Assembly: GCA_903813345.2 (NCBI GenBank)
Contig: CAIIXF020000007.1
Location: forward strand, 21,935,564 to 21,999,563
From: Owenia fusiformis
Taxonomy: Eukaryota; Annelida; Polychaeta; Sabellida; Oweniidae
Direction: 5' to 3'
Length of the DNA stretch: 64,000 nucleotides
In this document: piece by piece, positions 1 to 64,000 of the stretch
How positions within the stretch are numbered: the first letter of the stretch is position 1
Layout: every line of letters begins with the position of its first letter
The notes under the pieces: generated by a model
What the model was told of the DNA's origin: nothing
The model's input: the letters and a program-made list of their open reading frames with translations, nothing else
Database searches by the model: none
Program-made: the position numbers and the translations under genes

Positions 1-1
1 T

Positions 2-1291
2 GGTTTAGGGTCAACAATAAGTGGAATTACTACAACGATCCCAACATACGCAGATGATACCATTCTTATAGCGTATCACAAGTCTATCATGCAACAACTG
101 CTTCACATACTTTATCAATACAGTGTAAAGTGGAGATTTAGCTTTCATCCAAATAAATGTAAATCAATAGTCTTCAGTAAAGGAAGAAATGTATTAAAAT
201 GTGACTTAACAATAGGTGGCGATATTATCCCGACTGTGTCAGAAATAGAGCATCTGGGTCTCCCTTTATCACCGACGACTAACCAGTTCATAGATGATCG
301 GATAGCCAAGGGCAGGAGGACGATCAATGCGTACGTAGGTGTAACATCGAGCCCTACGAATCCACCTAACCCCCTTACCATTTCAAAGCTGTATTGGACA
401 GTAGCCATTCCCTCTATGCTTTACGGTTTTGAAGTAATTCCTCTGCATGAGAATGACTACAGGAAGCTAGAGGATGGACATAGAGCTATTGCCAAGAAAT
501 GCCAAGGACTACCTAAGAACACAAGTGATCCAGCTGTCTTGGCACAATTGGGTTGGCATAACATAACGTACAAGATCAGTCTAATGAAATTATTGTTCTT
601 ATGGAGTCTTTTAGCATTGCCCATTGGGAACATTTACAGAAGAATTTGCATCATACGTATCATTCAAATGAGTGTTGCCAACCTTAATGTACAGTCTCCT
701 TTACGTGACATAATGAACACATGTGTTAAATACGGTTTATGGTCGAACGTTATGAATATGGTAAAATTTGCAATTGTACCCTGTAAGTTACAGTGGAAAC
801 GAATGGTCATTGAAAAACTTAAAGACTATCATATCAATGAGTGGCATTTTAAGTTGTTAACGTATAGAAAACTCAATGTTTACAGAGATGTTGTAACAGA
901 GATCAAGCCCATTTCATGGTGGGTAGTTGCTCATAAATACCCTAGACTATTGAAACATTGCCGCCTAATGGTAATGCTTCTGGTAGGAGAGGGAAACCTC
1001 CAAGTAAATGTAGGCCGTTGGAATAATACACCAACTTATCTTAGACTGTGCCAAATGTGTGAGAATTGTATAGAAACGTTATCCCATATGTTATTTGAAT
1101 GTGAGGCTTTAAGTGAAGCGCGAACTCCATTAATGGACTTGATGAGGGAATATGGAGTTGTAGAATTTAATAACATCAACCAAAAACTTAATTTCATTTT
1201 CGACGAAGGTCAGATCCTAGATGACAATGAACTAATCTTAATTGTGACAACCGTATTTAAAATGTACACTATGCGTCCAAATGAGGCATAA
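2..1291 (+). CDS. 3' part of a non-LTR retrotransposon ORF2 (reverse transcriptase), cut by the window edge
   Basis: The frame is open from base 2 to the stop at 1289-1291, so the true start lies outside the window. The catalytic RT motif YADDT is encoded at about 50-64. It is followed by the RT thumb and connection region and, near the C-terminus, a Cys/His cluster (CQMCENC then H and C, about 1048-1110) like the zinc knuckle that ends many LINE ORF2 proteins. No stop or frameshift interrupts about 430 codons, so this copy is younger than the other LINE in the window. The function would be target-primed reverse transcription of its own RNA. The clade cannot be named from this fragment; the TAA-type 3' tail fits CR1-, I- or RTE-like elements. 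Confidence 0.85.
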   Translation, partial: GLGSTISGITTTIPTYADDTILIAYHKSIMQQLLHILYQYSVKWRFSFHPNKCKSIVFSKGRNVLKCDLTIGGDIIPTVSEIEHLGLPLSPTTNQFIDDRIAKGRRTINAYVGVTSSPTNPPNPLTISKLYWTVAIPSMLYGFEVIPLHENDYRKLEDGHRAIAKKCQGLPKNTSDPAVLAQLGWHNITYKISLMKLLFLWSLLALPIGNIYRRICIIRIIQMSVANLNVQSPLRDIMNTCVKYGLWSNVMNMVKFAIVPCKLQWKRMVIEKLKDYHINEWHFKLLTYRKLNVYRDVVTEIKPISWWVVAHKYPRLLKHCRLMVMLLVGEGNLQVNVGRWNNTPTYLRLCQMCENCIETLSHMLFECEALSEARTPLMDLMREYGVVEFNNINQKLNFIFDEGQILDDNELILIVTTVFKMYTMRPNEA

Positions 1292-1484
1292 GTGGTCTGA
1301 TAGTCAACTTTTGACAAAATAACACACAAATGTAATATACATGTAATTTTAATCTGTACTATAAATCTTATCTCACATCATATAATGTATAAATGAAAAT
1401 GATAATTTCATATGTATTATATGTTACTTAACTAAAATGTACTCATCAAAAATGATGGATTAATAAACATAATAATAATAATAA
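1292..1484 (+). mobile_element. 3' UTR and AAT-repeat tail of the non-LTR element
   Basis: AT-rich sequence after the ORF2 stop ends in a short run of AAT/ATA triplets at about 1467-1484. This simple-repeat tail is typical of the 3' end of several non-LTR clades. Sequence after about 1485 has no further link to the element. I could not find a target-site duplication because the 5' end is outside the window. Confidence 0.6.
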
Positions 1485-1740
1485 TGAAAGCATTTCCCAA
1501 TGTGGTATCTATATATGATTTACATTACTTCCAACACCAAGTTAGTAATTTTCAGAATGACCACAAGTGTTTAAGTCTCCTTGTGTTATAGCATTGACAA
1601 AAATCAAAATTGCACCTGTATATTAACCTGACAATTAATTAGAATTAGAAAATGAACAGGTGGAAGCATTGGATAATACATCTGAGAGTTATATTGTGTT
1701 TCCAGTCTTGTGACGTAATTCGCCTTATCTAGTTTACATA

Positions 1741-2631
1741 GTAGCCCGGACAGAATTGTTCAATGGTCACTTTTTCTTTAATAACTTTTTTAATTTTCAG
1801 TATTTTCGAAATCTGATTACATATTTGAAAACTAGAGTAAAATTCTAACATACAAAAAACATATTTAAGGAACATCTCTAAATTTACTGATATTATAGGT
1901 GTTCATAGTATGACTGACGCAAATACATAATTCATTATTTTGCCTCATATTTGTTCAAAATGGCAGCATATTTTGTGAATTTGAATGTTCCGTTGAAAGG
2001 TAATATTTAAAGATTGTCACAGGACTATAGGGCCATGCTGCCACCGTTACAATCCTGATGTAATGCAGCAACTGACCAATCATCAAATACAAGAAGTCAA
2101 CTCCCTCCAAGGGTATATGAAATCAACTCTATTGAACTGTTCGGGGTTGTGTTCAAGAGGATGTGAAAAGGTGGCGCCCCAATGTGCGGGGTGTGCCGAG
2201 AGTCGGTCCTCAATCTTTTCAAGAGCTCCAAACAGCCATCTCAGAGGCCATTGAAAAGCTCAAGAACAATTCACATGCATGCCAAGGATGGATCTGGATT
2301 AAGAGGCGTGTGACTGGGAAAGACATTACAAACTGTGGAAGTATGACCCTATAGTTGCACAGGTTAAATATTAACTTTCAACTGAACATTCAAACCACAA
2401 AATATGCCACCATTTTGAACAAATATGAGACAAAATGGTGAATTATGTATTTGCGTCACTCATACTATGAACGCCTATAATATTAATAAAATAAGCGATG
2501 TCCCTTAAATATTTTTTTGTTTGTCAGAATTTTACTCTTGTTTTCAAATATGTAGTCAGATTTTGATAATACTGAAACTTAAAAAAGTTATTAAAGACAA
2601 AGTGACCATTGAACAATTCTGTCCGGGCTAC
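1741..2631. mobile_element. DNA transposon remnant with ~290-bp terminal inverted repeats
   Basis: The left arm (1741 to about 2031, starting GTAGCCCGGACAGAATTG) is repeated in inverse at the right end (about 2345 to 2631, ending CAATTCTGTCCGGGCTAC). The arms are diverged by substitutions and small indels but align over nearly their whole length. The roughly 310-bp centre has short open frames (about 2063-2354) that may be the end of a transposase, but I see no DDE signature. The copy is non-autonomous. Target duplication is uncertain. Confidence 0.75.
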
Positions 2632-2819
2632 GATGTACACGACATTATTTGGGGCAATTACTTGGTAAAAATACAAAATACTAGGAGAATACTATCTCCC
2701 TGGGGTAACAGTCTTATGTACGTACACAGCCCTACACAGGTGTAGAAGTAAGATATACCATTTTAACGTTAATGTAGGATGGTTTAACTATTTTTCTCAC
2801 AAGTTTAAACTCAACAAAG

Positions 2820-3447
2820 GCCACGCGGTGAAAGTCTACCCGCCTATATACAACCTACCGCCGAGCAAAGACCCTAAGATGTCTGACAATGTAGGGTGGA
2901 AGTGAATAAACTCCTGTTTATATATTGAATTTCTCAATATGAGAAATAGATAAAACACTTAATTGTTTGTAACCGATATAGTTGTTGTTCCAGGCACTCA
3001 TGTTTGCAAAATAATGAGTACTTAATGCAATATTTACTATCAAATCGCTAAATTCAACAACTTCTAAATATTTGAATGATGTTTTACATCTTAAATAAGT
3101 AAGATCCATGGCTGTCTTTACTCCATTTGATTCAAAGATACAATGTGCAAATATATCACATTTGTTTCACTGTCATACGTTGCATATCATTGAAATCACC
3201 GGTGAAAGTTGAAAATGAAAGACCCGATTATACCACGAGTACGATTCCATAGTAGCCGATGCTACCGCCTGAGTATTCCGATTATACCGTCAATAGAGCC
3301 CGATGAGGTAGAGAGTAAGCTTTCGAGTGATCATATAATAACACGACGTATATCACAAATATTCCTGTTGATTTATCATATATTCCTGGCGTCGGGATAT
3401 AAAATAATATGATATAATTCCAGCAGCACTATACGTCAACGTCTGTG
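2820..3447 (+). repeat. Dispersed ~630-bp repeat, copy A (inverted relative to 14142-14745)
   Basis: This segment matches the reverse complement of 14142-14745 over its whole length with moderate divergence. Shared landmarks are GTCAACGTCTGTG at the right end, GATGCTACCGCCTGAGTATT near 3250, the TATGAGAAATAGATAAAAC block near 2940, and CCGCCGAGCAAAGACCC near the left end. A short piece of the same left end (TCTACCCGCCTATATACAAC) occurs inverted at about 4312-4375, so this copy may be one arm of a larger 2.8-4.4 kb element. I see no coding sequence in it. Confidence 0.8.
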
Positions 3448-3556
3448 TGCAACAAATTAAACATATGAAAAATAGTTATATATTTTGATTGATCTAAAAT
3501 GTCCAAGGCTAAAAGACCCGTTATACTCATTCGCTCTCAACTTTGACTAAGATAAG

Positions 3557-3826
3557 ATATCAGCACGTACAACGGCTACTAAAATGAAAACAGATTGACC
3601 AGTAGAGATTAGGAACGTGAAACATATTCATTTTTATCCATGAATATGGATAATAATTAATTTAAATGCAATTCCGCTCTATTCCTATCCCCAAAGATAT
3701 CAGTACAACGGCTACTAAAATGAAGAAAGATTGACCAGTAGAGATTAAGATCGTGGAACATATTCATTTTCATCTATAAATATGGATAATAATTGATTTA
3801 AATGCAATTCCGCGCTATTTCTATCA
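3557..3826. repeat. Tandem duplication, two ~138-bp units
   Basis: The stretch beginning GATATCAGCACGTACAACGG near 3557 recurs near 3697 with a few substitutions. Both units contain CTACTAAAATGAA, TTGACCAGTAGAGATTA and AATTTAAATGCAATTCCGC. No coding function is apparent. Confidence 0.75.
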
Positions 3827-4301
3827 TCCTTCAGTGTTGATAGCCTAATTTCTACTGTGTCAGTCTGGTTCAAAATGTTACAATAGTATTAATAACGAGG
3901 AACCCTTCTAATAAAGGCAATTAAATCAAGGTTCAAAAACTCTCAAAAGTAGCCCTGACACCATTTCATCATCAGCACGTCATAATTAACTCAACGATAT
4001 CATCGGATCTCAACAGATTTTACTTAACGGCCCAAGTATGTCTTATGTATTATGGCTCGTTATCAATTAAAGCGAGTATGAATGAGAAAAACAAATCGAA
4101 AACCATCATACGTTTTACTTATCTCTTAATTTGGACATAAAAAAATATTTCAACTAAAATTCTGGGCCAATTCTGCCTGCTAGAACATCTTAGTAACGAT
4201 TTTAACCATCCACGGGAATTGATAGTGGGCTAGTGGCTTAATATTACCTTTATTGTCCATTTTCCTATGAGATGTAGTTTACCATACATTGGATTGGCAG
4301 T

Positions 4302-4604
4302 TTAAGCGTGTCTTACTCGGCAGTAGGTTGTATATAGGCGGGTAGACTTCCCCCTCGTGAAGGGCCAAACTTGAAGAACTTCTGGAATCTCTTGAACCGT
4401 AGCTAATATTTTATGCAGTGTGTCAATCCGTCGATTAAAGGCAGTATTTGATATTTGACCCCCTTGCTCAGATATCTTGGAATCCTCGGAGTAACTATCA
4501 ACTAGCAAATCGAAGGATTTCACAAAATCACAATCATCTCCAAATATCTCTCTTATTTTTCGAATAGATTTCTTTATTTTCTGTACTTCGATATACTTTG
4601 CCAT
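4302..4604 (-). CDS. Unrecognised 100-aa ORF reading into a repeat end
   Basis: This 100-codon frame is rich in Lys, Glu and Ile in its first half and could form helices. Its last ~20 codons read through the repeat end shared with 2820-2880, so it is probably part of a mobile element rather than a host gene. I recognise no domain. No splice signals or upstream gene support it. Confidence 0.2.
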   Translation of the reverse strand: MAKYIEVQKIKKSIRKIREIFGDDCDFVKSFDLLVDSYSEDSKISEQGGQISNTAFNRRIDTLHKILATVQEIPEVLQVWPFTRGKSTRLYTTYCRVRHA

Positions 4605-5457
4605 TTTGTGTAAATCTGCAATTCACTCATAACCTTGAATTTGAGCTATTATAAGTGATTGTTGAGAATTGTAGTACCTCGGGCATGTTAGGATCACAAG
4701 GACAAAACTCACATTTAGTCCTGTCTCATCTACAAATATTGGAAATGATTTTCGGTAAAATCATCAAAATGTGCAGATTATCAATTTCAGGCATACAATG
4801 TGATGGTTTTATTGGCAATAGTGTGCGTTTTATCAGTATCTCGAATCATGGAAAATACCACGCCTATATATTGAAACGTCACTTTAGCGGTGTGGGCTTA
4901 ACGTTCGCCACTGCACCGTGTGGCTAATTTAGGGCATTGATCTTTTAATTAGTTAATCAATTGATTTTTATATTTGGTGTAAAGCTTTTTGTTTTGCCCA
5001 TCCTGTATCCATCATTTGATGTAAGCTCAACCTTCATTTCAATATTAAAACTGTAATTGAAATAAAGACGACAGGCATTTAATAACTCTTGGCCGTGATA
5101 AAAAAAATCAGGGGTGTCAAAAACCTCTTATGTTTTCAATAATCACTTCAACGTCTGACCTTATAACAAAATGTTCCATTCCTATTATGTCCGGTGTACT
5201 ATATAGCTGAGAGTATATTATAAATCATTTAGCCAAAAGACATATCGCATAAGTTTAACCACTTAAAGTTCAAGGGCACCAACGCCAAAAGGGGAAAGTC
5301 CAAACTGCCTTATCGCCTGACTTTTTATCTCGAGTTATGGATTTATGTGGCCTCACTAGCCTATCTGAGGTTCTTAGTTGTGACACTACCCCCTCTCTCT
5401 GCCGACAGAAATTGAAATTCACAAAAATGAAGTCAAAATTAATACGCCACTTGTGAC
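4605..5457. other. No gene seen
   Basis: AT-rich sequence with only short chance frames. I see no repeat with a clear boundary and no RNA gene. Confidence 0.5.
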
Positions 5458-7395
5458 TTTTTTTTTATTAAGAAATATTTATTGCTTCATAAAAATATCA
5501 TAATATAAATCCCTTCAGTCGCCCGAAGGCATTATAGAAGGGTACATTGATAGCACAAAATACAAAATTATGATTAGGTCAAGGGGTTCACTCTGCACTT
5601 GTGGTTGGCCATGGGGTGGAAATATTAAGTATGGATAATATAAAATAAAGTATAGTATATATAGTATGTAGGGAGGGGAAAACGTTATAGGTTCATTTCA
5701 ATGAATTCAGCAATTGAGGTTTGGAGGTGTGAATTTAGATCAAGGGAAATATTGTCAGAGCCATGTTTCATCAAGTAAAGGAGATCATTCTGAGTTAAAT
5801 GATTATCTGATAGTCCAGTTATATTAATAATATCAGTTTTTAATTTTGTTATCTTTTCTTTAATAAGGGGACACTGAAAGAAGAAGTGTTTTTCCGTCTG
5901 GGGGGCTCCACATTTACAGTTTGGATTCTCAACATAAGTAAAGTTGTGAGCATAAAGTTGGGCTTTGAAAAGTAGATCAGCTCTAAATTGGTTAATCAAA
6001 ATTTCATGAGATCTTTTTAGATTGAGTTTGGAGGTGCTAATAAAACTTTCTTGGTTTTTAAACAAAATCTTTTGGCGTTTTTTAAAGGATTGGAGAGTTT
6101 TCAAATTACGTAATCGTTTTGGTAGTCGTGACCAGTTTGATATTGCTGATGGAACTGATAAATTCAAGAACCTCTTTGAGCACCTGGTTGGTAAATTAAA
6201 GTCAGATCTATCACACAGAGTGCGTGTTCCCTGGTTTTTGAATTTATCAAAAATTTCATCTAAAAAGAGTGGATTTGGACCATTTACAACTTTGAACATA
6301 AAGTTGTTAATTTGCATATTTCTTCTTGTGTCTAGAGAAGGCCATTGAAGAAGATTCAAAACTTTATCAGTATTACTGCCATGAAGACAACCAGAGCACA
6401 AAAGAGCAGCCTGATAATAAATTTGATCAAGTCTATTTAGAAGATATTTTGATGCAGTGTTAAAAATAGCAGTACCATAATCAAAATGAGGTCTTATAAA
6501 TGAGTTGAAAAGCGTTTCCAGATCTCTTGAGTTTAACTTTGTTTTAAGGTTCTTCAGGGGATTTATCATTTTCCTAACTTTATCATATATTTCTTCAATA
6601 TGGTTTTGATTTGTCAGATTATGATCAAAAGTTTATCCAAGGTGTTTATGTACATTTGTTCTTTCAATTTCAGAGTCACTTAGAAAGGATTTGCTTACAT
6701 TTTGAGGATTTGCTCTAACTCCATGGAAAATAACTTCACAGCTCTTTTCTGGTTTAAATTGTAATTTCCACGATTTGGACCAGTTTTCTATCTCAGTTAG
6801 ATCAGATTTAACTAGTTCATCAATTTCTTGGGGCTTTTTGGGGTCAAAAATAAAATGAAGAGATGTGTCATCTGCATAGATATAACATTTGGAGTTTACA
6901 TTATCAGGAAGGTCATTAATGTATAAAATAAATAGAAGTGGACCTAAAATTGATCCCTGTGGTATGCCACAGTTTAGGAAGCCTGCTTCAGTTGTTACTG
7001 ATGACTCACCAGCAATGTTTACAAAAAAACGCCTATTTGTCAGATATGATTTTAATAAATTTAGAAGTTGTCCATGAATACCGTAGGCCCTTAGTTTGTG
7101 TAGAAGTAAGTTATGCGGAACACAGTCAAAAGCAGCTGCAATGTCAAGAAAAATGGTTTTAGAGGCTTTGCCTTGGTCAAAATTGGTAAGTAAAAAATGT
7201 TCAATTGCCATTAGCTGAGAATGGGTGCTATGGCCTGGTAGAAAGCCAGACTGATACTTGATCAAAAGATCATTTGAAATTAAGTGTTTTTTGATTTGGT
7301 CAGCTATAATTTTCTCAAATAATTTTGATAATGTGTTGAGTAATGTTATGGGTCTGTAGTTACTAATCTTGGATTTGTCCTGTTTTTTAAAAATA

Positions 7396-8444
7396 GGGTG
7401 TCCAAGAAGTAACGTCAATGACCCTGGCATTTTGTCATTTATGCTTCAAATGTCATGAAACTTGGTCAGAATGTTCCTTGGACATTTATACATATAAATA
7501 TGAAGTATGGAGTGACTGGCATTTGATTGGCCGATTTTATGGTTGCCATAGTAACACAAGTGCATGGACCCCGGGGCAGTTCAGAATGTACCTGGTAAAT
7601 ATTATGTAAATCAGGTTATTATAAGGTAAAACCTTTGGCAAAAATGAAATGCAATGTCTTGGGACTTTTTCAAATCTTAACGGTTTTATTGTTTATTGGG
7701 AGTTACCATGGTAACACTTCTTTGGAGTACTTTATGACATCATAATATGTTTTCTGTCTCTTGGACCGAATTCTTAGAATTATCATGGATGATGTCCTGA
7801 TTATATCACAATCAAAGTCGGACACAGCTAAAATGGCACCTGCACAGAGTAGGCTTGAGCAAAGATGTAGTATTAAATATAATGTAAAACTAGGTAAAAC
7901 AGCGAAAGAAACAATCAGAGATGTAATGAAGGCTTATGGGAGAGATATATATTCAAATGAAGAACTTAAGAGCTCTGTTCTGTCATCCCTTGCAGAAATG
8001 AGCTCTGGTGGTTTCAATAGAGTTTTCTTGGAGTGGGTAAGAAGACACCAGAGAATGGAACTTGGTCGTGATTATGTGGAGTAACATTCAATAAACTTTA
8101 ATATAACACTAATATAACGCCAGCAACAGCTATATTATGAATAAATGATGTGTAGTTGAAAACATTATATTTGTGGTCATATTATAAATAAAAGATGTAC
8201 ACTTCAAAACTAGTGTTTATGGTTATTTTATTTTCCAAAGATCTTACGGATTGCAGAGCTGCCCCGGGGTCCATGCACTTGTGTTACTATGGTAACCATA
8301 AATCCGGCCAATCAAATGCTAGTAACTCCATACTTCATATTTATATTTATAAATGTACAAGGAAAATTCTGACCAAGTTTCATGACATTTGAAGCATAAA
8401 TGACAAAATGCCAGGGTCATTGACGTTACTTCTTGGACACCCTG
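7396..8444 (+). mobile_element. Internally deleted mariner-type transposon in TA target, nested in the LINE
   Basis: TA lies at both borders (7394-7395 and 8445-8446). The inverted ends read GGGTGTCCAAGAAGTAACG on the left and CGTTACTTCTTGGACACCC on the right. The inverted similarity continues inward for roughly 180 bp on each side, including an inverted stretch with GTTACTATGGTAACCATA-like sequence. The element splits an RT open frame, which gives its boundaries independently. It contains a shortened transposase frame. Confidence 0.85.
7833..8084 (+). pseudogene. Mariner transposase with its catalytic centre deleted
   Basis: The ATG at 7833 opens an 83-codon frame. The N-terminal part (EQRCSIKYNVKLGKTAKET and following) matches the first helix-turn-helix of mariner-family transposases, which binds the inverted repeats. 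The C-terminal part (FLEWVRRHQRMELGRDYVE) looks like the usual C-terminal end. The DDE/D catalytic core of ~200 residues between them is absent, so the product could bind DNA but not cut it. Such deletion derivatives can be moved in trans, or could interfere with intact transposase; that is inference. Confidence 0.7.
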
Positions 8445-9201
8445 TACACTGCCAATTTTCCAAGTATCAGGAAAAATATTCTTGGCCATTAGTTTGTTGA
8501 AAAGTTCAGATAGTGGTTTAGAAAGTGAGTGTGCAGTTAAATTTAACATTTTATTTGTTATCTCATCTGGGCCACAAGCTTTGGAAGGGTCAAGAGTCAA
8601 AATTAACTTTATAACTTCAAACTGATCAGTTTTAGCTGAAATCAGCAGTGAGTTTGTTCTCATTGGAAAGTCTGACAAATAGTGATTGTCATTTTCATCT
8701 AGATGATTCTTATTTGCAAAAAAAGGTCAAAAATGCATTAGCTTTATCTAAGTTCCTAGTGAGTGGGTGATTCGAATTTTCATCTATAATTGATGGGATA
8801 TCCGATTTAACATGCTTATTACCGAGAAAAGATTTAATTATTTTCCAATAGTTCTTATCATTTTTGCTCAAAGTCTTCATTGATTCCAAGGTATTTATTT
8901 CGTTTTGACACTTAGCTTCTTTGATTAAAGTTGTTAATTGTAACGCTTGTTGGTCATATTTTATTATATTTTCATCACTTGGATTTTTTATCATTTGATT
9001 GTAGTATTGTCTCTTCTTTTTAATTTCTAACTTAAGTTTGTCGTTAAACAACGGTTGATCATTTGCCCTGATAGTAATGATTTTGTTTGGAATATTAGTT
9101 TTGTAAATAGTTGTTAATTTCTGGACAAAGTCTACCAGTATTGTAATTTTATTCATATCAATGCCATTATTAATAATAAAAAATAATAAAAAGTCGTGTT
9201 T

Positions 9202-9441
9202 TTACTCTACATTTGGAATGGAACAACCATTCTTATTGAAATTTTCAGGATTTATTCTAGAGACAATTTCCAACATTTTATCAACGTTTTCAATTTTATG
9301 ATTTTGACAGGCTTTTTTCAAAAACATCTCACTGTTAATAAAAAGTTTTTGCTTGAACAATTGAACTTTTAACGTAATTTCAAAGATTGTCAAGCTATTG
9401 AATTGTTGGCCGCCTAAAGTCTTTCCAGATGTTGATGCCAT
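9202..9441 (-). CDS. Unrecognised ORF upstream of the LINE
   Basis: This 79-codon frame is in the same reading frame as the LINE linker but separated from it by a TAA. It has no recognisable endonuclease or gag-like motif. It could be a decayed piece of the LINE or unrelated sequence joined at the truncation point. Confidence 0.15.
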   Translation of the reverse strand: MASTSGKTLGGQQFNSLTIFEITLKVQLFKQKLFINSEMFLKKACQNHKIENVDKMLEIVSRINPENFNKNGCSIPNVE

Positions 9442-11735
9442 ATTAATTATGGCTGACTATTGTTATTCCTTTTTGAATACGCGATAGCGTTTTGTTTAGT
9501 TCAGTTTAGTAACCTCCTGTTTGAAGAGCTCCCGTGTATTGTACAACTTCGTCTACGAACAAAAGAGATTTTTTACATTAGCGATACAGTGACTATGGGA
9601 TTTAAATCTTCCTGGGCCTGTTCTATTAAACATACATGAATATGTACTGTAGAGTTGCATTTGCACAAATGATATAATGTAATTAAGATATATAAGAAGG
9701 CTTTTTGAACTATGATCCCCAAATCCGAAGAAATCTGTAGTTGAAAATGCCGTCCAATTCCAGTGACGTCACTGATTTCCCAGAAATTGCTCAGACGTCA
9801 GCTTGATGGGATAACTCAACAAAGGGCGCTAGTGAAAAGGCTAGCGGAAAAGGTAGAAGTACAACAAGAAAATCAAGTGAAAATGACACTAGAAAAATAC
9901 GAAGGCCATAATGCTATTTTGACAAAATTGATCCACTTTTTATGGAAATACCACAGAGAAAGACAATGAACAAACTACATTTTACTGCTTGTTTTCTGTT
10001 TGCTAGGTAACATGTTAATGACATCACAAATTAAAATATAATAAACACTGTGGATATGTGACGTTTAGCTTTCTTGTCTATTTAGTTGATAGGGCAATAA
10101 GTAACTGATGTCATAATTTATGTTATATTACGTCATATCTTCATCACAAACACAACATATGACGTCGTGATCGTTGCTTTGATGATATGCCATATAAGGT
10201 AATAATGGCGGACTTTTGGTCACGTGACTGGTCGACAGTCGGTCCATAGAACGAATGGCTCCGCCCACTTCGTGGGGGGCCTTCGTAAAAAAATCCAAAT
10301 TTAAAATTGGGATGATGGTTGATTGGAATCAAGATTTATCAGTGCAATCACCACGGTGAAAATGTACAGATTTTATATTTTATTTTGTATATATCTTGTG
10401 TGTATATATAAAAAGTAGGACGAAATGATTCGGTTCACTTCAAATATTTGACTTTTTGTAATGGTGGTCTTGAGTTTGAAACCTTTTGAAAATTGTTTAA
10501 AATTCGGATAGATGGCGGAAAAGCGGTCATCTCAGTGGGTGATCAATGCAAATTTGTTTTTGATTTTTGAAATGGGACAAATGGAGCTATCCCATGGTAT
10601 ATGGGGTTATGTTCTTTCTTTCCCCGTTCTTTCATAATCAATCCAAGATTTCAATGTTTCCCATTGGATTGCATTAGAGCATTATCTGTGGAATTGTCCC
10701 GATCAATCAAGACGTGCGCTGATAAAAAAAGGTTCGTCGTTTGGGTCAGTTCATTACTAGCTGTAGGAAAGTAGACAAATCAGTTTCCATTGCTGATTCA
10801 ATTCGGATCCGCGCCATAGGGGGTGGGGGTCATGACCTTCAATATTGAGAAAAAATGGTAAACAACGAGTTTTGCAGTTTAGCTGTCTTTATACATGTAT
10901 ACATTTATAAATAGTATCCCACTGTTTTATACTAGAACTGGTGAACAGCTAAACAGTTACCCCCCCCCCCTCCCTCATGACGATGGCAGAAAGATAGCAT
11001 AATAAAATAGGTATAAAACGCTACATATGCTGCTATGGTTCTATGAGTGACCTATGAACTGTACTGTAACATAGTTTTCTAGCGAATTAAATTACAACAT
11101 CTGATGATCTTGTTAAATCATACATATCCGTCTTTTTTATTTATTCTTATTTATTCATATCTTTACTACAAATTACAATAAACGGGTGATACCTAATGTA
11201 TATATCCCCGTGTTTTATAATAATACATGAACAGATGGACGGGGATCTGCTTGTGTAATAATGCATACTATTTGTTTCTGGTTAATAGTGTGTGTCGTAT
11301 TAGGCCCGCAAATTATTATAAAACCAACATAAACTATAAATTATATTGATACTTTTTGAGTTATAACTTCTAGCAGAAATTCGAGATAGTAAAAATTTAG
11401 TTTTTCAATTTATTTTAGTACTAGTTTAAAAAGCAAACAATTGTAACTAGTTCAAGGAACGTGTTCTTATCGGCGCTTTTGAAAGCACACACGTGACACT
11501 TATTCCGAGGAACTGAAATAACAAAATATGTGAATAGTCATGTAGTACAAACACTCATCTTCAAAATACTATAGCGAATATACTATAATCAAAATATATA
11601 ACTTTGTTCATTGTTTACCGCATTGGTCTTGGTAGATACAAAATAACACGTACCAAAGTCATTGGATTATGAGCATAGTCAAATAGAAGTGATGATATTA
11701 TCAACAATGAAAAGTATGGTGATTCGAGTGACAGC
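9442..11735. other. No supportable gene
   Basis: A 68-codon frame at 9763-9969 with a charged, coiled-coil-like composition has no splice or start context that decides for it. Poly-C occurs at about 10960-10970. The rest is AT-rich with no clear repeat boundary. Confidence 0.45.
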
Positions 11736-11741
11736 ATGAAT

Positions 11742-14110
11742 CACTGGGGGGTATCGTGATGCAACAACACCGTGTTGTTGCATCAAGATGGCCAGACTTC
11801 CGGTGATAGATTTTCGTACGATATTTTGTTTTCCCAATTTAAACCCATTTCTAGGACGAGTTGCTCAATAATCATACACATGCAGTTAGCTCATGATCTA
11901 TATTTTAAAATACTCTCATTAGTATGCATGTAGCATCACCACTTTGTTTATTATCGATGATGCAACAACACCAATGTGCTGATGCAAAAACGCCAATATA
12001 ATGTATCATTGAATATCAAGAGAAACTGTTTTATGTTCTGTTTATAGGTGTTGGTCGGGAATGAATAAAACGCGTGAGTGCGTGGTTCATGAATGAAACG
12101 TATTTTGTTTGGTTCCTAATGTATTTGTCTTTATCAAAGTTAAAAGGATATACAAGGTAAACTAAATACATAGGCTAAGTATTGAATCCCCGGGAGCCAA
12201 CCTCATTGATATTGTATCTGAAAAATAGATTTTCTAAATTAAATCCCCTTGATTTACCGTATCGTATGGAAATTGTTTACAAAGAACTAATATAACTAGA
12301 CTTTGGAAATTGAACAAGTTCAATTTCAGACTCAAGATCTGAACTTTTTTAAGCCGAGTCATCCAGAAAAAGATGGATGGATGGATGAAATAGGAAGGAG
12401 GGATAGGACAGAATAGGATGGAACGATGGGAGAGAATAGAGAAGAAAGATAGGATAGAATAGCAAGGAAGGATAAGATAGGAAGGAAAGGATAGATACAT
12501 GTAGATAGGAAGGAAAGGATATGAAGGATAAATAGGAAGGAACGGATAGGGATAAAAGGGATAGGATAGGAAGGATGGATGGATTTTTCAACATTTTCTT
12601 CGCTACTCTTGACTTTCTATCAGGATACCATCAGATCGATTTTTCTCGAAATTTCAAAACGCCATAACTTCCGAACCGGAAGTCGGATCGAAATTTGGTT
12701 TGCAAATTCTGATTTAACTCAAACGTTAAATTTGGAGAATTTTTTATTTTGACCTACTTTTTGGACACCATATCTCAAAAGTGGGTTAAAATACTTTCTG
12801 ACGGCAAAAGGCTAACACTATAAGTACACTCTTGGCTACATATACACAATTTCGAAGAATATAATTGAAGTGTAGTGTCAGAATCACAAAAATAAGGAAA
12901 ACTTTGATTTTGACCTAGACATTTTTGTGTCCAAATTTTGAAGCTAGATTGCTTTTGAGGTACCCTTCATTTAAAAGCTTTCATTAAATTAAGCAGTACT
13001 CGATCGTATATACAGTCCCCTCCATAAGTTTGGCAACCTTTTTTCTCCATTGAACTACGTGTTAAAGCCTCTTTACGTTTGAATTTTTATTTTCTTAACC
13101 GGCGATGAAATAACTTATAATATTGATGAAAACGTAACTTGACTTTATTTCCAATACCTCCAAATTTTCTCAATTTTTTCCTCAATTACAATAGGTCGAA
13201 AATTGATGATAAATTTGATGAATTTTTGAAAATCGTCATTCCCATGTAATCCAATGGGAAGTGGAGGGTTCGGGGCAAATCAGAAATCAGGATATCTTTT
13301 CAGTAAAAGATTCAGCAAAAAATATTTTCATATAGAAAATTGAATTGTCTCACTTTTTTGAACACTAAGTGTTTAGTTTATTTGATGAATATTAAAGTTA
13401 CAGCGCTTCAAAGTCATTTTTGAAAAGAATTTTTCGCCCCCCGCCATAACTTCCGATGAGTGTTGGTTTAATGATATTGCAGTTATATAATGCTATTATA
13501 TAGAGGTTATTTACTGAGAGGGATTCAATATTGGTTTTATTCCGGGACACATTATGATATTTCCCGAGGGCCCAGGGGGAATCTGGGATTGATGTACCCC
13601 TATCAACTTACCTTTTCGGGACCTAAATCCTCTTACCTACCTTTTTACTCAATCGGGGAGGACGAATCCAAAGAGAACAATACTTCTACATGTGCGTTGT
13701 GCAAGATTTCCAATAGCTCGTCGTGTTTACCGAGAACGAAAGATATTTGTCCACAATTTTGAATGATACTAACTGGTATCAGGGTCATCAAGCTATGGAA
13801 CAGGGGTTTATGATAATAGATTGGGTTACTATAGCTTGCAATGTTAAAGGCGATTGAACTATGTTATAAAACAACTTCCAGTACATTATGATATTTAAAA
13901 GTATATATTTTTGAAAATACATATAAAGAATCTTCGCCCGCAGGACGTGTATTTTGAATGCCTGAGAAGAAGGCAAATGGATACTGGCCTAGTACTACTA
14001 GAAATGGGTTTAAATTGGGGAAACAACATATCGTACGAAAATCTATCACCGGAAGTCTGGCCATCTTGATGCAACAACACGTTGTTGTTGCATCACGATA
14101 CTCCCCAGTG
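11742..14110. mobile_element. 2.4-kb element with ~120-bp inverted ends that each carry a perfect hairpin; 6-bp target duplication
   Basis: The left end (CACTGGGGGGTATCGTGATG, 11742 on) and the right end (inverted, finishing CATCACGATACTCCCCAGTG at 14110) agree over about 120 bp. ATGAAT flanks both sides directly (11736-11741 and 14111-14116); TGAA is an alternative if the ends start with T. Each arm contains GATGCAACAACA, a 3-nt loop, then TGTTGTTGCATC. A broken third copy of the motif lies near 11958. Inside are a purine-rich low-complexity block and no recognisable transposase. The CAC...GTG ends do not let me assign a superfamily. Confidence 0.75.
12365..12590. repeat. Purine-rich GGAT/GGAA low-complexity tract
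   Basis: The plus strand is almost all A, G and T here, built from irregular GGATGGAT, GGAAGG and GGATAG units. Open frames on the complementary strand in this stretch are a side effect of composition and are not listed. Confidence 0.85.
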
Positions 14111-14141
14111 ATGAATTCAATGTTTTAAAGAATTTTGCGGG

Positions 14142-14745
14142 ACACAGACGTTGACGTATAGTGCTGCGGGAATTATATCATATTACTTGAAGAGGATTTA
14201 TTGTGATATACTTCATGTTATTATATGATCATCCCAAAGCTTACTCACTACCTCATCGGGTTTCACTCACGGTATAATCGGAATACTCAGGCGGTAGCAT
14301 CGGGTCCTATAGAATCGTATTCGTGGTATGATCGGGTCTTTCATTTTCAACTTTCACATTTGATTTCAATGATATGCAACGTATGGCAGTAAAACAAATG
14401 TGATATGTTTGCACCTATTGTATCTTTGAATCAAATGGAGTAAATACAACCATGGTTCTTACTTATTTAAGATGTAAAACATCATTCTAATATTTAGATG
14501 TTGTAGTAGCGATTTGATAGTAAATATTGCATAAAGTACTCATTATTCTGCAAACATGAGTGCCTGGAACAACAACTATATCTGTTACAAATAATTCTGT
14601 GTTTTATCTATTTCTCATATTGAGAAAATCAATATAGGCTATAAACAGGAGTTTATTAACTTATCCCCTACATTTTCAGACATCTTCGGGTCTTTGCTCG
14701 GCGGTAGGTTGTATTTACACGGGTACACTTTCCCATCGTGTTACA
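14142..14745 (-). repeat. Dispersed ~600-bp repeat, copy B (inverted partner of 2820-3447)
   Basis: The reverse complement of this region aligns with copy A from the ACACAGACGTTGACGTATAG end to the GTCTTTGCTCGGCGGTAGG end. It starts about 30 bp beyond the right end of the 11742-14110 element. I see no long open frame, terminal repeat or tail that classifies the family. Confidence 0.8.
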
Positions 14746-14786
14746 AGCTTATGTGAAATTTCAGCTATTAATCAGGTTATATTATA

Positions 14787-15198
14787 ATCACGCGGTATAA
14801 ACTTCGACCGTTAATTTAAATTTTTGACCTACCAGGTGTTTGAAAATCAAGGATTGCGAGTCTCATACTGCACTGTTTTTCTTCAAACTTGTTCCATTCA
14901 AAGCAAAACAAAAATGCCTTTCTGTTGGTACATTGCTTTATTGAAAAGAGTCGCTCGTTTTAGCAGCGTTTTGGTCCCCAGTTGTGAGAAGCCCTTCTCA
15001 CAGCTGGCGACCCAAATGCCGCTGAAAGTAGGGACTCTGTATTGCAGAATAATGTACCAACAGAAAGGCATTTTTGTTATGCTTTGAATGGAACAAGTTT
15101 GAAGAAAAACGGTGCAGTATGAGACACGCAATCCTTGATTTTCAAACACCTGGTAGGTCAAAAATTTAAATAAACGGTCGAAGTTTGTACCGCGTGAT
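14787..15198. repeat. 412-bp near-perfect palindrome (fold-back element)
   Basis: The two halves are inverted copies running from ATCACGCGGTA at the left tip to TACCGCGTGAT at the right tip. The centre lies near 14990 at GAGAAGCCCTTCTC. Because the halves are nearly identical, the two strands contain almost the same 87-codon frame; these are mirror images and not two genes. Similarity is high except near the centre, so the element is fairly young or was corrected by intrastrand conversion. Confidence 0.9.
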
Positions 15199-15444
15199 AA
15201 TACTAATAATCTATATTTAATCTAAATATATAGTCTTCCTCTTCAGTAATGCATCATACTTGTAGCATTGCGTCCCGGGGTCCAAGCAAATGTCTGAACC
15301 ATCCTACCTATAGGATATCAAGCTTAAAGTGTATAACTTTTTTAAGATTGTTTCCCCATTCTTTTTTATCATGTATTCTATCAATGTTTTCTGCTCCAAC
15401 TTTATTATGCCGAGCCATATTCTCCAATATTTCCTGAATTCATG

Positions 15445-15632
15445 CAAGGAGGATTGGAAGCCAGGGTTCCAACTCGATATTCTTTAATCTCCACGCATGC
15501 GTCATTTGCTATTCGTGTCTGTATAATTTGTACGACTGCATGGAGAATGACCCGATACTCTCCAACAAAGCTATCGCTAGGTGATTGTTTTGCAGAATAT
15601 CGGTGTTGCATTCTGGGAGCCAATCCTCCTTG
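15445..15632. mobile_element. 188-bp MITE with 9-bp target duplication
   Basis: The ends are CAAGGAGGATTGG on the left and CCAATCCTCCTTG on the right, with imperfect inverted similarity of about 45 bp. GAATTCATG lies immediately outside both ends (15436-15444 and 15633-15641), an exact 9-bp direct repeat. A 9-bp duplication is the length generated by Mutator-type transposases. There is no coding capacity. Confidence 0.85.
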
Positions 15633-15794
15633 GAATTCATGAGAACTTTGATAACGTCACAAAATCAGGTGATTTGTTCAACATGTTTGAAGAGTATGTT
15701 TACGATCATTCTTTGACAAAGAAAACAAGCGGGGAAATATTGAGATAAGATTCACATTTTCCATTGAGAACAATACTAGAAATCGTTTACATAG

Positions 15795-16300
15795 TCACAC
15801 CGGAATAGCCTGACAACGGCAAAGTCAGTTACCGTTGTCACAAATGGCGACGCAACCGTCGCTTCAATTAGATTTTCATGAACTGTATGTTTAAAAGAGC
15901 ACCTAGACTAAATTTCTTTGGAACAACAATCAATCAAAGTGTCTTTATACTCATTGTACAGCCAATAATTGTTCTACCATCGAGACAAAGTTTTTAATTT
16001 AACCGATCAAAATGAGATACGGGACAACGGACACTGTATTACCATAAGCCGTTGTCTTTGTAAATTAATTCAAATTCAGATTCCGTTGTCATTGACGATA
16101 TCGAAGACGCTATATTATAGCGATTCACGACCGAATTTAATCGAAATTGGGATTTCATATGATAAATCATCACAAGAGCTTAATACATGCACAGCATTAG
16201 CGACGATAAAATGCCATGAAATGAGGACCAAGTGATGGTTATGTCCGCCATTTGTGACAACGGTATCTGACTTTACCGTTGTCAGGCTATTCCGGTGTGA
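15795..16300. mobile_element. 506-bp MITE, complete copy
   Basis: The inverted ends begin TCACACCGGAATAGCCTGAC and finish GTCAGGCTATTCCGGTGTGA. TAG lies on both sides (15792-15794 and 16301-16303), a possible 3-bp target duplication as in PIF/Harbinger-like elements. Internally the element repeats CCGTTGTC in both orientations. A second, truncated copy in the same orientation is at 24045-24446. Confidence 0.85.
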
Positions 16301-16398
16301 TAGTGACAGGTTTATGAAAGTTAATTTAGCGTGCTTAGTAACATTGATCTTTGTGTGTTACTAGTTATCTTTTTCAAAATGATGGGACCATAGCTTAT

Positions 16399-16435
16399 CC
16401 CGTGCCAGGACTATAGTCTATAGTCCTAGCACGGG
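16399..16435. repeat. 37-bp hairpin
   Basis: CCCGTGC-C-AGGACTATA pairs with TATAGTCCT-A-GCACGGG around a two-base centre. The stem is about 17 bp with one mismatch. No poly-T follows it, and no gene nearby makes it a processing signal. Confidence 0.6.
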
Positions 16436-17470
16436 ACCAGACCGTAAAATGTTAAGTAAATGTAGTAGGCGTATATACATGAAACTTTGACAGTGTAAGG
16501 GAATAAGATATGGGCTGAACAAGACTGGTCCATTATTTACAACTTAGACATATTTGTGCAAAACATTCTGAACAACCCTTGTACTACTTAAAGATAAGTT
16601 GAGTTCATGAAGAAAAACGATACTTTAGGCCCGGACTTTAGGCAACTGATACCCTTTGCAGTGCAGAGCTTCGTCTTCTGTAGTTTAACTAGACTCTGCA
16701 CGCAGGGTATTAACTAGACTCTGCACGCAGGGTAGGCAACTGAAAATCTGAGACTGTTTTGTTCGTTCCTGAAAGGGATGAACGTTCGCCCTTTTAACGA
16801 AACGGTGCTCTTCAAATTGAAGGTAAGAAAATTAAATTGAAAAGTTCGAAAGTTTTTGCGGAACATTTTATGTACGTACTACGTATAGCTTGATTTGGTA
16901 TCCAGACGACGTGGGGTTTCCCAAATTTGATGCTAGGGTCATTTCTCCATTGTGGAATAATATATGGAAAAGTATATTCATATTGTACATGAATGACATT
17001 TGTATTTCAGATTATTTAGTTCTTTGTGCAATAAGCATATGTCTTGTAATTTAAAGGGGTGTCGACTTTTGCCAATCAACCGAAGATACCTCAAGAAAAG
17101 CCGGAGATTGCCGAAGATTGCCGAAGCTTTTCTTTGCAAACGAAGTTGGCCGAGGGAACCACGAATGTGAAGAGGATGTCTCTAATTGGTCAAAAATAGG
17201 GGCTCGGCATTCTCCGTCAGATTGAATCGGCAAAATTTGGTTGTATGGCTTACCTTCGGTTGTATGGCTTACCTTCAGCTGAACCTCGGTTGATTGGAAA
17301 AGATGCTGTCCCTAATTTAAAGAATTTCAGCCATGTTAATCTTTTTGAAAATACAATGGCAGAGAAGTATCAAAATATAAGCGGCCACATACTTTATTAG
17401 CCTTGGGGTTACTCACTTCGAGAGCCATGTTAGATTTTGAAACTTATGGCTCTCGCCGGAATGGGGAAAT
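16436..17470. other. No gene seen; short tandem duplication near 16.7 kb
   Basis: A 25-bp unit (TAACTAGACTCTGCACGCAG plus a few bases) is duplicated at about 16686-16734. Otherwise I see only short chance frames. Confidence 0.5.
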
Positions 17471-17920
17471 GGACAGCTGAATAATAGTGACCTGAAACAC
17501 GAATTAAGTCGATCAGCATCGATCAGGGTCTTACTTTTGTTCTTTAACTATGTCATACATCATTATCATCCTTCCGTGCAAGTACTGGAGCGCTGAAGTA
17601 CTTCCTTTTCGATCAAGACTTGTAATTGTTAGTCGAGTTAATGTTTTTTCTGCCAAATTCCAATATGGCTCGGACATTTTTGTAAATCTCCGGAGGTTGC
17701 CCGACCCTAACTCATTCTCAGAATTCATTTCGTTCTTTGCGTATCTTGATCCTAGCAAACCGCCATATTGGAAATGGGTCAAGAAAACATTCACTCGATG
17801 AACAATTTACAAGTCTTGATCGAAAAAGCGCTCCAATACTTGCAAGACACAGTTAGAGACCAAAAGTAAGCCGCTGATCGACTTAATTCGTGTTTCAAGG
17901 GTCACTATTATTCAGCTGCC
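17471..17920. repeat. 450-bp fold-back element with ~200-bp arms
   Basis: The left arm starts GGACAGCTGAATAATAGTGA. The right arm ends, inverted, with TCACTATTATTCAGCTGCC. The arms align inward through CACGAATTAAGTCGATCAGC, the GGAGCGCT stretch and the CCAATATGG stretch, with small indels. Paired plus- and minus-strand frames in it are mirror images of the same non-coding sequence. Confidence 0.8.
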
Positions 17921-18588
17921 CAAGTGCACCTTGGGAAAGCTATTATATCAAAATCCACATAGCTTTCGCAGGAAGTAACCTTGGGGAAGATGCCTCCTTA
18001 AGTGGAGAAGTGTTTCATGATTTCAGTGTACATTTTAAAATGAGTTGTAAACCATAGATCTATTTTTTCTAATGTTAACGACAAATTGTATTCTATTCAA
18101 ATTATATCACTGTTAAACTATATACATGTATCTGCTTTAAATGGGCTTATTAGCCTTTTGCGGATTATTGATGTAGATGTAGCCAAACTAGAAGCAATCC
18201 AAGATAAACAAATATCATTTATCTACAATAGGAATATACTTTTCCATATATTATTGCACAATGATCTTTTGATTTCTTATTTTTTTAGGTTTTACTGACG
18301 AAATAAAACAATGAAATGGGCTATAGTTAGACTAGACTTTTGTCATTTTTCTACAATGATCCATTACCATGTAATTCACTTTCAATTACATTGTTACCTA
18401 CATGTACATGAAGAGAACTAAGCACAGACATTGGAGGGGGAAAACCTCCCATACAGAGAACCTATCTTCATGTAGAGCCTGTAGATTGTAGAGTTGAACT
18501 TCTGTTTTACTGGTCTATTATAATTGGCATACCTGTACACCACGTCATACTGTATATCATCCCTGCTGGTCAAAACAGATTTATTATT
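17921..18588. other. No gene seen
   Basis: Unique-looking AT-rich sequence between two elements. A 70-codon frame at 18086-18298 has no supporting signal. Confidence 0.45.
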
Positions 18589-20056
18589 CCATCGAACGAA
18601 GTTCGGAGGGATAAAGGGAACGCCTCCGTCAGTCTGTCCGCCCGTCCATCCGTACGTACGTCCGTACATACGTCCGTCTGTCCGTCCGTCTGTCAGTCCG
18701 GGCAATAACTCAAATACCATTGGCCCGATTTTTTCATATTTTGTACACATATACCCAATGGGGGTAGAAGTTCTGCTCGATAACCGATTTTCAAAATGGC
18801 CACTCATTTAAAAATGGCGGCCATTTTAGTGCCGATTTTACAGTTATTTAGGTTCTGCATATAAAACTGTAATAGCAATATGTTTTAAATGTAAAAAAGT
18901 TATATAGAACATTTATTAAGCTAGAAATGTAAATGTAGAAGAAATACATGGCAGCCATCTTGAAAAATGGCTGCCTTTGCACGTCAGTTTACGATTTTTG
19001 CTGTAACTGGAAAAGTAGTGGAGCGATTTTGTTCATATATAATTTGGTATGTGAATACTTTAAGCATGGCACAATGTCTAATAAAATTTTGGGTAGTATG
19101 CTGCCATATTGAAAAATGGCCGCCATTTTTACGTGTGTTGTTTAACATTTTTTACTGTAACTCAAAAAGTAGTGGAGTGATTTTGTTCATATTTGGTATG
19201 TGAATACTTTAAGCATGGCACAATGTCTAATGACATTTTTGGTAGTAGGCGGCCATTTTGAAAAATGGCTGCCATTTTTACATGTGTTATTTAACATTTT
19301 TTACTGTAACTCAAAAAGTAGTGGAGCGAATTTGTTCATCTTTGGTATGTGAATACTTTAAGCATGGCATAATGTCTAATGACATTTTGGGTAGCAGGCG
19401 GCCATTTTGAAAAATGGCTGCCATTTTTACGTGTGCTATTTAACATTTAGTACAATAACTCAAAAAGTAGTAGAGCGATTTTGTTCATACTTTATATGTA
19501 AATACTATAAGCATATGGCACACTGTCTAATGACACTTTGGGTAGTAGGCGGCCATTTTAAAAAAATGGCTGTCATTTTTACATTTTTTACTATAATTCG
19601 CAAAGTATTGGAGCGATTTTGTTCATATTTGATATGTGAATACTTTAACCATGGCACATTGTCTAATAAAACTTTGGGGAGTAGTCAGCCATTTTGAAAA
19701 ATGGCCACCATTTTCATGTGTGTTATTTTAAATTTTTTATTGTAACTCAAAAAGTAATAGAGCGATTTTGTTCATATTTGATATATGTGAATACTCATGG
19801 GATTGCATACTGTTTTATGACATTTTGGGAAGTAGGCTGCCATTTAAAAAATGTCCACCATTTACATGTACGTGTGTGCAATTTTTAAACATTTTATATG
19901 TGGCTACTTATAAGCATATTACTTCTTCTGATGACAACTTGGCTAGTGAGCAACCATTTTGAAAATGGTGGCCTTTTTTATTTGTGTTATTTTATGACTG
20001 TATGATATTTGTTATATATTTCGTTTGTAAAAATGCCAGCCATTTCTGTTCGATGG
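18589..20056. mobile_element. Element with CCATCGAAC inverted tips, a TCCG-rich tract and a ~148-bp tandem array
   Basis: The tips are CCATCGAAC at 18589 and GTTCGATGG at 20048-20056. At the left, a CCGTCCGT-type tract (18625-18705) is followed by GGCAATAACTC. From about 18,800 to 19,970 the sequence is a tandem array of about nine units, most spaced 147-151 bp with two shorter ones. Each unit contains an AAAATGG/CCATTTT palindrome, a TAACTCAAAAAGTAGTGGAG block and GTGAATACTTTAAGCATGGC. Units diverge more toward the right. No transposase is visible, so this is a non-autonomous repeat-carrying element. Confidence 0.75.
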
Positions 20057-20322
20057 GATTCGCTACGCTTTGGCGTTGCCGTTGTTCTGGTTGATCATGT
20101 AGTTGAACACAGTTTGAATAACAAAATTATATTTTTTTGGCATTGCAAATTATTATAACTTACTATTCTTCATCAAAACCAGGAAAGACAGTTTCAACCA
20201 ACTGTCCCTTCCCCACTGCATACTCCTACGATTTTACAGTAATTTGAAATTAGAATAGTTTTGAACCTTCTGCTTCAGGGTTGATTTCAATGGCCTACCT
20301 ATAAACCTGTCAGAAGCTCAGG
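20057..20322. other. Upstream region of DCAKD
   Basis: A short AT-rich stretch between the tandem-array element and the DCAKD start codon. It must contain the 5' UTR and perhaps the promoter, but I see no clear TATA box or initiator. Confidence 0.35.
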
Positions 20323-23052
20323 ATGTACCTGATTGGTTTGACAGGGGGTATAGCAAGTGGGAAGAGCACAGTATCAAAGCGACTGGCTGAATTTGGGTGC
20401 CCTATAATAGATGCTGATCTAATAGCTAGAGAAGGTATGATATGAATTTAATACATAACACTATCTACTGTATACTACTATACTAGTATACTAGGATAAT
20501 CTTGCACTCTTTTGGCAGTTTGGAGAATTTAATTTGGCTGTGTGGAAGCACGGAAAATTATATGAACTGTTCAGTACATTTTTACATAGATTTGAAATCA
20601 GTTCTTATATTCTTATAGCTACTGTGTGTCTTTCCCTGTTGTCATTCGATCAGAAACTAATTGTTTCATTTATTTCAATTAGTACTTAGAAATATATTAT
20701 GTAACATTATGTAATATCGCCAAACAAAACTCATTCATGTTTGTTATTTGTTTATCAACGTAATTGAATGAAACTTGTTTATGTTTATGCTGAATTTATT
20801 ACATTGATTGTTCTTCCTGATAGGTACTGGAAACAATGCATGTGTATATACATTGTATGTAAGTTCCTCTACTGTGTTTTTCATTTATTTCATACTCTAC
20901 ATAATCACTTTCAGTTGTTGAACCAGGGAAACCAGCTTGGAGAAAGATTAAAGAAACATTTGGGGCAGATGTATTTTTCCCCGATGGCCAGCTAGACAGA
21001 AAACAATTGGGAGAAATTGTATTTAGTGATGAGAATAAGCGAAACCAACTTAATACAATCACACACAGAGAAATCGCAAAAGTCATGATTCTAGCTATAC
21101 TAAAGTGCTTTGCTTCAGGTAAGAATTTCTTCAGTTATAAAGTTGCAAAAGTTCTCATACTTAATGTTTCTGGACTACTTATTCTCATTGTACTTTGGTT
21201 GATCCAGAAATTTCTGATAGACTGAGGTGACCTACTAAATATTCTACATTCTAACATTGAAATATATTTATAGGTCTTCATACAGTAGATCCCTTAATCC
21301 TAAGTGTACAGGGTGTTCCATATGTATGCACCCCGCTCTAAAATAATATAGCTGGCATTGCCACCCTATCATGTTATATATCATTTTGTACCTCATAGAA
21401 TGTTACATAAGATTGCAAAGTTTCAGAGTCCTTGAAAATAATACATATCGAAGTATTTGGGTATGGGGACATTTAGGGCCAATTTCTGGTTATTTTGAGG
21501 GCAATTTAAAGGAAAAAACTTCTTTGCACACATTTCTAGCAGTTGTCATCATGAGAGTTCAGTCCACATGTCTGTGACAGTTATTCACAAGATATAGACA
21601 GGGTTCATGCAGTGGATTTTATGGAGGCCAGGGACCGTGGTACCACATTTATCACTAAAAATGGGTAACGGACAAAGTGAACAGGTCACCCGACTGGGTC
21701 TTAAAATGCTTACAAAAATGCTAACAAATTACCCCTACCCGCATACAAATACTTTAATACATTGTATTTTTTTCAGGGATGCCCCTTGATTCTGAAACTT
21801 TACAATCTTATGTATATGTTTTCTTATGATAATAAAGAGGTATATAATGATGGAACTTACCTTAATTTGTATTATTTCAGGATGTCAGTTTGCAGTATTA
21901 GATGTGCCTCTTTTATTTGAAACAAAAAGATGGCTATCAGTGGTTAGCAAAGTTGTTGTGGTAACATGGTAAGTGAAAATGATATGTCCATAGTCTTGCA
22001 TGAAGCCTTTGTATTTCTTCTTCCAAACATATCTCACCCAGAAATTACATGCATATGCGGGGAAATTCAGATACTTGATGCAAGACTAAAACATACCTGT
22101 ACCATTAAACTTGACTTCAAAATAGCTCTTTGTTTAATCTAGATAGGTAGTTAAATTGTAAAGTTGAACACCTCTGTAAATGTAGCACTTGTCAAAGTTC
22201 TGTAAGTCAATGCTTTATTGTGAATATCTCTAAAATTTATCTCTTGCATTGCTTACTATGTTATGCTCAAAATAAAATGCAAAACCTACATGTCTTTTAA
22301 CTTTAGAATGAGCATCCAGTGCTCTGTTTATCAGACAGTGTTTCGAAAGACCCCAGGCAGTTTAAGCCTTTTACCATTTAGGCTTACAATTTTTATTTTT
22401 TACCCCTTTATATAAGTATTCTAGATGTGGCTAATAATGCTTTAAGCCCAGCCGCAGGACTATATTGTACTGTTATATTATATAAATGAATAAATAAATA
22501 AATATAAAAAAAAAAAAAAATGAGCATTAAATTATCATGTCACCACTACAAGTGACGAGATATTGTTATAGTCTTTGACTTTTTAGAGATAGTGGTTGAT
22601 GTCTGCCGTTCGGAGTTTGGTGTCTGTAACAAATGGCAAGTGGTAACATTTTGCATGTTAATGCCTTGTGTTCTCTTTGGGACAGTCTTTTCAAAGTTGA
22701 ATCAGTTGAAAGTACATTTTTATGGAAGAATCTATGTATTTCCTTTGTTCTTAAATTGCATTGTAGTGATGACCAGACTCAGCTTGATAGACTGATGAAC
22801 CGTGATGACTTCAGTATTGAAGAGGCTCAGAAGAGAATAAATGTTCAAATGCCATTGGCTGAAAAATGCAAGCGTGCAACTCACATCATTGACAATTCTA
22901 AAGACATTAAATACTTGAACTCCCAGGTCAATGATTTAGTGAAACAATTTCAAAAGTCATATGAACAGTGGAAAATACGAAGTGTGTTATTGTCTGGTTT
23001 AGGGATGTTCATATTCACAAGCATTTATCTGTATAATACATTAGTTAAATAA
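20323..23052 (+). CDS. DCAKD: Dephospho-CoA kinase domain-containing protein (DCAKD), complete, four exons
   Basis: Coding exons are 20323-20434, 20915-21118, 21881-21968 and 22767-23052. Phases fit throughout and give 229 residues, close to vertebrate DCAKD. The start [16 protein letters not shown] places the P-loop at residues 7-16, directly after the first beta strand as in CoaE kinases, which supports this ATG. Next come DAD at 31-33, [15 protein letters not shown], the LDVPLLFE motif and [15 protein letters not shown]-terminal hydrophobic segment (about 206-225) replaces the end of bacterial CoaE and is typical of membrane-attached DCAKD. CoaE phosphorylates dephospho-CoA to CoA; whether the animal protein has this activity in vivo is less certain. 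It is convergent with the PDZ gene. Confidence 0.95.
22320..22518 (+). mobile_element. LINE-like 3' end in DCAKD intron 3
   Basis: A stretch ending GCAGGACTATATTGTACTG, then GAATAAATAAATAAATA and about fifteen A residues, looks like the 3' terminus of a non-LTR element or a derived SINE. No coding sequence remains. Confidence 0.5.
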
Positions 23053-23145
23053 AATGAATATGTACTAGATATTAAGATTAAATAATCTGCAGTTTTGTAT
23101 CATGAATATTAATTTTTGCAATGTCAGCCTATTTTGGCCTGATTG

Positions 23146-23151
23146 AATAAA
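23146..23151 (+). promoter_or_regulatory. Polyadenylation signal AATAAA for DCAKD
   Basis: The hexamer is 94 bases after the DCAKD stop codon. The following sequence is GTCAAG and then T-rich, consistent with a short 3' UTR. Confidence 0.6.
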
Positions 23152-23293
23152 GGTCAAGTAAGGTCATTCTCTTGTTTGAAAGCCCCATTTAAATCAGATT
23201 TTGCTTCCCTTTCCAGAATGCACCTTGATGCAGATGTTCATATTGTAATATGTATATAAGTGATTTACCACTGTCACTATATATATAGAGGAT

Positions 23294-23434
23294 ATCCTAT
23301 GATTTAAAATGTATGAGTGATATGATTTTTATCCACGAATGGATATGATATCTGCACGAGCGAGCGTAGCGAGAGAGTGCAGATATCAATATCCATGAGT
23401 GGATTAAAATCATATCACGAGTAAATCATAGGAT
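23294..23434. repeat. 141-bp palindrome
   Basis: ATCCTATGATTTA at the left tip pairs with TAAATCATAGGAT at the right. The arms continue through TGATATGATTTTATCCAC and ATGATATCTGCAC. The centre is GAGCGAGCGTAGCGAGAG. Confidence 0.8.
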
Positions 23435-23441
23435 GTTCTTT

Positions 23442-24016
23442 TTATTCCATAGTTAAAGTCATCATCAGGATAGTCGGAAATTAAGTGATTTAATTCGAAT
23501 TTTCCAAACGATCCGCCGATGTTGACACTTAGCCTCGTTTTGAGTCTGAAGTAGCAAAAATCCATAAACCATCGCATACGGCGCCGTATGTCATGGCTAA
23601 AAAACCGTATGCTATGGTTAAGTGAAAATTTATCAAAAATATATTTTAGAACTGATCACAAAAATACTGTTTTTATTTTCACATGTTATCCTATGAATAT
23701 CATGCTAACTATGGAATAAATAGAGGATGTTCTTTTTATTCCATAGTTAAAGCCATCATCAGAATCGTCGGAAATTAAGTTATTTAATTCGAATTTTCCA
23801 AACGATCCGGCGATGTTGACACTTAGCCTCGTTTTGAGTCTGAAGTAGCATAACTCCATAAACCATCGCATACGGCGCCGTATGTCATGGCTAAAAAACC
23901 GTATGCTATGGTTAAGTGAAAATTTGTTAAAAATATCATATTTTACCACTGATTACAAAAATACCGTTTTTATTTTCACATGTTATCCTATGAATATCAT
24001 GCTAACTATGGAATAA
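23442..24016. mobile_element. Two head-to-tail copies of a ~280-bp MITE
   Basis: Copy 1 is 23442-23719 and copy 2 is 23736-24016. Both start TTATTCCATAGTTAAAG and end CTAACTATGGAATAA, so each has a 14-bp inverted terminus. Both contain the palindrome CATACGGCGCCGTATG. They differ by few substitutions. The linker repeats the GGATGTTCTTT found just before copy 1, so the pair arose as a tandem duplication including flank. Confidence 0.85.
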
Positions 24017-24044
24017 CTTTGGATATACTATATATCAAGTATAA

Positions 24045-24446
24045 TCACACCAGAATGGTGACAATGGTTAAGTCAGGTACCGTTGTCACAAATGGCGGAC
24101 ATAATCGTCATTTCAATTAGATTTTCATGAACTGTATGTTTAATAGAGCACCTAGACTAAATTCCTTTGGAACAACGATCAAACAAAGTGTCTTTATACT
24201 CTTTGTACAGTTGATAATGTTCTACCATCGAAACAAAGTCTTTTATTTAACCAATCAAAATGAGATACGGGACAACGGACACTGTATTACCATATGCCGT
24301 TGTCTTTGTAAATTATTTCAAATTCAGATTCCGTTGTCATTGATGATATCAAAGATGCTATTATGATAGCGATTCACGACCCAATTTGATCGAAATTGGG
24401 ATACATCATTACAAGAGCTTATAATACAAGCATAGAACTAGCGACA
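24045..24446. mobile_element. Truncated second copy of the 506-bp MITE
   Basis: It starts TCACACCAGAATGG and follows the 15795-16300 copy in the same orientation through GAGATACGGGACAACGGACA. It loses similarity near 24446, before the right terminus. A short deletion near the left end removes part of the first CCGTTGTC motif. Confidence 0.8.
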
Positions 24447-24574
24447 AAAGACTTTCAGCAAAATCTCTCAATTATATTCTAGTTAGAGTAATTTATAAGA
24501 ATAAGTTATATGTGATCTTGCAAAATCTCTCTATTACATGTAGCTCTTATTCTGAGCTTGTGTAATCTTCAATT

Positions 24575-24713
24575 TATCACTTAGCTTGTATTCGTGAATG
24601 CGAAGAATGGTTACTGGCTACCAGATTTACCTATTTTTATGGGCAACTCATTTAAATACCTTTATCCGGTAGCTGAAAGTTGAATTCGCGAATACAAGCT
24701 GAGCAATAAGATG
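24575..24713. mobile_element. Short MITE with GCTTGTATTCG ends
   Basis: TTAGCTTGTATTCGTGAAT at the left is inverted at the right (ATTCGCGAATACAAGCTGAG). The inner sequence has GGCTACCAG and CCGGTAGC in inverse orientation. A related copy is near 57178-57300. Confidence 0.65.
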
Positions 24714-24891
24714 TCAATATGAAGGTCACACACTGTGATTGATAAAAGGTCAAGGTCATTTTCACCAGAGGTAAACAAAATCATTTGAAAATAGGAAAAT
24801 TACTGATGACTATGGACATAAACTGTTTATGTGCAAACCTCAGCTAGCAACCACTCCTTTCCACAATAAACTATAGTTCATGAATAACATT

Positions 24892-24922
24892 TATTAATAT
24901 AATATAATATAATATAATATAG
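24892..24922. repeat. Pentanucleotide microsatellite (TAATA)n
   Basis: Consecutive TAATA/ATAAT units lie just downstream (in transcript sense) of the PDZ gene stop, probably in or near its 3' UTR. Confidence 0.85.
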
Positions 24923-25223
24923 AACATTGAATTATAACAATTTCACAATGCATGTTTTTAGTGATGATATAATCTGTGCCTTATAAGGTTACAGTATACA
25001 AGTGGTATGGCCAAAAATATAAAATGTTAAAAAACTTTAGTGTGGCACGATGATAGTCTATATTGTGATTATATCCGTCCGTCAGTTTCTCCACGTAATC
25101 AGTTGTATATAGATTTAAGCATATGTGAATAATTTGAATAGTGCAGAGACACATATAATGAAACATGCACATCTAAACATTGATCACAGCGGCGCATGTA
25201 TTAAAGACACAAATATTTTCAGT

Positions 25224-28200
25224 TTATTTCTTCTGTCCGTAAGCCTTTTGAATCGTGGGTCCTGTAGCTTGTTGGTATTTGCTTCTTTCCTCTCGCTTTC
25301 TGTCGAATATACTGGATGGCTTGCCACCTGAAACATCAGAATAGGAAGCAGTAAAGGAAGATCTCGCTAGTAAAAGAGACCGACTTGGGCAAGGCTAGGG
25401 AAGATCAAGAGAAGTAGTATTGATTGTTTTATTATGTGCTTTCTTTCTGGAGTACTATGTTTTTTTCATTGTGACTGCTGGTATGGTTTTATTCATAGAA
25501 GTAATATACTTAGCTGGTATAAAGATGGCAGTGTAGTTTTTTAATGTCAAGTATACGATAAACAAAATTGCCATATTTCTATAACCCAGGCTATTTTTGA
25601 TTCTAATGTCTGTTACGAATTGTAACAATATTAAGTTCAGCCAAGGCTTTGAAAATATGGGCCAATTTTCGAAAATTCATGTAGTACAACACAATCTTTT
25701 TGGTAAGAGTCTCCCCCGGGGAGTCTCTTCCCTCGGGACCACCAGTGTCGTCAACAGCAACCGTACTCACCTCCTTTTTCAGATTCTGGTAATTCTTGAT
25801 CCAAGACGGTGTATGTCTTAGGTTTAACATCTTTAAATTTTGGCCCTGATCCTGGCTGATTGATGAAAGGTGATGTTTCCTCTACGAGCTCCACACGCGG
25901 CGCATTTTCAGCCGCTGCTCTTACTCTGGGATCATCTGGTTGTACTGCACCCCTGTTGAAGGAAATACGTCGATTAAGAAGTTAATCGAATCTACGCCCT
26001 TTCTTTTCTGTTTTGTACAATAAATGGTTGTTTTATGTTATTGTTTTGGGACGTTTTAATAGAAGTTTGAAAAGCTATTAAATGACTACAGGTATAAAGC
26101 TGTTGAATTACAGATGTCGTTAGCGTATTTATTTATTTACTATATATTTAGTAGCTGTTCTGTGCGTGATAATTAGTCTGACATGCCCATGATGTGAACA
26201 CGTGACGAGACAATTCTTACTTTTCCACCACGAGATCAAGTTGATTCCCTTGTCTAAGAACCTCTGCTTTCCCAGCTGAAAGATTCATGCCGGGACAGTC
26301 CTCAAATCCTATCCTCATAACTGCATCACCAGGGGCAAGTCCGTGCTTTTGTGCTGGCGAACCAGGGACTATCTGCAGACAAATTAAATTCAATTATAAT
26401 CATCCCAGGCCGGTAGCCAGGATTTATCTGGGGGAGCGGTTTTACCAAGGAGGAGCTTTTTTGACATTTTTTGGCAAAAAATCATGCGTTAAGTGCTCAG
26501 AATAGTGAAAAACTGCATGATTTTGAAAAATTTCTGGCCAGGGGGAGCGGCTGCACCCTCCGCCCCTCCCCCCCCCCCCCCCCCCGACTACGGGCATGCA
26601 TCCTAGTCTTATCTAAGGCATTTTTCTAGATTCTATTCAATTTTGATGACCTCATATACACTGGGCGGTGGAATACTTTTGATTTCCGTGTGAGTATTAA
26701 TTTATTTGTGTGAGTATTAATTAATTTTGACTCGATCTTTTTGTAGCTGAGTATTTGTTTCAAAAGATGTTACTGTATATAAAAATAGACATCAAACGCA
26801 TCCAAATCAAGAACCCATGAAAATTCATGTTTATTTTATCAGTGGAGGTATCATTACATTTCAATCGACCATCTTACATTTAAACCAAGGGGTCTTTCAT
26901 TAGCATACCTTCGTTCATATAATTATAAGCACGTGGATGTATGTTTTTTTCGGAAACATTTACAATTTGGTATTCGTGCATTGTTTCTACTTGAGTCACT
27001 GACGATCCAACATATTGTGTATTTTCAGCAATTACCAAATATATTCCACGCATAAATAGCTTCAGTAGACAGAAAACTACGAAAATAGTTTATCATATTT
27101 CCAAAATAATCTAATCCAATAACTTTAACTGACGGTCAAGGTATGCATTTAAAGGATGAACATCAACAATCAAAAAAATGTTACCAAGTGGATTATCGCT
27201 AAAAACCTAAATTGCACCTATGTAGGCGTAGCCAGGTATGACATGATCGGCTAGAAAACCTGACAACTACCTCGCCAAAATCCCGTGGCCAAAATTTACA
27301 GAACTCTTTTTACAGACTTTTTCTAAAACTGGGAATTAAATCCAAAAATCTGGTTTCGCCGAAAACAATGTACAGGGTCATTTTTAGAAATTTTGCCCTG
27401 ATATTTGGCACACATGTACATCATTCAATTTCATACTAGACTGTGATATTTCATGAACATTGGACTGATAGTCGCAATGTTACAGCACTTTAAACAAGGT
27501 GCCCCAGTTTTCCAATATCGTGCTATAGGCAAACCTGCACACGTTTTCCAAACCTGTCAATGACATAACAGCATTCCTCAGCAAGTATGGCCTGAACGAC
27601 ACATGTGATCGTTATTTTGAGGTCAAATGTCTTTCTGGTGATATTACCCTACACTCTATCTTTGGACTTTCCCCACTGGTAAAGATTAAAAGGGGCCATA
27701 TCTGGGCTATGGAGTGCCCATTCATTGTCTGTTGTACTGCTGATAATGTGCACAATCCAGTTACTATGCTAGAAAAAATATCACAACATTTCGAGGATTT
27801 AAGTCCATAATATTTGCACTATGTATCTGGCGTGATGAGGAACTATACAGTATGCAAGCCACTTGGGGAAGCTAAGTTTAGACCGAAAGCAAAACAATTC
27901 CACATTGATTGGCCGCATTACAACAGCACTTGAATACGGCAGTAGTGTAAATACAACTGTTTCTAGCTCAAGACCAAGATACGCCAAAATTATAACAAGC
28001 TCTTAAAACCGATTTTCTTAATTACCAGCTTCATACCTGCCAACCTAGAATTAATGCAAAGGTATGGCAAAGCTCAGGTCGCACGAGTCGAAAACTACTT
28101 TAGAACAGAAGTGAATGAGATTTAAAAATGAAACATGTAAGTTCTAACCGGGGACTTGAGACGAGTAAAAACACCAGGATATTGACCGTATCGGTAGATG

Positions 28201-30426
28201 AGAGGACTAATAGATTTAAAAATAACAGATGATCTGATTGTCCGTGAGTTGACCAACTCCAGTCCCCAAAGAGAAAACCCCGACTTAAAAAGGAGTTGAA
28301 GGGTGAATAGACCAGAATGTAATAGTGACCAATACATCACTGGAGGATCTAGGGTGGGTCTGACTTCGTGAAGTAAGCCCAACAAGTAGTGGACTTTTTT
28401 TAATTGTGAGCCCTATTGTCCTCATCTTCGCTCACTCGACATCCGGAGTCGGGGCAATCTGCGCGAGATTCGGTTTTTACTTGGTTCGGTTTTTCATTAA
28501 AGGAAGTACTTCATTCCCATGATTTAAAGTGCTTTTCTGCCATCGGATCGGTTTAAGTTTGTGCAAAACACGTCTACAAATCCGGGGCTATTGATATTAT
28601 GTCATTACATTTGTTTTGGGTGTATACTTTTTGTTTTGACACTTAACAAAAATATTCCCGCTCTATATGGTGCATCATGGGTAGGGACTGCTGTGAAATA
28701 ATGAACGTAAGTGACACCTATCTCAAATTAAATGTTCTTATTAGTTATCGATTGCGCATGCGTGATAAAAATTTAAACCAATTACATTGCTGGATTTAAT
28801 GCGCATGCGCTAAAAACCGAACCAAAAAATGGAATCTCGCGCAGATTGCCTCTAGTGGACATCCGTCGGTCGTATGAACGCAGTGAAGATAAAGCGTGCG
28901 AAGATGCCTTATCTCAGGCCCAGCTTCGCTTCAAAATATGCCTCTTATTTCCCTCCGTTTTAATTTTCAGGCCCTCATCTGGCCAATCTCATAGCTGCCA
29001 ACAATATGCATTTTGCAACCACATGCTGTGCGCTATCAGATCATTTTGAGATGTTCCAGATGCCTCTCCATGTGATAATTAAACTGTTGATATCTCCCCT
29101 TGTACAAGCACAGAAAGCAATAACGTTCGGATAACACACCGCATTCCCGGTACAATCTGAAGCTAGCATACCTCAATTAATTACATTTCAGAAACTCGCC
29201 AACTCGCCAATACTTGTTACCAATTTGTGAAAAGCCAAACAGCCACAGATTACACACGGCCATCTGTTCATCAAGATTTTTTTTAAAGTTGCGATGCTAT
29301 ATTTACAGCTATATTCTTATTTCCAAGCGTTCTTCCGCATCCACAGTAAAGACCAAATACCACAGAGTTTGATGGTTCAGTGTCCTGGTGTTACCTTTGA
29401 CCTTAACTGATTTCGGACAATTGTTATTCGTGTATAAAATTAGAAAACTTAATGGCCTTAATGATATCCAATGATGCTCGGGGGATATTGTTTTTATCCA
29501 TAAGCGGATAATTGACAGACGTTATAATTTAAACTACGCCCAATATGCTCTTATCATAATTAAAGGGTCAGATAAAATACATATCCCCAAATTATCATGG
29601 GATATCGGTATGTACACTGAATCACCAGGACAGGACATTCCTCCAGTTAGAAAGTGCAACGACCGATAGAATAAACCCCGTGCCATTAACCCAGACATAA
29701 ACCATTGACTCATAAAAACAGATGTATGAAAAAATGAGCATAAAATCACTGTTTACGCTGATAGTTTGCTATCAACGATTCATTTAGTGCTAGTACCATA
29801 ATAGGTAGCAAGCACAACCAGTGTAACATGATGATATCATTGAATGTTTATTTACACCTGAAAGGTATTCATCCACATGGAGCAGAGCAGGAGAGGTGGC
29901 TCTCATATATTTGAGTGTTAACTGATAACCCCATCAAAACGGATCGCAAACAAAAATAGATTCATTACATTTTTGTAAATGAGAACTCAAAATATTAGTA
30001 CGCACGTTTATGTTTTGTTGATTTATAGCTGAGCTTTGAAATGGTAATTAGGTCTGAAAATTGTATATAAGGTCTGATGATTGATCAGAAATAAAAATAT
30101 TTCCCACACGTTAAACTTAGTCCATCACTTTTTAAACTTACTATAAACAATGAATACACAGGCAAGCGCATTATTTACTTAGTTTTGACTGAACATTTAC
30201 TTTACGCTTTAGGATAGACTAGTAAATAGTTATTTTGGGTGCAAAATAACCTTGTGAACCAGCGGTATAAACTACATGCAAAATTTTGACATTCCACTCT
30301 TAACTTAACTCGGAAACTACTTACTGTTTTTATGTATAAAGGGTACCCCTGGTCGACGCCTCCCTCCAGGGTGAACCCCCATTGTATGCTGTTATTAGTC
30401 CTTCGTAATTTAACAACAGAGCACAT
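25224..30426 (-). CDS. Small PDZ-only protein, complete, four exons, 179 aa
   Basis: Coding exons on the minus strand are 30426-30325, 26372-26221, 25952-25771 and 25327-25224. All junctions are GT-AG and the frame is continuous. A PDZ domain spans about residues 5-85. It includes WGFTLEGG as the first strand and carboxylate-binding loop, the IVPGSPAQKHGLAPGD turn, and RQGNQLDLVV as the last strand. The W-G-F loop and the spacing resemble the PDZ domains of PDLIM/Zasp proteins. The remaining ~95 residues are polar, with KPKTYTVLD and a basic end SIFDRKREERSKYQQ; there is no LIM domain. Exon 1 is separated by a 3.95-kb intron that splits the PDZ domain. The role is probably an adaptor binding C-terminal peptides, perhaps at actin structures; that is inference from the family. 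Confidence 0.88.
26400..26600. repeat. Diverged repeat with poly-C tract in PDZ intron 1
   Basis: GGTAGCCAGGATTTATCTGG followed by two GGGGGAGCGG blocks and an uninterrupted C run (about 26568-26585), then GACTACGGGCATGCATCC. A related layout (GTACCCAGGATTTCCC ... CCCCCTGGGTAAGCCC) occurs at 57465-57655. Both look like copies of a dispersed repeat. Confidence 0.5.
26601..28452. other. Intron sequence, no gene seen
   Basis: This lies inside the first PDZ intron. It has only short frames on both strands. I could not tie the sequence to a recognisable element. Confidence 0.45.
28453..28850. mobile_element. ~400-bp MITE in PDZ intron 1
   Basis: GGCAATCTGCGCGAGATTC at the left is exactly inverted at the right (GAATCTCGCGCAGATTGCC). 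GGTTCGGTTTTT and AAAAACCGAACC form the next inverted pair. I could not settle the target duplication. There is no coding capacity. Confidence 0.8.
28851..30324. other. Intron sequence, no gene seen
   Basis: The proximal part of the first PDZ intron. No repeat boundary or exon could be supported. Confidence 0.45.
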
Positions 30427-30851
30427 ACTGAGATGAGAGAGGTTGCAGCCTTATCGTGTTAGAAAAATCCGTCCTGGAAACTGATCTGTCGGAGTTCAGT
30501 GACTAGCGAGATGAAGCGAAGGGCCACATAGAAGAGTAACAACAAATACGTAGGTCGATAGAATTCGCCGCATACCTTTGATATATTCATAGGGAGGATT
30601 TAACCTGAGGCCCAGGAATACGTTAAAAATGTTTTAAAAGTCCCCTAGTGTACTGAGTTGGTAATGCGTGGTTTATACATGTATATTAATCTTTTACTAC
30701 TATATTACTTACATTGAATAAGAATAAGACTGATTTTTTATTAATGACTAGCTGTATACCCGGGCCTCAGGATTTAACTGTTTAAGAGAATTTGTACCAT
30801 TTGACCCACCAGGGACTACTGTCCCCCTTTCAATTAATTTTTCCAAGACTT

Positions 30852-31651
30852 AATAGAGAATTTTCGTTATAAGTTTTTTAAAAACTTATACGTATACTTA
30901 TACTTATAAACCCAATAAACAAGGTGTTTCATAATTTCTTAATTCGTCGGGAAATATCTCCTAGGACGGTAATAAAAAGGGCCAATGGCATACCATCCGT
31001 ACCCCCTTGATGTAAAGCATGTTTAGTTGTGTCATATGTGTTTTCTAGAATCAAATAGGCTGATATAGCACACGGGTTTCACAGATTTATCTACTCTCAA
31101 ATATATTTTTTGTAGATGATCGTTTTGAATCACCTTGTAGAAATAACGAAGGGAGAATTAGTTCAGCTAATGAATGAGTCGAGCTGTTTGATTGGATACT
31201 ATGCCTATTCAGCCGATTAATTTTAATAAGCCATTCTGGTCAGTAGGTCCACACATATACTATGCGGAGATCCAACTCTGTAAGTTTATAATCTGCGTAT
31301 AAAGGCCCTTTTATACGTAAAAACTTAAAAATTGACCTTATAATTTCATGAGAACTTTGAAATGATCGACTCGTTCGTGTAGTGATTCACTTTAAAGGGT
31401 CTTCTTTATCGTACACTACAAGGACCCGTCAACTAGCGTTTAGTTTATCGTGTTCATAATTGACACTAGCAAAGGACATTGTATTCGCAGTCCCTAGTTG
31501 ATGATGGAGGTTGACTATATCGGGAATAGTTATGCCCCACTTGGTACAGATTATGAAAATCAATTTGAATTGATTTTAGTTCGACAAGACCCTTCAAACT
31601 ATAAGTATACGTATAAGTTTTTGAAACAACTTATAACGAAAATTCTCTATT
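30852..31651. mobile_element. 800-bp inverted-repeat element
   Basis: AATAGAGAATTTTCGTTATA at the left is inverted at the right (TATAACGAAAATTCTCTATT). The similarity extends about 50 bp through ACTTATACGTATACTTA. The internal 700 bp holds no long frame. It lies upstream of the PDZ gene. Confidence 0.7.
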
Positions 31652-32400
31652 GACAACACTATTACCCTTATACCTCTATACTCATAGGGCAAGTAAGTTC
31701 AAATTCACCACTGTAAGCTTAAGCTTAGTCATTCTGATACTCATAGCATATTTCTGTTTCACCTGAAACATCTCAAGGCTGAGAAGAAATGAGATGTCAT
31801 GGTTTATCATGGTGGCTGTCGTAGTAATAAATGCATTCCGCGGTCAACAGCCAAAATTATTGACTAGTCTTTGATCAGTCAGAGTCGATTATTTCAACTG
31901 ATGTTATAAAACAGTATTTCATAACGATACTTGGCTGATAAAAGTTGTAACAGATATATAATATGTCCCCGTTCTTTAATTCCCGAGTCATAATGGTGGA
32001 GACAGCGGGGCAAGACCATTGTAGAATTCATGCAGAATCTCTTCTATTGCTTTGAATAAGCTCTAGATAAAGACTCTGATAAATCAGAATGGGGCAAGAC
32101 GTGTCCAAAAGCAGTCATTTTATCGGCCTTGTTTTTCTGTCCGCTGACCCCATTACATGTTTATTGAAACAAGATACATTGGTTATCTACAATGGCAAGA
32201 AGGGCCCCGTTCTATCAGATAACTACTTTTAATCTAAGTTTTACCACATACTTAGGCCTAAGCCTACAGAAGTGGGACAGAAATGTCACTTTTGGGAAAA
32301 GTGCCGCCGTTTGAATCTGGCGCCTAAATGAGGCAAGATCAATGACCAGAGACTATCTAGAGGTTGATATACGTCCATGGTCCAATGGACTTTAATAACC
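31652..32400. other. No gene seen
   Basis: AT-rich intergenic sequence between two elements, upstream of the PDZ gene. No feature could be supported. Confidence 0.4.
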
Positions 32401-33181
32401 TAAGGTAACATGGGGCAAAACGGCCCTGTGTGGCAAAATGGCCCATCGAAGCCCATTTTGAACTATAAAAAGATGGTTCTTCAAAAGTCACATAATCAAA
32501 TTTTGAAATTTCCGCCACCTTCTCGACCGCCCTTTTTAATCTAGCAGCGTCTTGCCTTACGTAAGAGGTAATTCTACTTTTCAATCTCTTTTTGCAAATT
32601 ACCCCTCCCACGAGAATCTCTACAAAATCCGGCAACAATAGAATATCTTTTTGCATTAATATTTTACATAGAGTATGCATATTTTTTCTTTATGTGTCAA
32701 AATTTCGAGCTTCAAGTATTAGGTAAATTAAAATGACTACTGAAAATTCACATGTCTCTGCAAAACGGCCCACACGGGTTATAACATACAAAAATCTTAT
32801 TGTAAAATAATAATTGATTTTCAAATATAACGATTTTAACATTTGGTTTGTACCTTGTTTCCTTCTGACACATATCGATAACTAAAATTATGGTAGGGGT
32901 TAAAAATACTTTATCTGTCAAAGGTTTGAACATCTGACGGATAAGATGTGTGTGGACGAGTCCTGTAATTTGTGGGCCGTTTTGCCCCACCCATGGGCCG
33001 TTTTGCCCCACTCTCGGCATTATTTTTGACCATTGAAAAATCACAGTAGATAGTCCTAGGCAAGTATAAAACACTCTCAAAATGTAAACCACAACCCATT
33101 GATAAAGTGGAACATCAAAGGTCGCGATGACCTTTGAATTTGAATTTGATTGTTAGGGCCGTTTTGCCCCATGTTCCCTTA
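32401..33181 (-). mobile_element. Tc1/pogo-like remnant with GGGGCAAAACGGCCC ends
   Basis: The ends AAGGTAACATGGGGCAAAAC and GTTTTGCCCCATGTTCCCTT are inverted over about 27 bp and flanked by TA on both sides. The same GGGCCGTTTTGCCCCA core recurs twice inside at 32973-33012 and once degenerate near 32763. Minus-strand frames (33092-32748 and 32680-32357) contain repeated VGQNGP and a Lys/Arg-rich stretch. They look like the degraded C-terminal part of a transposase, but no catalytic motif survives. Confidence 0.6.
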
Positions 33182-33397
33182 TAGCCTATACTTGACTGTG
33201 ATGATAGGCGAACATCCATGGTCCGGATTTCTATAGATCTAGAAAGTCCATGGTGCATTGTGGAGTCATTGGGGATGGATCACAGATACTGCCTTTTGTC
33301 AGCAGTTTGTAAGCCGCTGAGAGATTGGTCAGTCGTCCTTCCCGGGACATTGGTACACCAGACGAAAAACGTTATATAGAGATACAAGGAAACTTCA

Positions 33398-33514
33398 TGA
33401 CGTCAAATATATCAATTGTTGATATGACGTCATCGTTCTATATTATTAAGCGATCGATGTCGACATAGCGACGTTTGATGACGTCACATATATTACTTGT
33501 TAACATTGACGTCA
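33398..33514. promoter_or_regulatory. Cluster of four TGACGTCA (CRE) sites
   Basis: Exact TGACGTCA octamers lie at 33398, 33425, 33479 and 33507. The arrangement is a diverged tandem duplication with a period of about 81 bp: two sites 27-28 bp apart, then two more. TGACGTCA is the full CREB/ATF palindrome. The cluster lies 1.2 kb upstream of the first coding exon of gene A, whose 5' non-coding exon must be upstream of 34718, so it could be in that promoter. It could equally be a repeat. Confidence 0.45.
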
Positions 33515-34104
33515 TTGTTCCTATTAGTGATGTCGGCCATTTTGGAAATAACAAAATAAGTCGAGAATGAAGAATCCGTGCATGATTTTTAAGTCATCAC
33601 AAATGAGAGTATACCCCTTAAAATAGGTAAGTCCATCAATGTTTGTTACTATACAGGGTAGTTAAAGGTCTTTAGTAAAAAATACCTTGTTTTGAGTTTT
33701 GAATAGTATTCGATCCATATGTCACCATTTTCAACATTTTTGATTTCATCGGAAAGAAGAGATCATCAAAATTTGTGCAATTAAAAAGGGGTAAAATTAG
33801 AGTACATTTGGTAAATAATGGTTTGAATTGTGTTTTTTTTTATAAAAGTCGGCGATGTGCTAATCTAAAGTGAGTGGTGGAACTCGTACGGTTTAAAAAG
33901 GGTAGGTGGTCCTATCAAATTTTGGTCCTACTCTCTATTGATTTATATGGTGACAATTACTTTCCTTATTATCTATACACAGTCAGGGCCAGTAAGGGCC
34001 ATAAGGAAAGGGGACCATAATCCCCAGGGGACCATCATTTCTTTTACACCTGCTTCTCAATAGTTCATTTGTGAGTGTATTGACATTACCACATGATTTA
34101 ATCT

Positions 34105-34356
34105 GATGTGGCCATGATTTGGCCTCACACTCACCTGACTTCAACGTCCCAGACTTCTATGTGTGGGATTTTAAGGACCATTGTTTATGAAAACCACCCC
34201 CAGATAATCAGACACCTGAAAACAGAAATCACCGCAAAGATCAGAACCATCCCAACAGAGTGTGCCGGGGAGTGTGTCTGCGTAATTGACAACTTTGTGC
34301 GTCGCATTCAGGAGTGTCTGCGACGTCGAGGTGGTCATATCGAACACATGTTTTGA
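34105..34356 (+). pseudogene. C-terminal remnant of a Tc1/mariner-like transposase
   Basis: One frame encodes HSPDFNVPDFYVWDFK, the block around the third catalytic Asp of DDE transposases. After a frameshift near 34185 a second frame gives VYENHP, EITAKIRTIP, IDNFVRRIQECLRRRGGHIE and MF, the usual C-terminal end of such proteins. The rest of the gene is gone. The element's outer boundaries are not clear. Confidence 0.75.
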
Positions 34357-34551
34357 AAGGTCATAAAACCCAAACTTTAAGGACTGGTTTATTATCAACG
34401 AATCTTAATTTGAGTTAAGAATGAAGCACAAATCTTATTAGATATAGAAATGACGAGCACATTTATGAATTGCACTCAGCATAACCGTTCAATTGTGATA
34501 AATCATGTTATATTTTATACTTTTTATTATATGCTATCATGTTAGCCTTGC

Positions 34552-34634
34552 CGAAGTCGGTGTATTTTTAGTTTTTTAGTTTTACAATTGAAAAATAAGA
34601 TAATATAAGATAATACCGACTTGGGCAAGGCTAA
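34552..34634. mobile_element. 83-bp mini-MITE
   Basis: TTAGCCTTGCCGAAGTCGGT at the left and ACCGACTTGGGCAAGGCTAA at the right form 20-bp inverted ends with two mismatches. A half copy (CGACTTGGGCAAGGCTAG) is near 25381, in the last PDZ intron. Confidence 0.7.
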
Positions 34635-34720
34635 CCAAAGTCCCAGACTTAAACAATGTACCTCCACACGCCCTTAGGTGCTACTGCATGGTTGCTATAT
34701 CTTGTTGTTTTATTTCAGCT

Positions 34721-37700
34721 ATGATTACAAAGTTTCCTGTAACATTGGTAGTTATCATATGGGCATCCATTAGCCTCATAGAGAGTCATCAAAGATGCCC
34801 CTCATCATGTCACGTGAGACATCACGTTCTGGAATGTCGTGGTCGGCTACTACCCGATGATTTGAATAACGTTATCGTAGAATGTGTAACGCCTACGGTG
34901 ACAGAAATGTAAGTTCCACGTACCCTATCGATTAAAGAAAATTGCAAATAATACCATGTTCATAATATGATACTTCATGCGATATATAATTTGAATTGAC
35001 ACGTAAGTAAATTTTTGTCAAATAAAGTTAGCAATCCGATCGCGATCGTCAACACAATGTATGTCAAATGTAACTATTTTACCATGCAACATTAAATATG
35101 TTCTATAGCTGTTCCCAGCAATCCTATATCATCTTTCATTGGTTAACATGCAACTTTCGAAAATTCAGCAGTGAACCATGGTCAATTTGCGTCTTATGAA
35201 TGATTGGAATAAAGTCGATTTAATATCAGTCTCCGTGCAATACGATTCATTTAGATAGAATTATAGTAAATATCTATGTTATTGAAATTATAAGCTGTCA
35301 TCAAGGTGTTGATAAATTGTACATTTTTATTTCTTCCAGATATTTATCTCACAATGTGAAGAGATGTGATTGCAAGTGGTGGTTATTTCTCCAACAATTG
35401 AAGAAAAGGGATAACGTCAATGTCTTCAGCTACAAGCACAATCCGCAATGTTCTGGCAATCTTCGAAAGATTTGTGAGTTTCTATACGCAATTGCCCGCA
35501 ATTGTGACTGATTAGTTAACCTAAACGAGTTCCGAGTCCTATTTTCTTGATTTTGAAAAAGTATGGACGCCGAAAATATGAATATGGGTGTCCTCCCATT
35601 TCGCCCCTTCCCACTTTGCTCCTTCCCATTTCGCCCCTCATTTATTCCCATTTGGCCCCTTCCCATTTTGCCCCTATCCATTTCGCCCCTTCCCATTTTG
35701 CCCCTTTCCCAAATTGCCCCCTTCCCATTTCGCCCCTCATTCCCCCTTCGCCCCTTCCCATTTCGCCCCTTCCCAATTGGCCCCTTTCCCATTTCGCCCC
35801 TCGTTCATTCCCATTTCGCCCCTTCCCATTTCGCCCCTCATTTATTCCCATTTCGCCCCTTCCCATTTCGCCCCTACCCATTTCGCCCCTTCCCATTTCG
35901 CCCAATGGTCAATGGTCAATGCGATGTTTAAGTAGGTGGAGCTTAAAGCTGGCATGCAGCTTGCATCTCCTTATATGTTACCAGTTCTGACACAAGGGGC
36001 GATAGACAAGGGGTGAAATGGCAAAGGGGCAAAATGGGAAAGGGGCCAATTGGGAAGGGGCGAAATAGGACGGGGCGAAATGGGAAAGGGGCGACATGGG
36101 AAGGGGCGAAATGGGAAGGGGCGATAAGGGAAAGGGGAGATATGGGAAGGGAGCAACACGGGAAAGGGCTGAAATGGCAAAGGGGCAAAATGGGAAATGG
36201 GCGAAATGGGGAAGGGCCGAAATGGGAATAAATGAGGGGCGAAATGGGAATAAACCAGGAATATGCAATGACAAGATGTTAAGTATTTTATATCTGGATA
36301 AAGACTTTAAGGTTTTTGAACTACAAGTGCCTTCGTTTGTACCATTGTCACGAAATAGATGAAACTCCTAAAAACTTGCTATTACACAGAAAATAGAAAA
36401 AGTACCAATGGCCAGTATTATCATGTAACCAGCTAATCGATAGTACGTTTTAGACTTTCTAGGATACCACGGGTTGGGATCGAAAGATTTGTCTGCCGTT
36501 GGGAGCATGCTATTTTTCACAAATTATTTTTTACTGTTATACCTAAGACAATTACCTACCCAATGTTGGGTCATTTGCGGATAACCTTCACTTACGTTTG
36601 AAGTCCATAACGCTATGACTGTATGAGTATTAAAACGGCGCCGGAGTTTCATACTGTAAAATGTACCTTCTATTTCTAAAAAAAATCAAAACCATCATTC
36701 ACAGTTAGTTAGCTCGTACATATGTTGAATAATGGATGTGAATTTAATTTTATATGTCGTGCCTTCTGGGTGAAACTTGATGTACATGTAAATTGTGTAA
36801 TTGTAAATTACGAATGCATTTCTGTTTTAAAAACATGTGTGTTAATACCCCGGGGGGTTCACTGTATGTAAACTTTGACGGGGATCCTCGGCGCACATGA
36901 GGTACCTTTTTGACATTTGGTATGGCAATGGACACAAATTTTAAGATCTGGTATCAGAATGCTCCCCAAAATTATTACTTTGAGGTATGGGAATGTTGGG
37001 TTTTTTCCACTTTCTGGTATGAGAATGATTCTGTAAAATATGTTACCTCACATTTGTGATGTGACATTGGTCTAGTAGCTACACAAATCCTTAATTTGAG
37101 GTTGTTTTGGATTGTAATTCTCAAAGATCTGCCTCCTTTTCGAGGATTTATGTTTGAATATTATTTTTTTCTTTTGTGGTATGGCATTGGTCCTATATTT
37201 GGACATTTGTTATGGCATTGGTCTTACATTTGGACATTTGGTATGGTTTTTAGCGTTAATTTGGTTGGTCGGGGAACCCATTGAAATTTGACAGATTTTT
37301 ATGGGAATATATTGATATATTGAATTTTGTATACAGTGAACCCCGGGGTTTAATACTGCCATCTTTATCTTGGACTTGTGCCCATGTGAACACCTCAACT
37401 TCTTTTACAAATGATAGGTACAATGTATGACGATTCATATTTTATTTCTACAGGTACCAGAATGTATCAAAGTCACTACAATAGCCATACTGTTGAACGT
37501 CCACCTCATAATCACAGAAAAGAAACCAGACAAGACTTGGCAGAAAATAATTATCGAGTTCACAGAAAAGAGAGCATACGTCAAAATCAAAATGAAGTAA
37601 AAACGAAATCAGAGAAAGAAACCAACCGTGGGCCAAATGGCGACAAGGTGGACATTGAAAATAAGAGCAGTGGTCAAACTATGGAGGACACGGGTCCAAG

Positions 37701-40700
37701 ACGAATGAAAGAAGCTTTGGACAGTAATCTAAAAAACAAACATCAAGACACCAAATCAGATCCACAAGAACAGCTGTCAAATAGCAATGGCCTGGACAGT
37801 ACAGATCGATTGCTTCTTAGAGTTCTCCTCATGAAAATGAAAACTAGGAACGCGCCTCGCAGGCATCTTGACTCGACAAGAAAAGACAAAGTGTTACCCA
37901 AAACGGCAATACCTGACGAAGATGCTCTTACCCAGACAAGTGTGAATGCACCTGATACTAATATAGTTAAACGAATTAAAACGGTCAAAAAGAAGCATTA
38001 TACTCGTGACAATTATCCAGACGAGCGTATCCAAACATCTACAATAAAACCTGACATAAATTATCCACCAGACAGGCGTACCAAAGAAGCTAAAAAGAAT
38101 CATCTGAAGAATATAGAAATCAAGCGGAGAAAAATTCGGAGAACAAGAGCTGTTGAAACAGTACATGATGAGAAATCGAACAAAAGTGATGCTAATCATG
38201 TGCTTGCAAATGATATATCCTCGACCCCTATTCCAAACCAATTGCGAGTTAATCAATCAAAACCCATAGTAAAGAAAGTAGTAAAACTTGGCGCTAAACA
38301 TGAAACAGATAAGCAAGTGAAGCTAAATGCCACGGTTATTCCCGCAAAATCATCCACTCGTGCACCTACTCACACTCCTATAACAATTGGACAAGTACCC
38401 CCAACAACTGTCGTTACATCACATAGTACTAAAGTACCGTTAGAAAGTTCGAACGATATTTCAGTCACCAAACAAACACTGAGAGATTCACTTGTAAAAA
38501 TAGACAGGATGCCAATTCCTCTTCCTCAACAAAATATAATTGTATTGACTCCTGAAATAAACAACTTGAAAATGAATAATCTGGAAAGGCCGCCACTCGG
38601 AGATAACGCAAGCCAAAATTACAATGAGAAGCTGGCGCAACGTGAAATGGAAGAAATGAATTCCTTCGCCAGTGTGGAACAAATAAATAAAGAGCAAAAT
38701 ACACCATTGATGTCATCAGATAAAAATAAAAGCGCATCAATCTCAACCATCGCAGAAACGACTCTATCTAGTAACTCACAGGCTGGTGATAAAAATGACA
38801 AAACCACTACTGTAGCTTCTATTATGAAAGCACCAAAACATGAAATTATAAACAAAATGTCGACGACAATTAGTCCTCAATCTAAATACACATACAAGGG
38901 TCAACTTCCAAGAGTTTACATGCCTTTTATTCCAAATATCTACGGTCCCTTAAATGAGGCAAATGCCAAGTCAGACAAACATGTGTTAACAGCCAATGAT
39001 TTGATGCCACCTAGAGTGTACAAAGGGCAGATGTTGATTGGTCGAAAGCTTTACCCTCTTGATAAAACTAACAAAGAGTCTATGGATGCTTTAAAACAAT
39101 TTGTCACAGACACAAATAAGAAGATTTCTGTGCTGAGCAGAGCCAATACAAAGCATTTCTACATGAAGATTTTCCTGTATAAAATGATGAGATTCACAAA
39201 GACATACCTGGGAAAAGATGTACAACATTTAGTGGAAGGTTTGTTTACTCTTAATTTATTCATTTTATTTGATATAATTATGATTGTATGGATTAACTAA
39301 ACAAGCATACGTTAATGTCACTAGATCGTTATATTGTGGATTCAATGATGGACTCAGCCATCGCCCTAGCTAGTTCTTATGATTTATTTATTACGATATG
39401 ATATTACATTTCAGGACCAGTTAAGAGGACAATTATAAGCAAACGGTCTGTCAATAAGCCGAACGAAAATGACACAAGAAGATCGTTTAGAAAGCTGAGA
39501 AAAATGCACTTTAAACAAATGCCCTATACTACTTCCAAGAAAAAACATGCAAAACTTCCAAGCAAGAAAAAAGCAAGAAGGAAATGGAAACGATATTACA
39601 ACACAAGAAATACCAAAGATCAAAGGAAAATGGCCAAAATCAAAATGGCCAGTGCAAAACATCGAGGGATGAAAAAACTGAGACGACATAGAAAACAAAG
39701 AATGCTTAAACAGATAGGGAAACGTCATTACCTCACAAGAAATACAAAAGATCAAAGGAAAATGGCCAAAATCAAGAAGAACCGTGCAAGACTTCCAAGG
39801 CAGAAAGAATTACGAAGACAGAGAAAGCATAGAACTCTTCAAGAGAAAAGAAAATCAAGTAGACGGAGAAAACTAAGAAAACGCTTAAGTAAAGACAAAA
39901 CTCATTACACCACAAGAAATACAAAGGACAAAATTAAAAAGGGCGAAATTAATAAGAACTATGCAAAAGCGCTACGGAAGAGAAATCTAAGAAAACGAAT
40001 TAAGCATGAAATACTTCAGAAGAAAGGGAAACGACATTACATTACAAAAAATACAAAAGCTGAAAGAAAAACGGCCGAAATAAAGAAGAACCGTGCAAGA
40101 CTTCCGAGGCAGAAAGAATTGCGAAGACAGAGAAAGCATAGAACTCTTCAAAAGAAAAGAAAATCAAGTAGGCGGAGAAAACTAAGAAAACGCTTAAGTA
40201 AAGACAAAACTCATTACACCACAAGAAATACAAAGGACAAAATTAAAAAGGGCGAAATTAATAAGAACCATACAAAAGCGCTACGAAAGAGAAATCTAAG
40301 AAAACGAATTAAGCATGAAATACTTCAGAAGAAAGGGAAACGCCACTACATGACAAAAAATACAAAATATGAAAGAAAAACGGCCGAAATAAAGAAGAAC
40401 CGTGCAAAACGTATGAGAAAGAAAAAACAAAAAAGACAGAGAAAGCATAGAAAACCTAAGAAAGAGAAACGTAATGACATCACAAGAAATACAAAAGTTA
40501 AAAGGAAAGAAACCCAAATCAAAAAGCCCCGTGCAAAAAGTGTAAGGATGAAAAAACTGAGACGAAAGAGAAAACAAAGAAAGCTTAAAAAGCAAGTGAA
40601 ACGTCATTACATCAGAAGAAATACAAAATATCAAAGGAAAAGGGCCGAAGTCAAGAGGGATCGTGCAAAACATCCAAGGATGAAAAATTCAAGAAGCCGG

Positions 40701-43700
40701 AGAAAGCTTAGAAATCCTCAAAAGAGGACAAAATCAAGTACAAGGAGAAATCAAAGAAAACTTCCAAGTAAAGGGAAACGCCATTACATCACAAGAAATA
40801 TAAAAGACAAAAGGAAACAGACCCGAATCAAGCAGAAGCGTCCAAAACCTTTGAGGAAGAAAAAACTAAGAAGACGGGGAAAACATAGAAGACCTCAGAA
40901 GAAAGGGAAACACCATTACATCACACAAGAAATACAAAAGACAAAAGGAAGAAGCCCCAAATTAAGAAGTACCGTCCAAAACCGCCGAGAAAGAGAAAAC
41001 TAAGAAGACGGGGAAAACATAGAAGACCTCGGAAGAAAGGGAAACGCCATTACATCACAAGAAATACAAAAGACAAAATGAAAAAGCCCCAAATTAAGAA
41101 ATACCGTGCAAAACCGCCGAGGAAAGAAACCCAAATCAAAAAGGTCCGTGCAAAAAGTGTAAGGATGAAAAAGCTGAGACGGCAGAGAAAACAACGAAAG
41201 CTTAAAAAGCAAGGGAAACATCATTACATCAGAAGAAATACAAAATATCAAAGGAAGAGACCCAAAGTCAAGAGGCATCGTGCGAAACGTCCAAGGATGA
41301 AACATTCAAGAAGACGGATAAAGCAAATAAATCTTCAAAAGAGGAAAAAATCAAGTAGAAGGAGAAAGCAAAGAAAACTTCCAAGTAAAGGGAAACGACA
41401 TTACATCACAAGAAATATAAAAGACAAAGGGAAACAGACCCGAATCAAGCAGAAGCGTCCAAAACCTTTGAGGAAGAAAAAACTAAGAAGACGGGAAAAA
41501 CATAGAAGACATCAGAAGAAAGGGAAACGCCATTACATCATAAGAAGTACTAAAGACAAAAGGAAAAAGGCCCAAATTAAGAAGTACCGTGCAAAACCGC
41601 CGAGAAAGAGAAAACTAAGAAGACGGAAAAAACATAGAAAACCTCAGAAGAAAGGGAAACACCATTACATCATAAGAAATACAAAAGACAAAAGGAAAAA
41701 GGCCGAAATTAAGAAGTACCGTGCAAAACCGCCGAAGAAGAGAAAACTAAGAAGACGGAAAAAACATAGAAAACATCAGAAGAAAGGGAAACACCATTAC
41801 ATCACAAGAAATAAAAAAGAAAAAAGGGAAAGGCCCCAAATCAAAAAGAACCATGAAAAACCGCTGAGGAAGGGAAAACTAAAAAGACGGAGAAAACAAA
41901 GAAAAGCTCAGAAGAAAGGCAAACGCCATTTTATTACAAGAAATACAAAAGACAAAAGGAGAAACCATAGAAAACTCCAGATGAAAGAGAAACACAATTA
42001 CATCATAACAAATACAAAAGATAAAGGGGAAAAGACTCAAATCAAGAAGAACCGTGCAAAACTGCTAAGGAAGAACAAACTTAGAAGACGAATAAAACAT
42101 AGAAAACTTCAGAAGGGAAAAAATTCAAGTAAACTGAGAAAGCAAAGAAAACTCACGAGAAATTCAAAAGATAAAAAGAAAAGGGCCCAAATCAAGAAAG
42201 ATCATGTAAAAACTCTAAGGGGGATAAAATCAAGGAGAACGCTTGAGAGGAAGGGGAAACGCCATAGCACCACAAAAAATACAAAAGATCAGAAGAAAAG
42301 GGCCAAGCTCAAGAAAATCCATCCAAAACGTCTAAAGATGAAAAAGGATGAAAGTCAGGGGATGCAAAAAAATCTTCAAAAGGAGAAACTTCATCTTAAG
42401 AAATCTAAACTACATTACAAGACGAAGGATACCGAAGGCCAAAGTGAAAAGGCCAAAATTAAGAGGAATCGTGTAAAACGTCCAAGGAAGAACACTATCA
42501 AAAAGAGAAAGCTCGGAAAACTTCAAAAGAAAAGAAACCTCAAGGAGGGCCGCACCAAAGATCACAAGAACAAGGTCCAAACTAATAAAAAGATACAATT
42601 AAAAAAGTTAAAACAATCAAAAGGAAATAAACAAATGAAAAAATGGAAAAAATTGAAGAAACAGAAACAGCCAAGGCAAAATGCACGAAGTAAAAATAGG
42701 AAACAAATCAAACAATCAGAAAGGAAACAAATAAAGAAACAGAAAGATCTGAGTAAAAAAACACAACTAATTAAAAATAAACGCGGCAAACAATCTAGGA
42801 AAACACAACCAATAAAGAGATTGCAGATGAGACAAAAGAGCAAAATAGATAAGAAGAAAATGAGAAAGAAAAAATTAAAGAAACATACCGGACAAAGTGA
42901 AGAACTGTTTAAGAAGAAACGTATACATATATCAAAAGCAGAGAACAAAACGATCACATTGCATGTGAAGAGATTTCCATTAAAACACCATATTGGTCCA
43001 ACACTGTCATCGAAAAATAACAGAGGAAAACCGTTGAGAAATCATAATAAACAAAGGAAAAATGGGTCAATTAAAAAGGAAAATATCAACAGCTCAAACA
43101 GAACCAAAGTACGGCGACAAAGAAATGTTCCAACGGAAAAAGAGAGGCTAGCACTTTTGCAGAGACGAGAACGAAGAAGGAAAGCTCAGATGGAAAAACG
43201 AAAACAATTACGTAAAGAGAGATATAGACAATGGAAGGAATCTAAAAATAGGAGAAAACAAAAGCAACCGTCAGCTAGCATTCAACACTTACGAAACAAG
43301 AAACAACAGATTCAAAAGAAACAAGCAGACAGAAAGAAACTTATCCAACAATTTTGGATGGACCAACTGCGCAAGCATAGACACCTGAATCGAAAGATAC
43401 CAAGTGATGAGGAGAAAAGTATCGAACCATCGGTTCTACAGACGAAGCTAGCAATGAAAAATAATCCACGTGAACAAAATGACATCGAGGAAAGAATTGC
43501 CGAAACTGAATCGGAAAAGATCGGGGGGACATTGAAAAACGCCAAGCATGATTTGAAAAAGAAAGCTGAGACACACAAGAAGGACAAACAGAGACACGAG
43601 GTGGTAAAAGTTAGCAAAACGGAACAGAAAAGGAAGAAATCAAAAAATATTCGCAACAAGTTAAGTAAGAAACCTCAGACACCAAATAAAAAACGACACG

Positions 43701-46700
43701 AGCAAAGACGAGTTGAGGTGGAAATCAAAAAAATGCATCCAGAAAGAAAGAAATCAAATGATGTTCCAAAGGAGCCGAGTGTGAAATCGAAGACACATCA
43801 TAACAATATACACAAACAAAAACGCATTGAAGTTAGAATACACAAAACAGATGCGGGGAGAAATTCAAAATATATAATGAGTGAACCGAATGAGAAACAT
43901 AAGAAACATAAGGCGCATAATAACAAACTACACGAACAAAAACGTATTGAAGTTAGAGTCCACAAAACACACCCTGAGAGAAATTTGAAAAATAATCAGA
44001 ATGAGTCGAGTGAGAAATCTAAGACACATAAGAAAAATCTACATAAATATCATAAGAACGGTAAAATGGTTCACCATACGCCAAGGAAAAACTGGATGAG
44101 TTACGATGGCGAAAGGATTATCTCCACACACAGTTCGGAACCAAAGACTAAACCATATGTACCAGAAGAAGGTAAGTGTCCTCGTCCAATTATATACATG
44201 TTTAGAATCATAAAACCATTTGGTGTTCAGCTGGCTTTAAAGTCCTTATGTCAAAATATGTTTTTATCATCCATTTACTATTTGTCATGACTTTAAAAGA
44301 TATTTTATCAATTTAAAAAAAGATTTGAAAAAAGGTTGTTGGCTTTTCATTTCTCAAATATTCTCATTTCTCGCCATTTTTCAAATAAAAGTTTTAATCA
44401 TCAAATACTCCACTGCTGTATATTAAAAAGTGCAAAACGCATTATTTTTACACCACTGCAGATTTTTTCTAAATATGCTAAACTTCAAAAATAAATTCTG
44501 TATCTTTAAGGTGATGTTGTATCTTTTAGGTGATTATGTAGAAATATTTTGCAATGCGTGAGTGAAAAGAATTTAAGCCCAAGACTCAATGCATTGTGGC
44601 TGCTTCATTCCACTCAGGTGTTGTTCCCTAAACTTTGCATTCCCGATGCGCGGTCATGCAAACATTTGGAAACAGCACCTTCAAAGGAATGATTCAGCAT
44701 TGCACTGAGTTCAGGGCTTAAATCCTTAAACCAGGTTAAAGGGAAGAATATATATTTAAATATTATTGTACCATTGGTTTCTATGATACTTTCTATGGAA
44801 CTAAAATTGCATTTTTTCTCTGAACCATTTTCATGCATGGATTCATTTCACGCCTTTTTATGAACCAATTTTTTCTGCAAAATACACTTGAAGATTTATG
44901 CTATTGTGTGAGTTATCGCTTATTAAAAGATACGTGTAATCTCTAAAAATAAAAAATTTGCTAATTTGACAAGTGCTACATGTATGTTATGTACCTTCAT
45001 TGAAAATTACAGTTCATTCCATAGTGATGTTACCTAATGCCCGAGTCACATTTGCTCCGATTCATCGGCCGGCGTATTTTGTTCAAAACTGTATTTAGCA
45101 TAAGTGGGGTTTAATATCAAGTACCAGTTGATTTAATCTTGCAACAAATGTGCATCATTTACATCATCTCCAGATATGTACCGAGGTGACGTTTTTAAAG
45201 GCTCGGTGATTTAAACCAAGTCTAGATCTAATATTGGTTCAAAAAATAAATGATCGTTATGCCATGGTGGTTTTATTTTTTCAGCCAAGAGTCGACTTGA
45301 GAAATTAAAAGACAACTATGGAAGACCAATACCAGTTCTTAACGTCAAAGATCCTGTTCCAGTTCATGACCTAAAGCATCATCGAGTAAGTTGATCTTTA
45401 TCATAATAATAAGTACCAAGAGCAACATTTGAGGAACAAAAACTTAGACTTCATTATGGTTAATGCCACATCCCTTGTCCATGGGTATTCCGATTATTTC
45501 CATGAGCTGGGTCAGCGGTGCTCGATCTTGAAAGATGCTCTGCTAAGTCTCTGACGGCCATGGCAAACACTAAGTAGGATATAAGTATGACGCGACATCT
45601 ATTAAAACATAATTAAGCCTCACATCTTAACTATTTCTAGCGACTTGGTAACAATGGAATTAAAGATTATGAAAATAATAAATATTTATTTCAGATCAAA
45701 CAAGTCATGTACATTGATAGCGAGAATCGAAAAATATGGGATGAAAAGACAGACCAGTGGCGTAAAACGATGATATGCATCGTTATTGGCACAATAGTTG
45801 GGGTCATTCTCATCCTTATAGTTATACTGATAGCAGCCAATGTAAGTATTGAATTAACTATCGTTTCTTAAGAACTTGAGTGACTTGATCCATTGGCTTT
45901 CAATTAGATCTAGTTGAAAGCCCATGCTTGATTTTAGTATGGAAGCTGACACCTGAACGGTCATAGTTCAGTTCAGAGTTCAGGTTCAGTTCTATTTTTT
46001 CAGATATTTTAATGGAAGAGTGACTCATTCTACTACGGCTATAGTATTTTTACAACAGCTCTAAATAGATATAATTTCTTAGGCAACATTAGACAAGGAG
46101 CGATGAACAGATAAAGTGAGATTTTAAAGCATGTAAAGAGGCCTCATTTTTTGTAAAGTGGTCAAAATTCGATCGAATAAATTGACAACTTGACAAGTGT
46201 CTCCCAAATATCTTCTAAAATATTTATAACTCTGATCATCCTGACAATAGAAAGCAATCGGTGAGTAAGTATTTTAAAACTTGAAAAATTGAAATTATAT
46301 AAATAATAGGTTTTAGTTAAAAATGTTGATACCAAAATGAACATTTACAATATTTGACGCATTTAAAGATGGCAGTACTAATATTCACGTCATTTCGGAT
46401 TCAGAGGCCACCGTGCAGTTGCCTGCTTTCCAGTCTTGCTTACCCTATACTATTCACCATCCTCAAACTTTCGAAAAGAATAAACTAATGAATTTCACAA
46501 TTGATTCTGTTTTTTTCAGTTATGTATTGAAAGAAACGAAGCAAGACGCCGTAGAGCTTTACTTGAGGGTGCAGGCTTATGTTACAGTTGTAACAGGAAT
46601 AATGCATTGGATATAGCAAGGGCGGAGTTATCTCATGGCGACAAGGTAAAATATGTTTTAATGTACATCGTTTCTATAGTTACCAAAAAGTCTGTGTGGT

Positions 46701-47159
46701 TTCATTCCTTCTAAACCTTCTTTACTTGCCCGATTGAGTATAAAGGTATGAGGGAAATGGTTGTAATTAGATTGAGGTTCCTTGACAATTGAGGGGGAAT
46801 AGTAATCCTTAGACGTCATATGTTAGTAGTAACACGTTCACGTACAAGTTCACTGTAAAACGTGTAGCTTAACCGTCCTGATATCTCGTTCTGGAACGGC
46901 TGATTGATAGAAAGTCCCACAAAGTCAAATGATACAAAAACCAACCAATTTAGGAAATTGATTTTCTTAGCAGTAAAATCCACACTCTTGAAATGCATGA
47001 AGCAAATGAATGATGACTGTGATAAGCTATAACTAAATATAACATGAATAAATGAGGATTTTTTCTTTCCAGGAGTCGTATGAACATCTACTTAGGGCAC
47101 AGAGAAACAAGTCCATGGGAAAAAGAGGGAGCACATTATTATCAGACTCTGACTCTTAA
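34721..47159 (+). CDS. Gene A: giant single-pass membrane protein with LRRNT/LRRCT head and polycationic repeat ectodomain
   Basis: Coding exons are 34721-34908, 35340-35473, 37454-39238, 39415-44171, 45285-45385, 45695-45841, 46520-46645 and 47073-47159. All are GT-AG and phases agree, giving about 2,440 residues if a 2-bp insertion near 40922-40927 is discounted. Residues 1-22 form a signal peptide. CPSSCHVRHHVLECRG with LPDDL is an LRRNT-like cap, and CDCKWWLFLQQL...CSGNLRKIC is an LRRCT-like cap. Residues ~110-700 are polar and Lys/Thr-rich. Residues ~703-2287 are extremely Lys/Arg-rich, with about 21 copies of a ~44-residue unit (HYITRNTKDKRKK...). A helix (MICIVIGTIVGVILILIVIL) at ~2346-2366 anchors it, and a ~70-residue tail has CYSC. 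An acceptor at 34718 just before the ATG implies a 5' non-coding exon. Function unknown; an extracellular polycation is inferred. Confidence 0.85.
35594..36247. repeat. Inverted pair of minisatellite arrays in intron 2 of gene A
   Basis: Array 1 (about 35594-35903) repeats a ~15-bp unit, CCCATTTCGCCCCTT. Array 2 (about 36011-36247) repeats its complement, GGGGCGAAATGGGAA. A spacer of about 107 bp separates them. The arrays can pair along most of their length. Open frames on both strands here come from the repeat and are not genes. Confidence 0.9.
36841..37356. mobile_element. ~516-bp inverted-end element in intron 2 of gene A
   Basis: GTTAATACCCCGGGGGGTTC at the left matches, inverted, GAACCCCGGGGTTTAATAC-type sequence at the right, each continuing with CACTGTAT. 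The interior repeats GGTATGG(C/G)ATTGG-like phrases (TTTGGACATTTGGTATGG and similar). It lies 97 bp upstream of exon 3. Confidence 0.75.
39560..42480 (+). repeat. Coding tandem repeat of gene A, ~132-bp (44-codon) unit, about 21 copies
   Basis: The landmark HYIT(R/K)NTKDKRKK recurs about 21 times. A clean run from about 41522 to 41920 has copies exactly 132 bp apart. In one such unit 24 of 44 residues are Lys or Arg and only two are acidic. A larger duplication with a 309-bp (103-codon) shift is visible at 39891/40200, and another pairs about 40780-40880 with 41390-41490. Copies drift in sequence toward the 3' side. Confidence 0.9.
40922..40927 (+). other. 2-bp insertion frameshift in gene A
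   Basis: The repeat landmark normally reads CATTACATCACAAGAAAT. Here it reads CATCACACAAGAAAT, with an extra CA in a CACACA run. The upstream frame then stops at 41003. The downstream frame is open from this point to 44290 and continues the 44-residue repeat exactly. Removing two bases restores the repeat, so this is an indel and not an intron. Confidence 0.85.
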
Positions 47160-50100
47160 TGTTAAATGTAATTTATAAAAAGATTAATATATTATAAGTT
47201 ATTGTAAAAAAAATTAAGATAAAAAGTTTGTTTATGCATTGATGACAAGCGTGGACTTAGGAATACAAATTAGACTATTATATGGCCGACGTAAAAAATT
47301 GCTCCATAGCATTCACGATTAGTCTCATAACGATAAGCCTCTTTGACTTTGAACTCTCACCTACTTCTTGAAAGATTAACAGATTTACAACAAGGTTTAT
47401 TATACTTTGCTATAGCAATCCACTCGAACGTTCAACATCTTGCACCAAAAATGGATTATTTTTTATTTGACTCGTAAATTATTCAATTGACGTTGAACCT
47501 AGTAGTGAATTCTAGTGCTGTAAATGAGCATATCGTCCGCGATCAATTATTTTGTAATTTGTCTATGTATCTGACTGGAGGCCTATAATACAGTCTACAG
47601 TTGTGATCAATGATTCTACTACGACTCAATACGTTATCCCACATTATCCTTTTCGATAAGACGATTACCAGATTTTGCAATAAGAGTATTCCTTATATAC
47701 TATCAATAAAATACAAGTCACGTGACTCATTAAGAATTAACAGTTACAAGACGTGACGACAAGATATTTTAATGAGTTACAATCCATAGGAGGTTGGTGT
47801 TCCCAATGAAAGAAGGTAAGCATATTTTTTGTTAGCCTAATCTTACAAATAGTAAGTTATTCTATAATTTTGTTTTAATACGCCAACAAAGGGCAATTAA
47901 AAACTCAAATCAAGTAGAGCACCTGTAAAATTATATTACGAAATATTAGGCTATTTCAATGTTTGAAAAGACAAAGCATTGTCAATTTTCAATTGTAGTA
48001 TCCAGTATGCGTAAAACGTATGAACTTATTTATTTTTGTTACATATATTTATTGTTTACACAAGTGAAATCTATATTTCATGTGAATTTATTATTTTTAA
48101 ATCGGTGTCAACAATCTTAGTATAAATTAGTGCTAACTACTTATTTTTCTATTTTAAAGATTTGCATTTTTTCTCGTACTCTTCATATTTCAATTGCAAT
48201 CATATTCAACATTTTCATTAAAATTCTTAAATCACAATGAATAACCTTAAGGTATGAGTAAACACATTGAAAGAAAACGTGTCTAAAAAGAAGGCTGACG
48301 TCTTCACATAAAAGAAACACTGATTTAAACTGCATACAAAACCTAAAAACGGTTAGCCTAGAAAAGTTGAATTGATGTTGATGTTAATTTGATACAGGTT
48401 TTAACTGTAAGATAGATGTTAACTTTACACTATTGGACACGTTAATTCCGAAAATATTTCAAAATGGTAAAATGAAGAAGAGTGTGTGGTTATCATGTTA
48501 ACGTTGTAATTGCTAACAACAACTTTAGTAATCATGGTGATGAACAGTAAAGAGAAACTGAAATGCTCGCTAAGGTAGGTCAAATTGTGTATAAGTTATT
48601 GGTAGCGATTGAAGGAGTTCACATAGTATTTTCGGTGGTTTGACAGTTAAATAATTTATCTAGTTATTCTAAATATATAATGTACATAATAGTTATTTGG
48701 ACTATCATTTGCCACTATCCATAGATAATGTTACATCAACAAATATGCCAGCTTTAACCGTGTATAGTAACACAACAAAACAAACAAAACAACAAAAAGT
48801 GGTGACATGAGCTGTGAAAAACTGGAACACTTTTCTTATGTTTGAAGATCATCTGACCTAGATTCCAGGCAAGAAATGTCAGCCCCAGACTAATTGGGGC
48901 CGACGTTAAGGGATGTCGTTTACTTTGTTGTAACATAAAAAAGGTAAAATGATCCAACAAATCTGGTTTCGTTTTATCAATTAAAGCGTGTAGTTTGAAA
49001 TATATAAGCAATGTTTATGAAGTTACATCGACTTCCTATGACCCAACAGCATCACAGCACCTGTTACCAATTGACATAATACCCTCCAGTGAAAACGTTT
49101 TATTTATTTTCGCCAAACACAAACTCATTCCCAACAATCGCAGAGGTACCTCGGATTCATGGCGTAATAAACTGAACAGCTATTCGGCCCCTCTGATTAT
49201 TGGATATTGACAATGGTGTTCTCGAAATTATAAAACAATAATGTAAATTGATTTAGGAGCATTAGATGGGGAATTGTATGCTAGATTTAGACAATGGAGC
49301 ACGGATAAGTATGAACTTTAAGTTATGATTTGTAACATAGGCAGGGCACATCACGGTGGGCCCACCGTCTTTGAAAGGCCATGCGACGTTCTAATCGTCG
49401 CACGTACTTCATTTGCAAATATTGAATTAAGTATACTGTTCAAATAGAATTATTTTTGGAACAAAATGTCAGAATGAACTTAATTTAGTCAACTACATAT
49501 CGAGTTGTTGGCTTCAAAACAACATTTTAAAAATCAAATCAATACTTCATTTGTAAAAGTAAATCATTTCGATTGGAGACATTTACTGATTGTATCAGTG
49601 TGAAACATATTTTCGAGTCGATAAATACTAGTTATAATCATTATGCTGTAAAACATAATGAAAGAATGTGACCTGAATTTAATGGCCAGCATCTTTTCAT
49701 CTACTATTGGTATGTCGGACGTTGAATTTAGCAATTGCAGGCGTCATTTATTGTTCACTCAACTTCGTTTTAGCCAGAAACTTGTAGTAACCATATAATT
49801 ATGGATAAAATTTGTCCGACATGTGTTTTTATATACTTGTGGTGGTAACCACAAAATTGGCCAGTTCTTGCGCATTTTTCAAATTGATCAATAATCTAAA
49901 TTTAGCCCATATGGTTCATTACAAAACTAGCTAAACTGAAATCCGAGGGATGAGGGACAATTTGGTTTCAAACAAAAATAATATCTTGATAAAAAGAATG
50001 TTCCGGTTTATCCTTTAATTTTTAAAATTACATGAAACCACAATCAGCCATATGTGATTCAGTGTCGAGGAAGTTCGAGAATGTCAACATGCATCGCGTA

Positions 50101-51528
50101 TAATACGTAAAACCAAACATAAGGGTGAGGTTTATTTACTACTTTTGATTTAGTGATTTTTGAATTGTTATTGATGGGACGTATAAAAACTTAAAAGTAA
50201 AAGCACTTGAGATTCAATGCCTGAAGTATACTTAGTGAATTTTGGTATGTGTTTGTTTGATTATGTCGATCAACTACTGATTTTATGATATCACGTTGTA
50301 TTATAAGAGATCATGGATTTCTATCAGTTTGACGCATAAAAGTACACCATTTGCAAGGTAATAGTGATCTGGGTATTCAGAATGAGGAAGATGCATTTAT
50401 ACGGTGACTGTTCAAAACGGAAGATTTTAGGCCTCGAGTTTTCCTCCATTCCTACCTTCCTAATGGAACATCAAGTTATATTTTAACTTTTGTCACTGTG
50501 GATATAATATAGGGATAAATATTTCTGATCGGTTCTAATTTTGTCACTCATTTCTAAAAGTTGGACACTTCACGTTGGAATGAAACATATAACGTATCAT
50601 TAGTAACGTGCAGGCAAACCATTAATAATTTTTTTTCTTTTCACATTTCATTCAAACTTCATAAATTGGTCTGAGTATGCTGGTATGCAACAACCTTTCG
50701 CAACAGCTGTTGTTAACTAGTTATGAAATAACTCATTTAAAATTGGTTTTAGAGCATATTCACTGTTTATGGTTAAAAACATTAAAGTTCATAAACAGTC
50801 TTGTCATTCGTGGCATTTTATTCACAACAGATTTGAATGAAAAAATAAATCGCTGGAACTATGATTCAATAAACGCTGTAAAGACTTAATATAAAATCCA
50901 ATGGTGAGCAATAAATCCAACAAGATGGCATTCACATTTGTATGTTAATTTTGAATATTGAAATAAAGAAACGATAAAAACTAATAAAAAATGAATTCAC
51001 ACTTAGAAATAAGTGAACTATCACACGTTTAATTCGATTAATAACATGATTAAGGTAATCCTTATCTGTCTGGACATAAAAACAATCGGCTCTTAATTGC
51101 GTGAACTTAGCAAAGGTCAACAGAATGGTCAAAAGTTAAATTCACTTTATTGTGTTGAATCACTGACATCAGCGGTGTTACGTCATGTTATATTTGTTTT
51201 TATAATGATTTTAACTTAATATAGTTACAAAAAGGTACATTCAATCTGTTGTTAATACACCCTGACACTAGATGAACCAAAACAGCAAGTGTCAGTGACC
51301 AATACCATAAGTATTTAACGTTTATACCACCCATCTATCGATGCAGCCAGATCATTATTGCACTTATCCAATCGCAATCCTCTTATTGTATAGGTCTCTT
51401 GCCAAAAATTGTAGCATTAATAATGCATTGTTCAGTAAGCCAGCAAAGCACGCATCTCGTGGATTAGTATACGCTCCATGGGGCAAGGTTGGATTGTGTT
51501 CAGAAATTTAGTCATATAAAATGTGATC
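47160..51528. other. 3' UTR of gene A, then intergenic AT-rich DNA
   Basis: The first downstream AATAAA I noticed in gene A orientation is near 47705, giving a 3' UTR of roughly 550 bases. The rest has no frame over 90 codons with support and no clear repeats. A small ATG followed by a donor (47811 region, GAAAGAAGGTAAGC) has no phase-compatible partner that I found. Confidence 0.45.
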
Positions 51529-54500
51529 ATGAAGTTCGATAAGTTTGATGGAAGAGGAAGGTATACATTTTTATTTGTTGTTTTACTTTTGCAATTGATA
51601 TAAGGATTGGTAATTGGGGATATATAATTTTAATTCTTGATGTTATATATGCTACAACGTTTAACCATAACCAGCATAACCAGAGACATATGCAATAACT
51701 TAGATCATTCGACATGAAATTGGGCCTCTCTCTACTTCCTGTATATTGTATAGGCCTTCCGTAGTTTTGAATTTTTTGGAGGGATAGGATTTCATGTTTT
51801 TCAAATTTTCTCTTATTCATATTCTATGAATTAACGAATACATAGATTAACGATTATTTAGATTATAATACCTGCCATGTCACGCCCGGTGATCGTACAA
51901 AATGGATGGAGGGGGGATTAGGCGATTTCTGCAAGAAAACTCAACTTTGGAAGATTTATTTTTTCAAGAGAAAATTTACAACTGAATTGCCAAATAAATA
52001 GGCGCAGTGCATGGCAAAATATGTTAGGCCATCTAGTAGTAGAGTAAATCTCAGGCTCATGAATTATTTGAAAATATGGAAACCTTTATGATAAAATAGT
52101 CCATCTATTACGTTACATTTTTTAAAAAGTAGTTTCGTTGGTGATCTGGTTTAGATCTTGATCCAATAATTGTGTATGCGACTGACTAGAACCAGTGAAA
52201 AGCTAAATATGTTTGATGATAGACGACGTCTTTCACCAAAAATATTTACCGCGTTTGTAATTTCATAAAGGACAAGTTTGGTATCAATTAGAGTCGAAAT
52301 AATTATTACTACAACATATTAGCATTGTTAACATAGTCACATAGACTCTGTCTGTCAAAGTGACCTTGATATTTTTCCAAACATAAATGGGTAAAAATGT
52401 AATTATGCTCTAATATACATTTTAAATGACGGAAATTCAGACATTTATGAATTTATAAAGTAGCTATGCCAAACTTTTATTCATTCCATATCATAAATAA
52501 AACAATAGTTTTATCCGATTCAAATGATTGAATGATTTTTGTTGTATTTTATAATTGTTTATTGAGTTTTTGGACAATGAGGGTCATCCTGAAATGTTTA
52601 ATATTTTATTGCCTCAAGAAATTGTACTAAATAAATCTAGTTTCATCCGTGTGCTCCTCTCTCTCCCCTCCCCCATGGTCTTAGTACATGTAGTATTGGG
52701 TCGACTGCTGGAAAGATTGGTGACCGCGGAGTATTTTAATATTTTTTCTTGACTTTTTCACATATGTAAACCAGGGATGATAATGAGACAGCTTCTGATT
52801 AATTCACCCATTTTAATCAAAGTCGGAATCCTTTGTATTAACAATTATCAATGTAAATTAATGTATTTACAAGATTGATTGGCTTCTTGGTATTTCGAAA
52901 CAACCCTAATTAATACTTCCCTATGACGACTGTGATAAGGATCCAGGGAATTTTTTCGAGAAGCCGCTTATGACACGAATTCAATATTTAAAAAACAAAT
53001 TTATGTTCAAGAGTTCAAAAAAATGTGCCCTTAAGCTATATATTCAATTTTTTAAGATTAGTTTGACAGATATACTGGCGTCCTGTTTGATCAAGTTACT
53101 TAATGGGTATATGTTCAATAATCGAGTGGGATCCAAAGTGGTTTGGTCCTCAATACTTGAACTACGCTCCCTCCTTTATGACATATTAATAAAAAAGCTC
53201 ACGATCTGCATATCTAAGATGATAAGTAGAGTTTAGCTCATAACACACGATAATCCGATTCAGTAAAGACATATAAAGGTAGAAGTTATTATTTTTGTAA
53301 AATTAACAAAAGCGCTGGATTTAAACTTTGGATACTTAATGAACCTTATTTCTAGCGATATGTTCGAGATTACAATATGTTAACTTAAAGATATCTTTTT
53401 GTATTTCTAGTTTTGCCGAGGAAGTACTAGTCCGTTCCAACCGGATGGAGAGATACAGAGAGTCCCCTCCTCCAGGGGGCCCTCATGTTATTAAAACGGG
53501 TCCACGGAACCCACTAAGGGACTCGGGGTATTTCGATGAGTCCCTCCATGTTTATAACAGCAGCGATGATAACCTAGATGATGATTTGTGGAATGGATCT
53601 GATCGAGATGCCGACGATGAAAGAAATAGCCCGATCCGAAGAGCACAGAGCATGGAGAGTATGAGTGTTAGATTGGATAGTGGGTATCAGACACCACAGA
53701 GCCTCCCATCCCCAACAGGCCCGAATGACGAATCGCCAAAGAAACGCTCTCGTTCCACGTCTTACTTGAATCGATCAAACGGACCAAACGCCAGTTTTCG
53801 TAATGATAGTTCTGTTCCGACTAGGAGTCATTCAATGGGCCACCTCGATTTCACACCTTATGTTAGCGATGTCATCACAATCGATAGTGATGTTCCTAAC
53901 ACATACAAGACATTCACCACACACCTTTGTCATTTCTCCCACCTCGATGTTAACACGGGAAAACTGCTGGACATCGACGTTGATAATGATAATGCGTCTA
54001 TGAACGTCTCGACGGATGAAATTCATCCCGAAGATACAGTCTATGGTACCAAGATGATAAGCTTCCCACAGACCGTGCAGCACGCAAGTTATGCAAAGCC
54101 AAAGAGTAAAACCGAGCACAGTGTTGAAGTTGGGCCCATGCGCCATCACTCGTACGTCGTACATCTCTTCCTCAACAAACGTAAAACCATCGAGTTGGGA
54201 CCCGAGGAGGACTGGGAGATCGAGACTTCTCAGCAGACCACAACACAAAGGAGGGTTACTGAGGTAGTAGAAGAGGAAATAATGACCCAGCAGCCACCGG
54301 AAATCGAGACCAATGAAACAACAACCCAGACCAACATTCAACAGGTAGTGACGAATGTTCAAATCAAGCCAGATATACAACGCGAATCACATGTTACATA
54401 TCTACACATGAACAAGAAACGCTTGGTAGAACTTGAAGTTGAACCTGTAATAAAAGAACAATTGATACAACAAACCGTTGAAGAAACTGTTCATCAGGAA

Positions 54501-55751
54501 CAAGTTAAACCCGTAGTTGATGCCGGGGTCCAGATAAGCTGTTTCGCACACGTCTATGGCAACACGGCTTGTCAAACTGATGACGATGCACCTTATGTCG
54601 AAGCAGAATCCAGTCAGACCGAAAAACCGAGTATGATAGATCGCCTTGTCAACACCGATCCTGATCTATTTGAAGAGTTCGTGAGCAAATGGTACAAATC
54701 TACGGAGGAGGTTACAACGACAGTTCAGAAGCCTGGTGCTGTGGCTAATGGAACACAGACGAATCAAAAACCATTGACAAATACCAACGTAAATACAGAT
54801 GATTCAATGTTTAGTGAGTACATATTTGACGTTTTCCAATCCTCTCTGCCGGTGACAGAGAACGCTGATATCCAAACTGTAGACACAACAAAGCCTCCAA
54901 GAATGGTTGATCAAGGCGTCAATGTTACCAACGAGTCTAACAACGCCCAATGCCAGACATTGAATAAATCTACAACGAATACGGATATGTCAACAGACAA
55001 TAATATGTTCGAGGAATATATAAAACAAAACTTTGTTGCAGCTGCGGTTTCAAAAATGACAATAGCGTCTGCTCAAAAGGAACTAGCATTACGCGAGCGA
55101 TTGAGAGAGCTCGAAATGCGAACAGAGACTGTTGTTGATGGACCCTCTGTTTCAAGTATCGAATGCCAAACAGATCCTCTAGTTGATATGGAGGAAAATG
55201 AAATAATTACCACAACAGAAACCACCACAACGGTCTCTAAGGAAGAACAAGAGGCGGATGTACGTGCTCAAGCTTTAGAGTTGTTCGAACAATACAAGGA
55301 GGAATATAGATTGAGTATGTTGCGTCCGATGTCAGACGCCGAAGCGCAGTGTGATGAAGAGATTGAGGATGAAGAGTGGAGACATGAGGAGTGGACCGAC
55401 ACCCACACGCACTCCTTCTCTGATCGCCAGACAACAGAAAAGGAGTTACTACAGTCTGCACTAGATAACAGCCACGTTGACACGCTACTACAAAACTTGA
55501 TGGAGAAGGTAGTAACTACACAGACTCTAGTTGAGGGAGGGGAAACTGTTGTCGTTCGAGATGCTGAGACCCAAACTAAAATAGACCTGGCGACCTTTGA
55601 CTACAGTGACTTTCCCATACGTTCGCAGATTATTCGTGTCAAGGTGCCATTGGTGGATCACTTTGGTAGGCCGCAAACGCTTTACGTCAATGAGCCATAC
55701 CGCCCCTACGAAAGCCTAAAAAACTACAAATATCAGTTCGGCCACCATTAG
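51529..55751 (+). CDS. Disordered acidic protein with repeated TQT-type motifs (probable LC8/dynein light chain ligand), two exons
   Basis: The main exon, 53411-55751, follows a TTTCTAG acceptor and is open through the ATG at 53445 to the stop: 768 residues from that ATG. A first exon at 51529-51560 (MKFDKFDGRG, then GTATAC donor) has the needed phase and would give 790 residues. That exon is tentative. There is no signal peptide or membrane helix; the composition is polar, acidic and low in hydrophobics. TQT occurs at residues 294, 437, 692 and 709 (from 53445), with related CQTD, CQTL, SQTE and IQTV. A unit like VNTDDSMFSEYIFDVF occurs three times (about 54642, 54789 and 54976). Three copies of an H-x-x-(H/N)-x-L-x-(V/M)-N-x-x-(K/R)-x-(L/V)-(E/D)-(L/I) phrase precede it. 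It is not recognised as a named family. TQT is the anchor motif recognised by LC8, so a multivalent scaffold is inferred. Confidence 0.8.
51561..53410. other. Putative intron 1 of the TQT-motif gene
   Basis: AT-rich sequence with no supportable exon. If the proposed first exon is wrong, this is upstream or 5' UTR-intron sequence. Confidence 0.4.
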
Positions 55752-56165
55752 ATCACATCAACTTAACAACACCATCACCATCATGCCACGCACCCCCATT
55801 AGTTATAAGATGTGTATGATAGGGCTTTGTGCTTTCAGTGTGCTTAATGCTTGCCAAACTGACATTAGTGATGAAAACCATGACAACCCAGATAGAATAT
55901 GAAAACATGTATATAACACTAGTATATATCAACACAGTACAATTATGTAATCATATTTGATTTCAAGAAATCAACACGTTATATGATTTTATACAGATAA
56001 GTTATCAAGAGAGTTGCCATGACGACGATTAAACACAACAACGTGTAACTTCTATTTCATATATTGATAAAATCAAATAGTATAACTAATTATATCAAAT
56101 ATATATCATATACGATAGTTTAAGTCAGTATAATATAACATGTTCATAGACTATTCCGATATTCG

Positions 56166-56171
56166 AATAAA
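56166..56171 (+). promoter_or_regulatory. Polyadenylation signal AATAAA for the TQT-motif gene
   Basis: The hexamer is about 415 bases after the stop codon, at a plausible 3' UTR length. Confidence 0.45.
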
Positions 56172-57177
56172 CATGAGATGGCTGGATAAATGGAACATTG
56201 TCATTGGAGATTATGGCCAAAATTAACTTATTGATAACAAATAAGGAAATTGAGTCTTACAAGGATACAAATGAGGATAGCCTTGACAATTATATATAAA
56301 CTTAAATCTGAGATATATCAAAATGTATTCAGATTAACGAAATGAAAACGCCGATTGCAAAAGCTTTCGTTCAGTGTCAAAGTGGTTTTGTTTAGCCCCC
56401 GTGCTTATCTGCAACGAATCCCAACTCTCATCTGCCTCAATCGAAAGTCCATCCTTTGTCTTGATGTTCATCCTAGATTTTGTTCATCAGTTAATTGCGT
56501 ATGAATTATGAAATGGATTTTCTTGACGTTTCATTTATATCAGTATTATACGTATAACCTTCAATTTGTTAATATCGTGTGTGAATTAGTTACTTAAATT
56601 GCTTAGGTTAACAATAGTTAGAATTTAAATCATTTCACTACAACCTTGTGGACTTTCAAACCAATACATTTATAGTGATGAATCACTCGGACAATCATAA
56701 GAGACATCTAATAACATTAATAGAAGTTCTGTTTGTTTGTATATGTTGTAGTCTTCTATCTAAGTTGTTATTTCTTATAATAGAAAACTGGGTAAAGCTC
56801 ACGCAATCAAGGGGAGATTTGCGAAACTGGAGGAAATCCAGAACCTTTTTTAACGCAGATTTCGACAGTTATACCCAAATGATTTTCGTTGAAAAGATAG
56901 AAGTCTGAACTAACGAACAGACCATTGCAATTTGCAAAACATGTTGTGCTCGTTACGTCTCTTCATAGTTTTGAAACTTGAAACTTTTCAAAGCGGTTAA
57001 AATGGGACTTTAATGACTGCAACATACAGTACATTAGTAATACAAATATTGATCAATACTGTTTTCCATCGAAAGTATAAAAATGTTTTTACAAACAAAC
57101 TGTAAATAAACTCAAATGAATGAATAAATATATATGTATACAAACACCTTCTTTGTATTAGAAAAATAAGATACAAT
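56172..57177. other. Intergenic, no gene seen
   Basis: AT-rich sequence. An 86-codon frame at 56648-56908 has a hydrophobic centre but no splice or start context to support it. Confidence 0.4.
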
Positions 57178-57300
57178 TTCGGCTACCGGATTAACCTACT
57201 ATTTCATAACTTATTTAAATATAAATGGAATGCTCCCCATAAAATAGCTTAATCCGGTAGCCGACAGCCGAAAGTTGCATACGCAAATTCAAGCTTAGAC
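57178..57300. mobile_element. Second copy of the CCGGTAGC MITE family
   Basis: GGCTACCGGATTAA at the left is inverted at TTAATCCGGTAGCC on the right. The outer part (CGAAAGTTGCATACGCAAAT, then TCAAGCTT) parallels the end of the 24575-24713 copy. Confidence 0.65.
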
Positions 57301-57461
57301 ATTTGATGTTTCTATCAATAAAAAGCTCCCATAAATAACACAAATATTTGAATATATAGACAATCGGGTTAATTCGAAACCTGCTTGGAGACGTTACTTT
57401 TTTACGATTAGTTTTACGATTCACTGTTTGGTTCATGTGGTCTAATTAAAATGTCTCTACA

Positions 57462-57660
57462 GAGGCGTACCCAGGATTTCCCAAGGCGATGGGTCTATAT
57501 CTAAAAAAATAAAATAAACCAGTCCCCATCAACAGAGCTTGTACTTGAAGCCTAGCTTCTCCACTTTTTTGCAAATGCACACCTTTCTTTTTTCAAAATC
57601 TCAGAGAATTGGCTCAAAATTGGGTACGGTTGCACCCCCTGGGTAAGCCCATGCTTTACA
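57462..57660. repeat. Diverged dispersed repeat (CCCAGGATTT type)
   Basis: GCGTACCCAGGATTTCCC on the left and GCACCCCCTGGGTAAGCCC on the right are partly inverted. The layout matches the repeat at 26400-26600. It is degenerate and has no coding capacity. Confidence 0.45.
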
Positions 57661-58546
57661 TTAGAGGAAAGTTTATCAATCCATGCAATTGGCATAGTAA
57701 GCCAATCTACCAATAGGCATGAGGCAACTGCTTGTTGATATACGTCCATGCTTACACTAGAGAAATTTTTTCAGACCTATTATCATTTTCACTTATATAG
57801 ATGTCGTCCGTGCCTATTCACAAGCAGGATTGTTTGGCTTTCGGGTTGGGCTTTTAGATAGGGTTAACCCAACTAATTGTTATAACATGCGTATTCCCAT
57901 ACAAACGATCTGTCTTCAAGAGAAAACTAAGATTTGTGGACATGTTTTGCTATCATTGCATCATACCCCAGTATTTCCTCTGTCAGTCAAAAAAGTTTGA
58001 ATCAAAACTCCCCACGAAAATCAAAAGATCTCACCTGTTGAAGACGCCATCTATAGAAAATGTCAAAAAATGTCATTCTGATTTTGACAGATGGAGGCAG
58101 GTCAAAAAGGTCAAATTTTTTAAAGAAAATGCACCTTAATCACATCAAATCATGTCTCAGAGTTGGTCCACACATACACTTTTTCATTCATGTACTTACC
58201 AAAATCCAACCACTGGTGATGCTAATGTAATTACAATAATTGGACTATATTTTTGTTTTTATAATGCCATCTATTCGTCTTCCCACTCGGCGGAAGGATC
58301 TAATGGTTGTGTGTCTCCATATAAGCTACATATTAAATATTTGAACCGGATGTACAAAATCAATTTATCCTTCTTCCCTGGCCACGACCTTGTTACTATA
58401 TGACATGAGAACAAACACAAATGGATGAATATGTTGTTACCATGACATTCACATGACGTCACAAGGATCATTCCTGGAACAAATTCAAAGGATGAATGGT
58501 GGACGTTTGATTTGATTTTCAGACTTTTTCAAACCAAATTAAAATT
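57661..58546. other. Upstream region of gene B
   Basis: No coding sequence could be supported. A TGACGTCA site is near 58454, about 90 bp before the gene B start codon. I see no obvious TATA box at a fixed distance. Confidence 0.4.
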
Positions 58547-61500
58547 ATGAGAACATTCATGTTTATATCCTGTTTTATTGTGTTCTTATGTAACTTTGTG
58601 ACTGGACTCCCATTGCAAAAGGTAAGTGCATGCTGAAAATCTTTTTTATAGTCAAAGTTGTGAACAAAATTCTTCTCCTTTATCCTAAAATTTAGACACT
58701 GTGACTGTATTTCAATTTTCAATTGGCATAGTAATATGAAGATTTCACCGGTTTGTAGCCTTTGATTTTATCTGTGAAGTGAAGTCGATTATAGACAGGT
58801 ACATCATAGAAAATGAGTCTCCAGTCAGGAAAGAATAAGCTTCCTATACCAATAAGGTCAAAACATATCCCTTTTTTGCATTCCACAGCCCCACAGCCCA
58901 CTTCGGGAATGTGAAATAAGAATGCTGCCCTTCGAAAATTTACCTTTTGGTTTTAATGGCTTTAATTTACCGATTCAACAACTGAAGCTTAAGCTATAGC
59001 AATACATGTTTTTCTGAAGTATGAATAAACGTGTTTAGATTTCATTCTCGTATTCATTACCATGGGAAACTTTTCAATGTCATGTTTTTGAATGTCAATT
59101 TCATCAACCACAAGGTTACACCAGTCCTATGTTGAGAATCCATTATTCGATCAGCAGAGATTTGTAACAATTACCACGTGTTGTTTATTAACAGAGTCCT
59201 CCCAGGGGGTTACGACAATGCATGAACAACACCGACTGTCACTCTAGTGGATACGTGTGTCTGAAGGTGGCCCTGTTTAACGACCTGTTTGCCTTCGTCG
59301 AAGATCCATTTAAACAGCGGATTGGAGGATGGTGTGTAGACAAGATTGCCACCAAGCAGTTTCTTATAGAACAGACACAAGGTGATTCATCAAAATTGGA
59401 AATATCTTAAATTGACAAAAATGTTGTTGTCAGAAACAGCCTTTGTCTAATAGTTTTAATACCATCTATATAACGTGCAACTGTCAGATAGTTTGTCAAA
59501 TATTGCAGCGATATCAACAGAGATCTCTATGCTCAAACACAATTCGATTATTTTACAGCTGATCCTTTTGACAAAAGAGCATCGACCGAATCTGAAATCA
59601 AAGAGCAACTGGTGGAAGTTAAATCCCGAAATGGGAATCCCAATATGCATCTAAATGACCCGCATGCGTTTGAAAAACAAATGCCAAACCCACCCATAAT
59701 TAAAGATATAAAACGAACACGCAAATATAAAGAATATGTAAAACGGCCAGACAAACGTACAAAATATGTAAAACGGCCAGACAAATTAAAAAATGCAAAA
59801 CTGTTACATAAATCCAGAAAATATGCAAAACGGCCACACAACTCTAAAAAAGATTTTAAACGGCCAAACAAGTATACAAAAAATCCAAACCGACCACGAA
59901 AACAAGGTAAAGATGTAAAACGGGCACACAAATCTACCAAAAAATTAAAACGGCCACACAAATATACAAAAGATGCAAAACGGTTACACAAATATACAAA
60001 AGATGTAAAACGGCCACATAAATATACGAAAGATGCAAAACGGTCACACAAATATAAAAAAGATGCAAAACGGCCACACAAATATAACAAAGATGCAAAA
60101 CGGCCACACAACTCTACAAAAGATTTAAAACGGCCAAACAAGTATACAAAAAGTACAACCCGACCACGCAAACGTGGAAAAGGTGTAAAACGGACACACA
60201 AATATACAAAAGATGTAGAACGATCACACAAATACACGAAAGACACAAAACATTCGAAGGAAAACAAATACACAAGAGGTAAACGTTCAATCAAAAATAA
60301 ATACACAAAAGATGTCAAACGTCCAATCAAATATACAAAAGAAATAGATCCTGTGTTTGACATTAAAGTCTCAAACACACGTACAGAAGACGCAAAAGTG
60401 CCTATTAAATACATGAACAAAATATTAAAACTTCAAAATAAACATTCAAAAAATACAAACAAAAACAAATATACAAAATATGTAAAACGTCCAAACAAGT
60501 ACACGAAAAATCGTCCACACGAATATGCGAAAGACGTAAAACGCCCAAATGAATATATAAAATATGTAAAGCGTCCAAACAAAAACACGAAATATGTAAA
60601 ACGCCCAAATAAACTAACAAAAATGGTAAAACGTCCAAACAATCTAACGAAATATGTAAAACGTCCAAACAAACTAACAAAAATTGTAAAACGTCCAAAC
60701 AATCTGACGAAATATGTAAAACGTCCAAACAAACTAACAAAAATTGTGAAACGTCCAAAGAAACTAACGAAATATGTAAAACGTCCAAACAAACTAACGA
60801 AAATTGTAAAACGTCCAAACAAACTAATGAAATATGTAAAACGTCCAAACAAACTAACAAAAATTGTAAAACGTCCAAACAAACTAACGAAAATTGTAAA
60901 ACGTCCAAACAAACGAACGAAATATGTAAAACGTCCAAACAAGCTAACGAAAATTGTAAAACGTCCAAACAAACTAACAAAATATGTAAAACGTCCAAAC
61001 AAACTAACAAAAATTGTAAAACGTCCAAACAAACTAACGAAATATGTAAAACGTCCAAACGAACTAACGAAAATTGTAAACCGTCCAAACGAAATAACGA
61101 AATATGTAAAACGTCCAAACAAACTAACGAAAATTGTAAAACGTCCAAACAAACTAATGAAATATGTAAAACGTCCAAACAAGTACACGAAAGAGGTAAA
61201 ACCAAATACCTTTGAAATAACCCTCCCAAATAAAGAAAAGAAAGATAGGCCTATAAAAGTCGCATATCCAAAAACAAAAGAGATAAAACGTCCAAAAAAA
61301 TATAAAAATTATGTAAAACGTCCAAACAAATACAAAAAAGTGGTAAAACCCAAAACTTTTGAAATAAAACTCCCAAATAAACAAAGGAAAGACGTAAAAT
61401 TAAAAGTCACATATGCACAAACGAAGGAGATAAAACGTCCACATAAATATGCAAAGGACGGAAAACGTCCACACAAATATTCAAAAGAGATTAACCCAAA

Positions 61501-61913
61501 TATATTTGACATACACTTCAAAGATCCCAAGCTAACGAATTATATAAAAGTTCCAAGCAAATACACAAAAGATGCAAAACGTCCAAATAAATACGATGTA
61601 CGCATCAAGAGAGCATCACGTTCGAATGATGACCCAGAGTTCGAACACCGTCCAAGACGTGAGAAACATTCAAATGTCATCACTGGCATAACCAAAGCCA
61701 ATCAGGGAGAGCTAAAACAAACATTTGGAACGGATAAGCCGAAGAAGATTGCAAACACGGACATGACCAAAACTGAGAGTCTGATTGTTGGAAGCAGGCA
61801 CGAGGCTATTCCGGCTCCTACAATTCCCGTTGATGCTCCGGGACAACCTAAAACATACGGAACGACAGTGAACACTTTGCCGAGAGTCATAGAGGAGAGA
61901 GATGACGATTCCG
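58547..61913 (+). CDS. Gene B: secreted polycationic decapeptide-repeat protein, first three exons
   Basis: Exons are 58547-58621, 59195-59381 and 59559-61913, GT-AG with phases 0 and 1 agreeing. The last donor (GTGAGT at 61914) shows that at least one more exon exists, so the protein is incomplete at about 872 residues. Residues 1-20 are a signal peptide (MRTFMFISCFIVFLCNFVTG). Exon 2 encodes a short four-cysteine segment (CMNNTDC, YVC, GWC). Exon 3 is dominated by ten-residue units, first mostly K-D-A-K-R-P-H-K-Y-T, later alternating KYVKRPNKLT and KIVKRPNKLT. Longer phrases (TFEI-LPNK, KPKTFEIKLPNK) interrupt the later part. The last ~90 residues are less basic. Acidic residues are almost absent from the array. 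Function unknown: structural matrix polycation, or peptide precursor; KR followed by Pro argues against efficient convertase cleavage. Confidence 0.85.
60541..61195 (+). repeat. Homogenised 60-bp coding tandem repeat in gene B
   Basis: About eleven 60-bp units, each coding for two decapeptides, run without a single insertion or deletion. Units differ by scattered point changes, many of them synonymous (ACG/ACA, CTA/CTG). The older decapeptide array upstream (59712-60540) has the same ten-codon rhythm with more divergence and some irregular spacing. Long open frames on the opposite strand across this region come from the repeat. Confidence 0.95.
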
Positions 61914-62400
61914 GTGAGTAACTCGAGAATTTAGAAATCAAGGCACGGACCCAAGTGCGAGCTTTTGAGACCAATAGTTCATGCATGTACATGGACCTAG
62001 CTACATGAACGCATTGTTCAGTCTGTACAATAATTAAAGTGTCTTTCTAAGACTTAGAAGGAGAAATTTGAGATTTCGAGCCATATGTCTCAAGAAAATG
62101 CTCTTACCTTTCTAGTAGGATGAGTTCAGGTGCCAAAAACAGCTGATCAAAGGATATATATCATTTTCTAATTGAAAATTTTTGTTGAGCCCTGCATTTT
62201 TAACACTGTTTTGACAGGAAGTCTTACCCAAAATGAAAACTGAATAAAACAACATTTATCCTAAATGTAGACCAAAATACTTACTCAGACATGCAAAATG
62301 TTATTATTAGTAGTAATGCTGATCATTTTTAAGAAATTTAAGCATGTAAATAAGACTTTTTTCGTCCATGATTATATACATAAAGAATTTCATTTATCAG
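61914..62400. other. Gene B intron or downstream sequence
   Basis: This begins with the GTGAGT donor. No following exon could be supported within the sequence shown. Confidence 0.4.
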
Positions 62401-62407
62401 AAAGCTT

Positions 62408-62472
62408 TGCCACTGTGGTGTAGTGGTTAGAGCTTTAGTATAGTAGGAACAAGGGGTTCCCATGCACCCATA
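62408..62472 (+). repeat. tRNA-derived SINE head or tRNA pseudogene
   Basis: TGGTGTAGTGGTTAGAG has the form of a tRNA A box and D-arm. GGGGTTCCCATGCACCC about 35 bases later resembles a degraded B box and T-arm. No cloverleaf closes properly, so this is not a functional tRNA. Confidence 0.4.
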
Positions 62473-62607
62473 AGGTGTGAATAAGTTACATACATTTTTG
62501 TAATCCCTAGGGTGTCAATTTAATGAATTCATTTGTTAACATTGCCAACTAATGTCCCATAGTACTTTTATGGCGGCATTCAGTTACCATGGTTACGCAT
62601 CTTTAGA

Positions 62608-63345
62608 CATCTTACCTTGGTATCTTAAATCATTTGTAGCTCTGTCATTATTTGGTCTATAGAAATGATATTGGTACCAAATAAAACCTCGTTAAATTTC
62701 CAATAAATTTCTGATATTCAATTATGCAAATTATCTAATTTGCATAAATTATGACGTCATCAATCTATTTTTGGTTCAGAATTTCCAACTATAGCAACGT
62801 ATCTATTAGAACTGAGGCCGTATGGCAAAATCTTTGAAAGGTTTTGTCCTTTATTCTATTAGTAGAAGGTATAAGCAACATGAAAGTGAAAACAGATTCA
62901 AAATTGAATCAGTATTACGAAAGTTATGTAACTTTCAAGGCAGCTATCGTGAATGTCATTATTTGACAATAATATACATACGTCTTACCTTGGAGTCTTG
63001 AATCAATGTAGCTTCGCCATTATTTGGTCTATAGAGATGATATTGGTATCTGATTAAACCTTATTAAATTTACTATATGGTTACAATATCAAGTTATGCA
63101 AATTAGCTAATTTGCATTAATTGTGACGTCATCAATCCATTTTTTGTTCAGAATATCCTAGTATAGCAACATATCTATTAGAACTGAGGCCGTATGACAG
63201 AATGTGTGCATAGTTTTGTCCCTTATTTGATGAGTGGAAGATATAAGCAACATTAAAGAGACAACAAATCTTCAAAATTGGATCAGAATTAACAAAATTA
63301 TCCAGCTTTGGAGGCAGCTACTGTGAACGTCATTGTTTGACAATT
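62608..63345. repeat. Two ~370-bp tandem units, each with an inverted octamer pair and a CRE
   Basis: Unit 1 begins ATCTTACCTTGG near 62608 and unit 2 begins GTCTTACCTTGG near 62981. Shared blocks include CATTATTTGGTCTATAGA, ATCTATTAGAACTGAGGCCG and GGCAGCTA. Each unit contains ATGCAAAT, a short spacer and ATTTGCAT, then TGACGTCATCAAT. The units are diverged by substitutions and small indels. Confidence 0.8.
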
Positions 63346-64000
63346 ATAAATAAAAGAATATTAAATTAACAAAAAAAGTAACAACCATAGTTGTTTCAAT
63401 CTTATTGAGTAAAAATGTGCATGTATTGAACTGAACTAATAAGTATGTGGAAAGGTTACATGCATTTTGACTATCATTCACAGGGGTCAAAACGGTTATC
63501 TCGACCCTGTATATTAAAGATCCAATCTTATAATTTACCATGCACTTTCAATGATTCATATAAATAGTATACATATAGTCTGATTTTCATCATATTCTTC
63601 ATATTCTTGATTCTTAAAGCATCTGAAGTATATAGCATGATTAGAAGTGAAGATGATTCATCATATGGTTTATGTAATAATTTTAACATTTCAGATGCTA
63701 TGGTAACATCACTTGATAATGAGGTTTTTACATTTCACGTTCTTAATGAGTTAAAAGGAAGTTATTCTCCCTTTGCTTTAGAGATAAATAGTCGCATGAA
63801 TTTGTTTAAAATATTATAACTTAATCAATTTAGCCCCCCCCCCCCCAATTTACCCCTATTAAACTTCAAACAAAAGTCTTGTTCCAAAGATATTGTTAAT
63901 GAATACTTTCTTTTATTAACCCTCTTACTAATCTGTGGAGGGTTATGGATTTTACCTTTCACTAACATTCCTATACTTTTGAAGTCTTTAGCATTTGCCA
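63346..64000. other. No supported gene; weak exon candidate
   Basis: A TTTCAG acceptor at 63694 opens a phase-1-compatible frame to a stop at 63819 (about 41 codons). It could be a terminal exon of gene B, but its sequence resembles nothing else in gene B. A C run is at 63834-63846. Confidence 0.25.

Follow-up and report, generated by a model that had tools for sequence, protein, structure and literature searches.

The window analysed, a stretch of 64,000 nucleotides corresponding to C7:21935564-21999563 of the 498.26 Mb Owenia fusiformis genome, contains a gene with eight coding exons, as the first-pass annotation had proposed. Canonical GT/AG borders were found at all exons, which extend from the ATG at 34721 to the stop codon at 47157-47159 (Table 1). 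A TTTCAG acceptor located 2 bases before this ATG suggests an upstream non-coding exon, and the first AATAAA past the stop codon is at 47705. Hydropathy analysis was also in agreement with the predicted signal peptide and single transmembrane helix. The latter, at residues ~2348-2374, has a 19-residue Kyte-Doolittle mean of 3.4 and is the sole hydrophobic segment besides the signal sequence. A genome search showed that the head, exon 3 and the transmembrane/tail part are each present once in the 498 Mb. Visual inspection pointed to the decayed end of a mariner-like transposase (SPDFNVPDFYVWD...) at ~34105-34360, ~365 bp before the ATG. Intron 2 carries, at 35594-36254, two opposed minisatellite arrays of 15-16 bp, (CCCATTTCGCCCCTT)n and its reverse complement, which are able to form a long hairpin.

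Table 1. Coordinates of the features identified in the window.
Feature	Position	Strand	Description
Coding exon 1	34721..34908	+	ATG, signal peptide MITKFPVTLVVIIWASISLIES, LRRNT-like CPSSC...LECRG; GT donor gtaagt
Coding exon 2	35340..35473	+	LRRCT-like CDCKWW...PQCSG; splice borders
Coding exon 3	37454..39238	+	Last Cys of LRRCT-like cap, Thr/Asn/Lys-rich stalk, C-terminal small folded module
Coding exon 4	39415..44171	+	Lys/Arg-rich, 1,585 codons; single copy in genome
+2 frameshift	40918..40932	+	CATCACACAAGAAATAC vs CATCACAAGAAATAC in sister units
Coding exon 5	45285..45385	+	Juxtamembrane segment; splice borders, single-copy
Coding exon 6	45695..45841	+	Transmembrane helix TMICIVIGTIVGVILILIVILIAAN
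Coding exon 7	46520..46645	+	Cytoplasmic LCIERNEARRRRALLEGAGLCYSCNRNN...
Coding exon 8	47073..47159	+	Tail end ...YEHLLRAQRNKSMGKRGSTLLSDSDS, stop
Neighbouring secreted basic protein gene	58547..61914	+	Signal peptide exon, Cys-rich exon (~59195-59381), Lys/Arg repeat exon

The proposal that the eight exons join in phase does not hold for the assembled sequence. Exon 4 (4,757 nt) has its frame broken at ~40924 by a two-base insertion, CACACA for CACA, present in one of the nine comparable repeat copies, and the unit carrying it reads CATCACACAAG instead of CATCACAAG. The open stretches span 39402-41003 in frame 1 and 40889-44290 in frame 2. The Lys/Arg repeat protein carries on in the second frame, which is the sole frame compatible in phase with exon 5, and exons 4-8 are in phase only across the +2 shift. 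In a literal translation the Lys/Arg frame is left at residue ~1205, a stop follows ~27 residues later and the transmembrane helix is never reached; the assembled sequence being frameshifted, the product as read is therefore truncated and soluble. An internal intron removing the shift was considered and rejected because there is no good acceptor near it: before the internal AGs of exon 4, the pyrimidine content peaks at 0.8 (at 39538, far 5' of the shift) and otherwise does not exceed 0.67.

The possible origin of this frameshift was considered. A real truncating allele is possible and, if the shift were both real and fixed, the gene would encode a truncated soluble basic protein of ~1,230 residues or be a young pseudogene. 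The sole assembled copy carries the +2, and neither a second haplotype nor a paralog devoid of the insertion was found in the assembly. For the published O. fusiformis assembly, obtained from PacBio reads with CANU and 3d-dna scaffolding, both long and short reads served for polishing (PMC9977687), which, if this assembly is the one used here, also speaks for a genuine shift. However, the 1,081 codons and the four exons past the shift are still open and in phase, and the shift is located within tandem-repeat sequence, for which polishing works least reliably; in a polished PacBio/CANU assembly, if this is the one, a residual indel in such a repeat is not surprising. We consider a fixed frameshift unlikely and, from the sequence, the shift most likely reflects either faulty assembly or a recent allele and is not part of the design of the gene. 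Provided that the +2 is such a defect, a real and unusual protein-coding gene appears well supported, with a signal peptide, a small Cys-rich LRR-cap-like head, a giant Lys/Arg repeat, a transmembrane helix and a short tail. Under the same proviso, the architecture advanced in the first-pass annotation is upheld by the splice borders, the codon frame and the single-copy matches, although the frameshift had been missed and the LRR caps are recognizable only at signature level.

In the head, residues 1-107 contain seven cysteines and one more lies where exons 2 and 3 meet, and there is at most one LRR-like segment between the two caps. In favour of the LRRNT/LRRCT label it had been given, the N-cap can be aligned in register with the LRRNT of Slit2 (RCPSSC..VLECRG and HCPAAC..IVDCRG, respectively), with a weak E of 0.88, and the C-cap shows the CDC-W signature, four Cys and a short last loop. 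Nevertheless, the caps are degenerate and in the profile search of the head with Pfam LRRNT, LRRCT and LRR no family matched at E≤10. A clear LRR gene of the Owenia genome has an N-cap that likewise escapes Pfam LRRNT. Elsewhere in the 498 Mb, the only open-frame match to the head was the signal peptide and LRRNT of a clear-LRR gene on C4, with a weak genome-wide E of 0.73. Comparison of the C-cap alone with the PDB yielded only non-LRR matches and the reversed control no matches at all, so the C-cap is assigned from its cysteine signature alone. The AF2 single-sequence model of exon 2 consisted of one helix (residues 11-23, pLDDT 53) and was too weak for a fold search. From these sequence features, the head is best described as LRR-cap-like and not as an established LRR domain.

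Exon 3 encodes 595 residues that form a Thr/Asn/Lys-rich stalk with a module at its end (~38992-39210). The AF2 single-sequence model of this module contains three strands and two helices and is of moderate confidence, with pLDDT 70-86 over the beta3-alpha2 part. No fold match was obtained for it in the PDB at E≤0.001. A viral origin of exon 3 was also considered and discarded, since no relative was detected in viral contigs.

The basic ectodomain, announced as having ~1,600 residues, is encoded by exon 4, whose 1,585 residues include 42% Lys plus Arg (26 and 16%, respectively), with a pI of 12 and a net charge of +569. Up to ~42398 it is made of ~18 degenerate units, mostly of 43-59 amino acids, and a non-repeated basic region follows. 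The consensus unit of 44 residues contains 25 Lys or Arg (57%), in accordance with the earlier statement that they make up about half of a unit. The base composition of exon 4, with 51% A and 13% T, by itself favours long Lys/Arg frames. The Lys/Arg frame is stop-free for 502 codons before the shift and 1,081 after it (1,583 in total); the other frames have 23-34 and 56-83 stops in these two parts, and first-order Markov shuffles remained open for at most 163 and 209 codons, respectively. The observed Lys plus Arg fractions of both parts (0.46 and 0.41) were above those of every first-order shuffle. In 127 of the 136 pairs of repeat units, which are not independent of each other, pN was lower than pS (mean 0.25 vs 0.42). 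Differences between units were nearly even over the codon positions (0.26/0.30/0.30), and A to G changes at Lys codons led to Arg in 15 cases and to Glu in seven (one-sided P 0.067). The single open frame beyond the shuffles, the lower pN, the even codon positions and the Lys to Arg bias evidenced that the exon 4 region is coding and that its constraint is weak and mostly on charge.

The longest basic run in exon 4 has five residues, compared with ~8 in shuffles, and the Lys/Arg repeat is depleted in runs of at least six; this absence of basic runs longer than five may ease translation and translocation. In addition, exon 4 contains six sites of the furin consensus RxK/RR, fewer than the 17-21 of shuffles. 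When repeat columns were shuffled, four were observed against 10.5 (P 0.0025), a comparison in which the relatedness of the units is uncontrolled, and the depletion is absent from the non-repeated part. The depletion is for that relatedness no more than a hint that the chain stays whole. Exon 4 also has 105 [KR]R dibasic pairs and, dibasic sites being so abundant, convertases might cut this region.

Eleven kb downstream of the gene there is another gene for a secreted basic protein, with ~50 ten-residue KRPNKLTKxV units. A paralog of this neighbour on C3 (~3653700-3656100) has the same plan, with a Cys exon 29% identical and KRPKKYTKDR repeats. They constitute a two-member family with one Cys-rich exon and arrays of KR-P-x-K-x-T-K 10-mers, in which KR is found in register at ten-residue intervals, a pattern also seen in multi-peptide precursors. 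Apart from composition, no evident sequence is shared between the two basic-repeat proteins of the window, which thus appears to harbour two independent secreted basic-repeat genes close together.

The exon 4 product could itself be such a precursor, its ectodomain being cut at dibasics into many small basic peptides (KGKR / HYITRNTKD / KRKK) with a transmembrane stub as by-product. The recurrence of HYITRNTK-type segments between KGKR and KRKK, the number of [KR]R pairs and the periodic KR of the neighbouring gene would agree with this. However, the dibasics are everywhere and not at fixed borders, the units drift, and a transmembrane anchor together with a globular head is unusual for such precursors; the scarcity of RxK/RR points in the same direction, although not in the non-repeated part. 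We regard this processing as improbable.

Alternatively, inspection by eye may have merged two distinct genes, one for a small protein of LRR type, secreted or in the membrane, and the other for an intracellular basic protein of nuclear or ribosomal-like kind. The exon 3-4 and exon 4-5 junctions are drawn from sequence alone, and the exon 3 donor, GTTTGT, is weak. Nevertheless, phases agree at every junction if the shift is accepted, just 176 bp separate exons 3 and 4, and exon 3 is already increasingly basic toward exon 4, and we find a fusion of two genes very unlikely. Finally, a fortuitous open frame in a purine-rich satellite, which the base composition of exon 4 would favour together with its Lys/Arg content, is hardly credible, because the first-order shuffles rule out a chance frame, the single open frame being 3-5 times longer than in any of them and its Lys plus Arg above all, and because the region is a single locus in the genome.

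Other elements were observed in the surroundings. A LINE-type reverse-transcriptase frame with a Pfam RVT_1 match is located at 5685-7445 on the minus strand, and a second frame of this type at L030:1947-4397 on the plus strand. The region 53343-55751 contains an open frame of 802 codons, acidic and Ser/Thr-rich (MERYRESPPPGGP...), without significant Pfam or PDB relatives. Just past the window on C7 (L030:4688-6111) there is a long array (...PQKLYGGPQ...) open on both strands, apparently a satellite.

We propose, with about an even chance of being right, that the gene encodes a type I membrane protein of ~2,440 residues (~294 kDa) in which a disulfide-rich, LRR-cap-like head and a stalk are followed by a disordered polycation of ~1,585 residues that serves as a membrane-anchored polyelectrolyte for polyanionic material of the secretory epidermis. 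The protein would be a membrane-tethered counterpart of the polybasic proteins of worm cement, and the presence of a second secreted Lys/Arg repeat gene nearby, with its paralog, is in line with this proposal. A signal peptide followed by a single transmembrane helix would place the polycation in the extracellular space or the lumen of a secretory granule, and disorder and polyanion binding are expected from ~42% Lys/Arg and little hydrophobic content. Anchored in a secretory or cuticle-forming epithelium, the polycation would pack, hold or condense polyanions on the cell surface or the granule membrane of the secretory epidermis. Candidate polyanions are sulfated or phosphorylated glycans and phosphoproteins from the mucus, cuticle or tube. 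The short cytoplasmic tail may act in sorting. A surface polycation binding acidic matter would follow from topology and charge; we infer expression, extracellular location, ligand and tissue.

More tentatively, and with clearly lower confidence, the gene may represent an undescribed class of animal membrane proteins, a surface- or granule-anchored polycation of ~+570 acting as scaffold for an extracellular structure, beside a second, independently evolved polycation gene. A limited text search of the literature found no description of such a protein. An ectodomain largely made of Lys and Arg must be translated without stalling, cross the translocon and escape cleavage by convertases. Should the protein be expressed as modelled, it would be a test case for the biology of these three steps and, in marine worms, a partner on the membrane side for glues and tubes based on polyanions.

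Several known systems resemble parts of this protein. In the sandcastle-worm cement, polybasic proteins are paired with sulfated polyanions in secretory granules (PMC11277488). Like Pc1/2/4/5 of the Phragmatopoma cement, which are paired with polyanions, the Owenia protein is from an annelid, predicted to enter the secretory pathway and strongly basic. However, those are secreted cement parts, whereas the Owenia protein, which is far larger, has an LRR-cap-like head, a transmembrane helix and a tail, with only 2% Tyr in exon 4, and no homology was seen. More generally, a polybasic protein of annelid cement or tubes would be expected to be soluble and secreted, and here a transmembrane anchor is present. 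In contrast with neuropeptide and other multi-peptide precursors, there are no conserved peptides between fixed dibasics and a transmembrane helix is found. The neighbouring gene and its C3 paralog share with the eight-exon gene a signal peptide, a small Cys-rich exon and a long Lys/Arg tandem repeat in one exon, but the neighbour has a different Cys domain and a repeat of 10 residues.

Regarding the head, the CPxxC...xCxG N-cap and CDCxxW C-cap recall the LRRNT of Slit and small LRR membrane proteins of the GPIb-beta/GPIX type, which have one LRR between caps and, like the Owenia protein, a transmembrane helix. Unlike these, the Owenia head fails Pfam, lacks one canonical N-cap Cys, has a short last cap loop and precedes a basic ectodomain of 2,200 residues. 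PRELP and chondroadherin are SLRPs with heparin-binding basic termini. They likewise combine an LRR-type head with a Lys/Arg-rich extension, proposed for glycosaminoglycan binding, although theirs are ~10 LRRs with short basic tails and no transmembrane helix, as opposed to the at most one LRR-like segment and the membrane anchor of the Owenia protein.
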